Below the pieces are notes generated by a model, which was not told the DNA's origin, did no database searches, and saw only the letters and a list, made by a program, of their open reading frames with translations. The position numbers and the translations under genes were made by a program. A DNA stretch of 62,805 nucleotides from Lachnospiraceae bacterium. GTDB lineage: Bacteria; Bacillota; Clostridia; Lachnospirales; Lachnospiraceae. Within the stretch, counting starts at the first letter, position 1, and the number at the start of each line of letters is the position of its first letter. This document shows positions 1-62,805 of this stretch, piece after piece. The stretch is taken from assembly GCA_017552715.1 (NCBI GenBank), contig JAFZOW010000098.1, positions 1 to 62,805 on the forward strand. Direction: 5' to 3'.

Positions 1-113
1 CTGTTGAGCGGTTCCTCCGGTGAGATCACCAGCTGTTCCGCATTTTCCCGCAGCTCCAGCTCCAGGGCCGCACAGGCTGCAGGATGGTACTGCAGGTATG
101 TCTTCTTGTCCAT
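1..113 (-). CDS. Partial unknown protein (N-terminus only)
   Basis: An ATG on the minus strand at 113 opens a frame that runs off the left edge of the window. It begins MDKKTYLQYHPAAC and gives 37 complete codons, rich in Glu and Leu. A good ribosome binding site (AAGGAGG) sits 7 bases upstream, which is why I accept so short a fragment as a real gene start. It has no signal peptide. I do not recognise the family. It is transcribed away from the response regulator gene at 485. Confidence 0.6.
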   Translation of the reverse strand, partial: MDKKTYLQYHPAACAALELELRENAEQLVISPEEPLN

Positions 114-484
114 ACGCACTTCCTCCTTCCGGTCATCTTGCTGCGGAAGAGGCTATGGACATATCTTACTTCTTCCTCTCCCGCTTTAAACAAATAATGT
201 GATAAAAGCAGGGAGATTCAGATTCTTTGAAAGTACAGAAATTCAGAAATTCTTATCCAACCTTGCTTCTGAGGATAATATAACACGCAGACAGAATAGG
301 TGCAAGGAGAATTTGTCCGGGATCAAGCTGTTTAAAGGATCTTGTTTCCGCAGTTTGCAGTCCGGTTGCGTTCACTGGCATTCTGACTTATAATCTTCTG
401 GAGGAGACAGGGAAGCTCCCGGAGACCGGCAAAAGAAGGCAGGAAAGCGAAGACCGGAGTAGAAAAGCAGAGAGGGGAAGCTGT
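114..484. other. Intergenic region upstream of the response regulator
   Basis: This 371-base gap separates two divergent genes. It holds the promoter at 366-394 and, just before 485, a purine-rich stretch that includes the ribosome binding site (GAGGGGAAG). The leader from the likely transcription start near 401 to the start codon is about 85 bases. I see no open frame with a ribosome binding site, no RNA gene and no clear repeat in the rest. Confidence 0.5.
366..394 (+). promoter_or_regulatory. SigA-type promoter for the two-component operon
   Basis: TTGCGT, a 17-base spacer and a consensus TATAAT. It lies about 90 bases upstream of the response regulator and is the only good promoter in this gap on the plus strand. 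Confidence 0.7.
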
Positions 485-1162
485 ATGCGCATACTGGTGG
501 TGGAAGATGAAAAAGCGCTGGCCGGGCTTGTGGCAGACCGTCTGCGACGTGACCGTTATACGGTGGATATATCAAATGACGGGGAGGAGGGTCTGGATAA
601 CGCCCTTTCCGGCATGTATGACCTCATCATACTGGACATCATGCTGCCGAAAAAAGACGGGATCGAGATCCTGAAAGAGCTCCGGAAAGAAGATAAGGAA
701 GTAAAGGTCATCATGCTGACGGCAAAGGCCGAGCTGGAAGACCGGCTTCTGGGCTTTGGGAGCGGCGCCAACGATTATGTGCCGAAACCCTTTCACATTG
801 ATGAACTGGCAGCGCGAGTCAATGCGCAGCTTAATATCGGGAAAGCCGTGGAAAGTGTTCTGGAATTCGGGGATCTGATCCTGGATTACCGGGCTTCACG
901 CATCCGCTGCAAAAGTAACAATGAGGATGTGGGGATAAACAATAAGGAATTCCAGCTCCTCGAATACCTGATGAGCAATCCGGACCGGATACTGTCCAGG
1001 GAGCTGATCTATGACAGGATCTGGGGGATGGATTCCGAGGCCGTATCCAACAATCTGGAGGCATACATGTCCTTTGTCCGGAAAAAGCTGAGGCTCATCG
1101 ATTCCCATGTGTCGATCAAGACCATCCGTAATATGGGCTACCGGCTGGAATATGAAGAGTAA
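485..1162 (+). CDS. OmpR/PhoB-family response regulator
   Basis: A 225-residue DNA-binding response regulator. The receiver domain (about 1-115) has the acidic pair E7/D8, phosphoacceptor D51 in the LIILDIMLP strand, T79 and K101 (YVPKPF), so all switch residues are present. The C-terminal winged helix (about 125-225) contains EFQLLEYLMSNP and ends with the typical IKTIRNMGYRLE. The sensor kinase gene begins 6 bases after its stop, so the two form a pair. The VTC-DUF4956-beta-helix genes follow in the same direction but after a terminator, so whether this regulator controls them is an inference from position. Confidence 0.93.
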   Translation: MRILVVEDEKALAGLVADRLRRDRYTVDISNDGEEGLDNALSGMYDLIILDIMLPKKDGIEILKELRKEDKEVKVIMLTAKAELEDRLLGFGSGANDYVPKPFHIDELAARVNAQLNIGKAVESVLEFGDLILDYRASRIRCKSNNEDVGINNKEFQLLEYLMSNPDRILSRELIYDRIWGMDSEAVSNNLEAYMSFVRKKLRLIDSHVSIKTIRNMGYRLEYEE

Positions 1163-1168
1163 GGGATC

Positions 1169-2425
1169 ATGAAGGAACTCAGGAAAAAAACATATCTTAC
1201 GATCTTTGCCATGCTCAGTATGATATTGCTTACGGTACTGGTGCTGGTAAATGTGCACGCATATGTCCGGGAAGAAGAAGGGGTCCGGCGGAACCTGAAT
1301 ATCCTGGAGGACCGCGGCAGGAGAGATGAAAGCAAAGAACCCCGCCCCGGTGCCGGCGGGCAGGAGGATGCTCCCCGGGATGCCGGGCTTAAGCCCCGTG
1401 ATCTGGAAAACATGATGGTCATGGATTACGAACTGTATACCGTGGAAGTGGAAAACGGGGAGATCGCCGGGATCTACAGCCACGGGAACAGCTCGGAGGA
1501 TTTTGACCCCGCAGCGGTGGCCGGAGAAATACTTATAAAGGAAAAGGAAGACTGCATCCGCACGGGAAATCTTTATTTCAGCCGCTATTCCTACCGCTAC
1601 CGTTACATGGAATCCATTGTGATCCTGAATGACAGCGAACTCTCGGGGAAACTGTGGGAACTGCTGGCGGAATCACTGGTGCTGCTGGCCGTACTGGAGG
1701 TTCTGATCGCTTTGATATCCCGACGTATCACTGCCTGGATCACAAAGCCCGCCGCGGAAGCCTTTGAAAGGCAGAAAGAATTTATCGCGGATGCTTCCCA
1801 TGAACTGAAGACCCCCCTTGCCGTGATCATGGCATCGGCAGATGAGATCAGCAGCAGTGAAGGTGAAGCGCAGTATCTGGAAAACATACGTTACGAATCC
1901 GAACGCATGAACCGGCTGATCACCGGGCTTTTGAATCTTTCAAAACTGGAAAACCGGGAGGATCCCTCATCCCTTCCGGAGGAAAACCTGTCGCGTATCC
2001 TGGAAAAAACCTGCCTTTCCTATGAAGGCGTCGCCTTTGAGCAGGGAGTATCCATAGAAACGGAAATTGAAGAAGGACTGCGCCTTAAATGCAACAGGGA
2101 CGAGATCGAACAGATGGCCGCCACCGTACTGGACAACGCGGTTCGTCACAGCTACCGGGATACAAGGGTCCGTGTGATCGCCGCGCGTCTGAAAGCCAAG
2201 AACGGTATCGAGATCAAAGTGATCAACAGCGGAGATCCCATCCCGGAGGAAGAGAGGGAAAAGATCTTTGAACGCTTCTATCGCGGGGATCAGGCCCGGA
2301 GCCGTAAGGATAACCGCTATGGCCTTGGACTTGCCATCGCAAGAAGGATCGCCCGGAACCACAACGGGGATATACGGGCCCATTCCGAAGGCGGCGAAAC
2401 GGTATTCCGCATCATACTAAAATAA
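1169..2425 (+). CDS. Sensor histidine kinase
   Basis: A 418-residue membrane kinase, partner of the regulator just upstream. It has an N-terminal transmembrane helix (about 9-29), an extracellular region of roughly 130 residues rich in charged and Tyr residues, a second membrane segment (about 165-185), and then HisKA with the phosphoacceptor H211 in ASHELKTPL. The ATPase part shows the N box (VLDNAVRHS), F box (IFERFYRGD) and G2 box (RYGLGLAIARR). No clear HAMP domain is visible between the second helix and HisKA, which is short. The input signal cannot be read from sequence. Confidence 0.92.
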   Translation: MKELRKKTYLTIFAMLSMILLTVLVLVNVHAYVREEEGVRRNLNILEDRGRRDESKEPRPGAGGQEDAPRDAGLKPRDLENMMVMDYELYTVEVENGEIAGIYSHGNSSEDFDPAAVAGEILIKEKEDCIRTGNLYFSRYSYRYRYMESIVILNDSELSGKLWELLAESLVLLAVLEVLIALISRRITAWITKPAAEAFERQKEFIADASHELKTPLAVIMASADEISSSEGEAQYLENIRYESERMNRLITGLLNLSKLENREDPSSLPEENLSRILEKTCLSYEGVAFEQGVSIETEIEEGLRLKCNRDEIEQMAATVLDNAVRHSYRDTRVRVIAARLKAKNGIEIKVINSGDPIPEEEREKIFERFYRGDQARSRKDNRYGLGLAIARRIARNHNGDIRAHSEGGETVFRIILK

Positions 2426-2443
2426 CAGAAAAAAGAAGCTTAC

Positions 2444-2483
2444 AAAAAAAGGACCGAAAAAAAATCATCATCGGTTCTTTTTT
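2444..2483 (+). terminator. Rho-independent terminator after the histidine kinase
   Basis: AAAAAGGACCGA pairs with TCGGTTCTTTTT (one G-T wobble) around an A-rich loop of about 12 bases. It lies 20 bases past the kinase stop and separates the two-component genes from the VTC operon. Confidence 0.7.
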
Positions 2484-2539
2484 AATATTCGTTTAAGCTT
2501 GGGAAGTTATCATACGACCATAGAAAGGAAGTGATGATC

Positions 2540-3313
2540 ATGGGAGAATACAGAGAAGTCTTTCAGAGAAAAGAGATCAAATACCTGCTGGACGATGAGC
2601 AGTACAGGGAACTGAAGAAATACCTGGATACGATGGCACAGACCGATCAGTACGGTTTATCCAGGATCAACAATATCTACTTTGACACAAAAGACTACCG
2701 GCTGATACGCACCTCGATGGACAAACCTCTTTATAAAGAAAAACTGAGACTCAGGACATACGGGGATACGGCGGACGACACCAATGCCTTTATCGAGATC
2801 AAGAAGAAATATGCAGGCATCGTCTACAAACGGCGCATCTCCGGAAGATACGAAAAGATGCACGCATATCTGACCCGGAGGGACAGCGACATCGGATCCT
2901 CACAGATCGCAAAGGAGATCGATTCCTTCCTGAAGCTTTACGGAGAACTGATCCCTGCAATGAGCATCTGTTATGAGCGGATGGCGATGGCCGGGATCCA
3001 AGACCCGGAATTCAGAGTGACCTTTGACAGCAACATAGAATGGAACGCAAACTGCCGCGACCTGCGAAAGATCGGAAAGGGCCGGATGCTTTTACAGCCG
3101 GGGCAGTACCTGATGGAGATCAAGGTCAGCAACGCGATGACGGTGGGGCTGGCAAAGAAGCTCAGCGAACTGAAAGTATTTCCGACATCCTTTTCCAAAT
3201 ACGGTGCCGGATATGCCGACATGATACGAAGTGCTGCGACCGTAAAGGCAGCAGCAATAAAAGAAACTACAGGCTTTGCAGGAAGAATGAAAGGAGAGGT
3301 GTCTTATGTTTAA
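2540..3313 (+). CDS. VTC-domain protein (possible polyphosphate polymerase)
   Basis: A 257-residue cytosolic protein. It opens with VFQRKEIKYLLDDEQY and has INNIYFDTKDYRLIRTSM, KEKLRLRTYG, FIEIKKKY and, near the end, YLMEIKVS, the alternating basic and acidic beta strands of the VTC tunnel domain. In yeast Vtc4 this domain makes polyphosphate from ATP; activity of this bacterial copy is inferred. The start was chosen at 2540 because AAAGGAAG lies 8 bases before it; GTG 2531 and ATG 2534 overlap that site. Its end overlaps the next gene by 8 bases. VTC and DUF4956 proteins are often neighbours in Clostridia and Actinobacteria (from memory). Confidence 0.88.
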   Translation: MGEYREVFQRKEIKYLLDDEQYRELKKYLDTMAQTDQYGLSRINNIYFDTKDYRLIRTSMDKPLYKEKLRLRTYGDTADDTNAFIEIKKKYAGIVYKRRISGRYEKMHAYLTRRDSDIGSSQIAKEIDSFLKLYGELIPAMSICYERMAMAGIQDPEFRVTFDSNIEWNANCRDLRKIGKGRMLLQPGQYLMEIKVSNAMTVGLAKKLSELKVFPTSFSKYGAGYADMIRSAATVKAAAIKETTGFAGRMKGEVSYV

Positions 3314-3986
3314 CGATATTTTTTCATCCATAATCTCAAACGGGACTTTTTCGGGAAGTGAATTTCTGATCGCAACGATCATGGCATTTGTCTGCGGACT
3401 GATCATAGCAGGAAGCTACATGATCAAAAACCGCTATTCCAAAAGCTTTGTTACAACACTGGTGCTCCTTCCGGCGATCGTGGAACTGGTGATCATCCTG
3501 GTGAACGGAAATATCGGTACCGGAGTGGCTGTGGCAGGCGCCTTCAGTCTGGTACGCTTCCGTTCCGCTCCGGGACGCGGACAGGAGATCACGGGGATCT
3601 TCCTGGCCATGGCAACAGGACTGGCCGCAGGTATGGGATATGTGTGGATCGCGCTGCTCTTTGCTCTGATCGTATCCGGCATCAATCTGCTCCTGAATGT
3701 GATGCGCTTCGGAACGGAGAACAAAGGCATACGGATGCTTAAGATCATGGTTCCGGAAAACCTGGATTATGAAGATCGTTTCGAAGAGACTTTCCGGAAA
3801 TACCTTAAGGAGTATACTTACGATGATGTCCGCCTTACCAATATGGGAAGCCTTTACAAGATCACCATGAGCGTCGTACTCAAAGAGCAGGTATCATCAA
3901 AGGAGCTTCTGGATGAGCTGCGGACACAGAACGGAAATCTGGATATCAGTCTGGGACGGATGACCGAAGCACAGGATGCCCTGTAA
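3306..3986 (+). CDS. DUF4956 multi-pass membrane protein
   Basis: A 226-residue protein with about four transmembrane helices in the first 135 residues (near 20-40, 47-66, 70-85 and 95-135). Between them is the strongly conserved AFSLVRFRSAPG motif of DUF4956. The C-terminal 90 residues are soluble and charged, with an alpha/beta pattern. The gene overlaps the VTC gene by 8 bases, so translation is probably coupled. A joint role, for example moving polyphosphate across the membrane, is only an inference from this coupling. Confidence 0.88.
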   Translation: MFNDIFSSIISNGTFSGSEFLIATIMAFVCGLIIAGSYMIKNRYSKSFVTTLVLLPAIVELVIILVNGNIGTGVAVAGAFSLVRFRSAPGRGQEITGIFLAMATGLAAGMGYVWIALLFALIVSGINLLLNVMRFGTENKGIRMLKIMVPENLDYEDRFEETFRKYLKEYTYDDVRLTNMGSLYKITMSVVLKEQVSSKELLDELRTQNGNLDISLGRMTEAQDAL

Positions 3987-4047
3987 ACCGGGCACAACGA
4001 TAGCTGTAAATGATAATGACAAAACCTAAAGATCGGAGGGAAAAGAT

Positions 4048-5373
4048 ATGAAGAAGAGAATGATCCTTGTACTCATCACAGCGGTTTGCACTCTGACGGC
4101 CTGCGGGCAGGCAGCTTCGCAGGACAGCGGAAACGATACGGAAACACAGGTTGAGATCGGGACTACGCAGTCGGCGAAAGCGGAAAGTACTTCCGGAACG
4201 GTAACGACAGCAGACACCAACGTCTTCGACGGGATCGATACGGACGAACTGTTTACAAAGAGGGATCTGGAACAGTCCCCGGACCTGACGGATGCAGTAT
4301 ATCTTATGGCAGAAGACGGAAAGGAGATCACTATCGATGCGGAAGGCATATATGTATTGAGCGGTGATGCCAGGAACTGTACCGTCTGTGTGGAGGCCGG
4401 AAGTGATGCAAAGGTGCAACTGGTGCTTAAGGACTTGAACATCAGCAACGCGGACAGCCCCTGTATCTATGTTAAGAGTGCTGACAAAGTCTTTGTCACG
4501 ACTCTTTCCGAAAGCAGCCTGAGTGTGAGCGGAAGCTTTACGGCAGACGGAGAGACCGATATCGACGCCGTGATCTTTTCCAAGGAGGATCTGGTCCTGA
4601 ACGGCACGGGCACTTTGACCATCACTTCATCGGATAACGGCATAAGCAGCAAGGACAGCCTGAAGGTCACCGGCGGTACGCTGCAGATCGAATGTGAAGG
4701 AAGCGCGCTGGAAGCACACGATGCCATCGAGATCGCGGACGGCAGTATCGTGATCACTGACTGCAATGACGGGCTCCATGCGGAAGATAACGACGACGAT
4801 TCCACGGGTTATATCTATATCGGCGGAGGAGAGCTCAGCATCAGCGCAGCCGACGATGCGATACACGCAACGACCCTCATCCGGATCGACGACGGGCAGC
4901 TGGAGTTTACGGCAGCGGAAGGGATCGAGGCTACGGTGATCCGGGTGAACGGCGGCGATATCAGCATCAGCGCCTCGGATGACGGCATCAATGCGGCGCA
5001 GAAATCCTCCCTGTACACAGCTCTTTTCGAGATGAACGGCGGAAATGTCACCATTGTGATGGGCGCCGGCGACACGGACGGTGTGGATTCCAACGGAAAT
5101 ATCCGGATCAACGGCGGGACCATTGACATCAGCGGACAATCGACCTTTGACTATGACGGCAGCGCGGAATACAACGGAGGAACCATCATCGAGAACGGAG
5201 AAGAAACGAATACCATAACAAACCAGACCTTCGGAGGTCCCGGCGGTATGGGCGGCATGGGTGAACGCGACAATATGCACGGCAGGCCCGGAGCAGAGGG
5301 CCCCGGTGCAAGAGAAGACTTCGGACAGGACGGAGAACCCCCCCGGGGCGCTTCTCCCGACAGACCCGAGTAA
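4048..5373 (+). CDS. Secreted beta-helix lipoprotein, Cthe_2159-like carbohydrate-binding family
   Basis: A 441-residue exported protein with a lipoprotein signal (MKKRMILVLITAV...LTAC; lipid-bound Cys at 19). From about residue 75 to 385 it shows parallel beta-helix repeats with recurring phrases such as DDGINA, DNGISSKDSL, DDAIHATTLIRIDDG and VNGGDISISASDDG, typical of the Cthe_2159 family, whose founder is a Ca-dependent polysaccharide-binding protein. The tail (about 395-441) is rich in Gly, Pro, Met and Arg and probably disordered. A GGAGGG site precedes the start. It follows DUF4956 by 61 bases with no terminator between, so I place it in the same operon. Confidence 0.8.
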   Translation: MKKRMILVLITAVCTLTACGQAASQDSGNDTETQVEIGTTQSAKAESTSGTVTTADTNVFDGIDTDELFTKRDLEQSPDLTDAVYLMAEDGKEITIDAEGIYVLSGDARNCTVCVEAGSDAKVQLVLKDLNISNADSPCIYVKSADKVFVTTLSESSLSVSGSFTADGETDIDAVIFSKEDLVLNGTGTLTITSSDNGISSKDSLKVTGGTLQIECEGSALEAHDAIEIADGSIVITDCNDGLHAEDNDDDSTGYIYIGGGELSISAADDAIHATTLIRIDDGQLEFTAAEGIEATVIRVNGGDISISASDDGINAAQKSSLYTALFEMNGGNVTIVMGAGDTDGVDSNGNIRINGGTIDISGQSTFDYDGSAEYNGGTIIENGEETNTITNQTFGGPGGMGGMGERDNMHGRPGAEGPGAREDFGQDGEPPRGASPDRPE

Positions 5374-5595
5374 AAAGACAAAAAAATTTTTCTACCATAT
5401 ATAGTAAAGGAGGATAGAGAGGAGAAGCAGAAGCCACAAGATGCTGAAACCCAGCATTTTCAGGGGTTTGAGGACTTTCGGACACGTTGACATAATGGGA
5501 AATACACAATCCACACGGGGTGGGGCAGAGAAACGGAGTAAATGTTTTTCCGGATCTCTGTCCCGCCCCTTCGCACACTTAAGGAGGAAAATGTT
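5374..5595. other. Gap before the recombinase with an inverted repeat
   Basis: No gene is supported here. At 5444-5452 and 5464-5472 CTGAAACCC and GGGTTTGAG form a 9-base inverted repeat with one mismatch and an 11-base loop. It could be a recombinase binding or crossover site or an mRNA hairpin; neither is shown. A poly-A/poly-T run at 5382-5393 follows the beta-helix gene but does not make a convincing terminator. Confidence 0.35.
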
Positions 5596-7311
5596 ATGTC
5601 AACAGAATCCGGAAACCAGCGTTACACTGCACTCTACGAACGTCTCTCAAGGGATGACGAACAGGCGGGAGAAAGCAATTCCATCCTAAACCAGAAGGTA
5701 TTCCTGGAGGAATACTTTAACCGCAATCTGAGCTCGGAAAGCCGCTTTTTCAAGCATTTTACCGATGACGGCTATTCCGGCGTAAGCTTCGAACGCCCCG
5801 GCTTCAACGAGATGATCGCCGAGATCCGAGCCGGTCATATCGATACGGTGGTTGTAAAAGACCTTTCCCGTCTGGGCCGTAATTATCTTCAGGTCGGTTA
5901 TTTCACCGAGATCCTCTTCCCCGATCACCAGGTACGCTTCATTGCCGTCAATAACAGCGTTGACAGCGCCTCGGGTCACGATAACGAACTCACCCCCTTT
6001 ATCAACATCATGAACGAATGGTATGCCCGGGATACCAGCCGCAAAGTGCGGGCCATCCTGCAGGAAAAGATGCGCTCCGGTAAACGCATCAACAAATTCA
6101 TACCCTACGGTTATCTGCGGGATCCTTCCAACCATAACCATCTGATCCCCGATCCCGTGGCCGGCGAAGTGGTAAAGCATATCTTCGAAATGGCTGCCCG
6201 GGGCATGGGACCCAACGCCATTGCCCGGCAGCTGGAAAGCGAAAAGATTCCCGTCCCGACTGCCTATGCACGCAGCACGCGTCCTTCCAACTGGCACGGC
6301 ATTACGGTAAAGAATCCCTTCCGCTGGAATTCCAGCACACTGCGCATCATACTGGAAAGGGAAGAATATCTGGGACACACGATCCTGGGCCGCACCAGGG
6401 TCGAGAACTTCAAGACTAAAAAGATCAAAAAAGTGCCGAAGGAAGAGCAGTTCATCTTCACCGACACCCACGAAGCTCTTATCGACCGGGAAACCTGGGA
6501 CCTGGCCCAGCGTCTGCGGAAGCGCTACCAGCGCCGTCATTACGATCCCTACCGGGAGCAGAAGACCTCCCACCGTCTTGCCGGTATCTGTTACTGTGCG
6601 GACTGCGGGAAACGCATGGCCTATCACAATGCCTGGGCTGCCCACCGTGCCAAGGACAAGCTCTACGACGCTGACAGCTTTTTCACCTGCGGTACCTATC
6701 GTCAGCGCACCGAGGACTGCAGTGCCCATTACATACGCTCTTCCGCTTTGGAAAAATGGATACTGGATCTGCTGAACGAGCTGAAGGATCTTGCCAACAG
6801 GAATCCGGACGGCTTTCTCTCCGGCCTCCGCTCCGTCACCACTCTGGACCGGGAGCGGAAAGCCAGGGAAAACCGCAAGGACCTGGCTTCCATGAAACGG
6901 CGGATCAGTGATCTGGACCTGCTCATCAAACGGCTCTATGAAGACAACCTGGCGGGCCGGATCTCGGAACGACTGTATAACAAGCTGCTGAAGGATTATG
7001 ACGAAGAAGAATCGGAACTGGAACAGCGCATCCGTGTGCTGCAGCTGGAAGCTGCCGAGATCAACGACATCCTGCAGAGCGCGGATAAATTCCTGCGTCT
7101 GCTGATGGGAACGGAACACTTCGACAATTTCTCGGATGTGCTGGTTTCGGGACTGGTGGAACGTATCGTTGTTTACGAATCCAACGGAATGCGGGGTGCC
7201 GCAAGAAAGCAGCGTATCGATGCCTGGTTCTGCCAGATCGGCTATATCGACTACGACCGGCTGCTGCGCTGTGTGGAAGAGGCCTGTCTTCCCGAAGGAG
7301 AAGTGGGATGA
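5596..7311 (+). CDS. Large serine recombinase (TndX/Tn4451 type)
   Basis: A 571-residue site-specific recombinase. The resolvase domain (about 8-155) has Y14-x-R16-L-S18 with the catalytic Ser, and the second arginine motif KDLSRLGRNYLQ. A recombinase domain (about 175-285) with FIPYGYL follows, then a zinc ribbon (CYCADCGKRM ... FTCG ... EDC), a charged coiled coil (about 430-495) and a C-terminal domain. All catalytic parts look intact. Start at 5596 because AAGGAGG lies about 8 bases upstream; an earlier in-frame ATG at 5542 has none. No other mobile-element genes adjoin, so it may be a remnant or an orphan regulator of DNA rearrangement. Its stop is 2 bases from the stop of the opposing gene. 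Confidence 0.9.
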   Translation: MSTESGNQRYTALYERLSRDDEQAGESNSILNQKVFLEEYFNRNLSSESRFFKHFTDDGYSGVSFERPGFNEMIAEIRAGHIDTVVVKDLSRLGRNYLQVGYFTEILFPDHQVRFIAVNNSVDSASGHDNELTPFINIMNEWYARDTSRKVRAILQEKMRSGKRINKFIPYGYLRDPSNHNHLIPDPVAGEVVKHIFEMAARGMGPNAIARQLESEKIPVPTAYARSTRPSNWHGITVKNPFRWNSSTLRIILEREEYLGHTILGRTRVENFKTKKIKKVPKEEQFIFTDTHEALIDRETWDLAQRLRKRYQRRHYDPYREQKTSHRLAGICYCADCGKRMAYHNAWAAHRAKDKLYDADSFFTCGTYRQRTEDCSAHYIRSSALEKWILDLLNELKDLANRNPDGFLSGLRSVTTLDRERKARENRKDLASMKRRISDLDLLIKRLYEDNLAGRISERLYNKLLKDYDEEESELEQRIRVLQLEAAEINDILQSADKFLRLLMGTEHFDNFSDVLVSGLVERIVVYESNGMRGAARKQRIDAWFCQIGYIDYDRLLRCVEEACLPEGEVG

Positions 7312-7313
7312 GG

Positions 7314-8369
7314 CTAATAAAGTATCCCGGTATAGTATTCCAGGGCGAGGACCACTACGCCATCATAGTTGTTCTCGCCCAGAAGCTTATCCTGGGTTTC
7401 CCAGCCGCCGGTGGAAACTTCGGCGATCTGTTCGTCCATGGCCTGAAGAGGATGGTCGTCTTCTTCATAGCGCGCATCTGCTTCCTCCTGCTGCTGCTCC
7501 CGGTCGAAGTCTACCAGATCACTAAGCACGGGCTGGCTCATCAATATCTCTTTGGCCCGCTCCTTACCGTAAACCGCGACCAGTTCCTCATAAAGAGTAA
7601 AGGTGATATAGGAATAAAGGTCAAGGCTTCCGGCATAGACCAGCAGAGGCTCGCCGCTCTTCGCGCAGGCCAGGTAGCTTATAAAGTTTGCTTCGTTTTC
7701 CTTATAGAATCCCTTATGATGTGCCTGTTCATGAGTCAGAAGACTGTAGGAATAAAGCCGGGTCACATATTTGTTCCAGGTCACTTCCAAGGTATAGGGA
7801 TAGGTATAACCCCCGATCCCCATCCAGTCCAGCACATCGGAACAGAGAGCCTTCTTGGGCTGCGGATAAAAACCCGCCAGACGGGGATACTCATCCGAAA
7901 TACCCTGCATGGCAGCTGCGATCTGTTCGTAACGCTCCTCTTCCTCGGGGAAGATGAGTATGCCGTTTTCGTCCCGCTCACACTGCTCTGCTGCCGTATT
8001 GATCTGCTCCACCAGATAGTTCCGGAGCAGCCGCAGCTCTTCGGTGGTAAAGCCGGTGCGATGCCCGGCCTGCCCCATCACATTTCCGCAAAGGGGAATG
8101 AACCAGTTAAACAGGTAGAGAAAAAGAAATACCGCCAGGGTGATACAGAAGCTCTTCAGCCAGCGGCGGAGAAATACGGAAGCTTTTTTATTCCGCCTTT
8201 TGCGCACAAGACATATGACCAGCACCACCGGTGTGGCAAGCACAAAAAGAGCCGCAAGATACATGAGTATCTCCCCCAACGCAAAAGGGACGGGCGCAGT
8301 GAGCCGTCCCATAAGGTTTGCGATGTGAGAATAGATATGCTCGGCATACCAGTCACAGAAGCTGCGCAT
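7314..8369 (-). CDS. DUF3810 membrane protein with HExxH zinc-peptidase motif
   Basis: A 351-residue protein with two transmembrane segments (about 35-57 and 72-92) and a large domain after them. At H213-E214-x-x-H217 it carries HEQAH, followed by KENEANF with a Glu that could be the third zinc ligand, the pattern of gluzincin peptidases. The SLLTHEQAHHKGF region and the following ISYLAC match DUF3810 as I recall it. The function of that family is unknown; peptidase activity is inferred from the motif. Last gene of the gdpP-rplI-dnaB series, 3 bases after the previous stop. Confidence 0.8.
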   Translation of the reverse strand: MRSFCDWYAEHIYSHIANLMGRLTAPVPFALGEILMYLAALFVLATPVVLVICLVRKRRNKKASVFLRRWLKSFCITLAVFLFLYLFNWFIPLCGNVMGQAGHRTGFTTEELRLLRNYLVEQINTAAEQCERDENGILIFPEEEERYEQIAAAMQGISDEYPRLAGFYPQPKKALCSDVLDWMGIGGYTYPYTLEVTWNKYVTRLYSYSLLTHEQAHHKGFYKENEANFISYLACAKSGEPLLVYAGSLDLYSYITFTLYEELVAVYGKERAKEILMSQPVLSDLVDFDREQQQEEADARYEEDDHPLQAMDEQIAEVSTGGWETQDKLLGENNYDGVVVLALEYYTGILY

Positions 8370-8372
8370 GCC

Positions 8373-9506
8373 TCAGTCTCCGTTGTATTCCAGATTCTTC
8401 TGCCGCAGCACCGATGCCAGATACCAGGTCCCGTCCTTCTTAAGGAAGAGCCAGGTGGCATCCGAGCCTTCGTTCTTGGTCTTGTAGGCTGCGGAATTAA
8501 AGGAGACGATCAGGTCAAAGTAGATATGACAGCTGACGCAGTCTTCCGAATAAGTCACGTAGTCGTAGCTCTTCTTATTATCAAAGTTGAAGCTGCTGAT
8601 CTTTTCCGTGGGATAGAAGCCCGTCATAACGGACTGCACATCTGCCTTCAGCTGGGAATCCGGCAGCAGATATTTCATCACGTTGCCGCCCTTGCCGATG
8701 AAGTGCTTGCCGTAAGCTTCCATCAGGTCGGGTACCATGGCTTCCACCTCGGCGGCGGGATCCGCATAATACTGCAGTTCCCCGGACCAGCTGTTCTCTT
8801 CCCTGGTAAGGGGCAGCTCGGAACCGTCGGCATATCTTGCACTGATGGTGGGCTCGATGAGAAAGCCACCCACTTCATAGGTCACATAGTAAGGCCGGCT
8901 GTCAAGGTATTCCGCCACCACTTCCAGATCGCCGATCTGGCTGATCATGGCATTGCCGTCGGCATCCTTCTTTATATCCGACTCCGTAAGGGCACGGTCG
9001 TTCACCGTCACCACCGCATCCCCGGGTACGGTAACGGTATAAAGAGTATCGTTACTGTTGTATGCATCGGGATAGAACTTATCGTAGCCCCACATATTCA
9101 TGTCGTGGCTGTTCTTTCCCACCACCTTCAGGCTCACATCCATCACGGGTTCGCCGTCGGCCAGCAGCTGGTATTTCGGCACTTCCTTGGTGGCTTCCTT
9201 CGATTCACGCACCGTGATCTCTTTTCCTACCAGACGCTGCTTTAAGATGGCACGGTAATCCGCCACAGGCACGTTGGTCATCTCCGTTGCCAGGGTATCC
9301 TCCCGGATCAGGCTGTCCAGACCTTCATCCGTCATGGAAGCCAGCACCTCATCCATGCCGTACTTGGGCTGGGAAGCTTCGTAATCCGCAAGCCAGCTTT
9401 CAAACACTTTCCATACCACGATGCTCACCACCACGCCGATGATGATATAAAGGAGCATGATGATCAGGAAGACGGGTGCTTTCTTTTTCTTCGCGCGCTT
9501 ACTCAT
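8373..9506 (-). CDS. Membrane-anchored protein of unknown function
   Basis: A 377-residue protein with a Lys-rich start (SKRAKKKK), one transmembrane helix (about 10-35) and a large outside part. The last 130 residues look like an NTF2/SnoaL-type fold ending in SDATWLFLKKDGTWYLASV, but I cannot name a family. The start at 9506 was chosen because AAGGAGG lies 8 bases before it; a GTG at 9515 is too close to that site. It overlaps the glycosidase gene upstream by 8 bases, so the two are probably translated together and may act together at the cell surface. Confidence 0.75.
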   Translation of the reverse strand: MSKRAKKKKAPVFLIIMLLYIIIGVVVSIVVWKVFESWLADYEASQPKYGMDEVLASMTDEGLDSLIREDTLATEMTNVPVADYRAILKQRLVGKEITVRESKEATKEVPKYQLLADGEPVMDVSLKVVGKNSHDMNMWGYDKFYPDAYNSNDTLYTVTVPGDAVVTVNDRALTESDIKKDADGNAMISQIGDLEVVAEYLDSRPYYVTYEVGGFLIEPTISARYADGSELPLTREENSWSGELQYYADPAAEVEAMVPDLMEAYGKHFIGKGGNVMKYLLPDSQLKADVQSVMTGFYPTEKISSFNFDNKKSYDYVTYSEDCVSCHIYFDLIVSFNSAAYKTKNEGSDATWLFLKKDGTWYLASVLRQKNLEYNGD

Positions 9507-10995
9507 CTGCCGCACCTCCTTCCGTATTGCCTACCGGATCGATCAGAAAGGCTGTAGGACAGCGCCTGGGCCCGGTGGGTGAATAGGGATTGTTCACGAC
9601 CTTGCCCTCATAATACATCTGGGTGGAAGTACCGCCGTCCAGGCAGGCCGCATTCACCGCGCCGTATTCCTTCATGATGTCGATCATATCCTTGAAGGTG
9701 GCTCCCAGACTGGAGGCCTGACGCCCGTCTACCACACACATCAGGATGGCACCGTCGGCACGCTGGCCGATGGCCGTACGGGGGTTCTTTCCGCCGCCGT
9801 ACACATCCGTATCCGGCACTTCCAGAGGCTCGCCGTCGATGATCAGGAAAGGACCCGTCTCGTGCTTTACATGTACACAGTCGCGCACACCGTAATCGTT
9901 CACGGCCGCCTGCACGGAATAGCCCTTTAACAGGATCAGTTTATTCTCATTGGTCATGCACACCAGGTTCCACTTACCGCCGGCGTTATTCTCCCAAACC
10001 GCCTCGCCGCGGGTCACCACGCCGCCCACGGGCATGGCCGTGTAGGAATAGCTGCCCATGTCCACAAATTCTCCGCCGTTCACGCCGCCTACCGCGCCAT
10101 AACGCTCGCAGAACTGGGAGACCACCTGGCCGCCGCCCTCAAAGAACTGGGGAACCGTTCCCACATATACGCGGGAAGGATCCTGGATCGTAAGCATATA
10201 ACCGTGATAGGTGGTACCGAAAAGCTCCTCGAGCACGATCGGTTCCACATCTTCCTTCGGTGTTTCGTCGATGACGATCATCTCCTGATTGGAGGCCGTA
10301 CCCTCTTCCGCCTCGGGCATCATGTTCTTGGCCAGGATGGCTTCCACCTTTTCCTTATCCATGAAGAGTCCCGGCAGCCACTTTAAGGCGCTGGTCTCGT
10401 GGAAGGTGGAGACATACTGGGTGGAGATGGCCTCGGAGGGGCCGTTGAATATAAGCTTTAAGGCACCCACCAGGAAGAACACCAGAAGGCCGATGGTCAC
10501 CAGCAGCACCACCAGCACACGCCACACCACGCTCCAGATCCTGTGACCTACGGAGCGGCGGTTGGGATTTTCGCTTTTGGTAACAGACCTGCGCTTTTCT
10601 TCCCTTGCTTCCGCTGCAAAACGCCCGGAACGGGAATACTCTTCCTCGTATCTGTTCCTTCCCCGGCGGAGGTAGTAATCGTCATCATCCTCCAGATATT
10701 CGTCCCCCTCCTCGAGGAACTCAAAATCATCGTCTTCTTCCTCTTCTGGTTCATCATATTCGTATTCGATATAATTCCCGTCGGGATCGAAGTAGCCGTA
10801 TTCGAAGAAGTTGCCGTTCTCGTCGTAGTAGCTGTTTTCGACGTAATTTCCGTCATCGTCGTACCAGCCCTCGGGATGATAGTTGCCCTCCGGGTCGGTC
10901 CAGCCGCCGGGGATATAATCCCCGTTCTCGTCGTAATAGCCGTCTTCGATGTAGTTTCCGTCTCTGTCGTAATAGCCGTCGTAATTTCCCTGCAT
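9499..10995 (-). CDS. Membrane phosphodiester glycosidase (NAGPA domain) with N-terminal repeats
   Basis: A 498-residue protein in three parts. Residues 3-84 are near-perfect 12-residue repeats of the form GNYxxxGYYDxx, followed by a very acidic stretch to about 112. A single transmembrane helix (about 154-181) follows a basic patch, so the repeats should be inside the cell. Residues about 240-485 form a phosphodiester glycosidase domain (GVNGGEF, NPRTAIGQRADG, DGRQASSLGATF, ACLDGGTSTQMYY). This family includes the enzyme that uncovers mannose-6-phosphate by removing GlcNAc; here a cell-envelope phosphodiester is a likely but unproven substrate. It starts 5 bases after dnaB ends. Confidence 0.85.
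   Translation of the reverse strand: MQGNYDGYYDRDGNYIEDGYYDENGDYIPGGWTDPEGNYHPEGWYDDDGNYVENSYYDENGNFFEYGYFDPDGNYIEYEYDEPEEEEDDDFEFLEEGDEYLEDDDDYYLRRGRNRYEEEYSRSGRFAAEAREEKRRSVTKSENPNRRSVGHRIWSVVWRVLVVLLVTIGLLVFFLVGALKLIFNGPSEAISTQYVSTFHETSALKWLPGLFMDKEKVEAILAKNMMPEAEEGTASNQEMIVIDETPKEDVEPIVLEELFGTTYHGYMLTIQDPSRVYVGTVPQFFEGGGQVVSQFCERYGAVGGVNGGEFVDMGSYSYTAMPVGGVVTRGEAVWENNAGGKWNLVCMTNENKLILLKGYSVQAAVNDYGVRDCVHVKHETGPFLIIDGEPLEVPDTDVYGGGKNPRTAIGQRADGAILMCVVDGRQASSLGATFKDMIDIMKEYGAVNAACLDGGTSTQMYYEGKVVNNPYSPTGPRRCPTAFLIDPVGNTEGGAADE
10744..10989 (-). repeat. In-frame 36-base tandem repeat coding for GNYxxxGYYDxx
   Basis: Seven units (the first is two residues short) in exact 12-residue register encode the N-terminal tail of the phosphodiester glycosidase. 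The unit is built on G-N/D-Y/F at the start and Y/W-x-D at positions 9-10. Codons differ between units, so the repeat is old and kept at the protein level rather than a fresh duplication. Confidence 0.85.
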
Positions 10996-11000
10996 CTTGC

Positions 11001-12344
11001 CTACCTGTATTCCTTATTCTTGTATTGCGTAAACTGGGGGATCCATACCAGTTCCACCGTGCCTATGGGGCCGCTTCGGTTCTTGGATATGATGATCTCC
11101 GCTATGTTTTTCTTATCGGTATCGGGTTTATATACCTCATCCCTGTAGATAAAGAGCACGATATCCGCATCCTGCTCGATGGCACCGGATTCACGCAGAT
11201 CCGAGAGCATGGGACGGTGATCGGTACGGCTCTCCACGCTTCGTGAAAGCTGGGAAAGGGCAATGATGGGTATGCCCAGTTCCTTGGCCAGAAGCTTTAA
11301 GCCTCTGGAAATCTCGCTGATCTCCTGCTGGCGGGATTCTGCCCTGCGGCTGGTGGAATTCATCAGCTGCAGGTAGTCGATGACGATGAGCTCTACCTTC
11401 TGCTCCATCCGGTATTTCCGGGCGATGGAGCTGATCTCGCTCAAGTTGCTCACCCGGTCGCTCAAAAAGACCGGCGCGTGGGCAAGGATGCCGCCGCTCT
11501 CCGTCAGCAGCTCCCATTCCGTATCGGAAAGCTCACCGGTCTTGAATTTCTGGGAATCCACATTACTGTCCATGGAAAGAAGACGCTGCATCAGCTCGTC
11601 TTCACTCATTTCCAGGGAAAACATCAGGGCGGGTTTTCTCTGCCGCACCACGATATTATGAAGGATACTCAGCACCAGGGAGGTCTTGCCCATGGCCGGA
11701 CGGGCCGCGACAAGCACCAGATTCCCCGGACGGAAGCCCGTGGTCTTGTGATCCAGATCCGTAAAGCCCGTAGCCAGGCCGGTAACATCCCCGGTGGTGC
11801 GGGCTGCCAGATCGATCTGCTCCAGGGTGTGCATGACGATCTTCGGCGTGGGAGTCAGTTCCCCCACACTGCGCTTCTGCACCACGGAAAAGATCCTTTT
11901 TTCCGTTTCCTCCAGCAGCTCGTTCACTTCCTTGCTGCCGGCATAAACATCCTCGGAGATGGCCTCGGTGGCACGCAGAAGTTCGCGCAGCAGAGCCTTG
12001 TCTGCCACGATACCCGCATAGTATTTCACGTTGGCCGAGGTGGGCACGGAGGCCACCACATCCCGCAGGAATTCCTCGCTCACCACTTCGGGGGGAACAT
12101 CGCTGCTCTTCAGCTGTTCCTGAAGGGTAACCATATCCACCACGCTGCCACGGGCATTCAGGGCCAGCATGGCATCATAGATGGCACCGTAGGTCGCATT
12201 GTAGAATGCTTTTCCGTCGGGCAGGATATCCCGGATCGGACGTATCTGTTCGTTATCGATAAAAAGGCCGCCCAGCACGGAGGCCTCGGCCCGGGGGCTG
12301 TGAGGCTTTGTGCGTGTCAGGAGAGCTTCTGTGCCTTCGGGCAT
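11001..12344 (-). CDS. dnaB: Replicative DNA helicase DnaB
   Basis: A 447-residue hexameric helicase that unwinds DNA at the replication fork. The N-terminal domain (about 12-115) begins HSPRAEASVLGGLF. The RecA-like domain has Walker A ARPAMGKTS with K220, Walker B LIVIDYLQLM, and the late SRSVE and ADIVLFIYRDE regions. The length is normal for the family. It follows rplI by one base in the conserved gdpP-rplI-dnaB order known from Bacillus. Confidence 0.97.
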   Translation of the reverse strand: MPEGTEALLTRTKPHSPRAEASVLGGLFIDNEQIRPIRDILPDGKAFYNATYGAIYDAMLALNARGSVVDMVTLQEQLKSSDVPPEVVSEEFLRDVVASVPTSANVKYYAGIVADKALLRELLRATEAISEDVYAGSKEVNELLEETEKRIFSVVQKRSVGELTPTPKIVMHTLEQIDLAARTTGDVTGLATGFTDLDHKTTGFRPGNLVLVAARPAMGKTSLVLSILHNIVVRQRKPALMFSLEMSEDELMQRLLSMDSNVDSQKFKTGELSDTEWELLTESGGILAHAPVFLSDRVSNLSEISSIARKYRMEQKVELIVIDYLQLMNSTSRRAESRQQEISEISRGLKLLAKELGIPIIALSQLSRSVESRTDHRPMLSDLRESGAIEQDADIVLFIYRDEVYKPDTDKKNIAEIIISKNRSGPIGTVELVWIPQFTQYKNKEYR

Positions 12345-12345
12345 C

Positions 12346-12795
12346 TTACTTCTCCTCGCTCACCTCGATGGCCAGTTCACCCATTACCTGAGGATGCAGG
12401 CGTATCGATACCTTATGCTCGCCCAGGGTCTTGATGGGATCCTTTAAGACGATCTTCTTTTTATCAATGTTTAAGGAAAGCTGCTCCTCTGCCGCCGCGG
12501 ATATCTCCTTGGAGGTAATGGAGCCGAAGGTCTTTCCGCCCTCGCCGGAACGGATGCTGAGCTTCAGCTTCTTGCCGGAAAGCTCCTTTGCAAGGGCCTC
12601 GGCTTCCGCAAGCTGCTCCGCTGCGATCCTGGCATCGTTGGCCTGCTTTAACTTCAGGTTGTTCAGATTGGCCGGGGTGGCTTCCACTCCCTTCTTCTTG
12701 GCCAGGATAAAGTTACGTGCGTAGCCGTCGCTCACTTCTACCAGCTCGCCCTTCTTTCCCAGGGATTTCACATCCTCATTCAATATCACTTTCAT
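12346..12795 (-). CDS. rplI: 50S ribosomal protein L9
   Basis: A 149-residue ribosomal protein. It starts MKVILNEDVKSLGKKGE and has the family signature GYARNFILAKKKG, a long central helix and a C-terminal rRNA-binding domain (about 80-149). Its ATG overlaps the gdpP stop by one base (TGATG), so translation is probably coupled. Confidence 0.97.
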   Translation of the reverse strand: MKVILNEDVKSLGKKGELVEVSDGYARNFILAKKKGVEATPANLNNLKLKQANDARIAAEQLAEAEALAKELSGKKLKLSIRSGEGGKTFGSITSKEISAAAEEQLSLNIDKKKIVLKDPIKTLGEHKVSIRLHPQVMGELAIEVSEEK

Positions 12796-14840
12796 CAGAT
12801 CTCACCCTCCTGTATCATACTGTCCAGAGTATTCTTAATGATGATGATGGCCGCTTCCACCGTGGAATTCTTCAGCTGGGCACCGGAGCTGTTCATATGG
12901 CCGCCGCCCCCCAGTTTTTCCATGATGATCTGCACGTTCACCTCATCGATGGACCGGGCCGAAATGAAAACCTGGCCCTGGTATTCCGTCATCACAAAGC
13001 TGGCCTTTACGCCGTTGATGTTCAGCAGGTCGTTGGCTGCCTGGGCTGCCACCACCGTGGGGCTCTTCAGGCCTTCGCTGTCGCAGTAGCTGATGGCAAA
13101 ATCCCTGCGGTAGACTTCCGCCTTACGTATGGCTTCGGCCTTGGCCATATAATCCGCCGCGTCGTCACGGAAGATCTTACGCACTCTTGTCACATCCGCA
13201 CCGTTCCTGCGCAGGAAGGCCGCAGCCTCGAAAGTACGCACGCCGGTCTTGGTGGTAAAGCTCTGGGTATCCATGACTATGCCGGAATACAGGCAGTCCG
13301 CCACACCGCTCTTGATCTTCACGCCGCTGCCGATATACTGCAGGATCTCCGCCACCATCTCGCTGGCGGAAGAGGCGTTGGGTTCCACATAAGACAGGGT
13401 GGCATTCTCGATGGCTTCCTGCCCCTGCCGGTGATGATCCAGTACCACGATGCTCTTGCAGCGCCGCAGCAGTTCCGGGCATTCGGTGATGCCGGGACGG
13501 TTCACATCCACCACCACCACGGCACAGTTGCCTTCGGCCAGTTCCACGGCCTGTGCCGCATCCACGATGGAGCCGGCTTCGAAATCCGGCATGCTCTTGT
13601 ACAGATCCACCAGAGGCTGCAACGAAGGAGTTACATTCTCCAATACGATATAGCACTTCTTTTCCAGGCTCAGCGCCGCGGCCCTTATACCCACGGCCGC
13701 ACCGAAGCTGTCGGCATCACCGTTGCGGTGGCCCATCACAAAGATGGTATCCCTTCCGGAGATGATCTCTTCCAGAGCCTGGGCCTTTACACGGGCACGT
13801 ACCCTTGTGGTGGTTTCCTTCTGCTGGCTCTTGCCGCCGAAATAACTGACGCTGTCCTTATCCTTAACAACAGCCTGGTCGCCGCCCCGGCCCAGTGCCA
13901 GGTCCATGGCGTTACGGGCGAACTCGCAGTTCTGGGCGTAGCTTAAGCCTCCCAGACCAAGGCCTATGGAGAGGGTCACCGCGATCTCGTTGCCGATGTT
14001 GATGGCCTTAACGTCCTCCAGCAGCTTGAACTTTCCTTCCCTGGCGGTGTTCAGCGCGCTCTTGCGCAGGATCACCAGGTACTTGTCCTTCTCGGTATTC
14101 CGTACGATGCCGTCCAGGTCGTTGATATACTGCTTCACCTGACGGTCGATAAAGGCGCCCAGGAGACTGCGTCCCACATCTTCCACGCTCTCCAGCACCT
14201 CTTCGTAATTGTCGATGTAGATATAGCCCACTACCACGCTCTGGTTATCCAGTTCGGTAAGGGCCAGGTTTAAGGCCGTGCGGTCGAAGAGATATACGGC
14301 AAAAAGGAAACCGTCGTATTCCTGCACGTCCTTCATATCCGTAAGGGCTGCCATATCCCGCAGAGCGATGCGCTTGATGCGGGCCAGGTAATCGCAGTCC
14401 CCGTAATGGACATCCAGCTCCTTAGTCTCGTTCCCTTCCGGGAAGAGCTCCCGCTTGAACTCCGGCATGAAGCTGTGGATGTTCTTGCGGTTGAATTTAT
14501 CCTTATCCCCCAGACGCTCGAAAGCCGTGTTCATCCATACGATGCGGCCGCTCTCGTCCAGCAGGGTATGGGGCAGTTCCAGTTCCTTCAGCAGGCGCTT
14601 CTGTATCTGCCCGTACTCCGTGGCAAAGCTTACCAGCTCAGCATTCATGGCCGGTCTTGCAAAGAGTACCATACAGAGCATGGTGATCAGATAGACCAGC
14701 ACAAAGCCGCTGAGGATCAGACCCGAGCGCAGATCCATCAGGTAGATCCCGACGTTCACCAGCACAAGGATCAGGCCCAGCAAAAGCGGTGCCTGCACGT
14801 AAGCTCTCAGTTTTCCTTTCAGTTTCAGCTTTCCGGACAT
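12795..14840 (-). CDS. gdpP: Cyclic-di-AMP phosphodiesterase GdpP
   Basis: A 681-residue membrane enzyme that hydrolyses c-di-AMP. Two transmembrane helices (about 12-57) come first, then a PAS-like domain, a degenerate GGDEF domain (about 190-330; no GGDEF signature) and a DHH/DHHA1 phosphoesterase. Catalytic motifs are D375-A-D-S, and D468-H-H followed by RQG; near the end comes GGGGHMNSSGAQ. The order with rplI and dnaB supports the call. The start codon is only 8 bases after the -10 box of its promoter, and there is no ribosome binding site, so the message may be leaderless. Confidence 0.95.
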   Translation of the reverse strand: MSGKLKLKGKLRAYVQAPLLLGLILVLVNVGIYLMDLRSGLILSGFVLVYLITMLCMVLFARPAMNAELVSFATEYGQIQKRLLKELELPHTLLDESGRIVWMNTAFERLGDKDKFNRKNIHSFMPEFKRELFPEGNETKELDVHYGDCDYLARIKRIALRDMAALTDMKDVQEYDGFLFAVYLFDRTALNLALTELDNQSVVVGYIYIDNYEEVLESVEDVGRSLLGAFIDRQVKQYINDLDGIVRNTEKDKYLVILRKSALNTAREGKFKLLEDVKAINIGNEIAVTLSIGLGLGGLSYAQNCEFARNAMDLALGRGGDQAVVKDKDSVSYFGGKSQQKETTTRVRARVKAQALEEIISGRDTIFVMGHRNGDADSFGAAVGIRAAALSLEKKCYIVLENVTPSLQPLVDLYKSMPDFEAGSIVDAAQAVELAEGNCAVVVVDVNRPGITECPELLRRCKSIVVLDHHRQGQEAIENATLSYVEPNASSASEMVAEILQYIGSGVKIKSGVADCLYSGIVMDTQSFTTKTGVRTFEAAAFLRRNGADVTRVRKIFRDDAADYMAKAEAIRKAEVYRRDFAISYCDSEGLKSPTVVAAQAANDLLNINGVKASFVMTEYQGQVFISARSIDEVNVQIIMEKLGGGGHMNSSGAQLKNSTVEAAIIIIKNTLDSMIQEGEI

Positions 14841-14848
14841 ACCGAGTT

Positions 14849-14878
14849 ATTATAACACTTAGACGGGGGGTATTGCAA
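14849..14878 (-). promoter_or_regulatory. Promoter of gdpP, very close to the start codon
   Basis: TTGCAA, 18 bases, TATAAT. The -10 box ends 8 bases before the ATG at 14840, so transcription should start at or within a base or two of the start codon. Confidence 0.75.
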
Positions 14879-14900
14879 GTATTGCTAAGTTATAGATGTG

Positions 14901-15434
14901 TTAGACTTCCTGATACAGGTCGCGGCCCGTGATATCTATGACCACGATGGCGGGAAAATCCTTTACTTCGATGCGGCGGATGGCTTCCGTTCCAAGATCA
15001 TCGTAAGCAATGACTTCCGAAGCGGTGATGGCTTTGGACAGCAGCGCTCCCGCACCGCCGATGGCGGCCAGGTAGACGGCTCCGTTCTTCTTCATGGACT
15101 CGTGCACCGCATCGCTGCGGCGGCCCTTGCCGATCATGACCTTCAGGCCCAGATCCAAAAGCTGCGGGGTGTACTTATCCATACGGCCGGCGGTGGTGGG
15201 ACCGGCACTCCCGATGACCCTGCCTTCCCGGGCGGGGGAGGGTCCCATGTAGTAGATGGTCTGGCCCTTTATATCGAAAGGAAGGGCTTCCCCGCGGGCC
15301 AGGGTCTCGATCATACGCTTATGCGCCGCATCACGGGCAACATAGACCGTACCGGTGAGATAGACGGAATCCCCCGCCTTAAGAAGACGAAGATCCTCAT
15401 CGTTTATGGGACTTGTAAGATGATATTCGTTCAT
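14901..15434 (-). CDS. fumB: Class I fumarate hydratase, beta subunit
   Basis: A 177-residue subunit matching the C-terminal domain of iron-sulfur fumarases. It contains GPTTAGRMDKYTP and GKGRRSDAVHESMKKNGAVYL, both typical of this subunit. It overlaps the alpha-subunit gene by 4 bases (ATGA). Together they interconvert fumarate and malate. A tartrate dehydratase pair would look similar; fumarase is the more likely use here given a citrate synthase in the window. Confidence 0.92.
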   Translation of the reverse strand: MNEYHLTSPINDEDLRLLKAGDSVYLTGTVYVARDAAHKRMIETLARGEALPFDIKGQTIYYMGPSPAREGRVIGSAGPTTAGRMDKYTPQLLDLGLKVMIGKGRRSDAVHESMKKNGAVYLAAIGGAGALLSKAITASEVIAYDDLGTEAIRRIEVKDFPAIVVIDITGRDLYQEV

Positions 15435-16273
15435 AATACCCGGCTTGCGTGACGGTTAACGTGGCAGCAGATGTTCACGGCTACGGGCAGACCCGCGATG
15501 TGGGTAGGCAGGGTTAAGATGTTCAGCGCAAAGGCTGTGGTGCTGCCCCCCAGGCCGGCGGGGCCCAGGCCGATCTCATTTACTTCCTTCAGCAGTTCTT
15601 CTTCCAAAGCTGCGATATGGGGCAGTTCCGAACGGGAACCCGCCTCCCGCAGCAGGGCCTTTTTGGCCAGTAATGCACATTTTTCAAAGGTTCCGCCTAT
15701 GCCGACTCCCACCACCATGGGCGGGCAGGCATTGGGACCCGCTTCCCGTACGGCCTTAAGCACCGCTTCCTTAACACCCTCCACACCGTCGGCGGGCTTG
15801 AGCATGAACACGCGGCTCATGTTCTCGCTGCCGAAGCCCTTGGGCGCCACGGTAAGTTTGATCTTATCCCCGGGAACGATGGAATAGTGGATCATGGCAG
15901 GGGTATTGTCGCCGGTGTTCACGCGCTCCAGCGGATCCCCCACAACAGATTTGCGCAGGCAGCCATCCACGTAGCCCCTGCGCACTCCCTCATTAACGGC
16001 GTCTTCGATCCAGCCGCCGTCGATATGCACTTCCTGCCCCACTTCCGCAAAGACCACGGCCATGCCGGTGTCCTGGCAGATGGGTATATCTTCTTCCCCT
16101 GCGATACGCAGGTTTTCCTGTAACTGCCCCAGTACCTTACGCCCCAGAGGGCTGCTTTCCTGCTCTGCTGCCTTATCCAGCGCGGAACACATATCCGGAG
16201 CCAGTCCGTAATTCGCCTCGATGCACAGCTCGGCTATGGCCTTGCTGATATCCTCTGCAGCGATCTGCCTCAT
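15431..16273 (-). CDS. fumA: Class I fumarate hydratase, alpha subunit
   Basis: A 280-residue subunit that holds the [4Fe-4S] cluster. Likely ligands are C66 (ICQDTGM), C183 (NACPPMVVG) and C269 or C270 (NICCHVNRH), all in family-typical context. GIGGTFEKCALLAKKAL is also typical. It overlaps the upstream unknown gene and the downstream beta subunit by 4 bases each, so the three genes are one tight operon. Confidence 0.93.
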   Translation of the reverse strand: MRQIAAEDISKAIAELCIEANYGLAPDMCSALDKAAEQESSPLGRKVLGQLQENLRIAGEEDIPICQDTGMAVVFAEVGQEVHIDGGWIEDAVNEGVRRGYVDGCLRKSVVGDPLERVNTGDNTPAMIHYSIVPGDKIKLTVAPKGFGSENMSRVFMLKPADGVEGVKEAVLKAVREAGPNACPPMVVGVGIGGTFEKCALLAKKALLREAGSRSELPHIAALEEELLKEVNEIGLGPAGLGGSTTAFALNILTLPTHIAGLPVAVNICCHVNRHASRVL

Positions 16274-16881
16274 GCCGGCAGATCCCTCTCAAATACGATC
16301 ACCGTCTGCTTCTGGGTAGAAGAGAAGCCGGCCATCATCAGACGTCCGTGGTTGCCAACCTCACGCTCCGTAATGGACTTCACGCGGAAGCCCTGGGCGG
16401 CATAACGGTTGAGCAGGGTCTGGAAGGATACGAATTCCATCAGCGAACCGCCGCTCTTTTCGTTGTCCATGCGGATCTCGTCCACAACCTCCACGGCATA
16501 TTCCACACGGCCGCTGCGGTTAGTTGCGAGCTTTTTGGAGATCTCGGAAAGCTTGTCCAGCAAAGCCGCATTCGCCAGGCGGTTCAGCTCTTCCGGAGTG
16601 GCTTCCTCCAGCAGATCCTCCTCCATGCGGCGTACCCGGCGTACACGCACCGTATCAAAAGCCGCACTGCTGTCTGTGATATGCTTTTTTGCCATGTCCA
16701 TATTCTGTATGGAACGGGCATAGCCTTTATCATCCAGGTATTCCGCAGCCACGCGCTGGATGTTCTCCTCATTCTTCTCCAGGCCCGTGTCCAGAAGCTC
16801 CTCGATCTCGTTTACCTTGACCGTAGTATAGCATTCACTCCTGCGGATCGCATCGCTTAAGATCTGATCAATATCTACCAT
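16270..16881 (-). CDS. Unknown protein coupled to fumarase
   Basis: A 203-residue soluble protein with no signal peptide. It is mostly helical and charged, with a cluster of Arg (VRVRRVRRMEEDLLEE), and ends in a small alpha/beta region with FVSFQTLLNRYAAQGFRVKSI, a shape that recalls DUF4177 but is not enough for a call. The start at 16881 follows a GGAAAGGGA site; an upstream ATG at 16926 would lie inside a terminator hairpin. It overlaps fumA by 4 bases, which suggests a linked role, but I cannot say which. Confidence 0.7.
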   Translation of the reverse strand: MVDIDQILSDAIRRSECYTTVKVNEIEELLDTGLEKNEENIQRVAAEYLDDKGYARSIQNMDMAKKHITDSSAAFDTVRVRRVRRMEEDLLEEATPEELNRLANAALLDKLSEISKKLATNRSGRVEYAVEVVDEIRMDNEKSGGSLMEFVSFQTLLNRYAAQGFRVKSITEREVGNHGRLMMAGFSSTQKQTVIVFERDLPA

Positions 16882-16910
16882 AATCCCTTTCCTTCCCTGT
16901 AGTGTTGCGG

Positions 16911-16952
16911 AAATAAAAAGCCCCACATGCTATGGTATCACATGGGGGGCTC
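16911..16952 (-). terminator. Terminator after the DUF4349 gene
   Basis: On the minus strand AGCCCCCCATG pairs with CATGTGGGGCT (one mismatch) and is followed by TTTTTATTT. It lies 40 bases past the DUF4349 stop and 30 bases before the next start codon. Confidence 0.8.
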
Positions 16953-16993
16953 ATTTTCAAGGACGGATTTATTTATGCCCCGATCTCACTTCC

Positions 16994-18118
16994 TTATTCC
17001 TTCTTTTTTCCGTCTTCCTTAACAGCGGTGTCTTTCACTTCCGCCGGGGCTGCCTTCTGCACTTCCGTATTTGCTGCGGGCGCATTGTTCTGTACGGCAG
17101 CTGCCGTGTACTGCACTGCCGGAGCGGGATTCCCGTACTTTGCGGCATGCTTCTTTTTAAGCTTTTTGATAACTCCCTTTACGATCAGCACTCCGATGAA
17201 GATCACTACCGCCCAGAGGATCAGGTAGGGCAGGTTCATCACCAGGCCGATGAAGAAATCCCTGATACCGCGGCCGATGCTGCTTAAGCTGTTCATAAAG
17301 CCGTTACCCATCTTTTCCCAGGAACTCAGCTCCTTCACGGGGGTCAGTTCCTTCACTTCGCTGATGCTCAGGCTTAAGGTGGCGTAATCCACCAGATTAT
17401 CATAAGTACGCAGCTGGCTTTCCATGCTCTCGATCTGATAACGGATATCCGTAAGGCGGTTCTCGATAACGATCAGATCCTCGATGGTCTCGGCCTTCTC
17501 CATCAGCTCCATCAGGCGCTCTTCCTCGGAACGGAGGGCGTTCTTGTGGCTTTCCATATCCACGTAGGTCAGGGTCACGTCGTTGACGTTCTCGCTGTGG
17601 CTGATCACATTGGCCGCACCCTGTACTTCGGAAAGGAAGAGATCCAGCTGATCCGCAGGGATACGTACGGTCATCCATGCGCTGCGGGTCATCTCCCTGC
17701 CGCTGTATGCCGAGCCGTTATCGGTGCTGCTGCTTTCCACATAGCCCCCCAGCTCCTTTGTGCGGCGCTGCAGGGTAGTGAGCAGTTCATCGAACTCCTT
17801 TGTTTCCACGCTCATGCTCACATTGCGGATGAGCTTGCGCTTAGTACTCTGGGCACTTTCGGGAGCCTCGGGAGTATCCCCGCCTGCCGGCTCGGCATAG
17901 CCGTTCATACCTGCCTCGTCGTATGCCTCATAATCATCATAATATGCTTCTTCGGTGGCATAAGTCACAGCCGCATTTTTGGTCGACATGGCATTGACGG
18001 TGCCGGAATAACTGTCCGCAGACGCACTTTCGGCAGAGCCGCAGCCCGTCAGCAGCAGGATGGCGGATAATCCTGCCATAAACAGTTTCCTCTTTCCGCC
18101 CATGTTCATCTTTTTCAT
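16994..18118 (-). CDS. DUF4349 lipoprotein
   Basis: A 374-residue exported protein. The lipoprotein signal ends in LLLTGCGS. Residues from about 105 to 285 match DUF4349: RKLIRNVSMSVETKEFDELL, a VDMESHKNALRSEEERLMEL coiled coil, and NRLTDIRYQIESMESQLR. A transmembrane helix (about 305-330) and a Lys-rich stretch follow, then a tail rich in Ala and Pro. Having both a lipid anchor and a late membrane helix is usual for DUF4349. The start at 18118 has GGGAGG 7 bases upstream. Function unknown; it probably senses or supports the cell envelope. Confidence 0.85.
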   Translation of the reverse strand: MKKMNMGGKRKLFMAGLSAILLLTGCGSAESASADSYSGTVNAMSTKNAAVTYATEEAYYDDYEAYDEAGMNGYAEPAGGDTPEAPESAQSTKRKLIRNVSMSVETKEFDELLTTLQRRTKELGGYVESSSTDNGSAYSGREMTRSAWMTVRIPADQLDLFLSEVQGAANVISHSENVNDVTLTYVDMESHKNALRSEEERLMELMEKAETIEDLIVIENRLTDIRYQIESMESQLRTYDNLVDYATLSLSISEVKELTPVKELSSWEKMGNGFMNSLSSIGRGIRDFFIGLVMNLPYLILWAVVIFIGVLIVKGVIKKLKKKHAAKYGNPAPAVQYTAAAVQNNAPAANTEVQKAAPAEVKDTAVKEDGKKKE

Positions 18119-18143
18119 AGTTTTTCCTCCCTTTAAAAGCCGG

Positions 18144-18174
18144 TCCGTATCTGACCTGTTGGTAGAGATACGGA
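18144..18174 (-). promoter_or_regulatory. Hairpin in the leader of the DUF4349 gene
   Basis: TCCGTATCT and AGATACGGA form a perfect 9-base inverted repeat with a 13-base loop, ending about 10 bases before the ribosome binding site. No T-run follows, so it is not a terminator. It could be a protein-binding site or an mRNA stem. Confidence 0.45.
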
Positions 18175-18203
18175 GCTGCAGGGGTATAATTATGGAAAAA
18201 AGC

Positions 18204-18240
18204 AAAAAAAGAGCTGCCGCATAAGCGACAGCCCTCTTTT
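18204..18240 (-). terminator. Terminator after the solute-binding protein gene
   Basis: On the minus strand AAAAGAGGGCTGTCGC and GCGGCAGCTCTTTTTTT form an imperfect stem with a 4-base loop and a T-run, about 30 bases past the stop. Confidence 0.8.
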
Positions 18241-18271
18241 ACTTTAATTCAGTGCTTTAAGCTGATCCGAA

Positions 18272-19825
18272 TTACTTCGTAGCCTTCCAAGCTTCGTACT
18301 GGGAAGAGAACTCAGCGATAACATCGTTGATACCGGCCTCTTCAAGAGCTGCCTGGTACTCAGCGATCTTGGCATCAACATCAGCTACTGCGAATGCACC
18401 GTTCTCAAGAGCGAAACCAAGCTCTGCCTGAGCGTTGCAGCAAGCAACGTACTGAGCTTCAACGGGGCTCTTGTCGAACTGGAAGCCGTTAGCGCAGGAG
18501 ATGTCTGCACCGTTGTTGAAGTCAAGGTACATCTGAGCGGTGTAAGGAGAAGAAGCCTCAGCGGTAACTACAGTCGCGTTAGCGGACTCCCACATGGAGT
18601 GGTTGTAAGAAGCATCAGCAGTCTTCTCAACATAGCCGTCAGCATTCAGGTTCCAGTCCTTGCCCTCGATACCATAGGTATACAGGTTTGCAAGAGTGGA
18701 ATCGGTGTAAAGGAGACCCATGAAGTCAAGAGCGCCCTTAGTAGCTTCGTCGGAAGCGGTAGCAGCGATAGCATAGCAGGAACCAAGGCAGGAATCGGTG
18801 TGAGCCCAGTTCTTGGTAACCTTAGCCATTACTACGTCCTTACCATAACGGCCGTTAGCTTCTGCGTTGTTGGGAACGTCTGTCCACCAGGAGCAGCCCC
18901 ACTCGTCACCCTGGATCGTGGTGTCGTCAGTGGTCTTGGTAGCGTCATCCTCGGAAAGATAACCGGCCTCACGCCACTCAGCCATCAGAGTTGCGAACTC
19001 CTTGAACTCAGGGGTGGTGATGGTATCAACCACGGAATCGCTCTTTCTGTCAACAGCTACCCATGCGGAAGCATTGTCGCCGGTGAAGAAATCAAAGCTG
19101 TCGATGTAGTAACGATAGAACATAGCAGTTCTCTGGGTCAGATAGGTGTATCTGAGACCCTCAGCGCTCATAGCCTCCAGAGCGGGGGTAACATCCTTCA
19201 GGCTCTTGATGGAAGCAACGTCGATGCCGTACTTGTCAACAAGATCCTTGCGGAACATTACGTTGTAGCCTTCTACGTTATCCTTGTAAACGGGGATGTA
19301 GTAGTTCTTCCCGCCATACTTGGAAGCTTCCCACTGCTTGGAATCCATGGATCCGTACAGGGTGGTGCCGGGAAGCAGGTCGGTCAGATCCTTAGCAGCG
19401 TTAGCAGCATACAGATCCTTGGTACCTACGGTGCCGAGCCAGCTGGCGGTCCAGAACAGGTCAGCCTCGTTGTTGGCGATAGCCAGGTTAGCCTTGTCAG
19501 CGTACTCGTTGGAGCTGATGTCGGTCAGTTCGATCTGAACGTTGATCTTGTCAGCGATGTACTCATTGATGGCATCCTGAACTTCCTTGGTTCTGTCAGA
19601 GCTGGGAACTACGTTGAAGCAGTTTCTCATCATTCTGACAACCACCTTGCCGTCAGCGGTCGTGGTGGTCTCGGTGGTGCCTGTGGTGCCGGTCTCGGTG
19701 GTACCCGTGGTGCCGGTGCCGGTTCCGGTGCCGGTGGTTGCGGGATCAGTAGCGCCGCCGCAGCCAGCAAGCATCGTCATGGTCATGGTAACAGCCATTA
19801 ACATTGATACGATTTTCTTTTTCAT
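18272..19825 (-). CDS. Sugar ABC transporter solute-binding lipoprotein (LplA/LipO type)
   Basis: A 517-residue surface lipoprotein. The signal ends in MLAGCGG, and a Thr/Gly linker (about 29-59) tethers the binding domain. The body is the family-1 extracellular binding fold; the C-terminus (ANGFQFDKSPVEAQYVACC ... EEAGINDVIAEFSSQYEAW) matches the LplA/LipO group that pairs with LplB/LplC permeases. It follows those permeases on the same strand with a strong AAGGAGG. Ligand unknown; complex plant oligosaccharides are typical for this group. Confidence 0.9.
   Translation of the reverse strand: MKKKIVSMLMAVTMTMTMLAGCGGATDPATTGTGTGTGTTGTTETGTTGTTETTTTADGKVVVRMMRNCFNVVPSSDRTKEVQDAINEYIADKINVQIELTDISSNEYADKANLAIANNEADLFWTASWLGTVGTKDLYAANAAKDLTDLLPGTTLYGSMDSKQWEASKYGGKNYYIPVYKDNVEGYNVMFRKDLVDKYGIDVASIKSLKDVTPALEAMSAEGLRYTYLTQRTAMFYRYYIDSFDFFTGDNASAWVAVDRKSDSVVDTITTPEFKEFATLMAEWREAGYLSEDDATKTTDDTTIQGDEWGCSWWTDVPNNAEANGRYGKDVVMAKVTKNWAHTDSCLGSCYAIAATASDEATKGALDFMGLLYTDSTLANLYTYGIEGKDWNLNADGYVEKTADASYNHSMWESANATVVTAEASSPYTAQMYLDFNNGADISCANGFQFDKSPVEAQYVACCNAQAELGFALENGAFAVADVDAKIAEYQAALEEAGINDVIAEFSSQYEAWKATK
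19649..19741 (-). repeat. Low-complexity Thr/Gly linker
   Basis: Codons alternate Thr-Gly and Thr-Glu-Thr in runs such as TGTGTGTTGTTET. It is a flexible spacer between lipid anchor and binding domain, and a place where replication slippage could change length. Confidence 0.7.
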
Positions 19826-19899
19826 GATTTCCTCCTTTTTTGATTAAGAAAATATCTGAAACTTCCATATATAATGAAAGATTCATTCACTTTGCCGGA

Positions 19900-20871
19900 T
19901 CAGCCCTTCACCGAACCGACCGTAAGACCCTTGATGAAGTACTTCTGGAAGAAGGGATATACGATCACGATGGGGCCTACGACCACCAGCACGGTAGCCA
20001 TGGTAGCAGTATACTGGGGAATGGTGCCGCCCATTGCCGCTCTTGCCGCGGAAGGAACGTTGGTATTGTTCAGCAGGAACTCGATACTCTTCTGGATACT
20101 TACCAGCAGCAGCTGCAGGGGCTTCTTGCTGTCAGAGGTGATGTAGAGCAGGGCGTTCTGCCAGTCGTTCCAGTAGGCTGTCGCCATCATGAAACCTACA
20201 GCTGCCATTGAAGGCTTCAGCAGAGGAAGGGTGATCTGGAAGAAGGTCCTCCACTCACCGGCCCCGTCGATCTTGGCCGCCTCCATCAGTTCCTTCGGTA
20301 TACTGTTAACAATGTAGGTTCGTAATATGATGACGTTCATCGTAGTCACACATAGGGGCAGTATCAGCAGAAGGATGTTATCCTTTAAGTGATAGTACCG
20401 GGTGAATACGATATATCCCGAAAGCTGACCGCCGTTGAAGAGCATGGGGATCAGCAGGAATACCAGTAAAAACTTGGAAAGCCTGAAATCCGGACGGCTG
20501 ATGGCGTATGCATACATGCTCATGATCAGAAGCCCGAGGGCGGTTCCGGCTACCGTTACGAAGATCGTTACCCCGTAGGATACCATCAGCTGTTTGCCGT
20601 AACGGAACACTGCGTTGATACCGTTCATGGACCACTGGCTGGGAATGAAACGGAATCCGTTCTTGGAAAGGGAGAGCTCATCCGCAAAGGCGGATACCAG
20701 CACCAGTTCCAGGGGCAGGAAACAGAACAGTGTATAGAGTATCAGCAGAAATGCCAGTACATACTGTCCGAAACCTTTTCTCTCTCTCCTGGAGGGAGCC
20801 AGGTCCAGATTTTTTGCTTTTTTATCCTTCTTAGAAGGGGTTACTTTCAAATTCTTTTCCATATCGCTCAT
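19900..20871 (-). CDS. Sugar ABC transporter permease (LplC/MalG type)
   Basis: A 323-residue inner-membrane permease with six predicted helices. A Lys-rich N-terminus (KKDKKAKNLDLAPSRRERKG) precedes the first helix. The EAA loop, which contacts the ATPase, is KELMEAAKIDGAGEWRTFFQITLPLLKP, and the end is FFQKYFIKGLTVGSVKG, as usual for this group. Start at 20871 with GGAGGGG upstream; a longer start would overlap the LplB gene. No ATPase gene lies nearby, so it likely uses a shared MsmK-type ATPase. Confidence 0.93.
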   Translation of the reverse strand: MSDMEKNLKVTPSKKDKKAKNLDLAPSRRERKGFGQYVLAFLLILYTLFCFLPLELVLVSAFADELSLSKNGFRFIPSQWSMNGINAVFRYGKQLMVSYGVTIFVTVAGTALGLLIMSMYAYAISRPDFRLSKFLLVFLLIPMLFNGGQLSGYIVFTRYYHLKDNILLLILPLCVTTMNVIILRTYIVNSIPKELMEAAKIDGAGEWRTFFQITLPLLKPSMAAVGFMMATAYWNDWQNALLYITSDSKKPLQLLLVSIQKSIEFLLNNTNVPSAARAAMGGTIPQYTATMATVLVVVGPIVIVYPFFQKYFIKGLTVGSVKG

Positions 20872-20884
20872 CTCATCCCCCTCC

Positions 20885-21790
20885 TTAGAATAATGCGTTC
20901 TCGGGCTGTATCTTGCGGACCGTAAAGTTCGCAAAGAGCATCAGCAGCAGACCGATCACCGACTGGAACAGGGATGCCGCAGCGGTAAAGCCGAAGTTCG
21001 AAGATGTAAGGATCGCGTTCAGCACGTAGGAGTCGATAACCTGTGTGGTGCTGTAAAGCATACCGCTGTTTCGCGTTACCTGGTAGAACAGACCCGTATC
21101 GGAGTGCATTATTCCACCGACGGAGAGGAGCAGCATGACCGTCACCATGGGGATCAGGCTGGGCAGGGTGATATGCCATATCCTCTGCCATTTGCTGGCG
21201 CCGTCGATCTCGGCCGCCTCGTACAGTTCCGCATCGATACCGGCCAGAACCGACATGTAAAGCACCGAACCGTAACCCGTATCCTTCCAGATCTTGATGA
21301 TCAGCAGGATCCAGGGCCACATGGATGCGGTGGAGTAAAATCTGTAATCCGTTCCCAGGGTGGTATTGATGATACCCGTATCGGAACTGATGAATGCGAA
21401 AGCGATGAACTGAACCGCGGCGTAGGAGATGAACACCGGGATGATCATGATGGTCTGCATTGCCTTGGCCATCTTCTTAAAGAAGAGCTGGTCGATGGCG
21501 ATGGCCAGGGTCACATTCAGGAACGTTCCCACAGCCGTAAAGAGCAGGTAGTACAGAAGAGTGTTCTTGGTGATATTGATGAAGGTCTTCTTGGAACCTA
21601 ACAGAAGCTTGAAGTTATCCAGACCGTTCCAGGGGCTTCCCCAGATGCCGCCCTGATAGTCAAACTTCTTGAATGCCAGTACAAGACCCCCCATAGGAAC
21701 GTACATGATAAAGAACAGAACAAGGAAGGCAGGTAATGCCATCAACACGTGCGCTCTGTGCTTCCATGTGTTACTTAAGAAATCCTTCAT
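20885..21790 (-). CDS. Sugar ABC transporter permease (LplB/MalF type)
   Basis: A 301-residue permease and first gene of this transport operon. It begins with a short cytoplasmic part and VLMALPAFLVLFFIMYVPMGG, has six helices, and carries the EAA loop AELYEAAEIDGASKWQRIWHITLP. It ends FTVRKIQPENALF, standard for LplB. A GGGGGAG site precedes the ATG. The LplC gene starts 13 bases downstream. Confidence 0.93.
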   Translation of the reverse strand: MKDFLSNTWKHRAHVLMALPAFLVLFFIMYVPMGGLVLAFKKFDYQGGIWGSPWNGLDNFKLLLGSKKTFINITKNTLLYYLLFTAVGTFLNVTLAIAIDQLFFKKMAKAMQTIMIIPVFISYAAVQFIAFAFISSDTGIINTTLGTDYRFYSTASMWPWILLIIKIWKDTGYGSVLYMSVLAGIDAELYEAAEIDGASKWQRIWHITLPSLIPMVTVMLLLSVGGIMHSDTGLFYQVTRNSGMLYSTTQVIDSYVLNAILTSSNFGFTAAASLFQSVIGLLLMLFANFTVRKIQPENALF

Positions 21791-21855
21791 GCTTTACTCC
21801 CCCAACTCGCATTTTATCGATATTTTCGCGGCGCGGGTACTGTTGCGCCATTAAC

Positions 21856-21884
21856 TATATACAACACTTTTTTACGTAAAGCAA
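21856..21884 (-). promoter_or_regulatory. Promoter of the LplBC-binding protein operon
   Basis: TTGCTT, 17 bases, TATATA, giving a leader of about 60 bases before the lplB start. Confidence 0.65.
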
Positions 21885-21916
21885 GGAAATTTTGCATTCA
21901 TGACATATTTTTGTTA

Positions 21917-21929
21917 GTTTTTGACAAAA
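21917..21929. promoter_or_regulatory. Possible regulator site upstream of lplB
   Basis: TTTTTG-A-CAAAAA is a perfect palindrome about 33 bases upstream of the -35 box, a usual place for an activator such as an AraC-type regulator. The region is AT-rich, so chance is possible. Confidence 0.3.
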
Positions 21930-22002
21930 ATGAGGGTTGCGTTTTAATTATATTCACAACCTGTTCATAGTGCGTTCATAAACTTACAAGATTTGGGGGT
22001 AA

Positions 22003-22037
22003 AAATATAGGAACCCCTTTTCGGGTCCCTATATTTT
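22003..22037 (-). terminator. Terminator after the LRR lipoprotein gene
   Basis: On the minus strand AAATATAGGGACCC pairs with GGGTTCCTATATTT around a 7-base loop with one wobble, ending in TTT. It is nearly symmetric, so it could stop transcripts from both sides. Confidence 0.75.
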
Positions 22038-22091
22038 GTCGGGGTACTGTTCATAATTAGCTGGTAGCGGGTTTTTGGCCCCGAAGGGGGC

Positions 22092-23135
22092 TTATTCGGC
22101 ATAATGCGGGTCGACATAATTATCCCTGAACATGGCCCTCATGGCATTATAATGAGGCCCGCTGCGCCAGCCCTGATCGATGGAACCTTCCCCTTCCCGT
22201 ACGATGGTACAGTTGGGGTACAGAGCCTGGAGCTCCGCCACCTGATCCCAGGGCACATGGGTATGTTCGATCCAGAGCCGCTCCAGATGGGGTTTATCCC
22301 GCAGATATTCGATGGAACGCAGGCCGGTATAGCTACAGTTTAAGTCCTCCAGATCCGGCAGATACTGCAGGAAGGTAAAATCCTGGATATTGTTGGCGAA
22401 AAACTCCAGGTATTTCAGCTTGGGCACATACTGCAGCATGGACAGATCCGTTATGGTATGACGGGGTCCGTCGGGCATATCCCACTCCTTCACGTTATCC
22501 ACCAGGATCAGGATCTGCAGCTTGGGCATATACTGTAAAAAGCTTAAGTCGGAAACGAAATTATGCCCCAGATCCAGAGCCACCAGATCCGTGCAGTATT
22601 TCAGATAATAGGCTTCATCATTGTGCATGAAGAAATCGTCGCTGGTGACCTTAAAGGATGAGAAGGCCACCACATCCGTCCGCAGGGTCCAGTGGCTTAA
22701 GACGATCTCCCAGATCAGGCGTACATCCGGGTGGGCATCCTGCAGAGCCGCATAGCCGTCGTTATCCAGACCGCAGTCGATCATGGTGAGGCGCTTCAGT
22801 TCCGGAAGATTATCCAGCACTTCATCCATATCGATATCGCTGACATCGATGCCGGAGATATCCGCCTCCGCCGCATCCAGCGGTATACGTATGTCCCCTA
22901 CCAGAACCCCTTCCTCGCTGACTGCGGGTATGGGTGTAGGCGTGGGGCTGGCTGCGGGAGTCGGTGTGGGCGTGGGAGTCGGCGTGCTCACCGCCAGTTC
23001 ATCCTCGGTCTGCTGGGCCGCTCCGGCCGCGATACGCCCGTCCGCGCCGGGAGTAGGGGCCGCAGTGCCGCTGCCGCTCTGAGCACAGGCTGTAAGAAGC
23101 AATATAAAGACTGATAACGCAAGGCTTTTCTTCAT
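22092..23135 (-). CDS. Leucine-rich-repeat lipoprotein
   Basis: A 347-residue surface lipoprotein. Signal MKKSLALSVFILLLTAC; then a Thr-Pro linker (about 50-72) that should span the wall. The rest holds leucine-rich repeats: LPELKRLTMIDCGL, CTDLVALDLGHNFVSDLSFLQYMPKLQILILVDN, YVPKLKYLEFFANNIQDFTFLQYLPDLEDLNCSYTGL and KPHLERLWIEHTHV. Likely a binding protein; partner unknown. The signal peptide fixes the start, and the -10 box lies only 9 bases before it, with no ribosome binding site, so the message may be leaderless. Confidence 0.85.
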   Translation of the reverse strand: MKKSLALSVFILLLTACAQSGSGTAAPTPGADGRIAAGAAQQTEDELAVSTPTPTPTPTPAASPTPTPIPAVSEEGVLVGDIRIPLDAAEADISGIDVSDIDMDEVLDNLPELKRLTMIDCGLDNDGYAALQDAHPDVRLIWEIVLSHWTLRTDVVAFSSFKVTSDDFFMHNDEAYYLKYCTDLVALDLGHNFVSDLSFLQYMPKLQILILVDNVKEWDMPDGPRHTITDLSMLQYVPKLKYLEFFANNIQDFTFLQYLPDLEDLNCSYTGLRSIEYLRDKPHLERLWIEHTHVPWDQVAELQALYPNCTIVREGEGSIDQGWRSGPHYNAMRAMFRDNYVDPHYAE

Positions 23136-23144
23136 AGCGAAGTT

Positions 23145-23173
23145 ATTTTACTCTTTTGCAAAGGGCTTTTCAA
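23145..23173 (-). promoter_or_regulatory. Promoter of the LRR gene, next to the start codon
   Basis: TTGAAA, 17 bases, TAAAAT, then 9 bases to the ATG. Transcription should begin about 2 bases before the start codon. Confidence 0.7.
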
Positions 23174-23204
23174 GATTACATAACGAAAAATACGGGGCTT
23201 TTCC

Positions 23205-23234
23205 TTGACAGCTTCAAAATACGGGAAGTAGAAT
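23205..23234 (+). promoter_or_regulatory. Promoter of the metallophosphoesterase gene, next to the start codon
   Basis: TTGACA, 18 bases, TAGAAT, then 7 bases to the ATG at 23242. This predicts a message with no leader. Confidence 0.75.
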
Positions 23235-23241
23235 GTGAACT

Positions 23242-24156
23242 ATGAAAAAGATCCTGATATTACTGACATTATGCCTGCTGCTCCTTTACGGCTGCGGAAA
23301 AGAGCCGGAACCCGACACCCGGAACTTTTCACCGAAGGCGGAAACAGTGGAGATATCACTGCCTGCAGCCTCCCGGGAATATAAGCTGCTATGGCTTTCC
23401 GACCTGCACATGGTGCTGCCGGGAAAAGAGGGTGATCCCGCCCAACAGGACGCCATCGATGCCCGGACAGCTTATTCCACCTCAGGCGGCATCCCGGCTG
23501 CGGAACAGTGGGAGCTCTGGATCCCTTATCTGACGGATGCGAAAGCCGATGCCCTGCTCTTCGGCGGGGATATGCTGGATCTCTGCAGTACGGAAGGGGT
23601 CGATACGCTCTCGGAGGGCTTCGCAAAGCTGGAAAGCCCTTATATCTACCTGCGGGCGGATCACGACCTGCTGCCGACCTACCTGAAAGATTACGATGTG
23701 CAGGGGGCCTGGGATAAGCAGAGCAGCCTGTGCAAGAACGAAGGCGTCATGAGCATGGCTTTCGACGACTTTACCCTGATAGCCTGGAACAATTCCACCT
23801 CGGAGCTGACGGACAGCGGGCTGGAACGCATACTCCAGCTGGTGGACGAGGGTAAGCCCCTGGTGCTCCTCACCCACGTACCCATCGCACCGCTGGAGGA
23901 TGAAAGCCTGGCGGAAGCTTCCCGGGCCGCCTTCGACGGCCGTGTGCTGCTGTGGGGCTACGGGGACTGCGAATATGTGCCCGGTCCGAATACAAGGCAG
24001 CTCCTGGACCTGCTTTATGCGGAGGATTCTCCCTTCATTGCCGTTTTTGCCGGTCATCTGCATTTTTCCTGGGACGGCTATATAAACAAAAACGTGCCGG
24101 AGCACGTTTTCGGGCCGGCCTTCGCCGGAGATCACGGTATCATCACTTTGAAATAA
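23242..24156 (+). CDS. Metallophosphoesterase-fold lipoprotein
   Basis: A 304-residue lipoprotein (signal ending LLYGCG) of the calcineurin-like phosphoesterase fold. Metal motifs in order: LSDLHM, FGGDMLDL, LRADHDLLP, LLTHVPI and FAGHLHFSW. The usual GNHD block reads RADHD, so the metal-binding Asn is replaced by Asp. The enzyme should act outside the membrane; the substrate is unknown. Divergent from the LRR gene and convergent with GH13, whose stop is 6 bases away. Confidence 0.85.
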   Translation: MKKILILLTLCLLLLYGCGKEPEPDTRNFSPKAETVEISLPAASREYKLLWLSDLHMVLPGKEGDPAQQDAIDARTAYSTSGGIPAAEQWELWIPYLTDAKADALLFGGDMLDLCSTEGVDTLSEGFAKLESPYIYLRADHDLLPTYLKDYDVQGAWDKQSSLCKNEGVMSMAFDDFTLIAWNNSTSELTDSGLERILQLVDEGKPLVLLTHVPIAPLEDESLAEASRAAFDGRVLLWGYGDCEYVPGPNTRQLLDLLYAEDSPFIAVFAGHLHFSWDGYINKNVPEHVFGPAFAGDHGIITLK

Positions 24157-24162
24157 AAGCTC

Positions 24163-26295
24163 TTATTCTGTATGCCCTCCGAAGCACAGCCCGCCGTCGC
24201 CGCCGTGACGCAGGATGATGGCGGAATGCTTGGGCAGCGTTACCTGGATGCGTCCGTTCTCCATCCAGTATTCTTCACGGCTGTCGTCAAAGCCTTCCTC
24301 CGTAGTGATCATGATCAGCTTCAGCGTGGCATTTTTCCGTATGCCCAGCTGCCAGAGAGTAAACTCCCTTGTCACTTCTTCGTCGTTATTGTTCAGGAAA
24401 ACAGCACTCTGCCCTTCCCTGTCGAAACGGCCAAAGCCTATGATCCCCGGCTCGGAAGCCAGCACGGCGATGGAGCCGTATTTGAATTCATGATAGCGCT
24501 TGCGGATGCTGATCATCTTTTTATGAAAAGCGATCATCTCCTGGTCCTCATTCCCCCAGGGATAGGTACGGCGGTTATCGGGATCCGTCCAGCCGCAAAG
24601 CCCGGCTTCATCACCGTAGTAGATGGTGGGAGCCCCGATCCAGGTGAACTGGAAGAGTACCGCTTCGCGCATGACCGCCTTGTTGATGCCCTGTTCCGCC
24701 GCCTCGGGGCCAGCCGTGGCCGTACGGCCCACACGCCGGTTGGTACGGGTCAGGAAACGGGAATGATCGTGATTGGACAGCTCGTTCATGGTAAGCTGCA
24801 GGGACTGCATGGTCATGTCCGAAGCATGATACATCATGGCGGCCCAGAAATTGGAAGCATTGTTCAGCTGGTCTTTCCGGAAATCATCGCTGTGCTTCTG
24901 CATGCCCGTAAGGAACCAGGTGATGGGTTCCATAAAGGCATCGTAGTTCATCACCGTATCCCATTCATTACCCTGCAGCCAGGCTGCGGGGGAGCCGTAA
25001 TGCTCCGCCAGGATAAGGGCATCGGGATTGGCTTCCTTTACGGCCTTACGGAAATCCTGCCAGAACTTATGGTTATACTCCGTGGAATGGCCCAGATCCG
25101 CCGCCACGTCCAGACGCCAGCCGTCTGCATTGTAGGGGGGGCTCACCCACTTCTTCGCGATACGCAGGATATAATCATGCAGGTCCTGGGACCCCTCGTA
25201 ATTCAGCTTGGGCAGGGTATCATGCCCCCACCAGCCGTCATAGGTGGAGTTATAGGGCCACTTACCGGACTGCGCATCATGAAAACGGAAAAAGTCGTGG
25301 TACGGGCTCTTTTCATCCACATAGGCGCCCTTCTCATAGCCCTCCGCATTTTCGTAGATCCGCTCACGGTCCAGCCACTTATTAAAGGATCCACAATGAT
25401 TAAACACACCGTCCAGGATCACGCGTATACCGCGCTTATGGGCTTCCTCCACCACCTTGGCAAAGAGGGCATTACTGGCCTCCAGATTGGCGGGGTTCGT
25501 CACACGGTTTATATAGCGTGTGGCATGGGTATTATCCTTATCTCCCTCATTCAGCAGCTCGCCTTTTTCTTCCGCGATCACGCCGAAATGGGGATCGATA
25601 TTATCATAATCCTGGATATCGTACTTATGATTGGACGGCGAAACAAAGAGGGGATTGAAATAGATCACCTCTACCCCCAGATTCTGCAGGTAGTCCATCT
25701 TATTCAGCACACCCTGAAGGTCGCCGCCGTAAAACTCCCGCACATCCATGCTGGCGGGATATTTGCTCCACTCCTCCACATGACGGGTATGCTCACCGAT
25801 GTAGCTGTATTCGTCCGTCTGCACATCGTTGGAAGGATCGCCGTTGCAGAAGCGGTCCACAAAGATCTGGTACATGACGGCTCCCTGGGCCCATTTCGGT
25901 GTGGAAAAGCCGGGGATGATCTTGAACTTGAAATGCTCGTCCACGCTCTTCACCACGCCCCGGGTATCAAAGATCACCGTTATATTGCCCACATGGATCT
26001 CGAAGTAGTAAGCAAAGAGCTCGTTATCCATCTGCACATCCGCGGCGAAATAATCAAAAAGCTCGTCCCGGGCGTCCAGTGTCATGTAGTACTTTTCCGT
26101 CCCTGAAACGAGCCATACCGTATCGATATTATAGGCGGCACCACGGAGACGGATCTTTACCTTCTCGTAGGCCGAGGGCTGCGAGGGGGTAACATAATTC
26201 TCCGTGATGTCCGAATAAAGCGCCTGCTTGCGGAGTATGGGCCGCATGCCTGCGATGTAGTATTGATTAAGTTTTGCGAAATTTCCTTCAGCCAT
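24163..26295 (-). CDS. GH13 alpha-glycosidase (neopullulanase/cyclomaltodextrinase type)
   Basis: A 710-residue starch-family enzyme with no signal peptide, so cytosolic. An N-terminal beta domain (about 25-130) is followed by the catalytic barrel. Conserved regions: DGVFNH (I), GWRLDVAAD with nucleophile D396 (II), ILAEHYG with acid/base E431 (III), and LSNHDHSRF (IV). A C-terminal beta domain begins near 620. It likely splits short maltodextrins or pullulan pieces after import. The promoter -10 box lies 7 bases before the ATG, so the mRNA may be leaderless. Confidence 0.92.
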   Translation of the reverse strand: MAEGNFAKLNQYYIAGMRPILRKQALYSDITENYVTPSQPSAYEKVKIRLRGAAYNIDTVWLVSGTEKYYMTLDARDELFDYFAADVQMDNELFAYYFEIHVGNITVIFDTRGVVKSVDEHFKFKIIPGFSTPKWAQGAVMYQIFVDRFCNGDPSNDVQTDEYSYIGEHTRHVEEWSKYPASMDVREFYGGDLQGVLNKMDYLQNLGVEVIYFNPLFVSPSNHKYDIQDYDNIDPHFGVIAEEKGELLNEGDKDNTHATRYINRVTNPANLEASNALFAKVVEEAHKRGIRVILDGVFNHCGSFNKWLDRERIYENAEGYEKGAYVDEKSPYHDFFRFHDAQSGKWPYNSTYDGWWGHDTLPKLNYEGSQDLHDYILRIAKKWVSPPYNADGWRLDVAADLGHSTEYNHKFWQDFRKAVKEANPDALILAEHYGSPAAWLQGNEWDTVMNYDAFMEPITWFLTGMQKHSDDFRKDQLNNASNFWAAMMYHASDMTMQSLQLTMNELSNHDHSRFLTRTNRRVGRTATAGPEAAEQGINKAVMREAVLFQFTWIGAPTIYYGDEAGLCGWTDPDNRRTYPWGNEDQEMIAFHKKMISIRKRYHEFKYGSIAVLASEPGIIGFGRFDREGQSAVFLNNNDEEVTREFTLWQLGIRKNATLKLIMITTEEGFDDSREEYWMENGRIQVTLPKHSAIILRHGGDGGLCFGGHTE

Positions 26296-26302
26296 GCCAA
26301 GT

Positions 26303-26331
26303 AGTATATCACTTTACATAAGATTTCGCAA
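26303..26331 (-). promoter_or_regulatory. Promoter of the GH13 gene, next to the start codon
   Basis: TTGCGA, 17 bases, TATACT, then 7 bases to the ATG at 26295. The -35 box starts just past the dnaJ terminator. Confidence 0.7.
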
Positions 26332-26335
26332 GTAA

Positions 26336-26360
26336 GAGCCTTTCCTCCCGGAAAAGGCTC
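26336..26360 (-). terminator. Likely terminator of the hrcA-grpE-dnaK-dnaJ operon
   Basis: GAGCCTTTTCC and GGAAAGGCTC form a stem of 10 pairs with one bulge. The following T-run is weak (TTACTT), so it may be leaky. It lies 10 bases past the dnaJ stop. Confidence 0.6.
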
Positions 26361-26370
26361 ACGTAAATGC

Positions 26371-27552
26371 TCAGAAGAAGCGTTTCTTCTTTTTCTTTCC
26401 GGGAGGTTCATCTCCGGAATGCTCGGCCCGGAAACGCTCTGCCGCATGAAGGCTGTCGCCGCTCTCCATATCGAACTCCTTCAGCAGCTCCTTGGCCTTC
26501 AGGCTCAGCCTCGTAGGGACCTGCACCAGGAGCATCACATAATGGTCGCCCCTGTTCCTGGCGTCACGCAGGGAAGGAACACCCTTGCCCTTCAGCCTTA
26601 CCCTTGTATCCGTGGCGGTTCCCGGCTTCACCTCGTATACCACCGGCCCGTCCACGGTCTCGATGATGATCTCGCCGCCCAGGGCCGCTACAGCGAAGGG
26701 TACCTGCACATTGGAATATATGTCACGGTCTTCCCGCTGGAAGATGGGATGCGGGGATACCACAGCCTCCACCAGCACATCCCCTCTGGGGCCGCCGTTC
26801 TGTCCCGGTTCCCCGAGACCGCTCATACGCTTATACTGACCGTTATCCACGCCTGCGGGGAATTCCACCTCATACTTTTTCCGCATGGATACATAGCCGC
26901 TGCCGCCGCAGTCCGGGCACTTCTCACGGACGATCTTACCGCTGCCATGGCAGTCGGGGCAGGTCTGCACGTTCTGCATCACGCCGAAAAAGCTCTGCTG
27001 GGAAAAGACCACCTTACCCTTACCGCCGCACTTCGGGCAATTGTCCACGCTGCTGCCGGGCTTTGCACCGCTGCCGCCGCAGGTCTTGCAGGGATCCTTG
27101 ACGTTCAGCTCCAGCTCCTTCTTACAGCCGAAGACCGCTTCCTCGAAGGTGAGCCGCACGCTGGTACGCAGGTTGGCTCCCTTCATGGGACCGTTGCTGC
27201 GGCCGCCGCTGCGGCGTGCACCGCCGCCGAAAGCACCGCCGAAGAGATCGCCGAAGATACCTCCGAACAGATCCTCAAAATCCATGGTGGAATAGCCGCC
27301 GAAGGGATTACCGCCTGCGCTGCCGTCAAAGGCCGCATGCCCGAACTGGTCGTACTGGCGGCGCTTATCCGCATCGGAAAGCACACCGTAGGCTTCGGAG
27401 GCTTCTTTGAATTTTGCTTCGGCTTCCTTATCGCCGGGGTTCATGTCGGGGTGATACTTCTTGGCGAGCTTACGGTAAGCCGCCTTGATCGTGGCGTCAT
27501 CCGCGCTCTTGTCCACGCCCAGCACTTCATAATAATCTCTTTTTTCAGCCAT
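26371..27552 (-). CDS. dnaJ: Chaperone protein DnaJ
   Basis: A 393-residue Hsp40. J domain 1-70 with H34-P35-D36, the motif that stimulates DnaK. A Gly/Phe-rich linker (about 75-125) follows, then four CxxCxGxG zinc motifs ([32 protein letters not shown]) and the substrate domain. The tail GKKKKKRFF is basic. It is separated from dnaK by a 300-base gap holding a large nested palindrome. Confidence 0.97.
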
Positions 27553-27611
27553 GACTCTTACTCCAATTTCCGGGAAATGATTCCTTCAGATCACGTACAG
27601 CGTGTTTCTCT

Positions 27612-27833
27612 ATGCATACGCAGAAAGAAGCAGCCCCCCTTGCTTGTTGCCTCCGCACGTAAGCTCGTGCATCGCGTCCTGAAACCGACTCGCCCGAGGC
27701 AACTCGCTTGCTCGCGCCTATCAGAACAGGGCGCGAGCTTCGCTCAGACAGTACCTCGGGCGAGATTGGACGCTCGCACTCGCTAAGTGCTGCGGCAATG
27801 CTGCGGGTGCATGCTTCTTATCTGCGTATGCAT
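27612..27833. repeat. Large nested palindromic element between dnaK and dnaJ
   Basis: Outer arms 27612-27632 and 27812-27833 are complementary over 21 bases with a single-base bulge. Inside them lie a perfect 11-base pair of arms (27689-27699 with 27754-27764, CTCGCCCGAGG) and, within that, a perfect 9-base hairpin (27710-27718 with 27730-27738, GCTCGCGCC, 11-base loop). Each flank carries a further small hairpin (27655-27670 and 27776-27790). TGCTGCGG is repeated at 27788 and 27799. There is no coding frame. It could be a palindromic repeat element, an mRNA processing or attenuation structure, or an RNA. It fills most of the 300 bases between the two genes. Confidence 0.8.
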
Positions 27834-27852
27834 CTGCATGATCGCGCTTTTC

Positions 27853-29763
<1,911 letters not shown>

Positions 29764-29770
29764 CTAGAAA

Positions 29771-30415
29771 TCAATTAGCCACTTTCACCATACTGTGCCG
29801 TACTACGGAATCCCGGTAGGTGTAACCCTTCTGCAGTTCCTCCACCACCGTGTTGTCGGGGCTTTCCTCGTCCTCCACATGCATCACCGCGTTGTGCAGG
29901 TTGGGATCGAACTCTTTCCCCACCGCCTCGATGGGCTTTACTTCCAGTTTGCCAAGCTCATCCATGAGCTGCTTATATACCATCTGCATTCCGTCGGCGA
30001 AAGGATTCTTTTCTCCCTCCGGTAATGCCCCCAGGCCCCGTTCGAAGTTGTCCACCACCGGCAGGAGCTTTTCGATCACGCTCTTTGCACCGGTCTCGAA
30101 CATGGCCTGTTTTTCTTTTTCCGTACGCTTGCGGTAGTTCTCGAACTCCGCCATCTGCCTCATCAGCTTATCCTTAAGCTCGGCTACCTTTGCATTTCCG
30201 CCCTCTTCCGGAGCTTCCTCTGCGGCTTTCTCCGGAGTTTCCTCCGAAGGGCTTTCTACCTTAGCCTCTTCTTTTACCTCTTCCTGTGCCGCCTCTTCCT
30301 TTGCGGCCTCCTCAGCGGGAGCTTCTTCCTTTGCTGCCTCCGCTTCCGCGGCTTCCTTCAGCTCATTCAGCTTTTCTATGGTCTGTTCCCGCGAAGTCTT
30401 CTTTTTCTTGCCCAT
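29771..30415 (-). CDS. grpE: Nucleotide exchange factor GrpE
   Basis: A 214-residue partner of DnaK that promotes ADP release. The first 75 residues are an Ala/Glu-rich low-complexity tail; then comes the long dimer helix (about 75-135) and a beta domain (GKEFDPNLHNAVMHVED, VVEELQKGYTYRDSVVRHSMVKV), the GrpE signature. It begins 2 bases after hrcA ends. Confidence 0.96.
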   Translation of the reverse strand: MGKKKKTSREQTIEKLNELKEAAEAEAAKEEAPAEEAAKEEAAQEEVKEEAKVESPSEETPEKAAEEAPEEGGNAKVAELKDKLMRQMAEFENYRKRTEKEKQAMFETGAKSVIEKLLPVVDNFERGLGALPEGEKNPFADGMQMVYKQLMDELGKLEVKPIEAVGKEFDPNLHNAVMHVEDEESPDNTVVEELQKGYTYRDSVVRHSMVKVAN

Positions 30416-30417
30416 TG

Positions 30418-31464
30418 CTATTGCTCTCCCTTCCGCTTGCCCTTGTAGGTCCGCTCCAGCTCGTTCATCATGGTCCGCAGGGAGCTCACTACCTTATCAT
30501 AATCCATGCGCTTGGGGCCGATGATGGCGATACTCCCGCGCATGCCTTCTTCCAATTCATATGTGGCGGTTACCACGCTGCAGTCCTTCATGGACTGTAT
30601 GGGGGCTTCTTCCCCGATGTAGACCTGTATGCCGGTCTCGCCCTCTTCCGAAAGTTTGTCCGTGGCCAGCTTTGCCAGTGCCTGCTTTTCTTCGAAGGCC
30701 CGTATCAGTTCTCCCGCGTGGCCCTGATCCGTCAGTTCCGGATATTTCAGTATATTGTTGGCTCCGCTGGTGTAAACCTCCAGGTCTTCCTCGCCCTTTA
30801 TGGTGGCCGCCACGGCATCGATCACGTTACCGATGATGTCGCCGTAAACTCCGGCCTGTTCCTTCATGGCAGTGATCATGCCCAGATTGATCTGTTCCAT
30901 GGTCAGCCCGTTCAAGTGGGTGTTTAAGAGGATGTTGAGCTTCAGCATGTTCTCATCGCTTAAGCTTTCATCCACATGGATCATCTCGTTGCGGATCACA
31001 TTGCCTTCCACCACGATGACCGCCAGGAGCTGGTTCTCATCCACCTTGGAAAGCTGGAGGAATTTCAGCCTTCTGCCGCTGATCTGGGGAGCGCTCACTA
31101 CCGTGGCGTAATTGGTATTGGTGGCCAGCAGGTTCGCCACGTTCTTCAGGACCTTGTCCATCTTGTTCTCGGTGGCCAGGAGCAGTCCCTTCAGTTCCTC
31201 GATCTCCTTATCCTTCTCCTCCATCATGCTGTCCACGTACAGACGATAGGCCTGATCCGTGGGGATACGGCCGGCGGAGGTGTGGGGCTGGATGATATAG
31301 CCCATCTCTTCCAAGTCGCTCATCTCGTTACGTATGGTGGCAGAGCTTAAGTTCAGATCCGTGTATTTGGAGATGGTCCGGCTGCCTACCGGCTCACCGG
31401 TCTCCAGGTAATTCCGGATGACAGCATGCAGGATCTTTTTTTTCCGTTCATCCAATTCATCCAT
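30418..31464 (-). CDS. hrcA: Heat-inducible transcription repressor HrcA
   Basis: A 348-residue repressor of the heat-shock operon. It begins with a winged helix (about 1-75; GEPVGSRTISK and SSATIRNEMSDLEEMGYI) and has PHTSAGRIPTDQAYRLYVD, a family hallmark. First gene of hrcA-grpE-dnaK-dnaJ. It should bind the CIRCE site 37 bases upstream and so repress its own operon. Confidence 0.97.
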   Translation of the reverse strand: MDELDERKKKILHAVIRNYLETGEPVGSRTISKYTDLNLSSATIRNEMSDLEEMGYIIQPHTSAGRIPTDQAYRLYVDSMMEEKDKEIEELKGLLLATENKMDKVLKNVANLLATNTNYATVVSAPQISGRRLKFLQLSKVDENQLLAVIVVEGNVIRNEMIHVDESLSDENMLKLNILLNTHLNGLTMEQINLGMITAMKEQAGVYGDIIGNVIDAVAATIKGEEDLEVYTSGANNILKYPELTDQGHAGELIRAFEEKQALAKLATDKLSEEGETGIQVYIGEEAPIQSMKDCSVVTATYELEEGMRGSIAIIGPKRMDYDKVVSSLRTMMNELERTYKGKRKGEQ

Positions 31465-31500
31465 TATATACTGTCAGCCTCCTTTACCTTTTTGTTTTTG

Positions 31501-31527
31501 TTAGCACTCGATTTGGTAGAGTGCTAA
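31501..31527. promoter_or_regulatory. CIRCE operator
   Basis: TTAGCACTC, 9 bases, GAGTGCTAA: a perfect match to the CIRCE consensus, the HrcA binding site. It starts 12 bases downstream of the -10 box of the hrcA promoter. Confidence 0.97.
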
Positions 31528-31539
31528 CATTCTGGAAAT

Positions 31540-31568
31540 AAAATACCACCCCGAAGGGTGGTTGTCAA
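31540..31568 (-). promoter_or_regulatory. Promoter of the hrcA operon
   Basis: TTGACA, exactly 17 bases, TATTTT. The spacer is itself a 7-base-pair hairpin (see the terminator at the same place). CIRCE follows directly. Confidence 0.8.
31545..31562 (-). terminator. Hairpin inside the hrcA promoter spacer, likely terminator of the DUF6465 gene
   Basis: ACCACCC and GGGTGGT close a TTCG loop on the minus strand, a very stable form, followed by ATTTTATTT. It lies 27 bases past the stop of the upstream gene, so it probably ends that transcript while serving as promoter spacer for the next. Confidence 0.65.
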
Positions 31569-31588
31569 TACTTTTTTAAAACTTTCGC

Positions 31589-32116
31589 CTAGAGCTCAAA
31601 ACTCCCGTTTCGTTTCTTATTAAATACGTAGTAGACTCTTTTCTCCCCGGGTTTGACATACAGCTCCATGCTGTGAAGCTCCGAACGTCCGCGCTTCATC
31701 TCCCTGGTCCAGATCTTCAGGGCCCGGTTTATAAGATCCTCGCGGCTGTAGGATTCACTGCCGTATTCCACGATGAGCTCTTCCTCGGTGGCGGGCTTGG
31801 GCGCCGCTTCCTCTTTTACCGGCTCTTCCTTCGCTTCCTCGACCTCTTCCTTTTCCTCTGCGGGTGCAGGAGCCGCTTTACGCTTTTCGCTGTGCTTGGT
31901 GCTCTCCACCAGCTGCTCCTTCAACAGGGCGCGGGTCTCCTCGCGGCTGAGGGAAAGAGGCGGTTCCACGGGACGCGGTGCTACCGGCTTCTCCCGGACG
32001 GGGGCCGGCTTCGCTTCCCGGAACTCTTCCAGCTTATCATCTTCAGGCAGGCTGGTCAGAAATGCTGCCGCCAGCGGCTTGATGATCTTTGTTCCTGCTT
32101 TTTTGTCTGCAGACAT
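31589..32116 (-). CDS. DUF6465-like protein
   Basis: A 175-residue cytosolic protein. The first 105 residues are low complexity, rich in Glu, Ala, Pro and Lys. The last 65 form a compact domain: LIVEYGSESYSREDLINRALKIW, then LHSMELYVKPGEKRVYYVFN, which I recall as the pattern of DUF6465 in Lachnospiraceae. Function unknown. It has its own promoter (32196-32224) and an 80-base leader with GAGGT. Confidence 0.6.
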   Translation of the reverse strand: MSADKKAGTKIIKPLAAAFLTSLPEDDKLEEFREAKPAPVREKPVAPRPVEPPLSLSREETRALLKEQLVESTKHSEKRKAAPAPAEEKEEVEEAKEEPVKEEAAPKPATEEELIVEYGSESYSREDLINRALKIWTREMKRGRSELHSMELYVKPGEKRVYYVFNKKRNGSFEL

Positions 32117-32195
32117 CTGATTTACCTCAATATGATCACGTCCGGCAGCTCCGGATGATCCGATGGTGAGAATGTATGTTTTACTCCTCTAACTA

Positions 32196-32224
32196 ACTAT
32201 AGACCATATTTATATATGTGTCAA
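32196..32224 (-). promoter_or_regulatory. Promoter of the DUF6465-like gene
   Basis: TTGACA, 17 bases, TATAGT. The -35 box touches the stop codon of the Sm-like gene upstream. Confidence 0.75.
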
Positions 32225-32482
32225 TCAGAATACCCTTATCCCGGGGGATGAAACCATATCCGGCCGGTTCGCCATCCGTTCCTCTTTATTCTTCAGGTCG
32301 GGGCACATGATGTGACTGATCTGGGATTTGTACACGATGATGCGATGGATATAGGCCCCCGCATCTTCTTCGATATAGAAGGCCTGGGGATCGGCTTCCT
32401 TCAGGACGCCGTCCACCCGCTGTCCGTTGGCCATTTCGCAGACAATGCGCTTTCCCACAAAGTTGAAATCCATATTGTTCAT
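32225..32482 (-). CDS. Small Sm/Hfq-like protein
   Basis: An 85-residue protein. Its core, FVGKRIVCEMANGQRVDGVLKE ... then IIVYKSQISHI, reads like an Sm fold: Sm1-like ANGQRVDGVL, and an ending YKSQISHI that resembles the YKHAIS motif of Hfq, in the right order and spacing. The C-terminal 27 residues are polar. If correct it may bind RNA as a ring. Identity to Hfq is low, and other small beta-barrel families remain possible. It overlaps the aminotransferase stop by 4 bases and has AAAGGAG upstream. Confidence 0.5.
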   Translation of the reverse strand: MNNMDFNFVGKRIVCEMANGQRVDGVLKEADPQAFYIEEDAGAYIHRIIVYKSQISHIMCPDLKNKEERMANRPDMVSSPGIRVF

Positions 32483-33669
32483 CTTCCGTACTCTCCTTTC
32501 ACAAAGCTTTCCAGCGCCTTTAAGCTGCGCTCCACTTTTTCGGTATCGATACAGTACGCCATGCGGAAGTATCCCTCCACACCGAAGCCGTCCGAGGGTA
32601 CCAGGATCAGTTCGTACTTCTTCGCTTTCTCGCAGAAGGCCTTTGCATCCGCTTCCAGCGCCTTCGGGAAGATATAGAAGGTGCCTCCGGGCCGGGTCAC
32701 CTCAAAGCCGAGCTTCGTAAGCTCATCATAAAGTATGTTCATGTTGGTCTCGTATACGGAAAGGTCGCTGGTCATGTCGATACAGCGGGCCATGGCCATC
32801 TGTATGATGGAGGAGGGGCAGTTATGGCCTATGCCCCTGGAGATCTGTACGCACATGGGTACGATACTCTCCGCGTCCTTGGCCTTCGGGTTTACCGCAA
32901 GGTAACCTATACGCTCTCCGGGAACGGAAAGGGACTTTGAAAAGGAATAGCAGCTTAAGCTGTTATCATAGAAGGCCGACACATAGGGGGCCTTCTGCCC
33001 GTCGTATACGATCTCGCGGTAGGGTTCGTCCGAGATCAGGAAGATCTCGTGACCGTACTTCTCCTCCGCCTCCTTCATCATGGAAGCCAGACGGGTGAGG
33101 GTCTCCGCCGTGTACATGCTGCCGGAAGGATTGTTGGGTGTGTTGATGAGCACCGCCTGCACATTCTCATCCAGCATACTCCCGAAGGCTTCAAAATCGA
33201 TCTGGAAGTTCTTTGTATCCGCAGGCACCAGTTTAAGGACCGCACCGCTCTCGTTTACATAAGGAAAATACTCGGAAAAACAGGGGGCAAAAGAGAGCAC
33301 CGTATCCCCGGGTTTGGTCACACAGCGTACCGCATGGGCGATGGCCGAAGCCGCCGCACTGGTCATGAAGATATGCTCCGCTCCGTAGTCCAGGCCGAAA
33401 CGGCGTTTCAGCGAATCCGCAACAATGGCCCTTACCTCGGGGTTCCCGGGGTTGGGGCTGTAACCGTGAAGAGCCGCGGAGCTTTTCTCCTTAGTCAGCT
33501 CCCGTATCGCTTCATTAAAAGCCTCGGGCACAGGTACGGAAGGATTCCCCAGACTGTAGTCGAATACATTCTCATAGCCGATCTCGCGGCCCCTCTCCGC
33601 CGCAAAGCCGGCCAGGGCGCGTATCATGGACGGTGCACTGCACATTTCCTTATAGTGTTGTGAAAGCAT
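32479..33669 (-). CDS. PLP-dependent aminotransferase (class I/II)
   Basis: A 396-residue aminotransferase of the AspC/AlaT type. Visible are YDYSLGNPS-like FDYSLGNPSVP, the VLINTPNNPSG motif, the ISDEPYREIVYDG strand, the PLP-lysine region CYSFSKSLSVPGERIGY and the late RPGGTFYIFPKA. Substrate not assignable by eye. Start at 33669 from AAGGAGG 7 bases upstream; an upstream GTG abuts the -10 box and was not used. The leader carries a 59-base hairpin. Confidence 0.9.
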   Translation of the reverse strand: MLSQHYKEMCSAPSMIRALAGFAAERGREIGYENVFDYSLGNPSVPVPEAFNEAIRELTKEKSSAALHGYSPNPGNPEVRAIVADSLKRRFGLDYGAEHIFMTSAAASAIAHAVRCVTKPGDTVLSFAPCFSEYFPYVNESGAVLKLVPADTKNFQIDFEAFGSMLDENVQAVLINTPNNPSGSMYTAETLTRLASMMKEAEEKYGHEIFLISDEPYREIVYDGQKAPYVSAFYDNSLSCYSFSKSLSVPGERIGYLAVNPKAKDAESIVPMCVQISRGIGHNCPSSIIQMAMARCIDMTSDLSVYETNMNILYDELTKLGFEVTRPGGTFYIFPKALEADAKAFCEKAKKYELILVPSDGFGVEGYFRMAYCIDTEKVERSLKALESFVKGEYGR

Positions 33670-33692
33670 AACTTCCTCCTTATAATTTCTTT

Positions 33693-33751
33693 GCATGATA
33701 CTCCTCGGATTGCTCCGCATCTTCGATGCTCCCGCAATCCTGGTATCATGC
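33693..33751 (-). promoter_or_regulatory. Long hairpin in the aminotransferase leader
   Basis: Three stacked stems: GCATGATAC with GTATCATGC, GGATTGC with GCAATCC, and GCATC with GATGC around a 3-base loop. The transcription start is expected within the 5' arm and the hairpin ends about 10 bases before the AAGGAGG. No T-run, so it is not a simple terminator. It may stabilise the mRNA or bind a regulator. Confidence 0.65.
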
Positions 33752-33753
33752 AC

Positions 33754-33782
33754 ATTATATCAGTAACAAATCCATTTGACAA
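33754..33782 (-). promoter_or_regulatory. Promoter of the aminotransferase operon
   Basis: TTGTCA, 17 bases, TATAAT on the minus strand. Its -35 box shares bases with that of the divergent promoter. Confidence 0.75.
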
Positions 33783-33804
33783 AGCATTTAAAGCATATTA
33801 TACT
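33776..33804 (+). promoter_or_regulatory. Promoter of the lipoprotein gene at 33900
   Basis: TTGACA, 17 bases, TATACT. The -35 boxes of this and the opposing promoter both lie in the palindrome TTTGACAAA. Confidence 0.8.
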
Positions 33805-33899
33805 CACTATGGTTGATTTTATGTAAACAAAATCCCGGCTGGGAGGCTTCCGGCCTGCTTTGTCCGGGATATTCAGGAGAAACAAAGAAGGGAGCAGAC

Positions 33900-35171
33900 A
33901 TGAAAAAGCTTGGCATTTTTGTTGCAGCAGGGGCGATGATGCTGGCACTTGCCGGCTGCGGCAAGATCACTGTGGATCCGAGCGAATTCGTGACCGTCAA
34001 TTTTGAAGGTTATGATACTCTCGGCACAGCTACCTATGAGTTTGATTACAAACACTTCATCCGTGAATACGAGGATACCCTGAAACTTACCGGAGCCGGA
34101 AAGAAGGCTTCCGAGGAGATGGAGGAAGAAGCTGATAAAAAGGGCGAAGAGCTGGGTGTGAAATTCCACGACAGTCCCGCTGATTACCTGGCCGTATATA
34201 TCGGCGGATCCCTGGATAAGACGGACGCTCTGTCCAACGGCGATTCCGTTACCTGGAAATGGGATGCGGATACCGATAAGATCGCTGAGTACTTCAACTG
34301 CGATATCGTACTTGAAGATAAATCCTTCAAGGTGGAAGGCCTGACGGAAGCGGAAGCTTTTGATCCCTTTGAGGGGCTGGAAGTGGTCTTTTCCGGCACC
34401 GCCCCCAACGGACAGGCACGCCTTTCCACTTCCTACTGCGAGAAATGCAGCGGCATTTCTTTCGAGATCGACAAGCAGAGCGGTCTTTCCAACGGCGACA
34501 CCGTCACCGTTACCGCCAGCAGCTACGGCGACGATCTGGTAAGCTACATCGTGGAGAACTACGGCATGCTGCCCACCGAGGAAGTCAAGACCTTTACCGT
34601 GAGCGGACTGCCGGAGTACATCCTTTCGGCTGCGGATCTTTCCGATGCGACCCTGGACAAGATGATCGCCCAGGCTAAGGATGCCCTGACGGCCAGTGCT
34701 GCCAACTGGGGAACTGCCGAACTGATCGATGCGGAATACATCGGAAACTACTTCCTGGCAGCCAAGAATCCCGATGTCTGGGGAGACCAGAATTCCATCA
34801 CCCTGGTGTTCCGCGAGGATATGGAATGCACTTACACCAAAGATAAGACCGACTTCATCACCTATAACAGCATCTACTACGGCTTTACCTGGACGAATGT
34901 CATGGTCCTGGAAGACGGGACCGAGACTCTGGATCTTGGGAGCTACAGAAAACGCTACAGTTACATTCCGGTGACCTATTACTATAAAGATCGTAAGGGA
35001 AAAGAGTTATCCACCAATTACTATTTCGACGGATACTCCGATCTGGACAGCATGTTCAACGATATCGTGACCAAGAACGTGGAAAACTACAGTTACGAAA
35101 ACAACGTCACCGACACCGAACCCCAGTATCCCGTAGAGGAAGCGGAAGAAGAGGAAGAAGAAGACGAATAA
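33900..35171 (+). CDS. Lipoprotein of unknown function
   Basis: A 423-residue surface lipoprotein (signal ending ALAGCGK). The N-terminal half repeats small beta domains with the phrase LSNGDSVTWKW/LSNGDTVTV, typical of Lachnospiraceae envelope proteins, each about 90-100 residues. The C-terminus is an acidic Glu run. Start at 33900, after GAAGGGAG. I do not recognise a named family. Single gene between a promoter and a strong terminator. Confidence 0.8.
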   Translation: MKKLGIFVAAGAMMLALAGCGKITVDPSEFVTVNFEGYDTLGTATYEFDYKHFIREYEDTLKLTGAGKKASEEMEEEADKKGEELGVKFHDSPADYLAVYIGGSLDKTDALSNGDSVTWKWDADTDKIAEYFNCDIVLEDKSFKVEGLTEAEAFDPFEGLEVVFSGTAPNGQARLSTSYCEKCSGISFEIDKQSGLSNGDTVTVTASSYGDDLVSYIVENYGMLPTEEVKTFTVSGLPEYILSAADLSDATLDKMIAQAKDALTASAANWGTAELIDAEYIGNYFLAAKNPDVWGDQNSITLVFREDMECTYTKDKTDFITYNSIYYGFTWTNVMVLEDGTETLDLGSYRKRYSYIPVTYYYKDRKGKELSTNYYFDGYSDLDSMFNDIVTKNVENYSYENNVTDTEPQYPVEEAEEEEEEDE

Positions 35172-35176
35172 ATCGA

Positions 35177-35211
35177 AAGCCCCGCGGCACTCGGCTGCGG
35201 GGCTTTTTTTT
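35177..35211 (+). terminator. Terminator between convergent lipoprotein and kinase genes
   Basis: AAGCCCCGCGGC and GCTGCGGGGCTT form a strong stem followed by eight T. The other strand also ends in a short T-run, so it may serve both genes. Confidence 0.92.
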
Positions 35212-35255
35212 GTATAGAAAATTGCTTCTCTTTTCCATTTGTACCCTGATCTTTC

Positions 35256-36677
35256 TTATTTTTCTTTTTCCTGTGCAAGCTCCAGAGAAAAGATGAACTC
35301 CGTTCCCACCCCCTCGGTGGAGATCACATTGATGTTCTCACCGTGAGCCCGGATGATCTCTTTGGTGATGGAAAGCCCCAGGCCCGTTCCCTTTTTATCC
35401 TTGCCCCGGGAGAGGTCGGATTTGTAGAAGCGGTTAAAGACCAGGGGCACGCTTTCCTTCGGGATACCGATACCGGAGTCTTTCACGGATACGAAGACCT
35501 TGTTATGCTTCTCGCTGGTCTCCAGCTTTATCGCGGAATTATGATGGCTGAATTTGATGGCGTTATCTATCAGATTGTATAGCACCTGCTGGATGCGGGT
35601 CATGTCGGCATGCACGGGGAGGGTCTGGCCCGTGAGGCGCAGCTCCATGGTGATATGCTTGGCGCGGCAGCTGCCCTCAAAGGTAGACACGCAGCGCCGG
35701 ATGAGGCCGTTGATATCGAAATCCGTAAGATCCAGTATCATGCCCTGGGTGTTCAGATTGTTCAGGGTAAGCAGATTGTTGGTCAGACGGGTCAGGCGCT
35801 CCGTCTCGTCCAGCACGATGCCGATGTATTTCGGATACTGTTCCTCGGGGATGGTGCCGTCCTGCATGGCACTTAAGTAACCGTTGATGCTGGTCAGCGG
35901 GGAGCGGAAATCGTGGGACACATTTGCCACGATACGTTTCTGGTTATCCTCTCCCCTGGCCAGTTCCTGGGCCATGTAAGCCAGAGAGGCCGCCAGATAA
36001 CCAATCTCGTCATCACTTTCCACGCTAAGCTGGTAACGAAGATTTCCGGAAGCATATTCCTCCGTAGCCGCGATGATATGCCGCAGGGGCATGTAGACCA
36101 TCTCGGTGAAGAAGATCAGGATGATCAGGGACAGCATGAAGAGGATCAGCAGCAGGATATAGTCGATGTCCACCAGATGATTCGAAGTGGTGACCAGCCG
36201 CGCCGTATTGTAATGGATCAGCACATAACCGCGGAGCGCATAACCCTGGGTGATGGGTGCCGCCACGGAAAGCCACTTCCCTTCGAACTGATGATAGAAA
36301 TCTCCCACCGTAAAGAAGGAGCCGGAAAGGGCCGTCATATCAAAGCCTTCCACCGTAGGGGGATTCTCCACGTCTACGGGGAGCTCGGAATCCAGCACCA
36401 CCAGGCCCGAAGGGTTCAGGATCTGCAGGCGAACGTTCAGCATTTCCGCATAGCGGTCCAGGGAAGCCTTCACGCTTTCCAGGGAGGCTTCGTTGCGGTA
36501 CAGCTCGGGTGCTTCCCTCTCGCTGATGACCCCGGCGATACGGTATAATTCCTCCGCCTTATCCTGCTGCAGACGGTTCAGGGTCATCTGCGGCATGAAT
36601 ATGGCTATGACTATGCCTCCGAAGACCGCGAAGATCAGGTAGGCTATGAGCAGTTTGAGATAAAGTGTGCGCTTCAT
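35256..36677 (-). CDS. Sensor histidine kinase with HAMP domain
   Basis: A 473-residue membrane kinase. Two membrane helices (about 8-30 and 172-192) flank an extracellular domain of 140 residues. Then HAMP (about 195-245), HisKA with H255 in NVSHDFRSPLTS, and ATPase boxes NLIDNAIKFS, DSGIGIP, VFNRFYKSD and GTGLGLSI. Partner of the regulator at 37378, whose gene it overlaps by 4 bases. Signal unknown. Confidence 0.95.
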   Translation of the reverse strand: MKRTLYLKLLIAYLIFAVFGGIVIAIFMPQMTLNRLQQDKAEELYRIAGVISEREAPELYRNEASLESVKASLDRYAEMLNVRLQILNPSGLVVLDSELPVDVENPPTVEGFDMTALSGSFFTVGDFYHQFEGKWLSVAAPITQGYALRGYVLIHYNTARLVTTSNHLVDIDYILLLILFMLSLIILIFFTEMVYMPLRHIIAATEEYASGNLRYQLSVESDDEIGYLAASLAYMAQELARGEDNQKRIVANVSHDFRSPLTSINGYLSAMQDGTIPEEQYPKYIGIVLDETERLTRLTNNLLTLNNLNTQGMILDLTDFDINGLIRRCVSTFEGSCRAKHITMELRLTGQTLPVHADMTRIQQVLYNLIDNAIKFSHHNSAIKLETSEKHNKVFVSVKDSGIGIPKESVPLVFNRFYKSDLSRGKDKKGTGLGLSITKEIIRAHGENINVISTEGVGTEFIFSLELAQEKEK

Positions 36678-37378
36678 TGGAGAGCTTCAAAACGATAGCC
36701 GCGGCCCCAGATCGTGGAGATCTTCCAGGCCGTGTGATCACCGATCTTTTCCCGGATACGCTTGATATGCACATCCACGGTACGGGTATCGCCTACGTAG
36801 TCGTAACCCCAGATCTGATCCAGCAGCTGCTCGCGGCTGTAAACACGGTTGGGTGAACTGGCCAGGAAATAAAGCAGCTCCAGCTCCTTGGGGGGCATCT
36901 CGATACGCTGCCCCATGCAGGTCACGCTGTAATTGGTGCGGTTGATGGTCAGATCCGGGAAGCGCAGCTCCTCGCTCTCTTCCACCTTCGGCTCCGCCGC
37001 CGGCTGTGTACGGCTGCGCCGCAGCACTGCCTTTACCCGGGCCACCAGCTCCTTGCTGTCGAAGGGCTTCTCCATATAGTCGTCCGCCCCCATCTCCAGG
37101 CCCAGCACCTTGTCAAAGATCTCGCCCTTGGCCGAGAGCATGATGATGGGTATCTGGGAAGAGATTCGCAGCTCACGGCATACCTGATAACCGTCCATAC
37201 CCGGCAGCATCAGATCCAAAAGCACCAGATCCGGTGCAAAGGTCTTTACGGCCTGAAGCGCCGATTCCCCGTCCCCTACGGACTGGGTCTCAAAACACTC
37301 CTTTGTAAGATAGAGGCTGATGATCTCTGCGATGTGCTCGTCGTCGTCTACGATGAGGATCTTCTGTTTCTCGGCCAT
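36674..37378 (-). CDS. OmpR/PhoB-family response regulator
   Basis: A 234-residue regulator with receiver domain (D11/D12, phosphoacceptor D55 in LVLLDLMLPG, TA replaced by SA in IIMLSAKGE, K in YMEKPF) and a C-terminal winged helix (VYSREQLLDQIWGYDYVGDTRTVDVHIKRIREK). The S for T swap at the switch position is common. A linker of about 20 residues is acidic. GGAGG lies 9 bases before the start. First gene of this pair. Confidence 0.95.
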   Translation of the reverse strand: MAEKQKILIVDDDEHIAEIISLYLTKECFETQSVGDGESALQAVKTFAPDLVLLDLMLPGMDGYQVCRELRISSQIPIIMLSAKGEIFDKVLGLEMGADDYMEKPFDSKELVARVKAVLRRSRTQPAAEPKVEESEELRFPDLTINRTNYSVTCMGQRIEMPPKELELLYFLASSPNRVYSREQLLDQIWGYDYVGDTRTVDVHIKRIREKIGDHTAWKISTIWGRGYRFEALQ

Positions 37379-37420
37379 TATTGTTCCTCCAGCATTTCAC
37401 GGTTGAAAAAAGATACTGTT

Positions 37421-37426
37421 TATAAT
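37421..37426 (+). promoter_or_regulatory. -10 box before mutS2, shared with the divergent regulator
   Basis: TATAAT ends 12 bases before the mutS2 ATG. No good -35 was found (TTCACG with a 19-base gap at best). On the other strand the same bases read ATTATA within TATTAT, a fair -10 for the response regulator gene, so the two promoters probably overlap. Confidence 0.5.
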
Positions 37427-37438
37427 ATGATACCACAT

Positions 37439-39829
37439 ATGAATGAAAAAGTCCTGCATACTTTAGAATTTGATAAGATCACGGCCACTCTTTCCGAGTA
37501 CTGCGGCAGCGAGCCCGCAAAAAAGATGTGCGGAAGCCTGCGTCCCAGCAATAATGCCGAATGGATCGCCTCTGCCCAGGCTGCCACGGCGGACGCTTTC
37601 ACGCGCCTTTTAAAGAGTGACCGTTTAAGCTTCGGGGCCAACTTTGACCTGCGGCCCATACTGAAGGACGCTTCCATCGGCCGCTGCCTTTCCATGGCCG
37701 AACTGCTTAGGATCGCACGTCTTTTGCAATGCATCGCGGATGTTTCGGAATACGGCGAAAAGACCGCTCCCGATACCGGAGACAGCTTAAGCGAAGCCTT
37801 CAAAGCCCTTTATCCCAGCCCGGGTTTAAAGGACGAGATCCTGCGCTGCATCTTAAGCGAAGATGAGATGGCCGACGACGCTTCTTCCGAACTGAAGCGT
37901 ATACGCGGGGAATACGCCGTGATCGGCGGCCGCATCCATAAAGAACTGAACCGCATGGTCAGCAGCACCTATGCAAGCTATCTTCAGGATGCGCTGATCA
38001 CCCAGCGCGGGGACCGTTACTGCATCCCCGTAAAGGCAGAATACAAAGGCCAGGTACCCGGCATCGTGCATGACAGTTCTTCCAGCGGGAGCACCCTCTT
38101 CATCGAGCCGGCGGCCATCGTGGAAATGAACAACAAGCTGGCCATGCTGAAGCAGGAAGAGGATGATGAGATCCGCCGCATACTCATGGCCTTAAGCGGC
38201 CGCGTGGCCCAGGAAGAGGAGAGCCTGAAGGAGAGCCAGCACATGCTCACCCGTCTGGACTTCGCCTTCGGCAAGGCAAAATACGCCCTGGCCCTGAACG
38301 CCGTGCGGCCTCTCTATAATACGGAAGGCCGCATCAAGCTGATCAAGGCCCGCCATCCGCTTCTGGATCCGGCCAAAGCCGTACCCATCGACGTGAAGCT
38401 GGGGGGCGAATATGACCAGCTCATCATCACCGGTCCCAACACCGGCGGCAAGACCGTATCCTTAAAGACCGTGGGGCTGCTCTGCCTCATGGGTCAGTCC
38501 GGTCTGCACATCCCCACCATGGACCGCAGCGAGCTTTCCCTTTTCGGGGAGGTCTTTGCGGATATCGGGGACGAGCAGAGCATAGAACAGAGCCTGTCCA
38601 CCTTCTCTTCCCACATGAGCAGCATCGTGTGGATCCTGAAGAAGGCCCGGGCCGACAGCCTGGTACTCTTCGACGAGCTGGGTGCCGGCACAGATCCCAC
38701 GGAAGGGGCTGCTCTGGCCATGGCCATACTCACGCGCCTGCATCAGCGGGGCATACGCTGCATGGCCACCACCCATTACAGTGAATTGAAGCTCTATGCC
38801 CTTTCCACGGAAGGGGTGGAGAATGCCAGCTGCGAATTCGACGTGGAAAGCCTAAGCCCCACCTACCGCCTGCTCATAGGCATACCCGGAAAGAGCAACG
38901 CTTTTGCCATCGCAAAAAAGCTGGGCCTTTCGGAAGAGATCATCGAGGATGCGGGCAAGTATATCAACAGTGAAGACGAGAGCTTCGAGACCGTCATCAG
39001 CGAGCTGCAAGATAAGCGCCTGCACCTGGAAAAACAGCAGGGTGACTTCGACGCACAGCGCCGGGAGCTGGAAAGAAGGCTTAAGGAACTGGAAGACCGG
39101 GAAGAAAAACTGGAAAGCCGGAAGGACAAGATCTTAAGCGACGCAAGACAGGAAGCCAAGGAGATCCTTCAGGAAGCCAAGGATGTGGCGGACGAGACCA
39201 TACGCGCCTTTAACAAACAGGGCGGACAGATGCGCATGGACACCATGGAAAAGAAGCGCAGCGGACTCAGGCAGCGTATCGCCTCCCAGGACGAGGCCCT
39301 GTGGCGGGAAGAGATGAAGCGCCGTCCCGGCAGCGATAAAAAGGAAAGCGTGGGCGCGGCCCTTTCCGCAAAGGAAGCCGTTCCGGGCACAACGGTACAC
39401 ATCCTTTCCATGGATATTGACGGCACCATCGTAAGCCCTCCGGATAAGGAAGGCAAGGTGCAGGTACAGGCCGGTATCATCACCAGCCGCGTAGCCCTGG
39501 AGGAACTGGTAAAAACAGATAAGACCGAGATCCCCGCAGCGACGGTGAAACGCAGCGCCCGTCCTCTGGATCTTTCCAGAGCCTCCAATGTGAGCAGCGA
39601 GATCAACGTACTGGGCTGCACCGTGGACGAAGCCATCGCAAAGGTTGATAAATATCTGGATGATGCCTGTCTGAGCCACGTGGAGAGCGTACGCATCGTA
39701 CACGGCAAGGGAACCGGCGCCCTGCGAAAGGGCCTGCACGATTACCTGCGCTATAATTCCGTAGTGAAGAGCTTCTCCCTCGCGGAGCACGGCGAAGGGG
39801 ACGCAGGCGTGACCATAGTTAAGCTTTAG
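37439..39829 (+). CDS. mutS2: Endonuclease MutS2
   Basis: A 796-residue MutS-like ATPase. It has core helices, Walker A GPNTGGKT with K338, Walker B SLVLFDELGAGTDPTEG, a long coiled coil (about 510-610), a KOW-like basic part and a C-terminal Smr nuclease domain (INVLGCTVDEAI ... VRIVHGKGTGALRKGL). In other bacteria it blocks recombination or rescues collided ribosomes. Start chosen at 37439 from the family start (MNEKVLHTLEFDKI); no ribosome binding site is seen, and the -10 box is close. Confidence 0.95.
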   Translation: MNEKVLHTLEFDKITATLSEYCGSEPAKKMCGSLRPSNNAEWIASAQAATADAFTRLLKSDRLSFGANFDLRPILKDASIGRCLSMAELLRIARLLQCIADVSEYGEKTAPDTGDSLSEAFKALYPSPGLKDEILRCILSEDEMADDASSELKRIRGEYAVIGGRIHKELNRMVSSTYASYLQDALITQRGDRYCIPVKAEYKGQVPGIVHDSSSSGSTLFIEPAAIVEMNNKLAMLKQEEDDEIRRILMALSGRVAQEEESLKESQHMLTRLDFAFGKAKYALALNAVRPLYNTEGRIKLIKARHPLLDPAKAVPIDVKLGGEYDQLIITGPNTGGKTVSLKTVGLLCLMGQSGLHIPTMDRSELSLFGEVFADIGDEQSIEQSLSTFSSHMSSIVWILKKARADSLVLFDELGAGTDPTEGAALAMAILTRLHQRGIRCMATTHYSELKLYALSTEGVENASCEFDVESLSPTYRLLIGIPGKSNAFAIAKKLGLSEEIIEDAGKYINSEDESFETVISELQDKRLHLEKQQGDFDAQRRELERRLKELEDREEKLESRKDKILSDARQEAKEILQEAKDVADETIRAFNKQGGQMRMDTMEKKRSGLRQRIASQDEALWREEMKRRPGSDKKESVGAALSAKEAVPGTTVHILSMDIDGTIVSPPDKEGKVQVQAGIITSRVALEELVKTDKTEIPAATVKRSARPLDLSRASNVSSEINVLGCTVDEAIAKVDKYLDDACLSHVESVRIVHGKGTGALRKGLHDYLRYNSVVKSFSLAEHGEGDAGVTIVKL

Positions 39830-39844
39830 ATCAGGAGTTTTTAT

Positions 39845-40627
39845 ATGAGCAAAAGAAAAGAAAAAGTCCGCATCGCGGATCAGGAACAGCTCTCTCCCGG
39901 GATCTTCAGCCTGTGGCTGGAAACCCCCATGGCAGAGGAAGTAAAACCCGGGCAGTTCGTAGGGGTATATCCGAAGGACGCATCCCGTCTGCTGCTGCGC
40001 CCCATCAGTATCTGCGATGTAAATGAAAACCGTACGCGCATGCGCCTGGTCTACCGTGCCGGTGGTGCGGGAACAAAGGAACTGAGCACCTACCGCTCCG
40101 GAGAGGAGCTGGAGATCCTGGGACCTCTGGGTAACGGCTATGATATCGAAGCCATCAGGGGCAAAAAGACCCTGCTGCTGGGAGGCGGCATAGGCATCCC
40201 GCCCATGCTCTATCTTGCAAGGGAACTGGATCAGGCCGGTGTGGCTGCAACGGTCATCCTGGGTTATGCGGATTCAAAGACCTTCCTGCGGGAAGAGTTC
40301 GACCGCCTCTATCCCACCTACATCGCCACCATGGACGGCAGCCTGGGAACAAAGGGTACGGTGATCGATGCCCTGAACGAAAACATGGTCTTTGCGGATC
40401 TGGCCTGCGCCTGCGGTCCCATGCCCATGCTGAAGGCCGTTAAGGAATTCGCAAAAGACGCGGGCATGAAGGCCTATATCTCCCTGGAGGAGCGCATGGC
40501 CTGCGGCGTGGGAGCCTGTCTGGGCTGCGTAACAAAGACCACTGCCGTAGACGAACATACACATGTAAATAACACACGGGTCTGCACGGAAGGTCCCGTA
40601 TTTGAAGCATCGGAGGTGGAGCTGTGA
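39845..40627 (+). CDS. pyrK: Dihydroorotate dehydrogenase B electron transfer subunit
   Basis: A 260-residue flavoprotein with FAD domain (LLLRPISICD), NAD domain (LLLGGGIGIPPML) and a [2Fe-2S] cluster bound by C220, C225, C228 and C247 (ACGVGACLGC ... RVC). It passes electrons from PyrD to NAD in pyrimidine synthesis. It lies 15 bases after mutS2 and overlaps pyrD by 4 bases. Confidence 0.96.
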   Translation: MSKRKEKVRIADQEQLSPGIFSLWLETPMAEEVKPGQFVGVYPKDASRLLLRPISICDVNENRTRMRLVYRAGGAGTKELSTYRSGEELEILGPLGNGYDIEAIRGKKTLLLGGGIGIPPMLYLARELDQAGVAATVILGYADSKTFLREEFDRLYPTYIATMDGSLGTKGTVIDALNENMVFADLACACGPMPMLKAVKEFAKDAGMKAYISLEERMACGVGACLGCVTKTTAVDEHTHVNNTRVCTEGPVFEASEVEL

Positions 40628-41520
40628 ATCTGGCTGTAAATTTCGCAGGTGTGGAGCTGAAGAATCCGGTGATGAACGCCTCGGGCACCTTCGGCTCGGG
40701 ACAGGAATATGCGGAGCTGACGGACTTAAACCGGCTCGGAGCCGTTGTAACAAAAGGCGTGGCCGCAACGCCCTGGGAGGGGAATCCCACCCCCCGGGTG
40801 ACGGAAGTCTACGGGGGCATGCTCAATGCCATAGGGCTGCAGAATCCCGGTGTGGACGTGTTCATCGAAAGGGATCTTGCCTTTCTGGCGGGATACGATA
40901 CCCGGGTGATCGTGAACGTCTGCGGACATACGGTGGAAGAATACTGTGAAGTGGTGGAAAAACTGAACGGCACTTCCGCGGATATGTACGAGATCAATGT
41001 CTCCTGCCCCAACGTAAAGGCCGGTGCACTGGCTTTCGGACAAGACGCAAAGGTACTGGAGCAGACCACAAAGGCCATCAAGGCTGTGGCTGCAAAGCCC
41101 GTGATCATGAAGCTTTCACCCAATGTGACAAGTATACGGGAAATGGCCCTTGCGGCGGAAGCCGGAGGCGCGGATGCCATCAGCCTCATCAATACGCTGA
41201 TCGGCATGAAGATAGATATCGAACGCCGGCGCTTTGTACTGGCCAATAAGACCGGCGGTTTTTCCGGACCGGCGGTGAAGCCCGTGGCCGTACGCATGGT
41301 CTACGAAGCTTCACATGCGGTAAAGATCCCCGTGATCGGTATGGGAGGTATAGCTACGGCAGAAGATGCCGTGGAATTCCTGCTGGCCGGGGCAAAAGCC
41401 GTGGCCGTGGGTACCATGAATTTTGTGGAACCCCGTACCATGGAAAAGGTCGTTGAAGGCATTGAAGCCTATATGGAGCGCCAGGGAATGAAGGATATCT
41501 CGGAGATCCGCATGGACTGA
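40624..41520 (+). CDS. pyrD: Dihydroorotate dehydrogenase B catalytic subunit
   Basis: A 298-residue FMN barrel. Family hallmarks: NPVMNASGTFGSG, the catalytic loop INVSCPNVK with C128 as base, and ISLINTLIGMKID. It starts with GTG inside the pyrK stop (GTGA). Oxidises dihydroorotate to orotate; works with PyrK. The stop is 5 bases from the stop of the opposing GGDEF gene. Confidence 0.96.
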   Translation: MNLAVNFAGVELKNPVMNASGTFGSGQEYAELTDLNRLGAVVTKGVAATPWEGNPTPRVTEVYGGMLNAIGLQNPGVDVFIERDLAFLAGYDTRVIVNVCGHTVEEYCEVVEKLNGTSADMYEINVSCPNVKAGALAFGQDAKVLEQTTKAIKAVAAKPVIMKLSPNVTSIREMALAAEAGGADAISLINTLIGMKIDIERRRFVLANKTGGFSGPAVKPVAVRMVYEASHAVKIPVIGMGGIATAEDAVEFLLAGAKAVAVGTMNFVEPRTMEKVVEGIEAYMERQGMKDISEIRMD

Positions 41521-41525
41521 GTTCC

Positions 41526-42995
41526 TCAGCGGTAGCTGCCGTACTCCTGCTTGAAACGCTCTTTATCGGCATACATGGCCTTGTCGGCACGCTTGAACAC
41601 AAACTCCGCCGTCACATCATCGGATGCATTTTCCGCCATGCCCACGGCGGCGGAGAAGCGCAGCCAGGGATCCTGCTCCTTCTGCTGGTAGCTCTGCGCA
41701 TAATCTTCTTTCAGTTTTTCCACCAGGGACTTGCGGTGTTCGTAATCCTTCCCCGTAAGCACGGCCACGAATTCATCACCGCCTATACGGTATACGGGGG
41801 AATGCTTGAAGGCTTCGCAGATCATGGAGCAGCAGCCCCTGATATACTGGTCCCCGGCTTTATGGCCGTGATCGTCATTGATCTGCTTCAAGCGGTTCAT
41901 GTCCACCATGACCAGGGCAAATTCGATGGTTTTCCCTTTATTGATCTTTTTGTTCAGTTCTTCGATCTCACGGATATAGGCCGCCTTGTTTCCCACACCC
42001 GTTAAGGCATCCCTGTAGCTCTCGATGCTCAGACGGTCGATCTTTTCTTCCTTATCCCGGATATCCTTTTCGGCCATCTCCTTTTCCTTCAGCCGATTCA
42101 GGATGTTGATCTGCATGGAACGGATGCCGTCGTAGATCTCCGAGATCTCATCATGACTTTCGATGGTCAGGCTCATCACGCCGGAAGATTCCTCGCCCAG
42201 ATCCTCCGCAGGCCGGAAACGCTTCATCTCTGCCGTCATGCTCTTTAAGGGGGTTACCACAAAGCGGTTGATATAGATCATGGCGCATACGAGTACGATA
42301 GCGGTAAATACCAGGGCACCGATGATCAGGACTATAAAGAGACGGGTGCGTTCCTGCATCACCTCGTCCATACCCACATCACAGCCCACGATACAAACCT
42401 CGCTGCCGTCGGAGGCATACACGGGTTTGAAATCGGAACACAGCCAGCCCCAGTCCCCGTTGGAAATGGTGGGTTCCGGCAGTTTGGCTATATCGATCCC
42501 GCGGAGCTCCGCTTCTCTTTCTTCATAATATCCGGTCTCGTAAAGAGGGTTCTCTTCATCATCCACCAGATACATATCGTATTCGGCATTCGCATCCCCG
42601 TGGGCAACCACATAGAGATACTTCACATTCTGCATATTTCCCAGATATTCCGTGATGGCACTGCGGATCTCGTAATAGCCTTCCCACAGGCCGTGGCTCC
42701 GGAGGTATTCTTCAATAGCTGCCTCGTCATCGGCGGCTTCCGCAGCTTCCCGCAGCTGCTGGAATTCTTCGCTTTCCGCCGCTGCCTTGAGCTCTTTCAG
42801 ATAATCACCGTCCACCATGGAGGCAAAATTACGGGCATTGTCCGCCGTATTCTGCTTATAATAGCGGTCGATCTGATTTACGCTGGCCAAAAAAGCAATG
42901 GCAGCCGTTCCCAGCGCTACCACCAGCACCGTCAGGATCACAAAGATGTACATCTTCTTTTTTATGGAAAAGCTTTTTCTCTCGTTCTTCATCAT
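41526..42995 (-). CDS. Membrane diguanylate cyclase (GGDEF)
   Basis: A 489-residue protein. Two helices (about 15-35 and 220-245) enclose an extracellular sensor domain of 180 residues. Then HAMP and a short coiled coil, and the cyclase domain with intact RIGGDEFVAVL, so c-di-GMP synthesis is likely. The RxxD inhibitory site is not obvious. Start taken at the first of two ATGs after GGAGG; the second (42992) is equally possible. Confidence 0.93.
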   Translation of the reverse strand: MMKNERKSFSIKKKMYIFVILTVLVVALGTAAIAFLASVNQIDRYYKQNTADNARNFASMVDGDYLKELKAAAESEEFQQLREAAEAADDEAAIEEYLRSHGLWEGYYEIRSAITEYLGNMQNVKYLYVVAHGDANAEYDMYLVDDEENPLYETGYYEEREAELRGIDIAKLPEPTISNGDWGWLCSDFKPVYASDGSEVCIVGCDVGMDEVMQERTRLFIVLIIGALVFTAIVLVCAMIYINRFVVTPLKSMTAEMKRFRPAEDLGEESSGVMSLTIESHDEISEIYDGIRSMQINILNRLKEKEMAEKDIRDKEEKIDRLSIESYRDALTGVGNKAAYIREIEELNKKINKGKTIEFALVMVDMNRLKQINDDHGHKAGDQYIRGCCSMICEAFKHSPVYRIGGDEFVAVLTGKDYEHRKSLVEKLKEDYAQSYQQKEQDPWLRFSAAVGMAENASDDVTAEFVFKRADKAMYADKERFKQEYGSYR

Positions 42996-43063
42996 ACACC
43001 TCCGCTATTATATTATATCACGAAAAAAACAGAAAAAAAAGAGGTGCGGAAGGCGTAACTCTT

Positions 43064-43093
43064 GTTATAACCGTTCTCACCACCCATTGTCAA
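43064..43093 (-). promoter_or_regulatory. Probable promoter of the GGDEF gene
   Basis: TTGACA, 18 bases, TATAAC, 70 bases upstream of the start. A second TATAAT nearer the gene (43008 region) lacks a -35 box. Confidence 0.55.
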
Positions 43094-43141
43094 CGCGCAA
43101 TCGGGGACATGTCTTCAGTAAACGGGTTTTATACTTTCATC

Positions 43142-43167
43142 AAAAAAACGGCCGCAGCCGTTTTTTT
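43142..43167. terminator. Bidirectional terminator after the GLUG gene
   Basis: ACGGC and GCCGT close a 4-base loop with seven A before and seven T after, so it works on both strands. It lies 24 bases past the GLUG gene stop. Confidence 0.85.
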
Positions 43168-43190
43168 GCCGTATAAGCTTTCTCGCCGCT

Positions 43191-46100
43191 TTATCTCCTG
43201 CGGATGCGTTTTATCACGCGTATGATGATGATCAGGACCAGCAATGCGCCTGCCACCGAGATGGCCGCGATGACCTGTTTCCGGTTAGGTTCCGGCTTGG
43301 CCAGGGCGTAGATCGCCGATGAGCCCTGCATCGTTAGCTGCACATAGGAACCGCGTTTTATGCTTTCCTGCTTCACCCAGTTCCCGTCACTGTATCTCCA
43401 CAGCTCCACCTCGTCCCCTTCAAAAGGATCGTAAAGCCGGATCCGCACTTCTTCCGTATCGGGCAGATCCGTTGCATCGATGGACAGGCTGTACACGACA
43501 CTGGCTTCATAGCCGCTCTTCGTAAAGAGCGTATCCGCGACCACCGACACCGACAGGCTGGCACTGTCATCAAAATCCCTGTCCACCAGGGCCAGGAGCC
43601 GCCCGCTTTCGGGATCTTTCGATTCGGAAGCCAGGACCTTCACCGCATCCACATACTCTCCCGTGATCACCAGATTCCCCATCACCGTATCCCAGGGCAG
43701 CTCGGGCCAGCGGCCAAAGTAACCTTCCTTCTTCGGGATCTCGGGGTATTCCAGGTCGGAGAGCTTGTCGCCGTAGTTTACGGTCTTCGTGCCAAGATAC
43801 ACATCGTCCACCCGGAAGATCACCGTAAGCTTACGGAATTCCGCGGGGATCCCCGGTGTATCCAGAAGCTCCCGGTAGCTCAGCTCCGCTGCTGCCGCGT
43901 CATAACTGATCTGGTCGATGCCATAGAGCACATCGCTCACATAATGATTATCCGACAGGGCGGAAAGCTCCGGTTCTTTTGTATCATCATTGATCTTGAT
44001 GGAGCCCGCCACCGCTCCGCAGCGGCCGCTGCAGCGCTGCACCATGGGCATGGCATAGCAGCCGGTGATGATGGTGCCGTAGCCGGCGATGCCGCCCACA
44101 TAATTTCCTCCGGAAAGGGAACAGAGCACGGCATTGTCCCGCAGTGCGGAAAGGCTCTGTCCCGCGATGCCCCCCACGTAATTTCCTTCCGTACTTTCCA
44201 CGGAACCGTAGCCGAAACATCTTACCACCACGCCGCTGCGCATATAGCCCACCACGCCGCCGGCCCCATCGTTCTTTGCCGTTACATAGCCCCGGTTGGT
44301 GCAGGACTGTATCACGTTCTGGGTGGTATAGCGCCCGTTAAGGTTCATATTGGAGGTACCTGCCGCGTTTTCCTCAGGGTCCTCCTCGTCAATGCTCATG
44401 GAGCCTGTAACTCCGCCTATATTGATATCCCCCCGGATCACACCATAGTTCACACTGCCGGATACCTTCCCCAGGGTGATGGTCTCCAGTTCCGCATCGG
44501 AGATGTCGGAATAGATCTTTCCTCCTTCCTTCCCCGTAAGCTGTTCCGCCTCCTGCCGTATCTTTTCATAGATGCTGTTCATCTGATCGTTGATGCGGCG
44601 CAGCTGCTCGTTCACTTCCTTAGTATATTCCTCACTGTGCTCTCCCAGCTTGGACATGGTCCCGCTCATGGCATCCAGCTGCTGGTTGATGGAGTCCACA
44701 TGATCGGACCACTGCTCGTCGATCTTCACCAGCTGCAGATCCTGCTGGGCATTCAGATACGCATTGATGGAGCTAAGGGCATCCTGGGCCGCAGCTGCGG
44801 CTTCGGCGGAATCGCTCAGGTGATCCAGGGCCGAATTCACATCCGTATCCAGATCCCCTCCGGCATCCTTTACATAGGGAGCATAGAGGCCGGTCAGCTG
44901 GGCCGTATCACTGGAAAGCTTACTCACGATCTCGGCTTCCCGCCGCAGATCCCGTATGGTGGGATCCTGCTTTTCCCGTAATTCCTTCAGCTCTGCCGTA
45001 AGAGCCTCTATCTCGGCCCGGAGTTCTTTGACCTTCTTCCGTTCTTCCTTGGTCATATGGGAGAGCAGATCCGTATCGTCATCGATCTTCTGCAGATACT
45101 CCAGACTCTGCTGCATACTGTCTCCGGCTGCGGTCACATTGGTCGTGACCTCCGGCATCTGCTGCAGTACGTACTTAACCCGGCGGTCCGCTTCGTTCAC
45201 CACATCGATATTGCTGTTGACATAATCCTCCGCCTGGCCGGCCATGGCATCGCCTATATCCGCCGCATTGTCGGCCTGGGCCTGTAAAAGCTGCAGATCA
45301 CGGCGCACGGTCTCGTTATCTTCATCCATCATATCCAGCAGATCGTTCACCATATCGTGGAGCTCCGTTACCTCATCACTGAGCTCCTCCCGGTCCATCA
45401 GCTCGATATAGGGCTCCATCTGGCCCACGATACCGCCCACATCCTTCCGGCCCAGAACGGTGCCGTTATTCGTGCAGGTAGCCAGGCTGCCACTCTGGCG
45501 TCCGGCGATGCCTCCGATATTGTAGCCCGTGTGCTCGTAGCCTACGGTACCCTGATTGGTGCAGCCGATGATAACCCCCCGGCTGAAGCCCGCGATGCCG
45601 CCCGTATCCACACCGGTCTGTACCCGGGTCTCCTTCACATCCTCACCGCCGGTAAGGCTTCCGATCAGATCCCCGCTCATGGCATCATCCTCTTCCACCC
45701 ATTCCACGCTGGCGTTAAGGCTGCCGCTGTTGGTGCACTCCGCGATCATCCCGTAGTTTTTCCCGGCAATGCCTCCGGTGTAATAATATCCGCTCACACC
45801 GCCTTTATTCTCGCAGGAAAAGATATTCCCGTCCGACAGATTGATGCCCGCTATACCGCCGCTCTCACTGCGGCCCCGGATGCGGCCCTCAAAGCAGCAG
45901 TTCTCCACAGTACCGGAATTCATGCCCACGATGCCTCCCGTCACCTGCTGGGAGCCGGTGGCAAAGATCTGGGCCGAGATGGTGAGCCCTTCCACATAAG
46001 CATCCTTTTCCAGATAGCGGAAAAAGGCTGTCACATATCCGTCACCGCCATAGGAGTATCCCGTGATGCGATGACCCTGTCCGTCGAAATGACCGTTAAA

Positions 46101-46400
46101 GATGGGGATGGAAGTAAAGGCCGACTCATTTAAGTTGATGTCGTTCATGAGCAGCACTTCCTTATCCACAGACCAGGCATCATCATGGCAGTTGAGGGAA
46201 AGCTCCTCCAGATCCTCCGCCGTGCGAAGCTCGATACGGACCAGCTCCTTTGTTTCCGCAGCAGGGGCTTCTTCCGTGCTTTCTCCGGCCTCTTCCGTCA
46301 CGGTTTCCGTCGTTTCGTCCTCCGGAGCCGCCAGAAGCGATACAGGGAGCAGGTTTGCGATCAGCACCGCACTTAAGAATACAGTCAGCATCTTTTTCAT
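43191..46400 (-). CDS. Giant surface protein with GLUG repeats and coiled coil
   Basis: A 1069-residue exported protein: signal peptide (about 1-24), GLUG-type repeats (about 100-330; pattern GGIAGxxxGxIxxCxNxG), a long coiled coil (about 330-610), more GLUG repeats (about 640-790), an InlB-B-like beta repeat (VYLGTKTVNYGDKLSDLEYP), a late beta domain, one transmembrane helix (about 1043-1063) and a basic tail KRIRRR. It overlaps the MMPL gene upstream by 4 bases, so it is probably its partner, perhaps an extracellular stalk. Repeats in both flanks of the coiled coil suggest a folded-back rod. Function unknown. Confidence 0.82.
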   Translation of the reverse strand: MKKMLTVFLSAVLIANLLPVSLLAAPEDETTETVTEEAGESTEEAPAAETKELVRIELRTAEDLEELSLNCHDDAWSVDKEVLLMNDINLNESAFTSIPIFNGHFDGQGHRITGYSYGGDGYVTAFFRYLEKDAYVEGLTISAQIFATGSQQVTGGIVGMNSGTVENCCFEGRIRGRSESGGIAGINLSDGNIFSCENKGGVSGYYYTGGIAGKNYGMIAECTNSGSLNASVEWVEEDDAMSGDLIGSLTGGEDVKETRVQTGVDTGGIAGFSRGVIIGCTNQGTVGYEHTGYNIGGIAGRQSGSLATCTNNGTVLGRKDVGGIVGQMEPYIELMDREELSDEVTELHDMVNDLLDMMDEDNETVRRDLQLLQAQADNAADIGDAMAGQAEDYVNSNIDVVNEADRRVKYVLQQMPEVTTNVTAAGDSMQQSLEYLQKIDDDTDLLSHMTKEERKKVKELRAEIEALTAELKELREKQDPTIRDLRREAEIVSKLSSDTAQLTGLYAPYVKDAGGDLDTDVNSALDHLSDSAEAAAAAQDALSSINAYLNAQQDLQLVKIDEQWSDHVDSINQQLDAMSGTMSKLGEHSEEYTKEVNEQLRRINDQMNSIYEKIRQEAEQLTGKEGGKIYSDISDAELETITLGKVSGSVNYGVIRGDINIGGVTGSMSIDEEDPEENAAGTSNMNLNGRYTTQNVIQSCTNRGYVTAKNDGAGGVVGYMRSGVVVRCFGYGSVESTEGNYVGGIAGQSLSALRDNAVLCSLSGGNYVGGIAGYGTIITGCYAMPMVQRCSGRCGAVAGSIKINDDTKEPELSALSDNHYVSDVLYGIDQISYDAAAAELSYRELLDTPGIPAEFRKLTVIFRVDDVYLGTKTVNYGDKLSDLEYPEIPKKEGYFGRWPELPWDTVMGNLVITGEYVDAVKVLASESKDPESGRLLALVDRDFDDSASLSVSVVADTLFTKSGYEASVVYSLSIDATDLPDTEEVRIRLYDPFEGDEVELWRYSDGNWVKQESIKRGSYVQLTMQGSSAIYALAKPEPNRKQVIAAISVAGALLVLIIIIRVIKRIRRR

Positions 46401-48988
46401 GACTTATCGCCCCCTTTCTCATCGTAGTCTACAAATCCCTCTTCATACCAGGGGCGTTCATTTCCGCCTTCCTCATCACTGCCGGGACCGCTCTGTGCGG
46501 CAGGCTCTTCTCCGGCCGCCGTTTCAGCAGCGCTTCCGTCTCCCGCAATCTCATCTCCGGAAGCATCGGCCAGCTGTCCCATACGGATCACAGCGTTCAC
46601 TTCCCCGCGGACCAGGGCGTGCATCTCGCCGATCACCAGACCGTTCACCTGCCCGTTCACCAGGCCGTCCACCCGTACCAGGCCGCTGCCGCGGTCCAGC
46701 TTCAGGGGTACCGACACTTCAAAGCTGGTACGCTCGATGATACTCTCGCCGATGAGCAGGATCTGGGGAAGCACGAACATGACCAGGAAAATGGAGATCA
46801 GCGTGCCGCGGCAGAGGCACTGGCCTATACCGCAGATGGCACCGTCGGAAGAAAGCTGTCCGATAAAATACCCAGCCAGCGCCATCATGGAACCGCTGGT
46901 GATGATGGTGGGAAAGGCAAAGTTCAGGGTCTCTATCATGGCCTGCTTCTTCGGCATCTGGTTCTTGATCTCCATGAAGCGGCCGCTGATCACGATAGCG
47001 TAGTCGATGTTGGCACCCATCTGTATGGAGCTTACGATCAGGTAGCCCAGGAAGAAGATGTTCTTATGCTGCAGGGCGGGGAAGGCAAAGTTCATCCATA
47101 TGGCGCCCTGGATCACGGCGATCAGCAGCACCGGCATCCCCGCGCTCATGAAGGTGAAGAGCAGCACGGCCAGCACCGCCAGGATGCTCACCACGCTCAC
47201 CACCGTATTATCCCGGTCGAAAGTCTTCTTTAAGTCGTACTGGCTGGTGGATTCGCCCACCACAAGCACATCGTCGCCGTAGTATTTCGCGGCGATCTCG
47301 TGCATCTCGGTCAGGAAGGCAAAGGTCTCTTCCCCTTCCTGAGGCAGGTTCAGATATACCAGTGCCCGGCTGTAATTCTCGCCCTGCAGCTGGTCCTTCG
47401 CCATCTGCATCTTGGCATGGGCATCCTCCAGGGTCTTGTACATCTCGTCATCCAGCGTTATATAGCCTTCCTCCACTTCCTCGTATAGGAACATTATGAT
47501 ATCGATGAGGGGGATGGCGTAGGAGCTGCGGCCGTTGATGAGCTTGGCATAATTCTCGTCATCCACGGCATAAGCCATATAAAGGAGCTGGGCCACTTCA
47601 TAATCCAGATCCAGCAGCTCGGACAGCTGCCTGGCCGTAAGCTTATCCGTCAGCATGTAGCCGTTCATGGCCTCGGTGTTGGAAAGGCCCTGACTGTAGT
47701 CCACTTCGTCACGACGGTCCAGCTCGGCAAGCAGTTTCTTTTCCTTTTCATAGTCTCCCGCAGGCACCACCAGAGCCACAAAGTTGGCATCACCGAAGCT
47801 TTCCGTGATCATCTCGTCGGCGATCTGGCTGGCATTCTTCACCGGGGTCTCGATCATGGAATAGCCGTATACGTACGGGGTCTTCTGCGAAAAGATGCAG
47901 GCACCCACCATGGCTACCACAAAGATCAGGGGCACCAGATGCCGGGTATGGTAATCGATGATACCCACAAAGGGGATCTTGGGAACGAATTCCCTGTGAC
48001 GGGTCTTATCCATGGCTTTACCGAAGAGCATGATGAGCCCGGGCATCAGCAGGAATACGGAAAGCAGGGACAGGAAGATGGCCTTGATCAGACAGATGGC
48101 CATATCCTGACCTATGCCGAACTGCATGAAGAGCATGGCGATGAGGCCGCCTATGGTGGTAAGGGAGGAAGAGGATATCTCCGGTATGGCCTTGGAAAGG
48201 GCCACGATATCCGCCTCCCGGATGTCCAGGGTCTGGTGTTCTTCCTTATAACGGTTACAGAAGATCACGGCGTAGTCGATGGACAGGGCCAGCTGCAGCA
48301 CGATGGTCACGGAATCGGAAACGAAGGAGATGGTGCCCAGCAAAAAATTGGTACCGGAGGCCAGCAGGGCTCCCGCACCGAAGGTGAGGATCAGCACCGG
48401 CACCTCCGCCCAGGTCTGGGAGGTAAAGAGCAGCACGCTCAGCACGATCACTGCCACGATGACGCTCACCACCTGCATCTCGCTCTCGATCTGCTCCGCT
48501 GCCGCATTCCCCATACTTGTGGAAACATACAGGTCATGACCTGCAAGCATCTCCTTCACTTCCTCCAGGGACTGCAGGGCCGAAGGGTCATCCTCCGCCG
48601 CGGCAAAAGTGATATCAAAAAGGGCCGAGAAATTGTTAAAGTGGCTCTCACTGTTATCGAAGCTGATCATGTATACATCATCCCGGGCTTCGATGGCATC
48701 CGCCAGCTTCTTTGCATCATCATAGGTGACGTTCATCACCATAACACGGGCCGAACCGTAGGTGATGAATTCCTCACCCATGCGGTCCAGACCCTGTGAT
48801 GTCTCGGAGCTTTTCGGCAGATAAGCTGCGAGAGCGTTTTCCACTTTTACCCAGTTGGATGCGATCAGACAGAAGACGATCGCTATTCCGAACAATAAAA
48901 AGAAGAGGTTTCGCCGATCCACGATGAAGGTCGCGACCTTTATCATCGCAGAGGGCTTCTCCTCCGGACGTGTATTCTTTTCAGTCAT
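46397..48988 (-). CDS. MMPL/RND-superfamily transporter
   Basis: An 863-residue exporter with about 12 membrane helices in two halves, each starting with one helix followed by a large outside loop. RND landmarks include SIDYAVIFCNRYKEE in the first half and GANIDYAIVISGRFMEI in the second, where the DY pair forms the proton relay. The C-terminus has an unusual hydrophilic stretch with valine-glycine-rich tandem phrases (VDGLVNGQVNGLVIGEMHALVRGEV) before an acidic tail. Substrate unknown; relatives export lipids or peptides. Own promoter at 49030-49058. Confidence 0.9.
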   Translation of the reverse strand: MTEKNTRPEEKPSAMIKVATFIVDRRNLFFLLFGIAIVFCLIASNWVKVENALAAYLPKSSETSQGLDRMGEEFITYGSARVMVMNVTYDDAKKLADAIEARDDVYMISFDNSESHFNNFSALFDITFAAAEDDPSALQSLEEVKEMLAGHDLYVSTSMGNAAAEQIESEMQVVSVIVAVIVLSVLLFTSQTWAEVPVLILTFGAGALLASGTNFLLGTISFVSDSVTIVLQLALSIDYAVIFCNRYKEEHQTLDIREADIVALSKAIPEISSSSLTTIGGLIAMLFMQFGIGQDMAICLIKAIFLSLLSVFLLMPGLIMLFGKAMDKTRHREFVPKIPFVGIIDYHTRHLVPLIFVVAMVGACIFSQKTPYVYGYSMIETPVKNASQIADEMITESFGDANFVALVVPAGDYEKEKKLLAELDRRDEVDYSQGLSNTEAMNGYMLTDKLTARQLSELLDLDYEVAQLLYMAYAVDDENYAKLINGRSSYAIPLIDIIMFLYEEVEEGYITLDDEMYKTLEDAHAKMQMAKDQLQGENYSRALVYLNLPQEGEETFAFLTEMHEIAAKYYGDDVLVVGESTSQYDLKKTFDRDNTVVSVVSILAVLAVLLFTFMSAGMPVLLIAVIQGAIWMNFAFPALQHKNIFFLGYLIVSSIQMGANIDYAIVISGRFMEIKNQMPKKQAMIETLNFAFPTIITSGSMMALAGYFIGQLSSDGAICGIGQCLCRGTLISIFLVMFVLPQILLIGESIIERTSFEVSVPLKLDRGSGLVRVDGLVNGQVNGLVIGEMHALVRGEVNAVIRMGQLADASGDEIAGDGSAAETAAGEEPAAQSGPGSDEEGGNERPWYEEGFVDYDEKGGDKS

Positions 48989-49029
48989 TAATCAAGTCGC
49001 CTCTTTTCCTGCTGTATTAGGGAAACCCC

Positions 49030-49058
49030 ATTGTACGCCTTTTACAGCAGGAATTCAA
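49030..49058 (-). promoter_or_regulatory. Promoter of the MMPL-GLUG operon
   Basis: TTGAAT, 17 bases, TACAAT, about 40 bases upstream of the MMPL start. Confidence 0.65.
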
Positions 49059-49085
49059 GCGGCTGATTGTGACAAATCTGTGAAA

Positions 49086-50312
49086 TTATTTCTTGGCGAA
49101 CAGATCGCGGAACCAGCGCAGGCTTTCCACATAAGCCTTGTAGACCGGATCCAGATCGATGCCGCCTACTACCATCTGGCGGGAAACTTCCTGCCAGGAG
49201 GCATTCTCGTACTGCAGCATGAAATCGTATACGGCTGCGAAAGGCCCGCTTCTCTCCACCAGAGCCTGGCGGATCTCCTTGGAGACCTTGACCATATCCA
49301 GGGCCTGCTCCAGAGGCTTCTCGATGATCACATCCAGTACCGAGAAAAGTCCCATAAGGAAGAGCTCGGAGGACTGGCTGGCAAGTTTGAAGATGGGTGC
49401 CAGATTCTCGCAGAAACGGGCACGGATCATGGACAGACGCATGATCTCGCTGGGACGGTCCACGCACAGCTCCTTGGTAGCTGCGGTGTTGATCCAGCGC
49501 TTCAGTTCCTTCTGACCCAGCATGGCTGCGGCATGCTTTACGGAGGTGATGCCGGAATTAACGGTCATGCGGTTAACCATCTCGAGAAGGGAAAGAACCA
49601 GAGCCGGGTCGCGCTCGATAACGGAAGCGGCATCCGTCAGATCGAAGTCCACATCGTTAACGACTTTGATCAGTTCCAGATAGTTCACCTTCAGGGGAGC
49701 GATCTCTTCCACACCCTTCTTGATGGGCATACGGAAGAACTCGCCTTCGTAAAGGTCGTAACCGCCGCCTTCCTTCAGGCGGTCGTATTCTTCCTGGGCA
49801 TCCACGTTTACGGCGATCAGTTTGATGTTCGGATAGACCTTGGAGAAATATACCTTGGCCTTGCCGATATCGATCTTTTTATGGTTGAGCATGATGTAAT
49901 CCATCAGGCTCAGAACCTCGCGGTATTCCTCAAAACGGCCTACCGGAAGCTTACGGATGGCCAGCTTGTATTTCTGCTGTTTCAGATCCTTTAAGCGGTT
50001 GATGTAGCGCTCTTCGGGAGGCATCTCCTGATCCAGGAGAAGCACGATCTTGTCATGAGGGGCATTGCACTGTTCTGCGATATCCGCGAAGATCGAGATA
50101 TTGTTCATCTCAATGAACACGCTCTCCCCGCCGGCTACGGTCTCCAGTCCCATGCTCTCGATGATCTCGAAGCCCTCTACATTGGAAGCGCCGTCATAAC
50201 GGCCAACCCCAAGCATACGGGGATTCAGAAGAAAGTTCTCCTTCTGGGCAAAGACCGAATAGGCGCATACACTCATGGTGTGATCGAATAAGGGAATCAG
50301 CGTAGCTAACAT
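49086..50312 (-). CDS. EAL-HDOD protein with degenerate EAL domain
   Basis: A 408-residue signalling protein of the YuxH/CdgJ type. The N-terminal part (about 1-200) follows an EAL-domain pattern (IEMNN, KIVLLLDQE, KLAIRKLPVG, YIMLNHKKIDIGKAK) but lacks the catalytic EAL residues, so it may bind rather than cut c-di-GMP. The second part (about 205-400) is an HDOD domain, with LVLSLLEMVN and SVKHAAAMLGQKELKRWI. Start at 50312 from GGAGG 6 bases upstream. A GGDEF gene lies 6 kb away. Confidence 0.85.
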   Translation of the reverse strand: MLATLIPLFDHTMSVCAYSVFAQKENFLLNPRMLGVGRYDGASNVEGFEIIESMGLETVAGGESVFIEMNNISIFADIAEQCNAPHDKIVLLLDQEMPPEERYINRLKDLKQQKYKLAIRKLPVGRFEEYREVLSLMDYIMLNHKKIDIGKAKVYFSKVYPNIKLIAVNVDAQEEYDRLKEGGGYDLYEGEFFRMPIKKGVEEIAPLKVNYLELIKVVNDVDFDLTDAASVIERDPALVLSLLEMVNRMTVNSGITSVKHAAAMLGQKELKRWINTAATKELCVDRPSEIMRLSMIRARFCENLAPIFKLASQSSELFLMGLFSVLDVIIEKPLEQALDMVKVSKEIRQALVERSGPFAAVYDFMLQYENASWQEVSRQMVVGGIDLDPVYKAYVESLRWFRDLFAKK

Positions 50313-50344
50313 GATGCTCCTCCTTGTATACAATCCTGCATGAT

Positions 50345-50373
50345 ATTATATCACACTCCCCGTAAGTTGAACA
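50345..50373 (-). promoter_or_regulatory. Possible promoter of the EAL-HDOD gene
   Basis: TATAAT at 50345-50350 with a weak TGTTCA 17 bases upstream. Confidence 0.4.
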
Positions 50374-50399
50374 GTACTATTTTACTATTTCCTGCTTCC

Positions 50400-51269
50400 C
50401 TACTTCCAATAGGGGCCGTATTCCACGCCGTCTGCCGCCGGCGGACGTTCCTCCAGCGGGTAGATCCAGCTTTCGTTATAATAGCGCTTCAGGGATTCCG
50501 GCATATGGTCGATACCGCCGAAGCGGGACCCGTCCCAGCGGCGCCCAAGGATGCCGAAGAGAATCTGCAACACGCCTCCCATACACACGGCCTGACGCCC
50601 CGACTCCTTCACCGCAGCCGCCAGGGGATAGCCGTAGGCTCCCGCAGCGATCAGGGCGATATCGAAATCCAGAGCCCTTATCTCGTTATTCATGAATTCG
50701 AGGCCTTCAAACCAGGTCCCGAAACGCTCATCCCGCATATCCCCTATGGTGATGAGGGGCTTGTATACCTGAAGATCCGCAAATTCCGGAAGGATCTCCG
50801 TACCCGGATAGATCTCTTCCCTTCTGGCATACTGATGCTTAACAGAATCCGGGAAAGAAGTGACCACCAGAACACGCTTACCCTTAAGGGCCGGTGTCCA
50901 GGGGTTCTTCAGGGCAAAGATATCGTATAAGCCCAGATCCTTCGAGACGATGCTGTCCTTCGGCAGGTAAAAGCTGCGGTAAAAGCCTTCCATAGGCTGC
51001 CGGTTACAGGCATATACGTCCGTCTTCCGCATGCAGTCCTTCATACGGGCCGTGAACTTCCTTCCCAGGCGGGTATCCTCGGGGAAAAACCCGCACCAGG
51101 CCGAAAGATTGTGCATGATCTTGCGGTAGGCATCGATGCGGTGCAGATCGTAGATCCGGCTCACCGCCAGCTCCGTAAAGCCCATACGGCCGGAAAGCAG
51201 AGGCTTTCCCTCGCGTATCTTTTCCGCCAGGAGCAGGGAGACTTCTTCGTTTTCCTGTACCTTTTTCAA
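50400..51269 (-). CDS. Unknown protein, possible GT-D-like glycosyltransferase
   Basis: A 289-residue soluble protein coupled to citrate synthase (4-base overlap). It shows an SGRMGFTELAV loop near the start, a LKGKRVLVVTSFPDSV strand, FDIALIAAGAYGYPLAAAVKESG, and MGGVLQILFGILGRRW; such patterns occur in GT-D-fold proteins of capsule clusters as I recall, but confidence is low. Pairing with citrate synthase is odd and may be chance. Confidence 0.4.
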   Translation of the reverse strand: MKKVQENEEVSLLLAEKIREGKPLLSGRMGFTELAVSRIYDLHRIDAYRKIMHNLSAWCGFFPEDTRLGRKFTARMKDCMRKTDVYACNRQPMEGFYRSFYLPKDSIVSKDLGLYDIFALKNPWTPALKGKRVLVVTSFPDSVKHQYARREEIYPGTEILPEFADLQVYKPLITIGDMRDERFGTWFEGLEFMNNEIRALDFDIALIAAGAYGYPLAAAVKESGRQAVCMGGVLQILFGILGRRWDGSRFGGIDHMPESLKRYYNESWIYPLEERPPAADGVEYGPYWK

Positions 51270-52618
51270 TCCTTTACGACCAGCTTTCTTTCCTTCATGA
51301 TGCTCATATAAGCCGGGCGGATGATCTTGCCGTTACCCACCAGCTCCTCCAGGCGGTGCGCACTCCAGCCCACGATACGGGCGATGGCAAAGAGCGGTGT
51401 GTAAAGCTCCACAGGGATCCCCAGCATGCTGTATACAAAGCCGGAGTAAAAGTCCACGTTGGGGCTCACGCCCTTGTAGATATGACGCTCGGCGGCAATG
51501 ACCTCCGGCGCGATCTTTTCAATATTGTTGTAGAGCAGCAGCTCATCACAGCAGCCCTTGGCCTCAGCCAGCTTGGTCACGTAGGATTTGAAGATCTGTT
51601 CCCTGGGATCCGAAACGGAATAGACCGCATGTCCCATTCCGTAGATCAGGCCTTTTCCGTCAAAGGCCTTGCCCCGGATCATCTTTGTCAGATACTTCCG
51701 TATGGCATCCTCGTCCTCGTAATTACGTACGTGTTCGCGGATATCCTCCATCATCTCCATCACCTTGATATTGGCACCGCCATGGCGGGGACCCTTTAAG
51801 GAGCTCATGGCGGCTGCCATGGTGGCATAGGTGTCCGAGCCGGAGCTGGTGATCACATGGGTGGTGAAGGTGGAGTTATTACCGCCGCCGTGCTCCATAT
51901 GCAGCATCAGGGCCACATCCAGCACTTCCGCTTCCACGGGAGAAAACTTCCCGTCGGGACGCAGCAGGCGCAGTATATTCTCCGCCGTGCTCTTACGGGG
52001 CAGGGGATGGTGGATGTACATACTCTGGTTATTCTCGTAATGATTGTAGGCATGATAACCGTAGACCGCCAGCATGGGGAAGGTGGCGATCAGCATGATG
52101 CACTGCCGGAGATTGTCCGCCAGTTCCGCCGAAAGCGCGTCGGGATCGTAGCTGGCCAGGGTCAGGATGCTTCGGGTCATACTGCTCATGATATCCCGTC
52201 CCGGAGCCTTCATGATAACGTCACGGGTAAAATTGGTGGGAAGGGAGCGGCTGCGGGCCAGATGACGGATGAAATCCACCGCATCCTCCTCTCCCGGCAG
52301 CTCGCCAAAGAGCAGAAGATAGGCCGTTCTTTCAAAACCGAAGCGCTTCCCGTTCATATAGCGCACCAGATCCCGCACATTATAGCCGCGGTACCAGAGT
52401 TCGCCGTCACAGGGGGTACGTGTCCCGTCCTTTTCTTCCTTAAATGAAACGATCTTTGAGATATTGGTCAGACCGGTGAGCACGCCTTTGCCGTTGATAT
52501 CACGCAGGCCGCGGTTCACCCCGTATTTTGCAAACAGCTCGTCCGAGATCGTATCATGCGAAACGCACGCAGGAACCTGTTTTTCCGCGTATTCCATGAT
52601 GGTCTTGTGATAAGTCAT
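51266..52618 (-). CDS. Citrate synthase
   Basis: A 450-residue enzyme that joins acetyl-CoA and oxaloacetate. Active-site landmarks: the SLKGPRHGGAN loop, the catalytic His in YGMGHAVYS, and Asp in PNVDFYSGFVYSMLGIP. The N-terminal ring (GVNRGLRDINGKGVLTG ... GELWYRGYNVRDL) is typical of type I synthases of Clostridia. Start at 52618 after GGAGG; an in-frame TTG two codons earlier was not chosen. Confidence 0.95.
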   Translation of the reverse strand: MTYHKTIMEYAEKQVPACVSHDTISDELFAKYGVNRGLRDINGKGVLTGLTNISKIVSFKEEKDGTRTPCDGELWYRGYNVRDLVRYMNGKRFGFERTAYLLLFGELPGEEDAVDFIRHLARSRSLPTNFTRDVIMKAPGRDIMSSMTRSILTLASYDPDALSAELADNLRQCIMLIATFPMLAVYGYHAYNHYENNQSMYIHHPLPRKSTAENILRLLRPDGKFSPVEAEVLDVALMLHMEHGGGNNSTFTTHVITSSGSDTYATMAAAMSSLKGPRHGGANIKVMEMMEDIREHVRNYEDEDAIRKYLTKMIRGKAFDGKGLIYGMGHAVYSVSDPREQIFKSYVTKLAEAKGCCDELLLYNNIEKIAPEVIAAERHIYKGVSPNVDFYSGFVYSMLGIPVELYTPLFAIARIVGWSAHRLEELVGNGKIIRPAYMSIMKERKLVVKD

Positions 52619-52686
52619 TCGCAACCTCCTTTAAACTATAGCAAACGGCAGCTTTATCTGACGTTTACCGCAAAAATGCCACAGGT

Positions 52687-52715
52687 ATTATACCACATAC
52701 CTCAGTATTCGTCAA
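52687..52715 (-). promoter_or_regulatory. Promoter of citrate synthase
   Basis: TTGACG, 17 bases, TATAAT, about 70 bases upstream of the start. Confidence 0.8.
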
Positions 52716-52740
52716 AAGAATATGCTTTGTTACGGACTTA

Positions 52741-52768
52741 AGAAAGCCCCCCGGTTCTCCCGGAGGGC
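52741..52768 (-). terminator. Terminator of the galactan operon
   Basis: On the minus strand GCCCTCCGG and CCGGGGGGC pair around a 5-base loop, followed by TTTCTT. It ends the GH2 gene 6 bases past its stop. Confidence 0.75.
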
Positions 52769-52773
52769 GCTGC

Positions 52774-55215
52774 TTATGCCTGTATCGTAAAATGAATAAT
52801 CTCCTGCGTCTTTGGCGGGTATTCCCAGCTTTCCGGGAGCGATATGGTAAGGCTTGCCTCTCCGGCTTCCCCGATGGTCTTTACATAGGTGCCTCCCATA
52901 CCGCCGGCTATGTAAGCGGCCTGTGGCCCGATGATACGGATCGGTCCCTCGGCAAGGAGCGGAAGAGGCGTCTGGAAATAGGGTACCACATTACCGTATT
53001 CGTCGCAGACACGGATGCGTATACAGGACACATCATAGGTCTCCGCATCCGTGAGGTCCGTATGATCGACCCTCACATCCAGGGTCAGCTGTGTAAAGGC
53101 AGACCTGATCCGGGTACATACCACTTTGCCGTCCCGTATCGCTTCGAACTTAAAGCTTCTGGCCCGTCCGCCCCAGTTACTTACATATTTCCCGTGCAGT
53201 GCGACCACATCTTCCCACTTCATCCCGTAGAATGCCAGTGCGCGTTCCAGTTTCTTCCGGATCGCTGCCGGTACATGAGTCACTCCATACTTCGTCATAG
53301 CGTGGATCGCTGCCTTTACAAGCCTGCATTGACGCTCGCCGAAACCCTCCTCTTTCTTTAAGCTGTCTCCCGCGTAATCATCGATCAGGATCGGAGGATG
53401 CCTTAAAAAGCCATACTTCGGATCCCCGGCAGTATATTCCTTCAGCAGCTCGTCGTTCCTGTACATCCGTACACTGTCCGCATTAGTAAAGATATAGACC
53501 GGACCACGGGTCCCTCCGGGGAAATCTCCGATATCCATGGTCGACGAGATCTCCAGTACCGGTCTGCGGTCCTGCTGGGAAGAATACAGATATGCCGCGG
53601 TTTTCGGGTTGCGGAACATATCCGTCACCCCGTGATAGCATACGCGGTCACCGCTGCCGAAATCCTTATGGGTGTTATAATCGAACATACACCAGCCGAA
53701 GCTTCCCGCAATGTCCTTTTCCCCCCGCACGGCGTTCAGCACAGCAGCGTGCCGCAGGGCATGCTCCAGACGATGCTGTTCACAGTCATAGCTTTTGGTC
53801 GGGAACATGTGGCCCGCATATTCAGTGATCAGATAAGGTTTGGAACTATCCGTTGTGATATCGGCCTTTTTATCGCAGCCGGGATTCGTTCCGTCATGGG
53901 AAAAATCATTATAGGTATACACGTCCTCCAGCAGATGACTCTTTTTCAGGAAACGCACACCACCGGTCGGGCGCTCCGTATCCAGCTCATGAGCAAGGGC
54001 ATTCGTCCTCTCATACAGGGCATCATCGTCACCGGATTCGTTAATGCGCACCCCCCAGAGGATGACCGAGGGATGATTACGATACTGCAGGATCATCTCC
54101 TCCGTGTTTCTTATCACCTGCTCCTTCCATTCCGCATCCCCGACATACTGCCATCCGGGGATCTCGGTAAATACCAGCAGTCCCAGCTCATCACAGCGGC
54201 GGACAAAATGCTGTGACTGAGGGTAATGTGAAGTGCGTACGGCATTCACTCCCAGCTCCAGACGCAGGATCTCCGCATCCAGACGCTGCATGGACGCCGG
54301 CATCGCATAACCCGTATAGGCATAGCTCTGATGCCGGTTCAGCCCGCGGATCCTGAGTTTGCGGCCGTTCAGATAATACCCGTCTTCACGGAACTCGGAA
54401 CGCCGGAATCCGAAACAGTCTTCCGCCACATCCAGTTCCGTTCCGTTTTTCATCAGGCGTAATGTAACATCATATAAGAACGGAGAGCACACATCCCACA
54501 GCCGGGCTTCTTCAAGCTCTGCCTCCAACTCCGGCGCATACGGCATCGTCTGTTCCGTAAGCTTCACGCCGCTGTTGTGTTCACGTATCTCCAGCTTTAC
54601 GGAAAGATCTTCCGCCGGGCTGTCCCCCGTATCCAGGCTCATCCCGATACCTAATACCCCGCGGAAACGGAAGTCCTTAAGTTTCCGGGGATGTACCCCT
54701 TTCTTCGGAGCCTCCGGCTTAAGATGCAGGTCCCGGATACGGATCTTCTCCTTCAGCTCCAGATAAACCTCGCGATAGATGCCGCCGTAGGTCATATAGT
54801 CGATCACATTTCCGAAGGGAGGGATGTTCTGCGATTCCCTGCTGTCTACACTTACCACCAGCACATTATCCTCACCGTAACGCAGCGCCTCCGTGAGCTC
54901 CACGCTGAAAGCGGTGTAGCCGGAATGGTGCTCCGCCAGTTCTTCGCCGTTCAGATATACGTACGCACTGTGGGCCACAGCCATAAAGGTAAGGAATACC
55001 CTTTTCCCTTCCCACTCCTTTTCCGCCCTGATGATACGGCGGTATCCGCTCACCATCTGGTAGAGCGATTCATCAAAATAATGAAGAGGAGTCTCTTTTA
55101 CTGTATGCGGGATGCGTACCATGGTATGATCGCCATGGTATTCTTTCCTATGCAGATCTTCCGTATATGTTTCGCTGAACTGCCAGTCGTCGTTCAGCCA
55201 GAATCTTTTTTGCAT
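52774..55215 (-). CDS. GH2 glycoside hydrolase (probable beta-galactosidase)
   Basis: An 813-residue enzyme with no signal peptide. Order: sugar-binding sandwich (about 1-180), immunoglobulin-like domain, barrel (about 285-560) with acid/base E393 in VRINESGD, nucleophile E465 in LITEYAGH, NRHQSYAYTG and RTSHYPQSQHFVRRCDELG; then a C-terminal domain with NADSVRMYRNDELL. The last gene of the galactan operon, 64 bases after GH53. Cleavage of imported galacto-oligosaccharides is inferred from context; other beta-glycosidase specificities are possible. Confidence 0.88.
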   Translation of the reverse strand: MQKRFWLNDDWQFSETYTEDLHRKEYHGDHTMVRIPHTVKETPLHYFDESLYQMVSGYRRIIRAEKEWEGKRVFLTFMAVAHSAYVYLNGEELAEHHSGYTAFSVELTEALRYGEDNVLVVSVDSRESQNIPPFGNVIDYMTYGGIYREVYLELKEKIRIRDLHLKPEAPKKGVHPRKLKDFRFRGVLGIGMSLDTGDSPAEDLSVKLEIREHNSGVKLTEQTMPYAPELEAELEEARLWDVCSPFLYDVTLRLMKNGTELDVAEDCFGFRRSEFREDGYYLNGRKLRIRGLNRHQSYAYTGYAMPASMQRLDAEILRLELGVNAVRTSHYPQSQHFVRRCDELGLLVFTEIPGWQYVGDAEWKEQVIRNTEEMILQYRNHPSVILWGVRINESGDDDALYERTNALAHELDTERPTGGVRFLKKSHLLEDVYTYNDFSHDGTNPGCDKKADITTDSSKPYLITEYAGHMFPTKSYDCEQHRLEHALRHAAVLNAVRGEKDIAGSFGWCMFDYNTHKDFGSGDRVCYHGVTDMFRNPKTAAYLYSSQQDRRPVLEISSTMDIGDFPGGTRGPVYIFTNADSVRMYRNDELLKEYTAGDPKYGFLRHPPILIDDYAGDSLKKEEGFGERQCRLVKAAIHAMTKYGVTHVPAAIRKKLERALAFYGMKWEDVVALHGKYVSNWGGRARSFKFEAIRDGKVVCTRIRSAFTQLTLDVRVDHTDLTDAETYDVSCIRIRVCDEYGNVVPYFQTPLPLLAEGPIRIIGPQAAYIAGGMGGTYVKTIGEAGEASLTISLPESWEYPPKTQEIIHFTIQA

Positions 55216-55279
55216 GGTAGCTCTTATCTCCCGTCGTTTCTTCTATGTAAGCCGCTCATCACGGATCCGCTCACGCGTA

Positions 55280-57331
55280 TCACTTGAACAGCTCCACATC
55301 ATCAATGGTACCCCAGCCCTTGGCTGCTCCCTGCACGGAAATGCCGATGGTCACTTCGTCCCCGGCCTTTAACGGGATCCCTTCCAGACTCAGCTGTTTC
55401 CAGCTTCTCCATCCGTCCAGCATCACCGGCTCCGACGCATAATATGCATCGCCGACTTTCGCAAAGAGGACCACTTTATGATCCGCACCCATATCACCGC
55501 CCTGTACACCGGCTGCAGCCGAATAAGTTCCTTCCGCTGCTACCGTTACGGTCTGAAATACATCAAAATCGATGGCCTCCGTCGAATAAAAGTGAAAAGC
55601 ATATTCATCGGAAAGTGCATCCGCCGCCTTTTTCTGGATATCCGTCGTGTTCCCGGCTCCGCGGTCTTCTACCTGCCATACGCTGTGATCCGCCTCATCA
55701 AAGCCGGGATCCTTCAGATAATTCACGTTCATCACTTTGATCTGGGCCGTGACTTCCGCTCCGTCTTCCGCCGTTCCCTGCACTTCATACAGGGCTCCGG
55801 TATTCACATCGACCGCCGCCAGCTCCTCCGCGTCCCATTCCACCTGCATCGTTCCTTCGACCGAAGGATCGTTATAGTATACTTTGATCTCTTCCGGCAG
55901 CAGTATCTCTTCCCCTATGCCGCTTTCCATATACACTTCTTCATAGGCCAGCGTCTGCAGCGGCGCCGAAGTGCCGTGATACAGCCACCTGAACACATTG
56001 ACCGACGGCAGGGCTTTACCGGAATCATCGAACATAGCCTGATTATCCCAGGAAGAGCCGCCGAAATACTTACCTGCATCCTGCGGATCGTATTTTGTTG
56101 CATAGGAGCTCGCCCAGCCGGATCCGTGGGCCTCCCATATGGGCTTGTTACTCTCAAAGTCACTGCCCACCGGCACCCAGGCCGGCTCCCAATAGAACAC
56201 ACCAAGGGCTCCCGCCTCATTTGCGTAAGCACAGACATCCCGGACCATTTTGGCCTGCCCCTGGGGATCTGCCGGATAAGCGGTCAGGGCTTCCTCTGCG
56301 GCTACACTGTTCGCAAAGCCGTCTCCGTCCCCGTCGGTCGAAAGATAGGAGGTCTCCAGCACACAGGTATCCACCCCATACTGTGCATGGATGCTCTTCA
56401 GCACATCCCGCATGTTTTCCAGGGTGCCGTGCCAGTACGGATAATAAGATATACCGAACACATCATAATCCACCGAGTGCTCCTTAAGCTGCCCGGCTTT
56501 TTTAAGCATTCCCGCCGCGTCATCCACCTGGGTATAATGGATCGCGATACGGATCTCCTCATCATGCTTCGCGGAAAACGCACGGATGGCACGGGAAGCC
56601 GCCGACAATAAAGACATCTTATCTTCATCGACATACACACCGCACATACCGCTATTGATCTCGTTACCGGTCTGGACCATGCCGATACGGGCCCCGGCCG
56701 CATAGATGGTTTCCAGGCTTTGCGCGGTAAACTCTTCGATCAGTGCCGCCTTTTCCTCCGGATCCTTTCTTGCCCATTCCGTCGGTGCGTACTGCTTATT
56801 CGGATCGGCCCAGAAATCGCTGTAGTGAAAATCCACCAGGAGCCGCATACCGTGTTCCGCGGCACGCTTTCCGATCTGCGCGGCCTTTTCCGTATCGCAG
56901 TTTCCTCCGCCATAGCCGTTTCCGTCGGCATCATAGGGATGATTCCAGATACGCACACGGACATAGTTTACTCCGGCATCCGCCAGGATCTCGAAGATAT
57001 CCCGTTCGCTGCCGTTTTCATCGTAATACTTCACACCGCTTTCTTCTTCCACGATCACGGAGGAGATATCCACGCCGCGGACAAAATCCTCCGAAAGCCC
57101 TTCGATCGGCTCCACGAAAACAGCTGCTTCTTCTTTTCCTTCCGGAAGCGCCGCCTGATAGGTGCCCCATATTTCCGTATACGGTGCCTTGCCGCTGCCC
57201 GCTTCCGCCGCGGCCGCAGGGACCTGCTCCGATACCGATGCAGGCCCGTTCTCTGATGCTTTACCGCAGGCGGTCGCAAGGATCAGCAGGCATAATGCCG
57301 GTACTTTGATATATTGGGATCGCTTTTGCAT
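55280..57331 (-). CDS. ganB: Secreted endo-beta-1,4-galactanase, GH53 with binding module
   Basis: A 683-residue lipoprotein (signal ending ATACGK). The GH53 barrel (about 80-440) begins FVRGVDISS and has YVRVRIWNHPYD, WADP, acid/base E224 in TGNEINSG and nucleophile E326 in VLETSY. After it comes an Ig-like domain (about 470-555) and a C-terminal beta-sandwich carbohydrate-binding module (about 560-683) as in CBM61 galactanases. It cuts beta-1,4-galactan side chains of pectin at the cell surface. Preceded by permease genes, as in Bacillus gan operons. Confidence 0.93.
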   Translation of the reverse strand: MQKRSQYIKVPALCLLILATACGKASENGPASVSEQVPAAAAEAGSGKAPYTEIWGTYQAALPEGKEEAAVFVEPIEGLSEDFVRGVDISSVIVEEESGVKYYDENGSERDIFEILADAGVNYVRVRIWNHPYDADGNGYGGGNCDTEKAAQIGKRAAEHGMRLLVDFHYSDFWADPNKQYAPTEWARKDPEEKAALIEEFTAQSLETIYAAGARIGMVQTGNEINSGMCGVYVDEDKMSLLSAASRAIRAFSAKHDEEIRIAIHYTQVDDAAGMLKKAGQLKEHSVDYDVFGISYYPYWHGTLENMRDVLKSIHAQYGVDTCVLETSYLSTDGDGDGFANSVAAEEALTAYPADPQGQAKMVRDVCAYANEAGALGVFYWEPAWVPVGSDFESNKPIWEAHGSGWASSYATKYDPQDAGKYFGGSSWDNQAMFDDSGKALPSVNVFRWLYHGTSAPLQTLAYEEVYMESGIGEEILLPEEIKVYYNDPSVEGTMQVEWDAEELAAVDVNTGALYEVQGTAEDGAEVTAQIKVMNVNYLKDPGFDEADHSVWQVEDRGAGNTTDIQKKAADALSDEYAFHFYSTEAIDFDVFQTVTVAAEGTYSAAAGVQGGDMGADHKVVLFAKVGDAYYASEPVMLDGWRSWKQLSLEGIPLKAGDEVTIGISVQGAAKGWGTIDDVELFK

Positions 57332-57371
57332 ATTTCTTTTCCTTTTCCCTCCGACCGGAGTTCCGTGCGGA

Positions 57372-58322
57372 TCAACCCTTCGTCGAACCGCTGGTCACAC
57401 TCTCCACATAGTACTTCTGCATGATGATGAACAGTACCGAGATCGGAACGGATATGATCAGGCCGCCCGCGCAGAATGCCGCGAAGTTATTGTGGATCAG
57501 GGTCTTGTCCAGCATGTTGTACAGACCGATCGCCACGGTCCAGTCTTTCGAGATACCGGAGTTCAGCATCAGTCTTGCAAAGACGAAATCGCTCCAGGGG
57601 GCCAGGAAGGCCGATATGATCTGATAAACGACGATAGGTTTGCAGAGCGGCATCATGATACGGAAGAAGATCTGCAGTTCATTCGCTCCTTCGATCCGCG
57701 CCGCTTCCCGCATCGAAGCGGGGATCGTATCCATAAAGCCTTTAACGATCAGGTATCCCAGTCCCGAACCGGCAGAATACACCACGACCATACCGATATG
57801 GCTGTTGGTCAGGCCGATGGACTTCATGATAAAGTACACTGCGATCATCGAGAGCACACCGGGGAACATCCCAAGTATCAGGGAGAAACTGATCATCCCC
57901 TGACGCGCGGGAAAACGCATGCAGCTGAAAGCGTAACTGACCATCAGGATAAAAGCGGTAGAGATCGCACAGCTGAAAACCGCAATGACCAGTGTGTTCC
58001 AAAACCATCTGCCATACTGCAATACCGAATCCGGTGCAAAAAAGACTCGTTTAAAATTAGCCAGGGTCCACTTCTCCGGGAAAAAGCGGGTATAACTGAT
58101 ACCGGGATTGGCACTGAACGCCGTGACCACCAGCCAGAGGATGGGGATCAGCCAGATCACGGCCAGGATTGCCAGCAGCGTATTCTTAAGAATGCTCCCG
58201 ATCAGCTCTTTCTGCTTCCTTCCCATGCCGTGTCTCTCTTCATATGTAACCTTCATCTTGTGTACGGAGGTTTTCTTAGCCTGCACGCTTGTTTCTGTAG
58301 TGGGCTGTTTTTCATCCATCAT
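57372..58322 (-). CDS. Oligosaccharide ABC permease (MalG/GanQ type)
   Basis: A 316-residue permease with six helices. A charged N-terminus and EAA loop REAARIEGANELQIFFRIMMPLCKP; ends KYYVESVTSGSTKG, typical of MalG. It overlaps the MalF-type gene by 4 bases. Position matches ganQ of Bacillus. Confidence 0.94.
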   Translation of the reverse strand: MMDEKQPTTETSVQAKKTSVHKMKVTYEERHGMGRKQKELIGSILKNTLLAILAVIWLIPILWLVVTAFSANPGISYTRFFPEKWTLANFKRVFFAPDSVLQYGRWFWNTLVIAVFSCAISTAFILMVSYAFSCMRFPARQGMISFSLILGMFPGVLSMIAVYFIMKSIGLTNSHIGMVVVYSAGSGLGYLIVKGFMDTIPASMREAARIEGANELQIFFRIMMPLCKPIVVYQIISAFLAPWSDFVFARLMLNSGISKDWTVAIGLYNMLDKTLIHNNFAAFCAGGLIISVPISVLFIIMQKYYVESVTSGSTKG

Positions 58323-59800
58323 ATCTGGTAATCCTCCTCTCTGCCCCCTGCCATCAGCCTGGAATATGATACCAGTGTAAATGCCACGCAGATGATAAAT
58401 ACGATGATACCGATCACGGAAGCCATCTTGTAGTTATAATATTCATTTGTGAGCCGGAACAGCCAGGTGACCAGCAGATCCACTTCCTTCGCGTTGGAAT
58501 TTGCCAGCATCTGATCCGTTGTCGTATACACATCCTGGGTCAGCAGGTAGATAACGTTGAAGTTGTTTATATTGCGCACGAAATCGGTGATCAGTGCCGG
58601 CCCCTGTACGACCAGGATATACGGAATGGTGATCTTCCAGAAGATCTGGGACTTGCTCGCACCGTCTATACGTGCACTCTCTACCTGATCCAGCGGCGCG
58701 TTCATCAATACGCCTGTTGCGATCAGCATCTGATAGGGAATACCTACCCAGATATTGATGAGCACGATCATCACCTTGGCCCAGCCTTTACTGGTCAGGA
58801 AAGGGATATAGTTCATGTTTGCACCCAGCAGTCCGATGCTCTTGAAGAAATCGGTGATCCCCGCATTGGCGCAGAGTGTGTTGACGATACCGTCATCCCG
58901 GAAGAAATTCCGGACCAGGATCAGAGTGACGAACTGCGGTACGGCGATCGCCACCACGAACAGGGAGCGCCACATCTTCGGATACTTTACTCCCTTGGAA
59001 TTGATCAGGACCGCCAGCACGATACCTCCGATAAAGTTGGTGAACGTGGCCAGTACAGCCCAGACCAGCGTCCAGCTCAGAACTTTCCAGAAAGCATAAC
59101 CGAAGGTGATCGTCATCCCGCCATTACTGATCAGAGCTTTAAAGTTTTCGAACCCTACCCAGGTGAACAGTGCTGCCGGCGGCATATGGTTCTGGTCGTA
59201 ATTAGTAAAGGCGATCGCCACCAACACCAGGATCGGCAGGATGTTCATCACGATCACGCCGATGGTGGGAAGGGTCAGGAGCGAGAAGTGAAAGTTCTTA
59301 CCCAGCATTTCCTTCATGTCCTGACGGAAGCTGTTGACAGGCCTGCCGGCCCGGGCATCCTGCTCCACCTTATAGGCCGCCTTTATATTATGTATATAGT
59401 ACATCACAAAAACCACCAGCAGGAAAAGCGAGATCATGCTGTGGATCAGTATCAAAAAGGAATTATCGTAATCATTGGTCGTCTGCTGCATTGTGATGGG
59501 GTCAAAACTCTGCTCCATCTTCACTGTGCCCAGCGTCCCGAACTTTGACAGATAGGGCACGGAATAGATCGCAAAAATAATGAGATAAAGGATCTGCACC
59601 AAAGTGATCAGTATCCCTTTAACATATTGTTTACGGGCCACAAAGCCGCTTCCCATCACCAGCAGGGAGGCACGAGTGCCCCAGTCTCCTTCCTTTACGG
59701 AGGAAACAAAATCCGCAAAGTATTCTTTTATTCCTTTGCCGAACCCCCTCTTTTGTTTTTTTCTTCCGCTCTCTTCTTTCTTCTTTATCCAATTTGCCAT
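58319..59800 (-). CDS. Oligosaccharide ABC permease (MalF/GanP type)
   Basis: A 493-residue permease, longer than LplB-type proteins because of an extra N-terminal membrane part and an outside loop, as in MalF and GanP. EAA loop LDQVESARIDGASKSQIFWKITIPYI. The start was placed at 59800 (ATG); a GTG at 59806 is possible. The ribosome binding site is weak (GGGGTG). It lies 25 bases after the terminator-like stem at 59826-59869. Confidence 0.92.
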   Translation of the reverse strand: MANWIKKKEESGRKKQKRGFGKGIKEYFADFVSSVKEGDWGTRASLLVMGSGFVARKQYVKGILITLVQILYLIIFAIYSVPYLSKFGTLGTVKMEQSFDPITMQQTTNDYDNSFLILIHSMISLFLLVVFVMYYIHNIKAAYKVEQDARAGRPVNSFRQDMKEMLGKNFHFSLLTLPTIGVIVMNILPILVLVAIAFTNYDQNHMPPAALFTWVGFENFKALISNGGMTITFGYAFWKVLSWTLVWAVLATFTNFIGGIVLAVLINSKGVKYPKMWRSLFVVAIAVPQFVTLILVRNFFRDDGIVNTLCANAGITDFFKSIGLLGANMNYIPFLTSKGWAKVMIVLINIWVGIPYQMLIATGVLMNAPLDQVESARIDGASKSQIFWKITIPYILVVQGPALITDFVRNINNFNVIYLLTQDVYTTTDQMLANSNAKEVDLLVTWLFRLTNEYYNYKMASVIGIIVFIICVAFTLVSYSRLMAGGREEDYQI

Positions 59801-59825
59801 AATCACACCCCAGTGTTCATACCTA

Positions 59826-59869
59826 TAAAAAACCCCATATGCCTTTCGATCCCGAAAGCATATGGGGCT
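59826..59869 (-). terminator. Strong hairpin between binding protein and permeases (attenuator)
   Basis: CCCCATATGC plus TTTCG pair with CGAAA plus GCATATGGGG (one bulged base) around GGAT, followed by TTTTTTAT. It lies inside the operon, so it probably makes more binding protein than permease. Confidence 0.88.
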
Positions 59870-59883
59870 TGCAAACAGTTCGA

Positions 59884-61239
59884 TCAGTTGGCTGCCGGTG
59901 CGTTGATACCTTCTACGGCATTATCCAGCAGGGTCTGAACATCGGTCCCGTCCGGATTACCGTTGCCCAGGATCTCGCCGAGAGATTTGGCAGGATCCCA
60001 GAAGTTTCCGCCGATACGCTGAGGCGTAGCATATTCCGCCTGAGCAGCGATGGCAGCGATGGCCGGATCGGACTTCACTGCATCGGAGGAAGCCGCTTTG
60101 ATATTTGCGGGCCCGAGTCCGCGGGCTTCAAATCTTGCCACCTGGCTCTCTTCATTGGTCAGGTACTCTGCCAGCAGCATGGACCAGCCGACAAATTCGG
60201 AGTGGGGATTCACACCGATCAGCTTGTAACCTGCGAAAGAGCTCATCTGATACTCTTTACCGCCAGCGGTGAAGGTAGGAAGCTTAGCTGCGCCGTAATC
60301 ATCACCCAGCGCCTCGGAGATGGCCGCTGCACTCCAGGTACCGTTAACGATGGCTGCATATTTACCGTCCTTCATATTGGAAACTGCGGAAGCATCATCC
60401 GCTGCCTTTACGAATACACCGCTGTTTACATATCCCAGAAGTGCATTTGCGATATCGGGGCCGACACCTTCATTCCAGTTGCACTCATTTGTCATACCAT
60501 CCGAAGACAGTCTTGCATACAGATCCGTTCCCTGTGCCGAGAAGAAACCGAAGAGGTACCAGGCATTTGCAAGCTCAAAGCCGATCTGCTTGTCCGCTGC
60601 ACCTGCCGCTTCGATCATCTTATCCAGGCTCTTGATATCGTCATCACTGAAGACGCTCTTGTTGTAGTACAGGAAATAACCGTTATCAGCGGTCATCGGA
60701 TATGCATAGACCTTGCCGTTCACGGTAGCTGCCGCAACGGATCCGGCCACGTTTTCCTTGGATACATCATAGGTATACGCGGCGGCCACCTCCTGCAGCG
60801 CGCCTGCGTTCACCAGCTCATTGATCTGGTCATCCGCAAAAGCAAAGACATCAGCCGCTGCCGTGGGATCGGCCAGCACATTATCCTTGGCCACGGATTC
60901 GGAGCAGGCTCCCAGCTGGATATCGAAGCTGACATCCGGATACTGCGCTTCAAATCCATCGATCAGTTTCTTAGTCAGATCCTGGTCTTCTTCAGATGCC
61001 CATACCGTAAGCTTCACCGTACCGGTCGTTGCCGCAATAAGGTTTCCCACAGCGGAGTCATCCGCCTTTGCCACCTCTACGACCGGCTCCGTCTCGGTCT
61101 CACCCGAGCCTTCCGTAGTTGCCGTCGTAGGCGTTTCTGTTCCCTGCGTTTCCGGAGCAGCTGCCGGCTGCCCGCCGCATCCTGCCAGGGACGCAGTCAT
61201 GATCATAGCCATGGCAAGTGCAATCGCTCTCTTTTTCAT
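59884..61239 (-). CDS. Galacto-oligosaccharide-type solute-binding lipoprotein
   Basis: A 451-residue lipoprotein (signal ending SLAGCGG, then a Thr/Glu linker). The mature part follows the maltose-binding fold: KLTVWASEEDQDLTKKLIDGFEAQYPDV, VFAFADDQINELVNAGAL, and GTWSAAAISEALGDDYG. Position before MalF/MalG-type permeases and GH53 matches GanS/CycB of Bacillus. Strong AAGGAGG upstream. Expression should be set by the promoter and LacI operator just upstream. Confidence 0.92.
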   Translation of the reverse strand: MKKRAIALAMAMIMTASLAGCGGQPAAAPETQGTETPTTATTEGSGETETEPVVEVAKADDSAVGNLIAATTGTVKLTVWASEEDQDLTKKLIDGFEAQYPDVSFDIQLGACSESVAKDNVLADPTAAADVFAFADDQINELVNAGALQEVAAAYTYDVSKENVAGSVAAATVNGKVYAYPMTADNGYFLYYNKSVFSDDDIKSLDKMIEAAGAADKQIGFELANAWYLFGFFSAQGTDLYARLSSDGMTNECNWNEGVGPDIANALLGYVNSGVFVKAADDASAVSNMKDGKYAAIVNGTWSAAAISEALGDDYGAAKLPTFTAGGKEYQMSSFAGYKLIGVNPHSEFVGWSMLLAEYLTNEESQVARFEARGLGPANIKAASSDAVKSDPAIAAIAAQAEYATPQRIGGNFWDPAKSLGEILGNGNPDGTDVQTLLDNAVEGINAPAAN

Positions 61240-61276
61240 TTTCCTTCCTCCTTTTTTAATGATAAGCATAAGATTT

Positions 61277-61294
61277 TGCGCAATCGGTTGCTCA
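61277..61294. promoter_or_regulatory. LacI-type operator of the galactan operon
   Basis: TGCGCAATCGGTTGCTCA, an imperfect palindrome centred on CG, typical of LacI-family sites. It begins 7 bases past the -10 box, so bound repressor would block initiation. The same site occurs at the lacI promoter. Confidence 0.8.
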
Positions 61295-61301
61295 TAAGCT
61301 G

Positions 61302-61330
61302 ATACTAACATTTACTAAATATTCTGTCAA
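61302..61330 (-). promoter_or_regulatory. Promoter of the galactan operon
   Basis: TTGACA, 17 bases, TAGTAT on the minus strand, followed by the operator. Confidence 0.8.
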
Positions 61331-61558
61331 ACGAAAATACCTGTTCATTTTTCACAATCTTCATTTTCGCTTTTAGACAGATTTCACATCATCTCCTTCT
61401 CCCGCTGCATTTGTCGGTGTTTATGCTCCATAATGCGAAATTGTAAATTCCGCCATTTCAGCACCACCGACCGGTATTTATACTCTGCCCTGCTCATCCA
61501 TTCTTAAATACCCGGACCAAATACCTGCTTTCCCGACAGCACACGCCGGATCCGGGGA

Positions 61559-62542
61559 TCATAATGTCGAGGCTCTGAGCATCAGTTCATACCCCAGCAT
61601 CTGTCTGCCTTTCGGTTTTTCTCCCCCGATCATGGACAGCAATGTCCTGCAGGCTGTATTCCCCAGCTCCCTCGGATCATACTCAAGAGAAGTGATCGCC
61701 GGCTGGTATTCCTCTATCAGGGCGCTGTTGTAAAAGGAAGCCACGCGCAGGTCTGCCGGTATCTGTATCCTTTCTTTCTTCAGTTTGCCCAGCACCACAT
61801 AACAGATCCGGTCATCCTCGCAGATGATACAGTCTACTTTGTTGCGCAGAACATCCTCTACGGCACGCTCGATCTCTTCCGTTTTTTTACAGTTCATATG
61901 GATCAGTGTATGCACACCTTCCATTCCTTCTTCAAAGCCCTGCCGTCTTGAACGGGTCACTACCTTGTCTTCTCCCCCGCCGATCAGCGCAGCCGATCTT
62001 ATTCCCTTCATTTTCAGAATGGAGGACAGCTCTCTGCAGGCAGTGACATGGTCATGATCCACCTGGATCACGTTTTTCTCTTCCGTGCTGCCGATGGTCA
62101 CGAAAGGAATGCCGCTCTTTTTCAATGCGCGGATCCCCGGATCCCGGATCAGGGTCTGTCCCAGGATGACCCCGTCCACCTTGTGATTGTCCAAAACTCT
62201 CAACAATCCACTGATATTATGATCATATACCGTGGTGATCAGGATATCGTAATCGGCCTCTGTTGCAGCATCGATCACGCCCTGCATACACTTCTGATAA
62301 AAAAACAGCGTGGTCATCTCCGAATCTCCCGGGACGACCCAGCCGATATTATATGTCCTGGATTGAGCCAGTCCCCTGGCGATCAGGTTCGGTTTATAGT
62401 TTTTCTCCTCGATAAGATCCAGTACCCGCCTGCGTGTCGTTTCGCTTATCCGTCCCTTTCCGGAGATGGAGCGGGATACGGTGGTCTTGGAAACGCCCAG
62501 CTCTCTGGCAATGTCATCGATTGTCACATTCTCTGTTGTCAT
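61559..62542 (-). CDS. LacI-family transcriptional regulator
   Basis: A 327-residue repressor. DNA-binding headpiece VTIDDIARELGVSKTTVSRSISG with hinge KPNLIARGLA, then a periplasmic-binding-type sensor domain (NIGWVVPGDS, DGVILGQT). Start at 62542 from GGAGG 5 bases upstream. It most likely binds the two matching operators at 61277 and 62565, controlling the galactan operon and itself, as GanR does in Bacillus. Effector unknown, probably a galacto-oligosaccharide. Confidence 0.93.
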   Translation of the reverse strand: MTTENVTIDDIARELGVSKTTVSRSISGKGRISETTRRRVLDLIEEKNYKPNLIARGLAQSRTYNIGWVVPGDSEMTTLFFYQKCMQGVIDAATEADYDILITTVYDHNISGLLRVLDNHKVDGVILGQTLIRDPGIRALKKSGIPFVTIGSTEEKNVIQVDHDHVTACRELSSILKMKGIRSAALIGGGEDKVVTRSRRQGFEEGMEGVHTLIHMNCKKTEEIERAVEDVLRNKVDCIICEDDRICYVVLGKLKKERIQIPADLRVASFYNSALIEEYQPAITSLEYDPRELGNTACRTLLSMIGGEKPKGRQMLGYELMLRASTL

Positions 62543-62564
62543 TCCATCCTCCGGGAGCGGATTC

Positions 62565-62582
62565 TGCGCAAACGGTTGCTCT
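62565..62582. promoter_or_regulatory. LacI-type operator at the lacI gene
   Basis: TGCGCAAACGGTTGCTCT matches the galactan operator at 16 of 18 bases and lies at the same distance from the -10 box, pointing to autoregulation. Confidence 0.8.
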
Positions 62583-62588
62583 AATCCA

Positions 62589-62617
62589 AATATACAAAAT
62601 GTCCTTTTCATTGTCAA
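62589..62617 (-). promoter_or_regulatory. Promoter of the lacI gene
   Basis: TTGACA, 17 bases, TATATT, followed by the operator and then GGAGG. Confidence 0.82.
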
Positions 62618-62689
62618 CAGGTTTTTGGCTACGTATTACCGGAGTGAGGTGATCGATACATGAATGTTAACTTCCAATCATTTTCACAC

Positions 62690-62805
62690 TCAAACTGCCA
62701 TTTTATCCGCCTGTTCTAATTCCTGGGACAGCTTCTGAGCTTTATTCGGTATCGTAGATGGCGTGATCCCTACGGCATTCAGGATCACCTTCTGCGTTGC
62801 TGTCA
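62690..62805 (-). CDS. Partial unknown protein (C-terminus only)
   Basis: A minus-strand frame enters from the right edge and stops at 62690. The 37 visible residues include QKVILNAVGITPSTIP and end in a charged helix and MAV. Uninterrupted coding is short, so this is uncertain; a transposase C-terminus would fit in style but I cannot confirm it. It lies upstream of the lacI promoter with no terminator seen. Confidence 0.35.
   Translation of the reverse strand, partial: TATQKVILNAVGITPSTIPNKAQKLSQELEQADKMAV

Follow-up and report, generated by a model that had tools for sequence, protein, structure and literature searches.

ERIC, RUP, and Correia elements are MITE-like, dispersed intergenic palindromic units that carry no genes. 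REPINs, as set out in PMC3116915, are doublets of REP sequences that form hairpins, with highly conserved ends and a less conserved spacer; in the GI doublet, 71 bp lie between the 16-mers. Template switching between inverted-repeat arms is reported to homogenize the arms and to invert the spacers (PMC8604942).

The palindrome at 27612-27833 of the window, meaning the whole 62,805-nt stretch of Lachnospiraceae bacterium DNA that was analyzed, is one copy of a dispersed hairpin repeat family of some Lachnospiraceae. Like ERIC, RUP, and Correia elements, the family is dispersed, intergenic, palindromic, and gene-free. Unlike them, it has copy-specific arms. No terminal repeat general to the family was recognized, nor any target duplication, nor a parent insertion sequence, for which the transposase search covered PF01797; ends are common to some subfamilies only, and target duplications, of which none was seen at the copies, were judged by eye. 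With REPINs (PMC3116915), it shares non-coding, extragenic, dispersed inverted-repeat hairpin units and compensatory changes in part of the stem. However, the layout is the opposite of two conserved REP ends around a less conserved spacer, with a conserved interior and ends that vary by copy, and the units are ~200 nt or more. In addition, REPINs are paired with a RAYT (Y1 transposase) in the same genome, whereas we found no Y1 transposase in the genome under study. The inverted repeats of PMC8604942 resemble our family in having arms that are made alike and spacers that are inverted reversibly between related genomes, but those are short repeats and spacers in yeast genes, whereas our family is dispersed and the stretch that inverts is ~200 nt long.

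The family is REPIN/MITE-like, with an invertible conserved interior and copy-specific complementary ends. A limited literature search found no name for such a repeat family in this group. Judging from sequence comparison, it is probably a dispersed repeat of this kind in which template switching homogenizes the arms and sometimes inverts the core.

Anatomy and setting of the palindrome

As the earlier note on this DNA had placed it, the palindrome lies between dnaK and dnaJ, inside the 300-nt gap of an hrcA-grpE-dnaK-dnaJ operon. Pfam confirmed HrcA, GrpE, Hsp70, and DnaJ in the window operon, and the closest named DnaK proteins are those of Lachnospiraceae, including Butyrivibrio, at up to 85%. 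The genome under study is G000 (134 contigs); G, L, and C numbers label genomes, loci, and contigs throughout. The features of the region are as follows.

26371..27552, minus strand: dnaJ, downstream operon gene (Pfam DnaJ)
27612..27833, no strand assigned: whole palindromic repeat copy (sequence, RNA and DNA folds, other copies)
27612..27633, no strand assigned: left outer arm, copy-specific; pairs with 27812-27833 over 21 pairs with one bulge
27650..27800, no strand assigned: conserved asymmetric core; matches the G000 copy on contig C103 at 148/151 positions
27689..27699, no strand assigned: perfect inner arm of 11 bases; pairs with 27754-27764
27710..27718, no strand assigned: terminal hairpin arm, perfect, 9 bases; pairs with 27730-27738
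27730..27738, no strand assigned: partner of 27710-27718 (sequence, fold)
27754..27764, no strand assigned: partner of 27689-27699 (sequence, fold)
27812..27833, no strand assigned: right outer arm, copy-specific (sequence, fold)
27853..29745, minus strand: dnaK, upstream operon gene (Pfam Hsp70)
31501..31527, no strand assigned: CIRCE-pattern match upstream of hrcA (0 mismatches; 0.01 expected by chance)

Folded as RNA, the 222 nt form a single end-to-end hairpin, its first base paired with its last, at -119.2 kcal/mol, against a shuffle mean of -80.05 (SD, 4.43; z = -8.84). None of 200 dinucleotide shuffles reached this stability, and no shuffle was as stable as the block folded as DNA (z = -7.78). 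The palindrome is real and beyond chance. Its outer arms and its perfect inner arms of 11 and 9 bases are just as had been described from the letters. The small flanking hairpins described with them are present in the fold but are unremarkable, with one terminator-like match in 27300-28100 against 1.1 expected. The block had also been said to have no coding frame; a plus-strand ORF (26419-27786) does overlap part of it, but this frame is antisense to dnaJ and was not taken for a gene. Palindromes this long are usually considered unstable in bacteria. Those of the present family persist between species despite this usual view.

One possible reading of such a hairpin is an intrinsic terminator or attenuator of dnaK-dnaJ alone, and several relatives do have a GC-rich hairpin with a TTGYGT-like tail behind it between the two genes (e.g., L030, L031, L033, and L139). 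However, we found no GC-rich stem with a T-run on the mRNA strand in 27300-28100, and the same repeat is present at unrelated loci. An intrinsic terminator was rejected because the sole match is on the wrong (plus) strand and at chance level; the reading as a whole, attenuator included, is highly improbable.

Dispersal of the family and behavior of its arms

Searches across the whole genome and its relatives, including searches with a covariance model, returned many copies at unrelated loci. In G000, BLAST with the block gave seven further matching stretches (eight in all), of which two are near each other on C50, and the core covariance model gave at least 7 copies on 7 contigs, with C50 counted once. 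The first such model was built from 18 copies. Across the genus, with up to 87 or 150 candidates scored per genome, at least 14 of 35 genomes were matched at an E value of ≤0.001 (6 of 21 and 8 of 14 in two sets), with at least 85 model matches in total (43 + 42), some of them weak. The richest genomes were G024 and G012, with at least 21 and at least 19 matches, respectively, and 13 genomes from other genera gave no match to the 18-copy model. A second core model, built from 54 copies and run with stricter filters and up to 10 scored candidates per genome over 295 genomes of the order, matched at least two, the genome under study and G076, which belongs to another genus of the same family and had at least 4 matches. 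G330, the sole other genome of the G076 genus, is without a copy and is too distant from G076 for an empty-site comparison. In G076, locus L252 (contig C28) holds three long copies with common arms within ~4.3 kb (1490-1935, 4474-4664, and 5584-5763), the first of which is adjoined by two partial tandem copies.

The earlier note had offered a palindromic mobile repeat as one explanation, and the copies just described support it as far as dispersal is concerned, with no movement observed. Searches for the repeat in a plasmid collection and a phage collection gave no match, and viral_contigs gave no exact match to one family pattern, so that spread by phages or plasmids found no support.

For comparison of individual copies, 73 were tabulated. 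These are the 85 genus matches minus 12, namely, the split C50 copy of G000, four short copies of G019, one weak copy of G003, three copies of G006, two of G021, and one of G029. None of the 73 overlaps by more than 50 nt with an ORF, as called by a rough codon-score caller. The conserved core is an asymmetric hairpin, and the arms, mostly 20 to 75 nt, lie outside it; they are complementary within most copies and different between copies. Eight of the 73 copies have no or almost no arm, some of these at contig ends. Left and right arms of one copy were 0.76 identical over 65 copies, a value raised by the choice of those copies for alignable arms, whereas same-side arms of different copies in one genome were 0.58 identical (401 pairs; mean core identity, 0.756). 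Seven pairs of copies with core identities of at least 0.95 had arm identities of only 0.53 to 0.81, and in one pair from G001 (L157 and L163) the cores were identical at 144/144 positions while arm identity was 0.58. Nevertheless, arms are largely common within the G006/G021 and G024 subfamilies, and three G076 copies share theirs. Being shared within subfamilies yet otherwise copy-specific, the arms seem to accompany new copies at first and to change fast afterward, both sides together. In the 18-copy alignment, both-sided changes were seen at 14 of 29 consensus pairs, amounting to 48 cells against 13.2 in shuffles and 0 to 5 in slid controls.

Some copies have further features. Four near-identical copies in G019 (L166, L171, L176, and L180) have a 69-nt core-model match within a different surround ending CTCAGGATGAC; by contig coordinates, that at L176 lies on the dnaJ contig, slightly past the expected start of dnaK. 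At L197 and L209 of G024, the flanking reading frames are 96% and 94% similar and the cores agree at 131/134 positions, perhaps reflecting a duplicated region. A further palindromic sequence lies inside the family core at L192 of G031 (approximately 1501-1659).

Core orientation at loci shared between species

Loci shared between species were identified by their flanking reading frames. Four were supported on both flanks, and the others were supported on one. The four are listed below.

dnaK-dnaJ locus, both flanks: L156 (G000) and L198 (G029), opposite orientation
Second shared locus, both flanks: L157 (G001) and L158 (G019), opposite orientation
Third shared locus, both flanks: L163 (G001) and L192 (G031), same orientation, with L189 (G025) inverted relative to both
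Fourth shared locus, both flanks: L165 (G012) and L235 (G024), same orientation

At three of these four, the core is inverted in one species, so that related genomes differ in spacer orientation at a shared locus, as described for template switching. At the dnaK-dnaJ locus, the inner arms follow the core (scores of 17 for LL and 16 for RR, against 10 each for LR and RL). On the dnaJ side of the G029 copy, a third arm and its flank align with their dnaJ-side counterparts in G000, starting with 19 identical bases; the alignment score, which includes the homologous dnaJ flank, was 39.5, compared with at most 16.5 in 500 shuffles. The simplest reading of these sequences is that G029 inverted the unit and that a remnant arm of the other orientation was left behind. 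The arms at this locus are also the best matched of 36 cross pairs between G000 and G029, while 8 of the 36 are closer in the core. The core of the G000 copy resembles that of its paralogue L162 (0.98) more than that of its orthologue L198 (0.87).

This pattern, in which the arms track the locus and the core tracks the genome, is clear at L156/L198 alone. For L157/L158 it is weak, with an arm identity of 0.72 against 0.67 for the best paralogue and core identities of 0.97 against 1.00. It was not seen for L163/L189, where 3 of 8 cross pairs have better arms, or for three G012/G024 pairs, where 46, 56, and 248 of 399 cross pairs do. Mean arm identity within copies exceeded that of the best cross-species arm in five of seven pairs, the exceptions being L156/L198 and L163/L192. 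Ten pairs were compared by core; the arm comparison excludes three of them, L189/L192 and one-flank L173/L200 (core, 0.52) and L196/L241 (core, 0.54).

Arm-to-arm template switching would account for arms that are complementary yet fast-changing, and for flips. The arrival of the palindrome between dnaK and dnaJ would predate the split of G000 from G029. Template switching during replication, with one arm copied from the other, would then have kept the arms of each copy alike and would sometimes have inverted the core, and recombination among copies may keep some cores alike within a genome. The family offers natural shared sites for measuring arm-to-arm correction and the inversion of a ~200-nt stretch. 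Alternatively, a single hot spot hit by separate insertions could produce opposite orientations at a shared locus.

It is also conceivable, but unlikely, that a mobile core inserts at the tips of pre-existing hairpins (REPINs, terminators, or operon hairpins), in which case the copy-specific arms would be the old host hairpin and shared loci would have been hit independently, in either orientation. That near-identical cores can carry very different arms fits this possibility, as does the fact that most relatives have a hairpin between dnaK and dnaJ; in G030 (L137), a second palindrome even appears to be nested within the loop of the gap hairpin. Also, of 40 copies in G012 and G024, 5 are flanked within 95 nt by the motif CGTCCC in mirror-image arrangement, and 5 more have it on a single side. 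Among the matches listed, three of the five mirrored copies (L182, L225, and L227) match short repeats at L219, the locus of a Y1 transposase gene of G012, and also at L221 and L218. We label the CGTCCC-type repeats REPs and the G012 Y1 gene RAYT-like. The mirrored motif together with the matches at the Y1 locus suggests either insertion into REPINs or capture of REPINs, and the mirrored copies keep insertion into existing structures alive as an explanation. Against it, core and inner arms have turned together at dnaK-dnaJ, where G029 still carries an arm of the opposite orientation. Moreover, the arms at this locus are by eye unlike the gap hairpins of relatives, and arms are partly common within subfamilies (G006/G021, G024, and the three G076 copies). 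A mobile element that recognizes DNA secondary structure rather than sequence, with the core delivered into existing hairpin tips, is a doubtful proposition. If it were true, such an element would borrow its stems from the host, build ever larger nested palindromes, and carry its core either way round.

Among seven genomes searched for the Y1 transposase domain PF01797, it was found in G001, G012, and G029 and not in G000, G006, G021, or G028. Mobilization by a RAYT of its own genome was therefore rejected for the G000 family members, as that genome gave no PF01797 match.

Strand tests and hairpins in the dnaK-dnaJ gap

The earlier note had also raised a novel RNA, for which covarying bases would be confined to dnaK-dnaJ. 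The dispersed copies speak against this: the repeat is held by only 2 of 33 dnaK-dnaJ gaps of the genus, those of G000 and G029, in opposite orientations, and both-sided changes are found at dispersed loci, without a G-U preference. An RNA confined to dnaK-dnaJ was rejected on account of these copies. A known Rfam RNA was likewise rejected, as a scan of 20000-36000 with Rfam 15 gave no match at the block at an E value of ≤1. Elsewhere in the scanned region, 33696-33768 (minus strand) gave a sub-threshold match to Clostridiales-1 RNA (30.7 bits, gathering score of 48; E = 0.0021).

A broader version, in which transcripts are made from the copies and selection maintains the hairpin as an sRNA or as a cis element setting the DnaK:DnaJ ratio, could draw on the both-sided changes described above. 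If RNA pairing on a fixed strand were selected, G-U mismatches in the arms should exceed A-C mismatches. The counts were nearly equal (51 versus 53 overall and 20 versus 24 for isolated ones), taken relative to core orientation and not to the host transcript of each copy. Gene context, assigned with the rough caller trained on six window genes, was mixed: 28 of the 73 copies could be classified (45 were unclassified), of which 13 were co-directional on the minus strand, 10 were co-directional on the plus strand, 3 were convergent, and 2 were divergent. The lack of a G-U preference and the mixed gene orientation argue against a one-strand RNA, as do the opposite orientations of the G000 and G029 copies and the empty Rfam scan. 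On the other side, just 6 of 65 copies have a core plus strand that folds better than the minus strand, and on the core plus strand pyrimidine-pyrimidine mismatches outnumber purine-purine ones, both among isolated arm mismatches (33 versus 13; P = 0.0045) and among all (125 versus 37). This bias is not predicted by plain template switching, and a strand-specific role keeps some plausibility because of it. As an explanation of the family, a selected structured RNA nonetheless seems improbable.

Hairpins of other sequence are common in the gap. In 26 of 30 other dnaK-dnaJ gaps of the genus z was below -2 (median, -3.77), whereas among the window's other co-directional gaps 9 of 20 did so (median, -1.85), a rough control from one genome; this difference, too, would be in keeping with a selected RNA. 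The 30 are the 33 gaps without those of G000 and G029, which hold the repeat, and G020, whose gap is 3 nt; in G008 and G022, the search of genus genomes gave no DnaJ match. Elsewhere in the window, another inverted repeat at 48995-49064, with 27-nt arms that are 74% complementary, lies in a structured gap (gap z, -3.77).

Because relatives carry other hairpins in the same gap, a generic role is possible: a hairpin may be useful here regardless of its sequence, and the repeat, standing where relatives have shorter hairpins, may fill that role. Its effect on the operon would most likely be that of any strong hairpin in this position, on mRNA stability or read-through. A part in the DnaK:DnaJ ratio, as the earlier note had proposed, is conceivable given the other hairpins of relatives. 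A title-level literature search found no paper on a hairpin in the dnaK-dnaJ gap. An operon that has the repeat at the place of other hairpins in relatives could be used to ask whether some hairpin, of whatever sequence, is required there. The dnaK-dnaJ gaps of G001, G019, and G025 (among L027, L029, L140, and L142) hold another repeat, of the GTCATCCTGAGCGAAGCGAAGGATC type, and a relative of it lies in the gap of G028.
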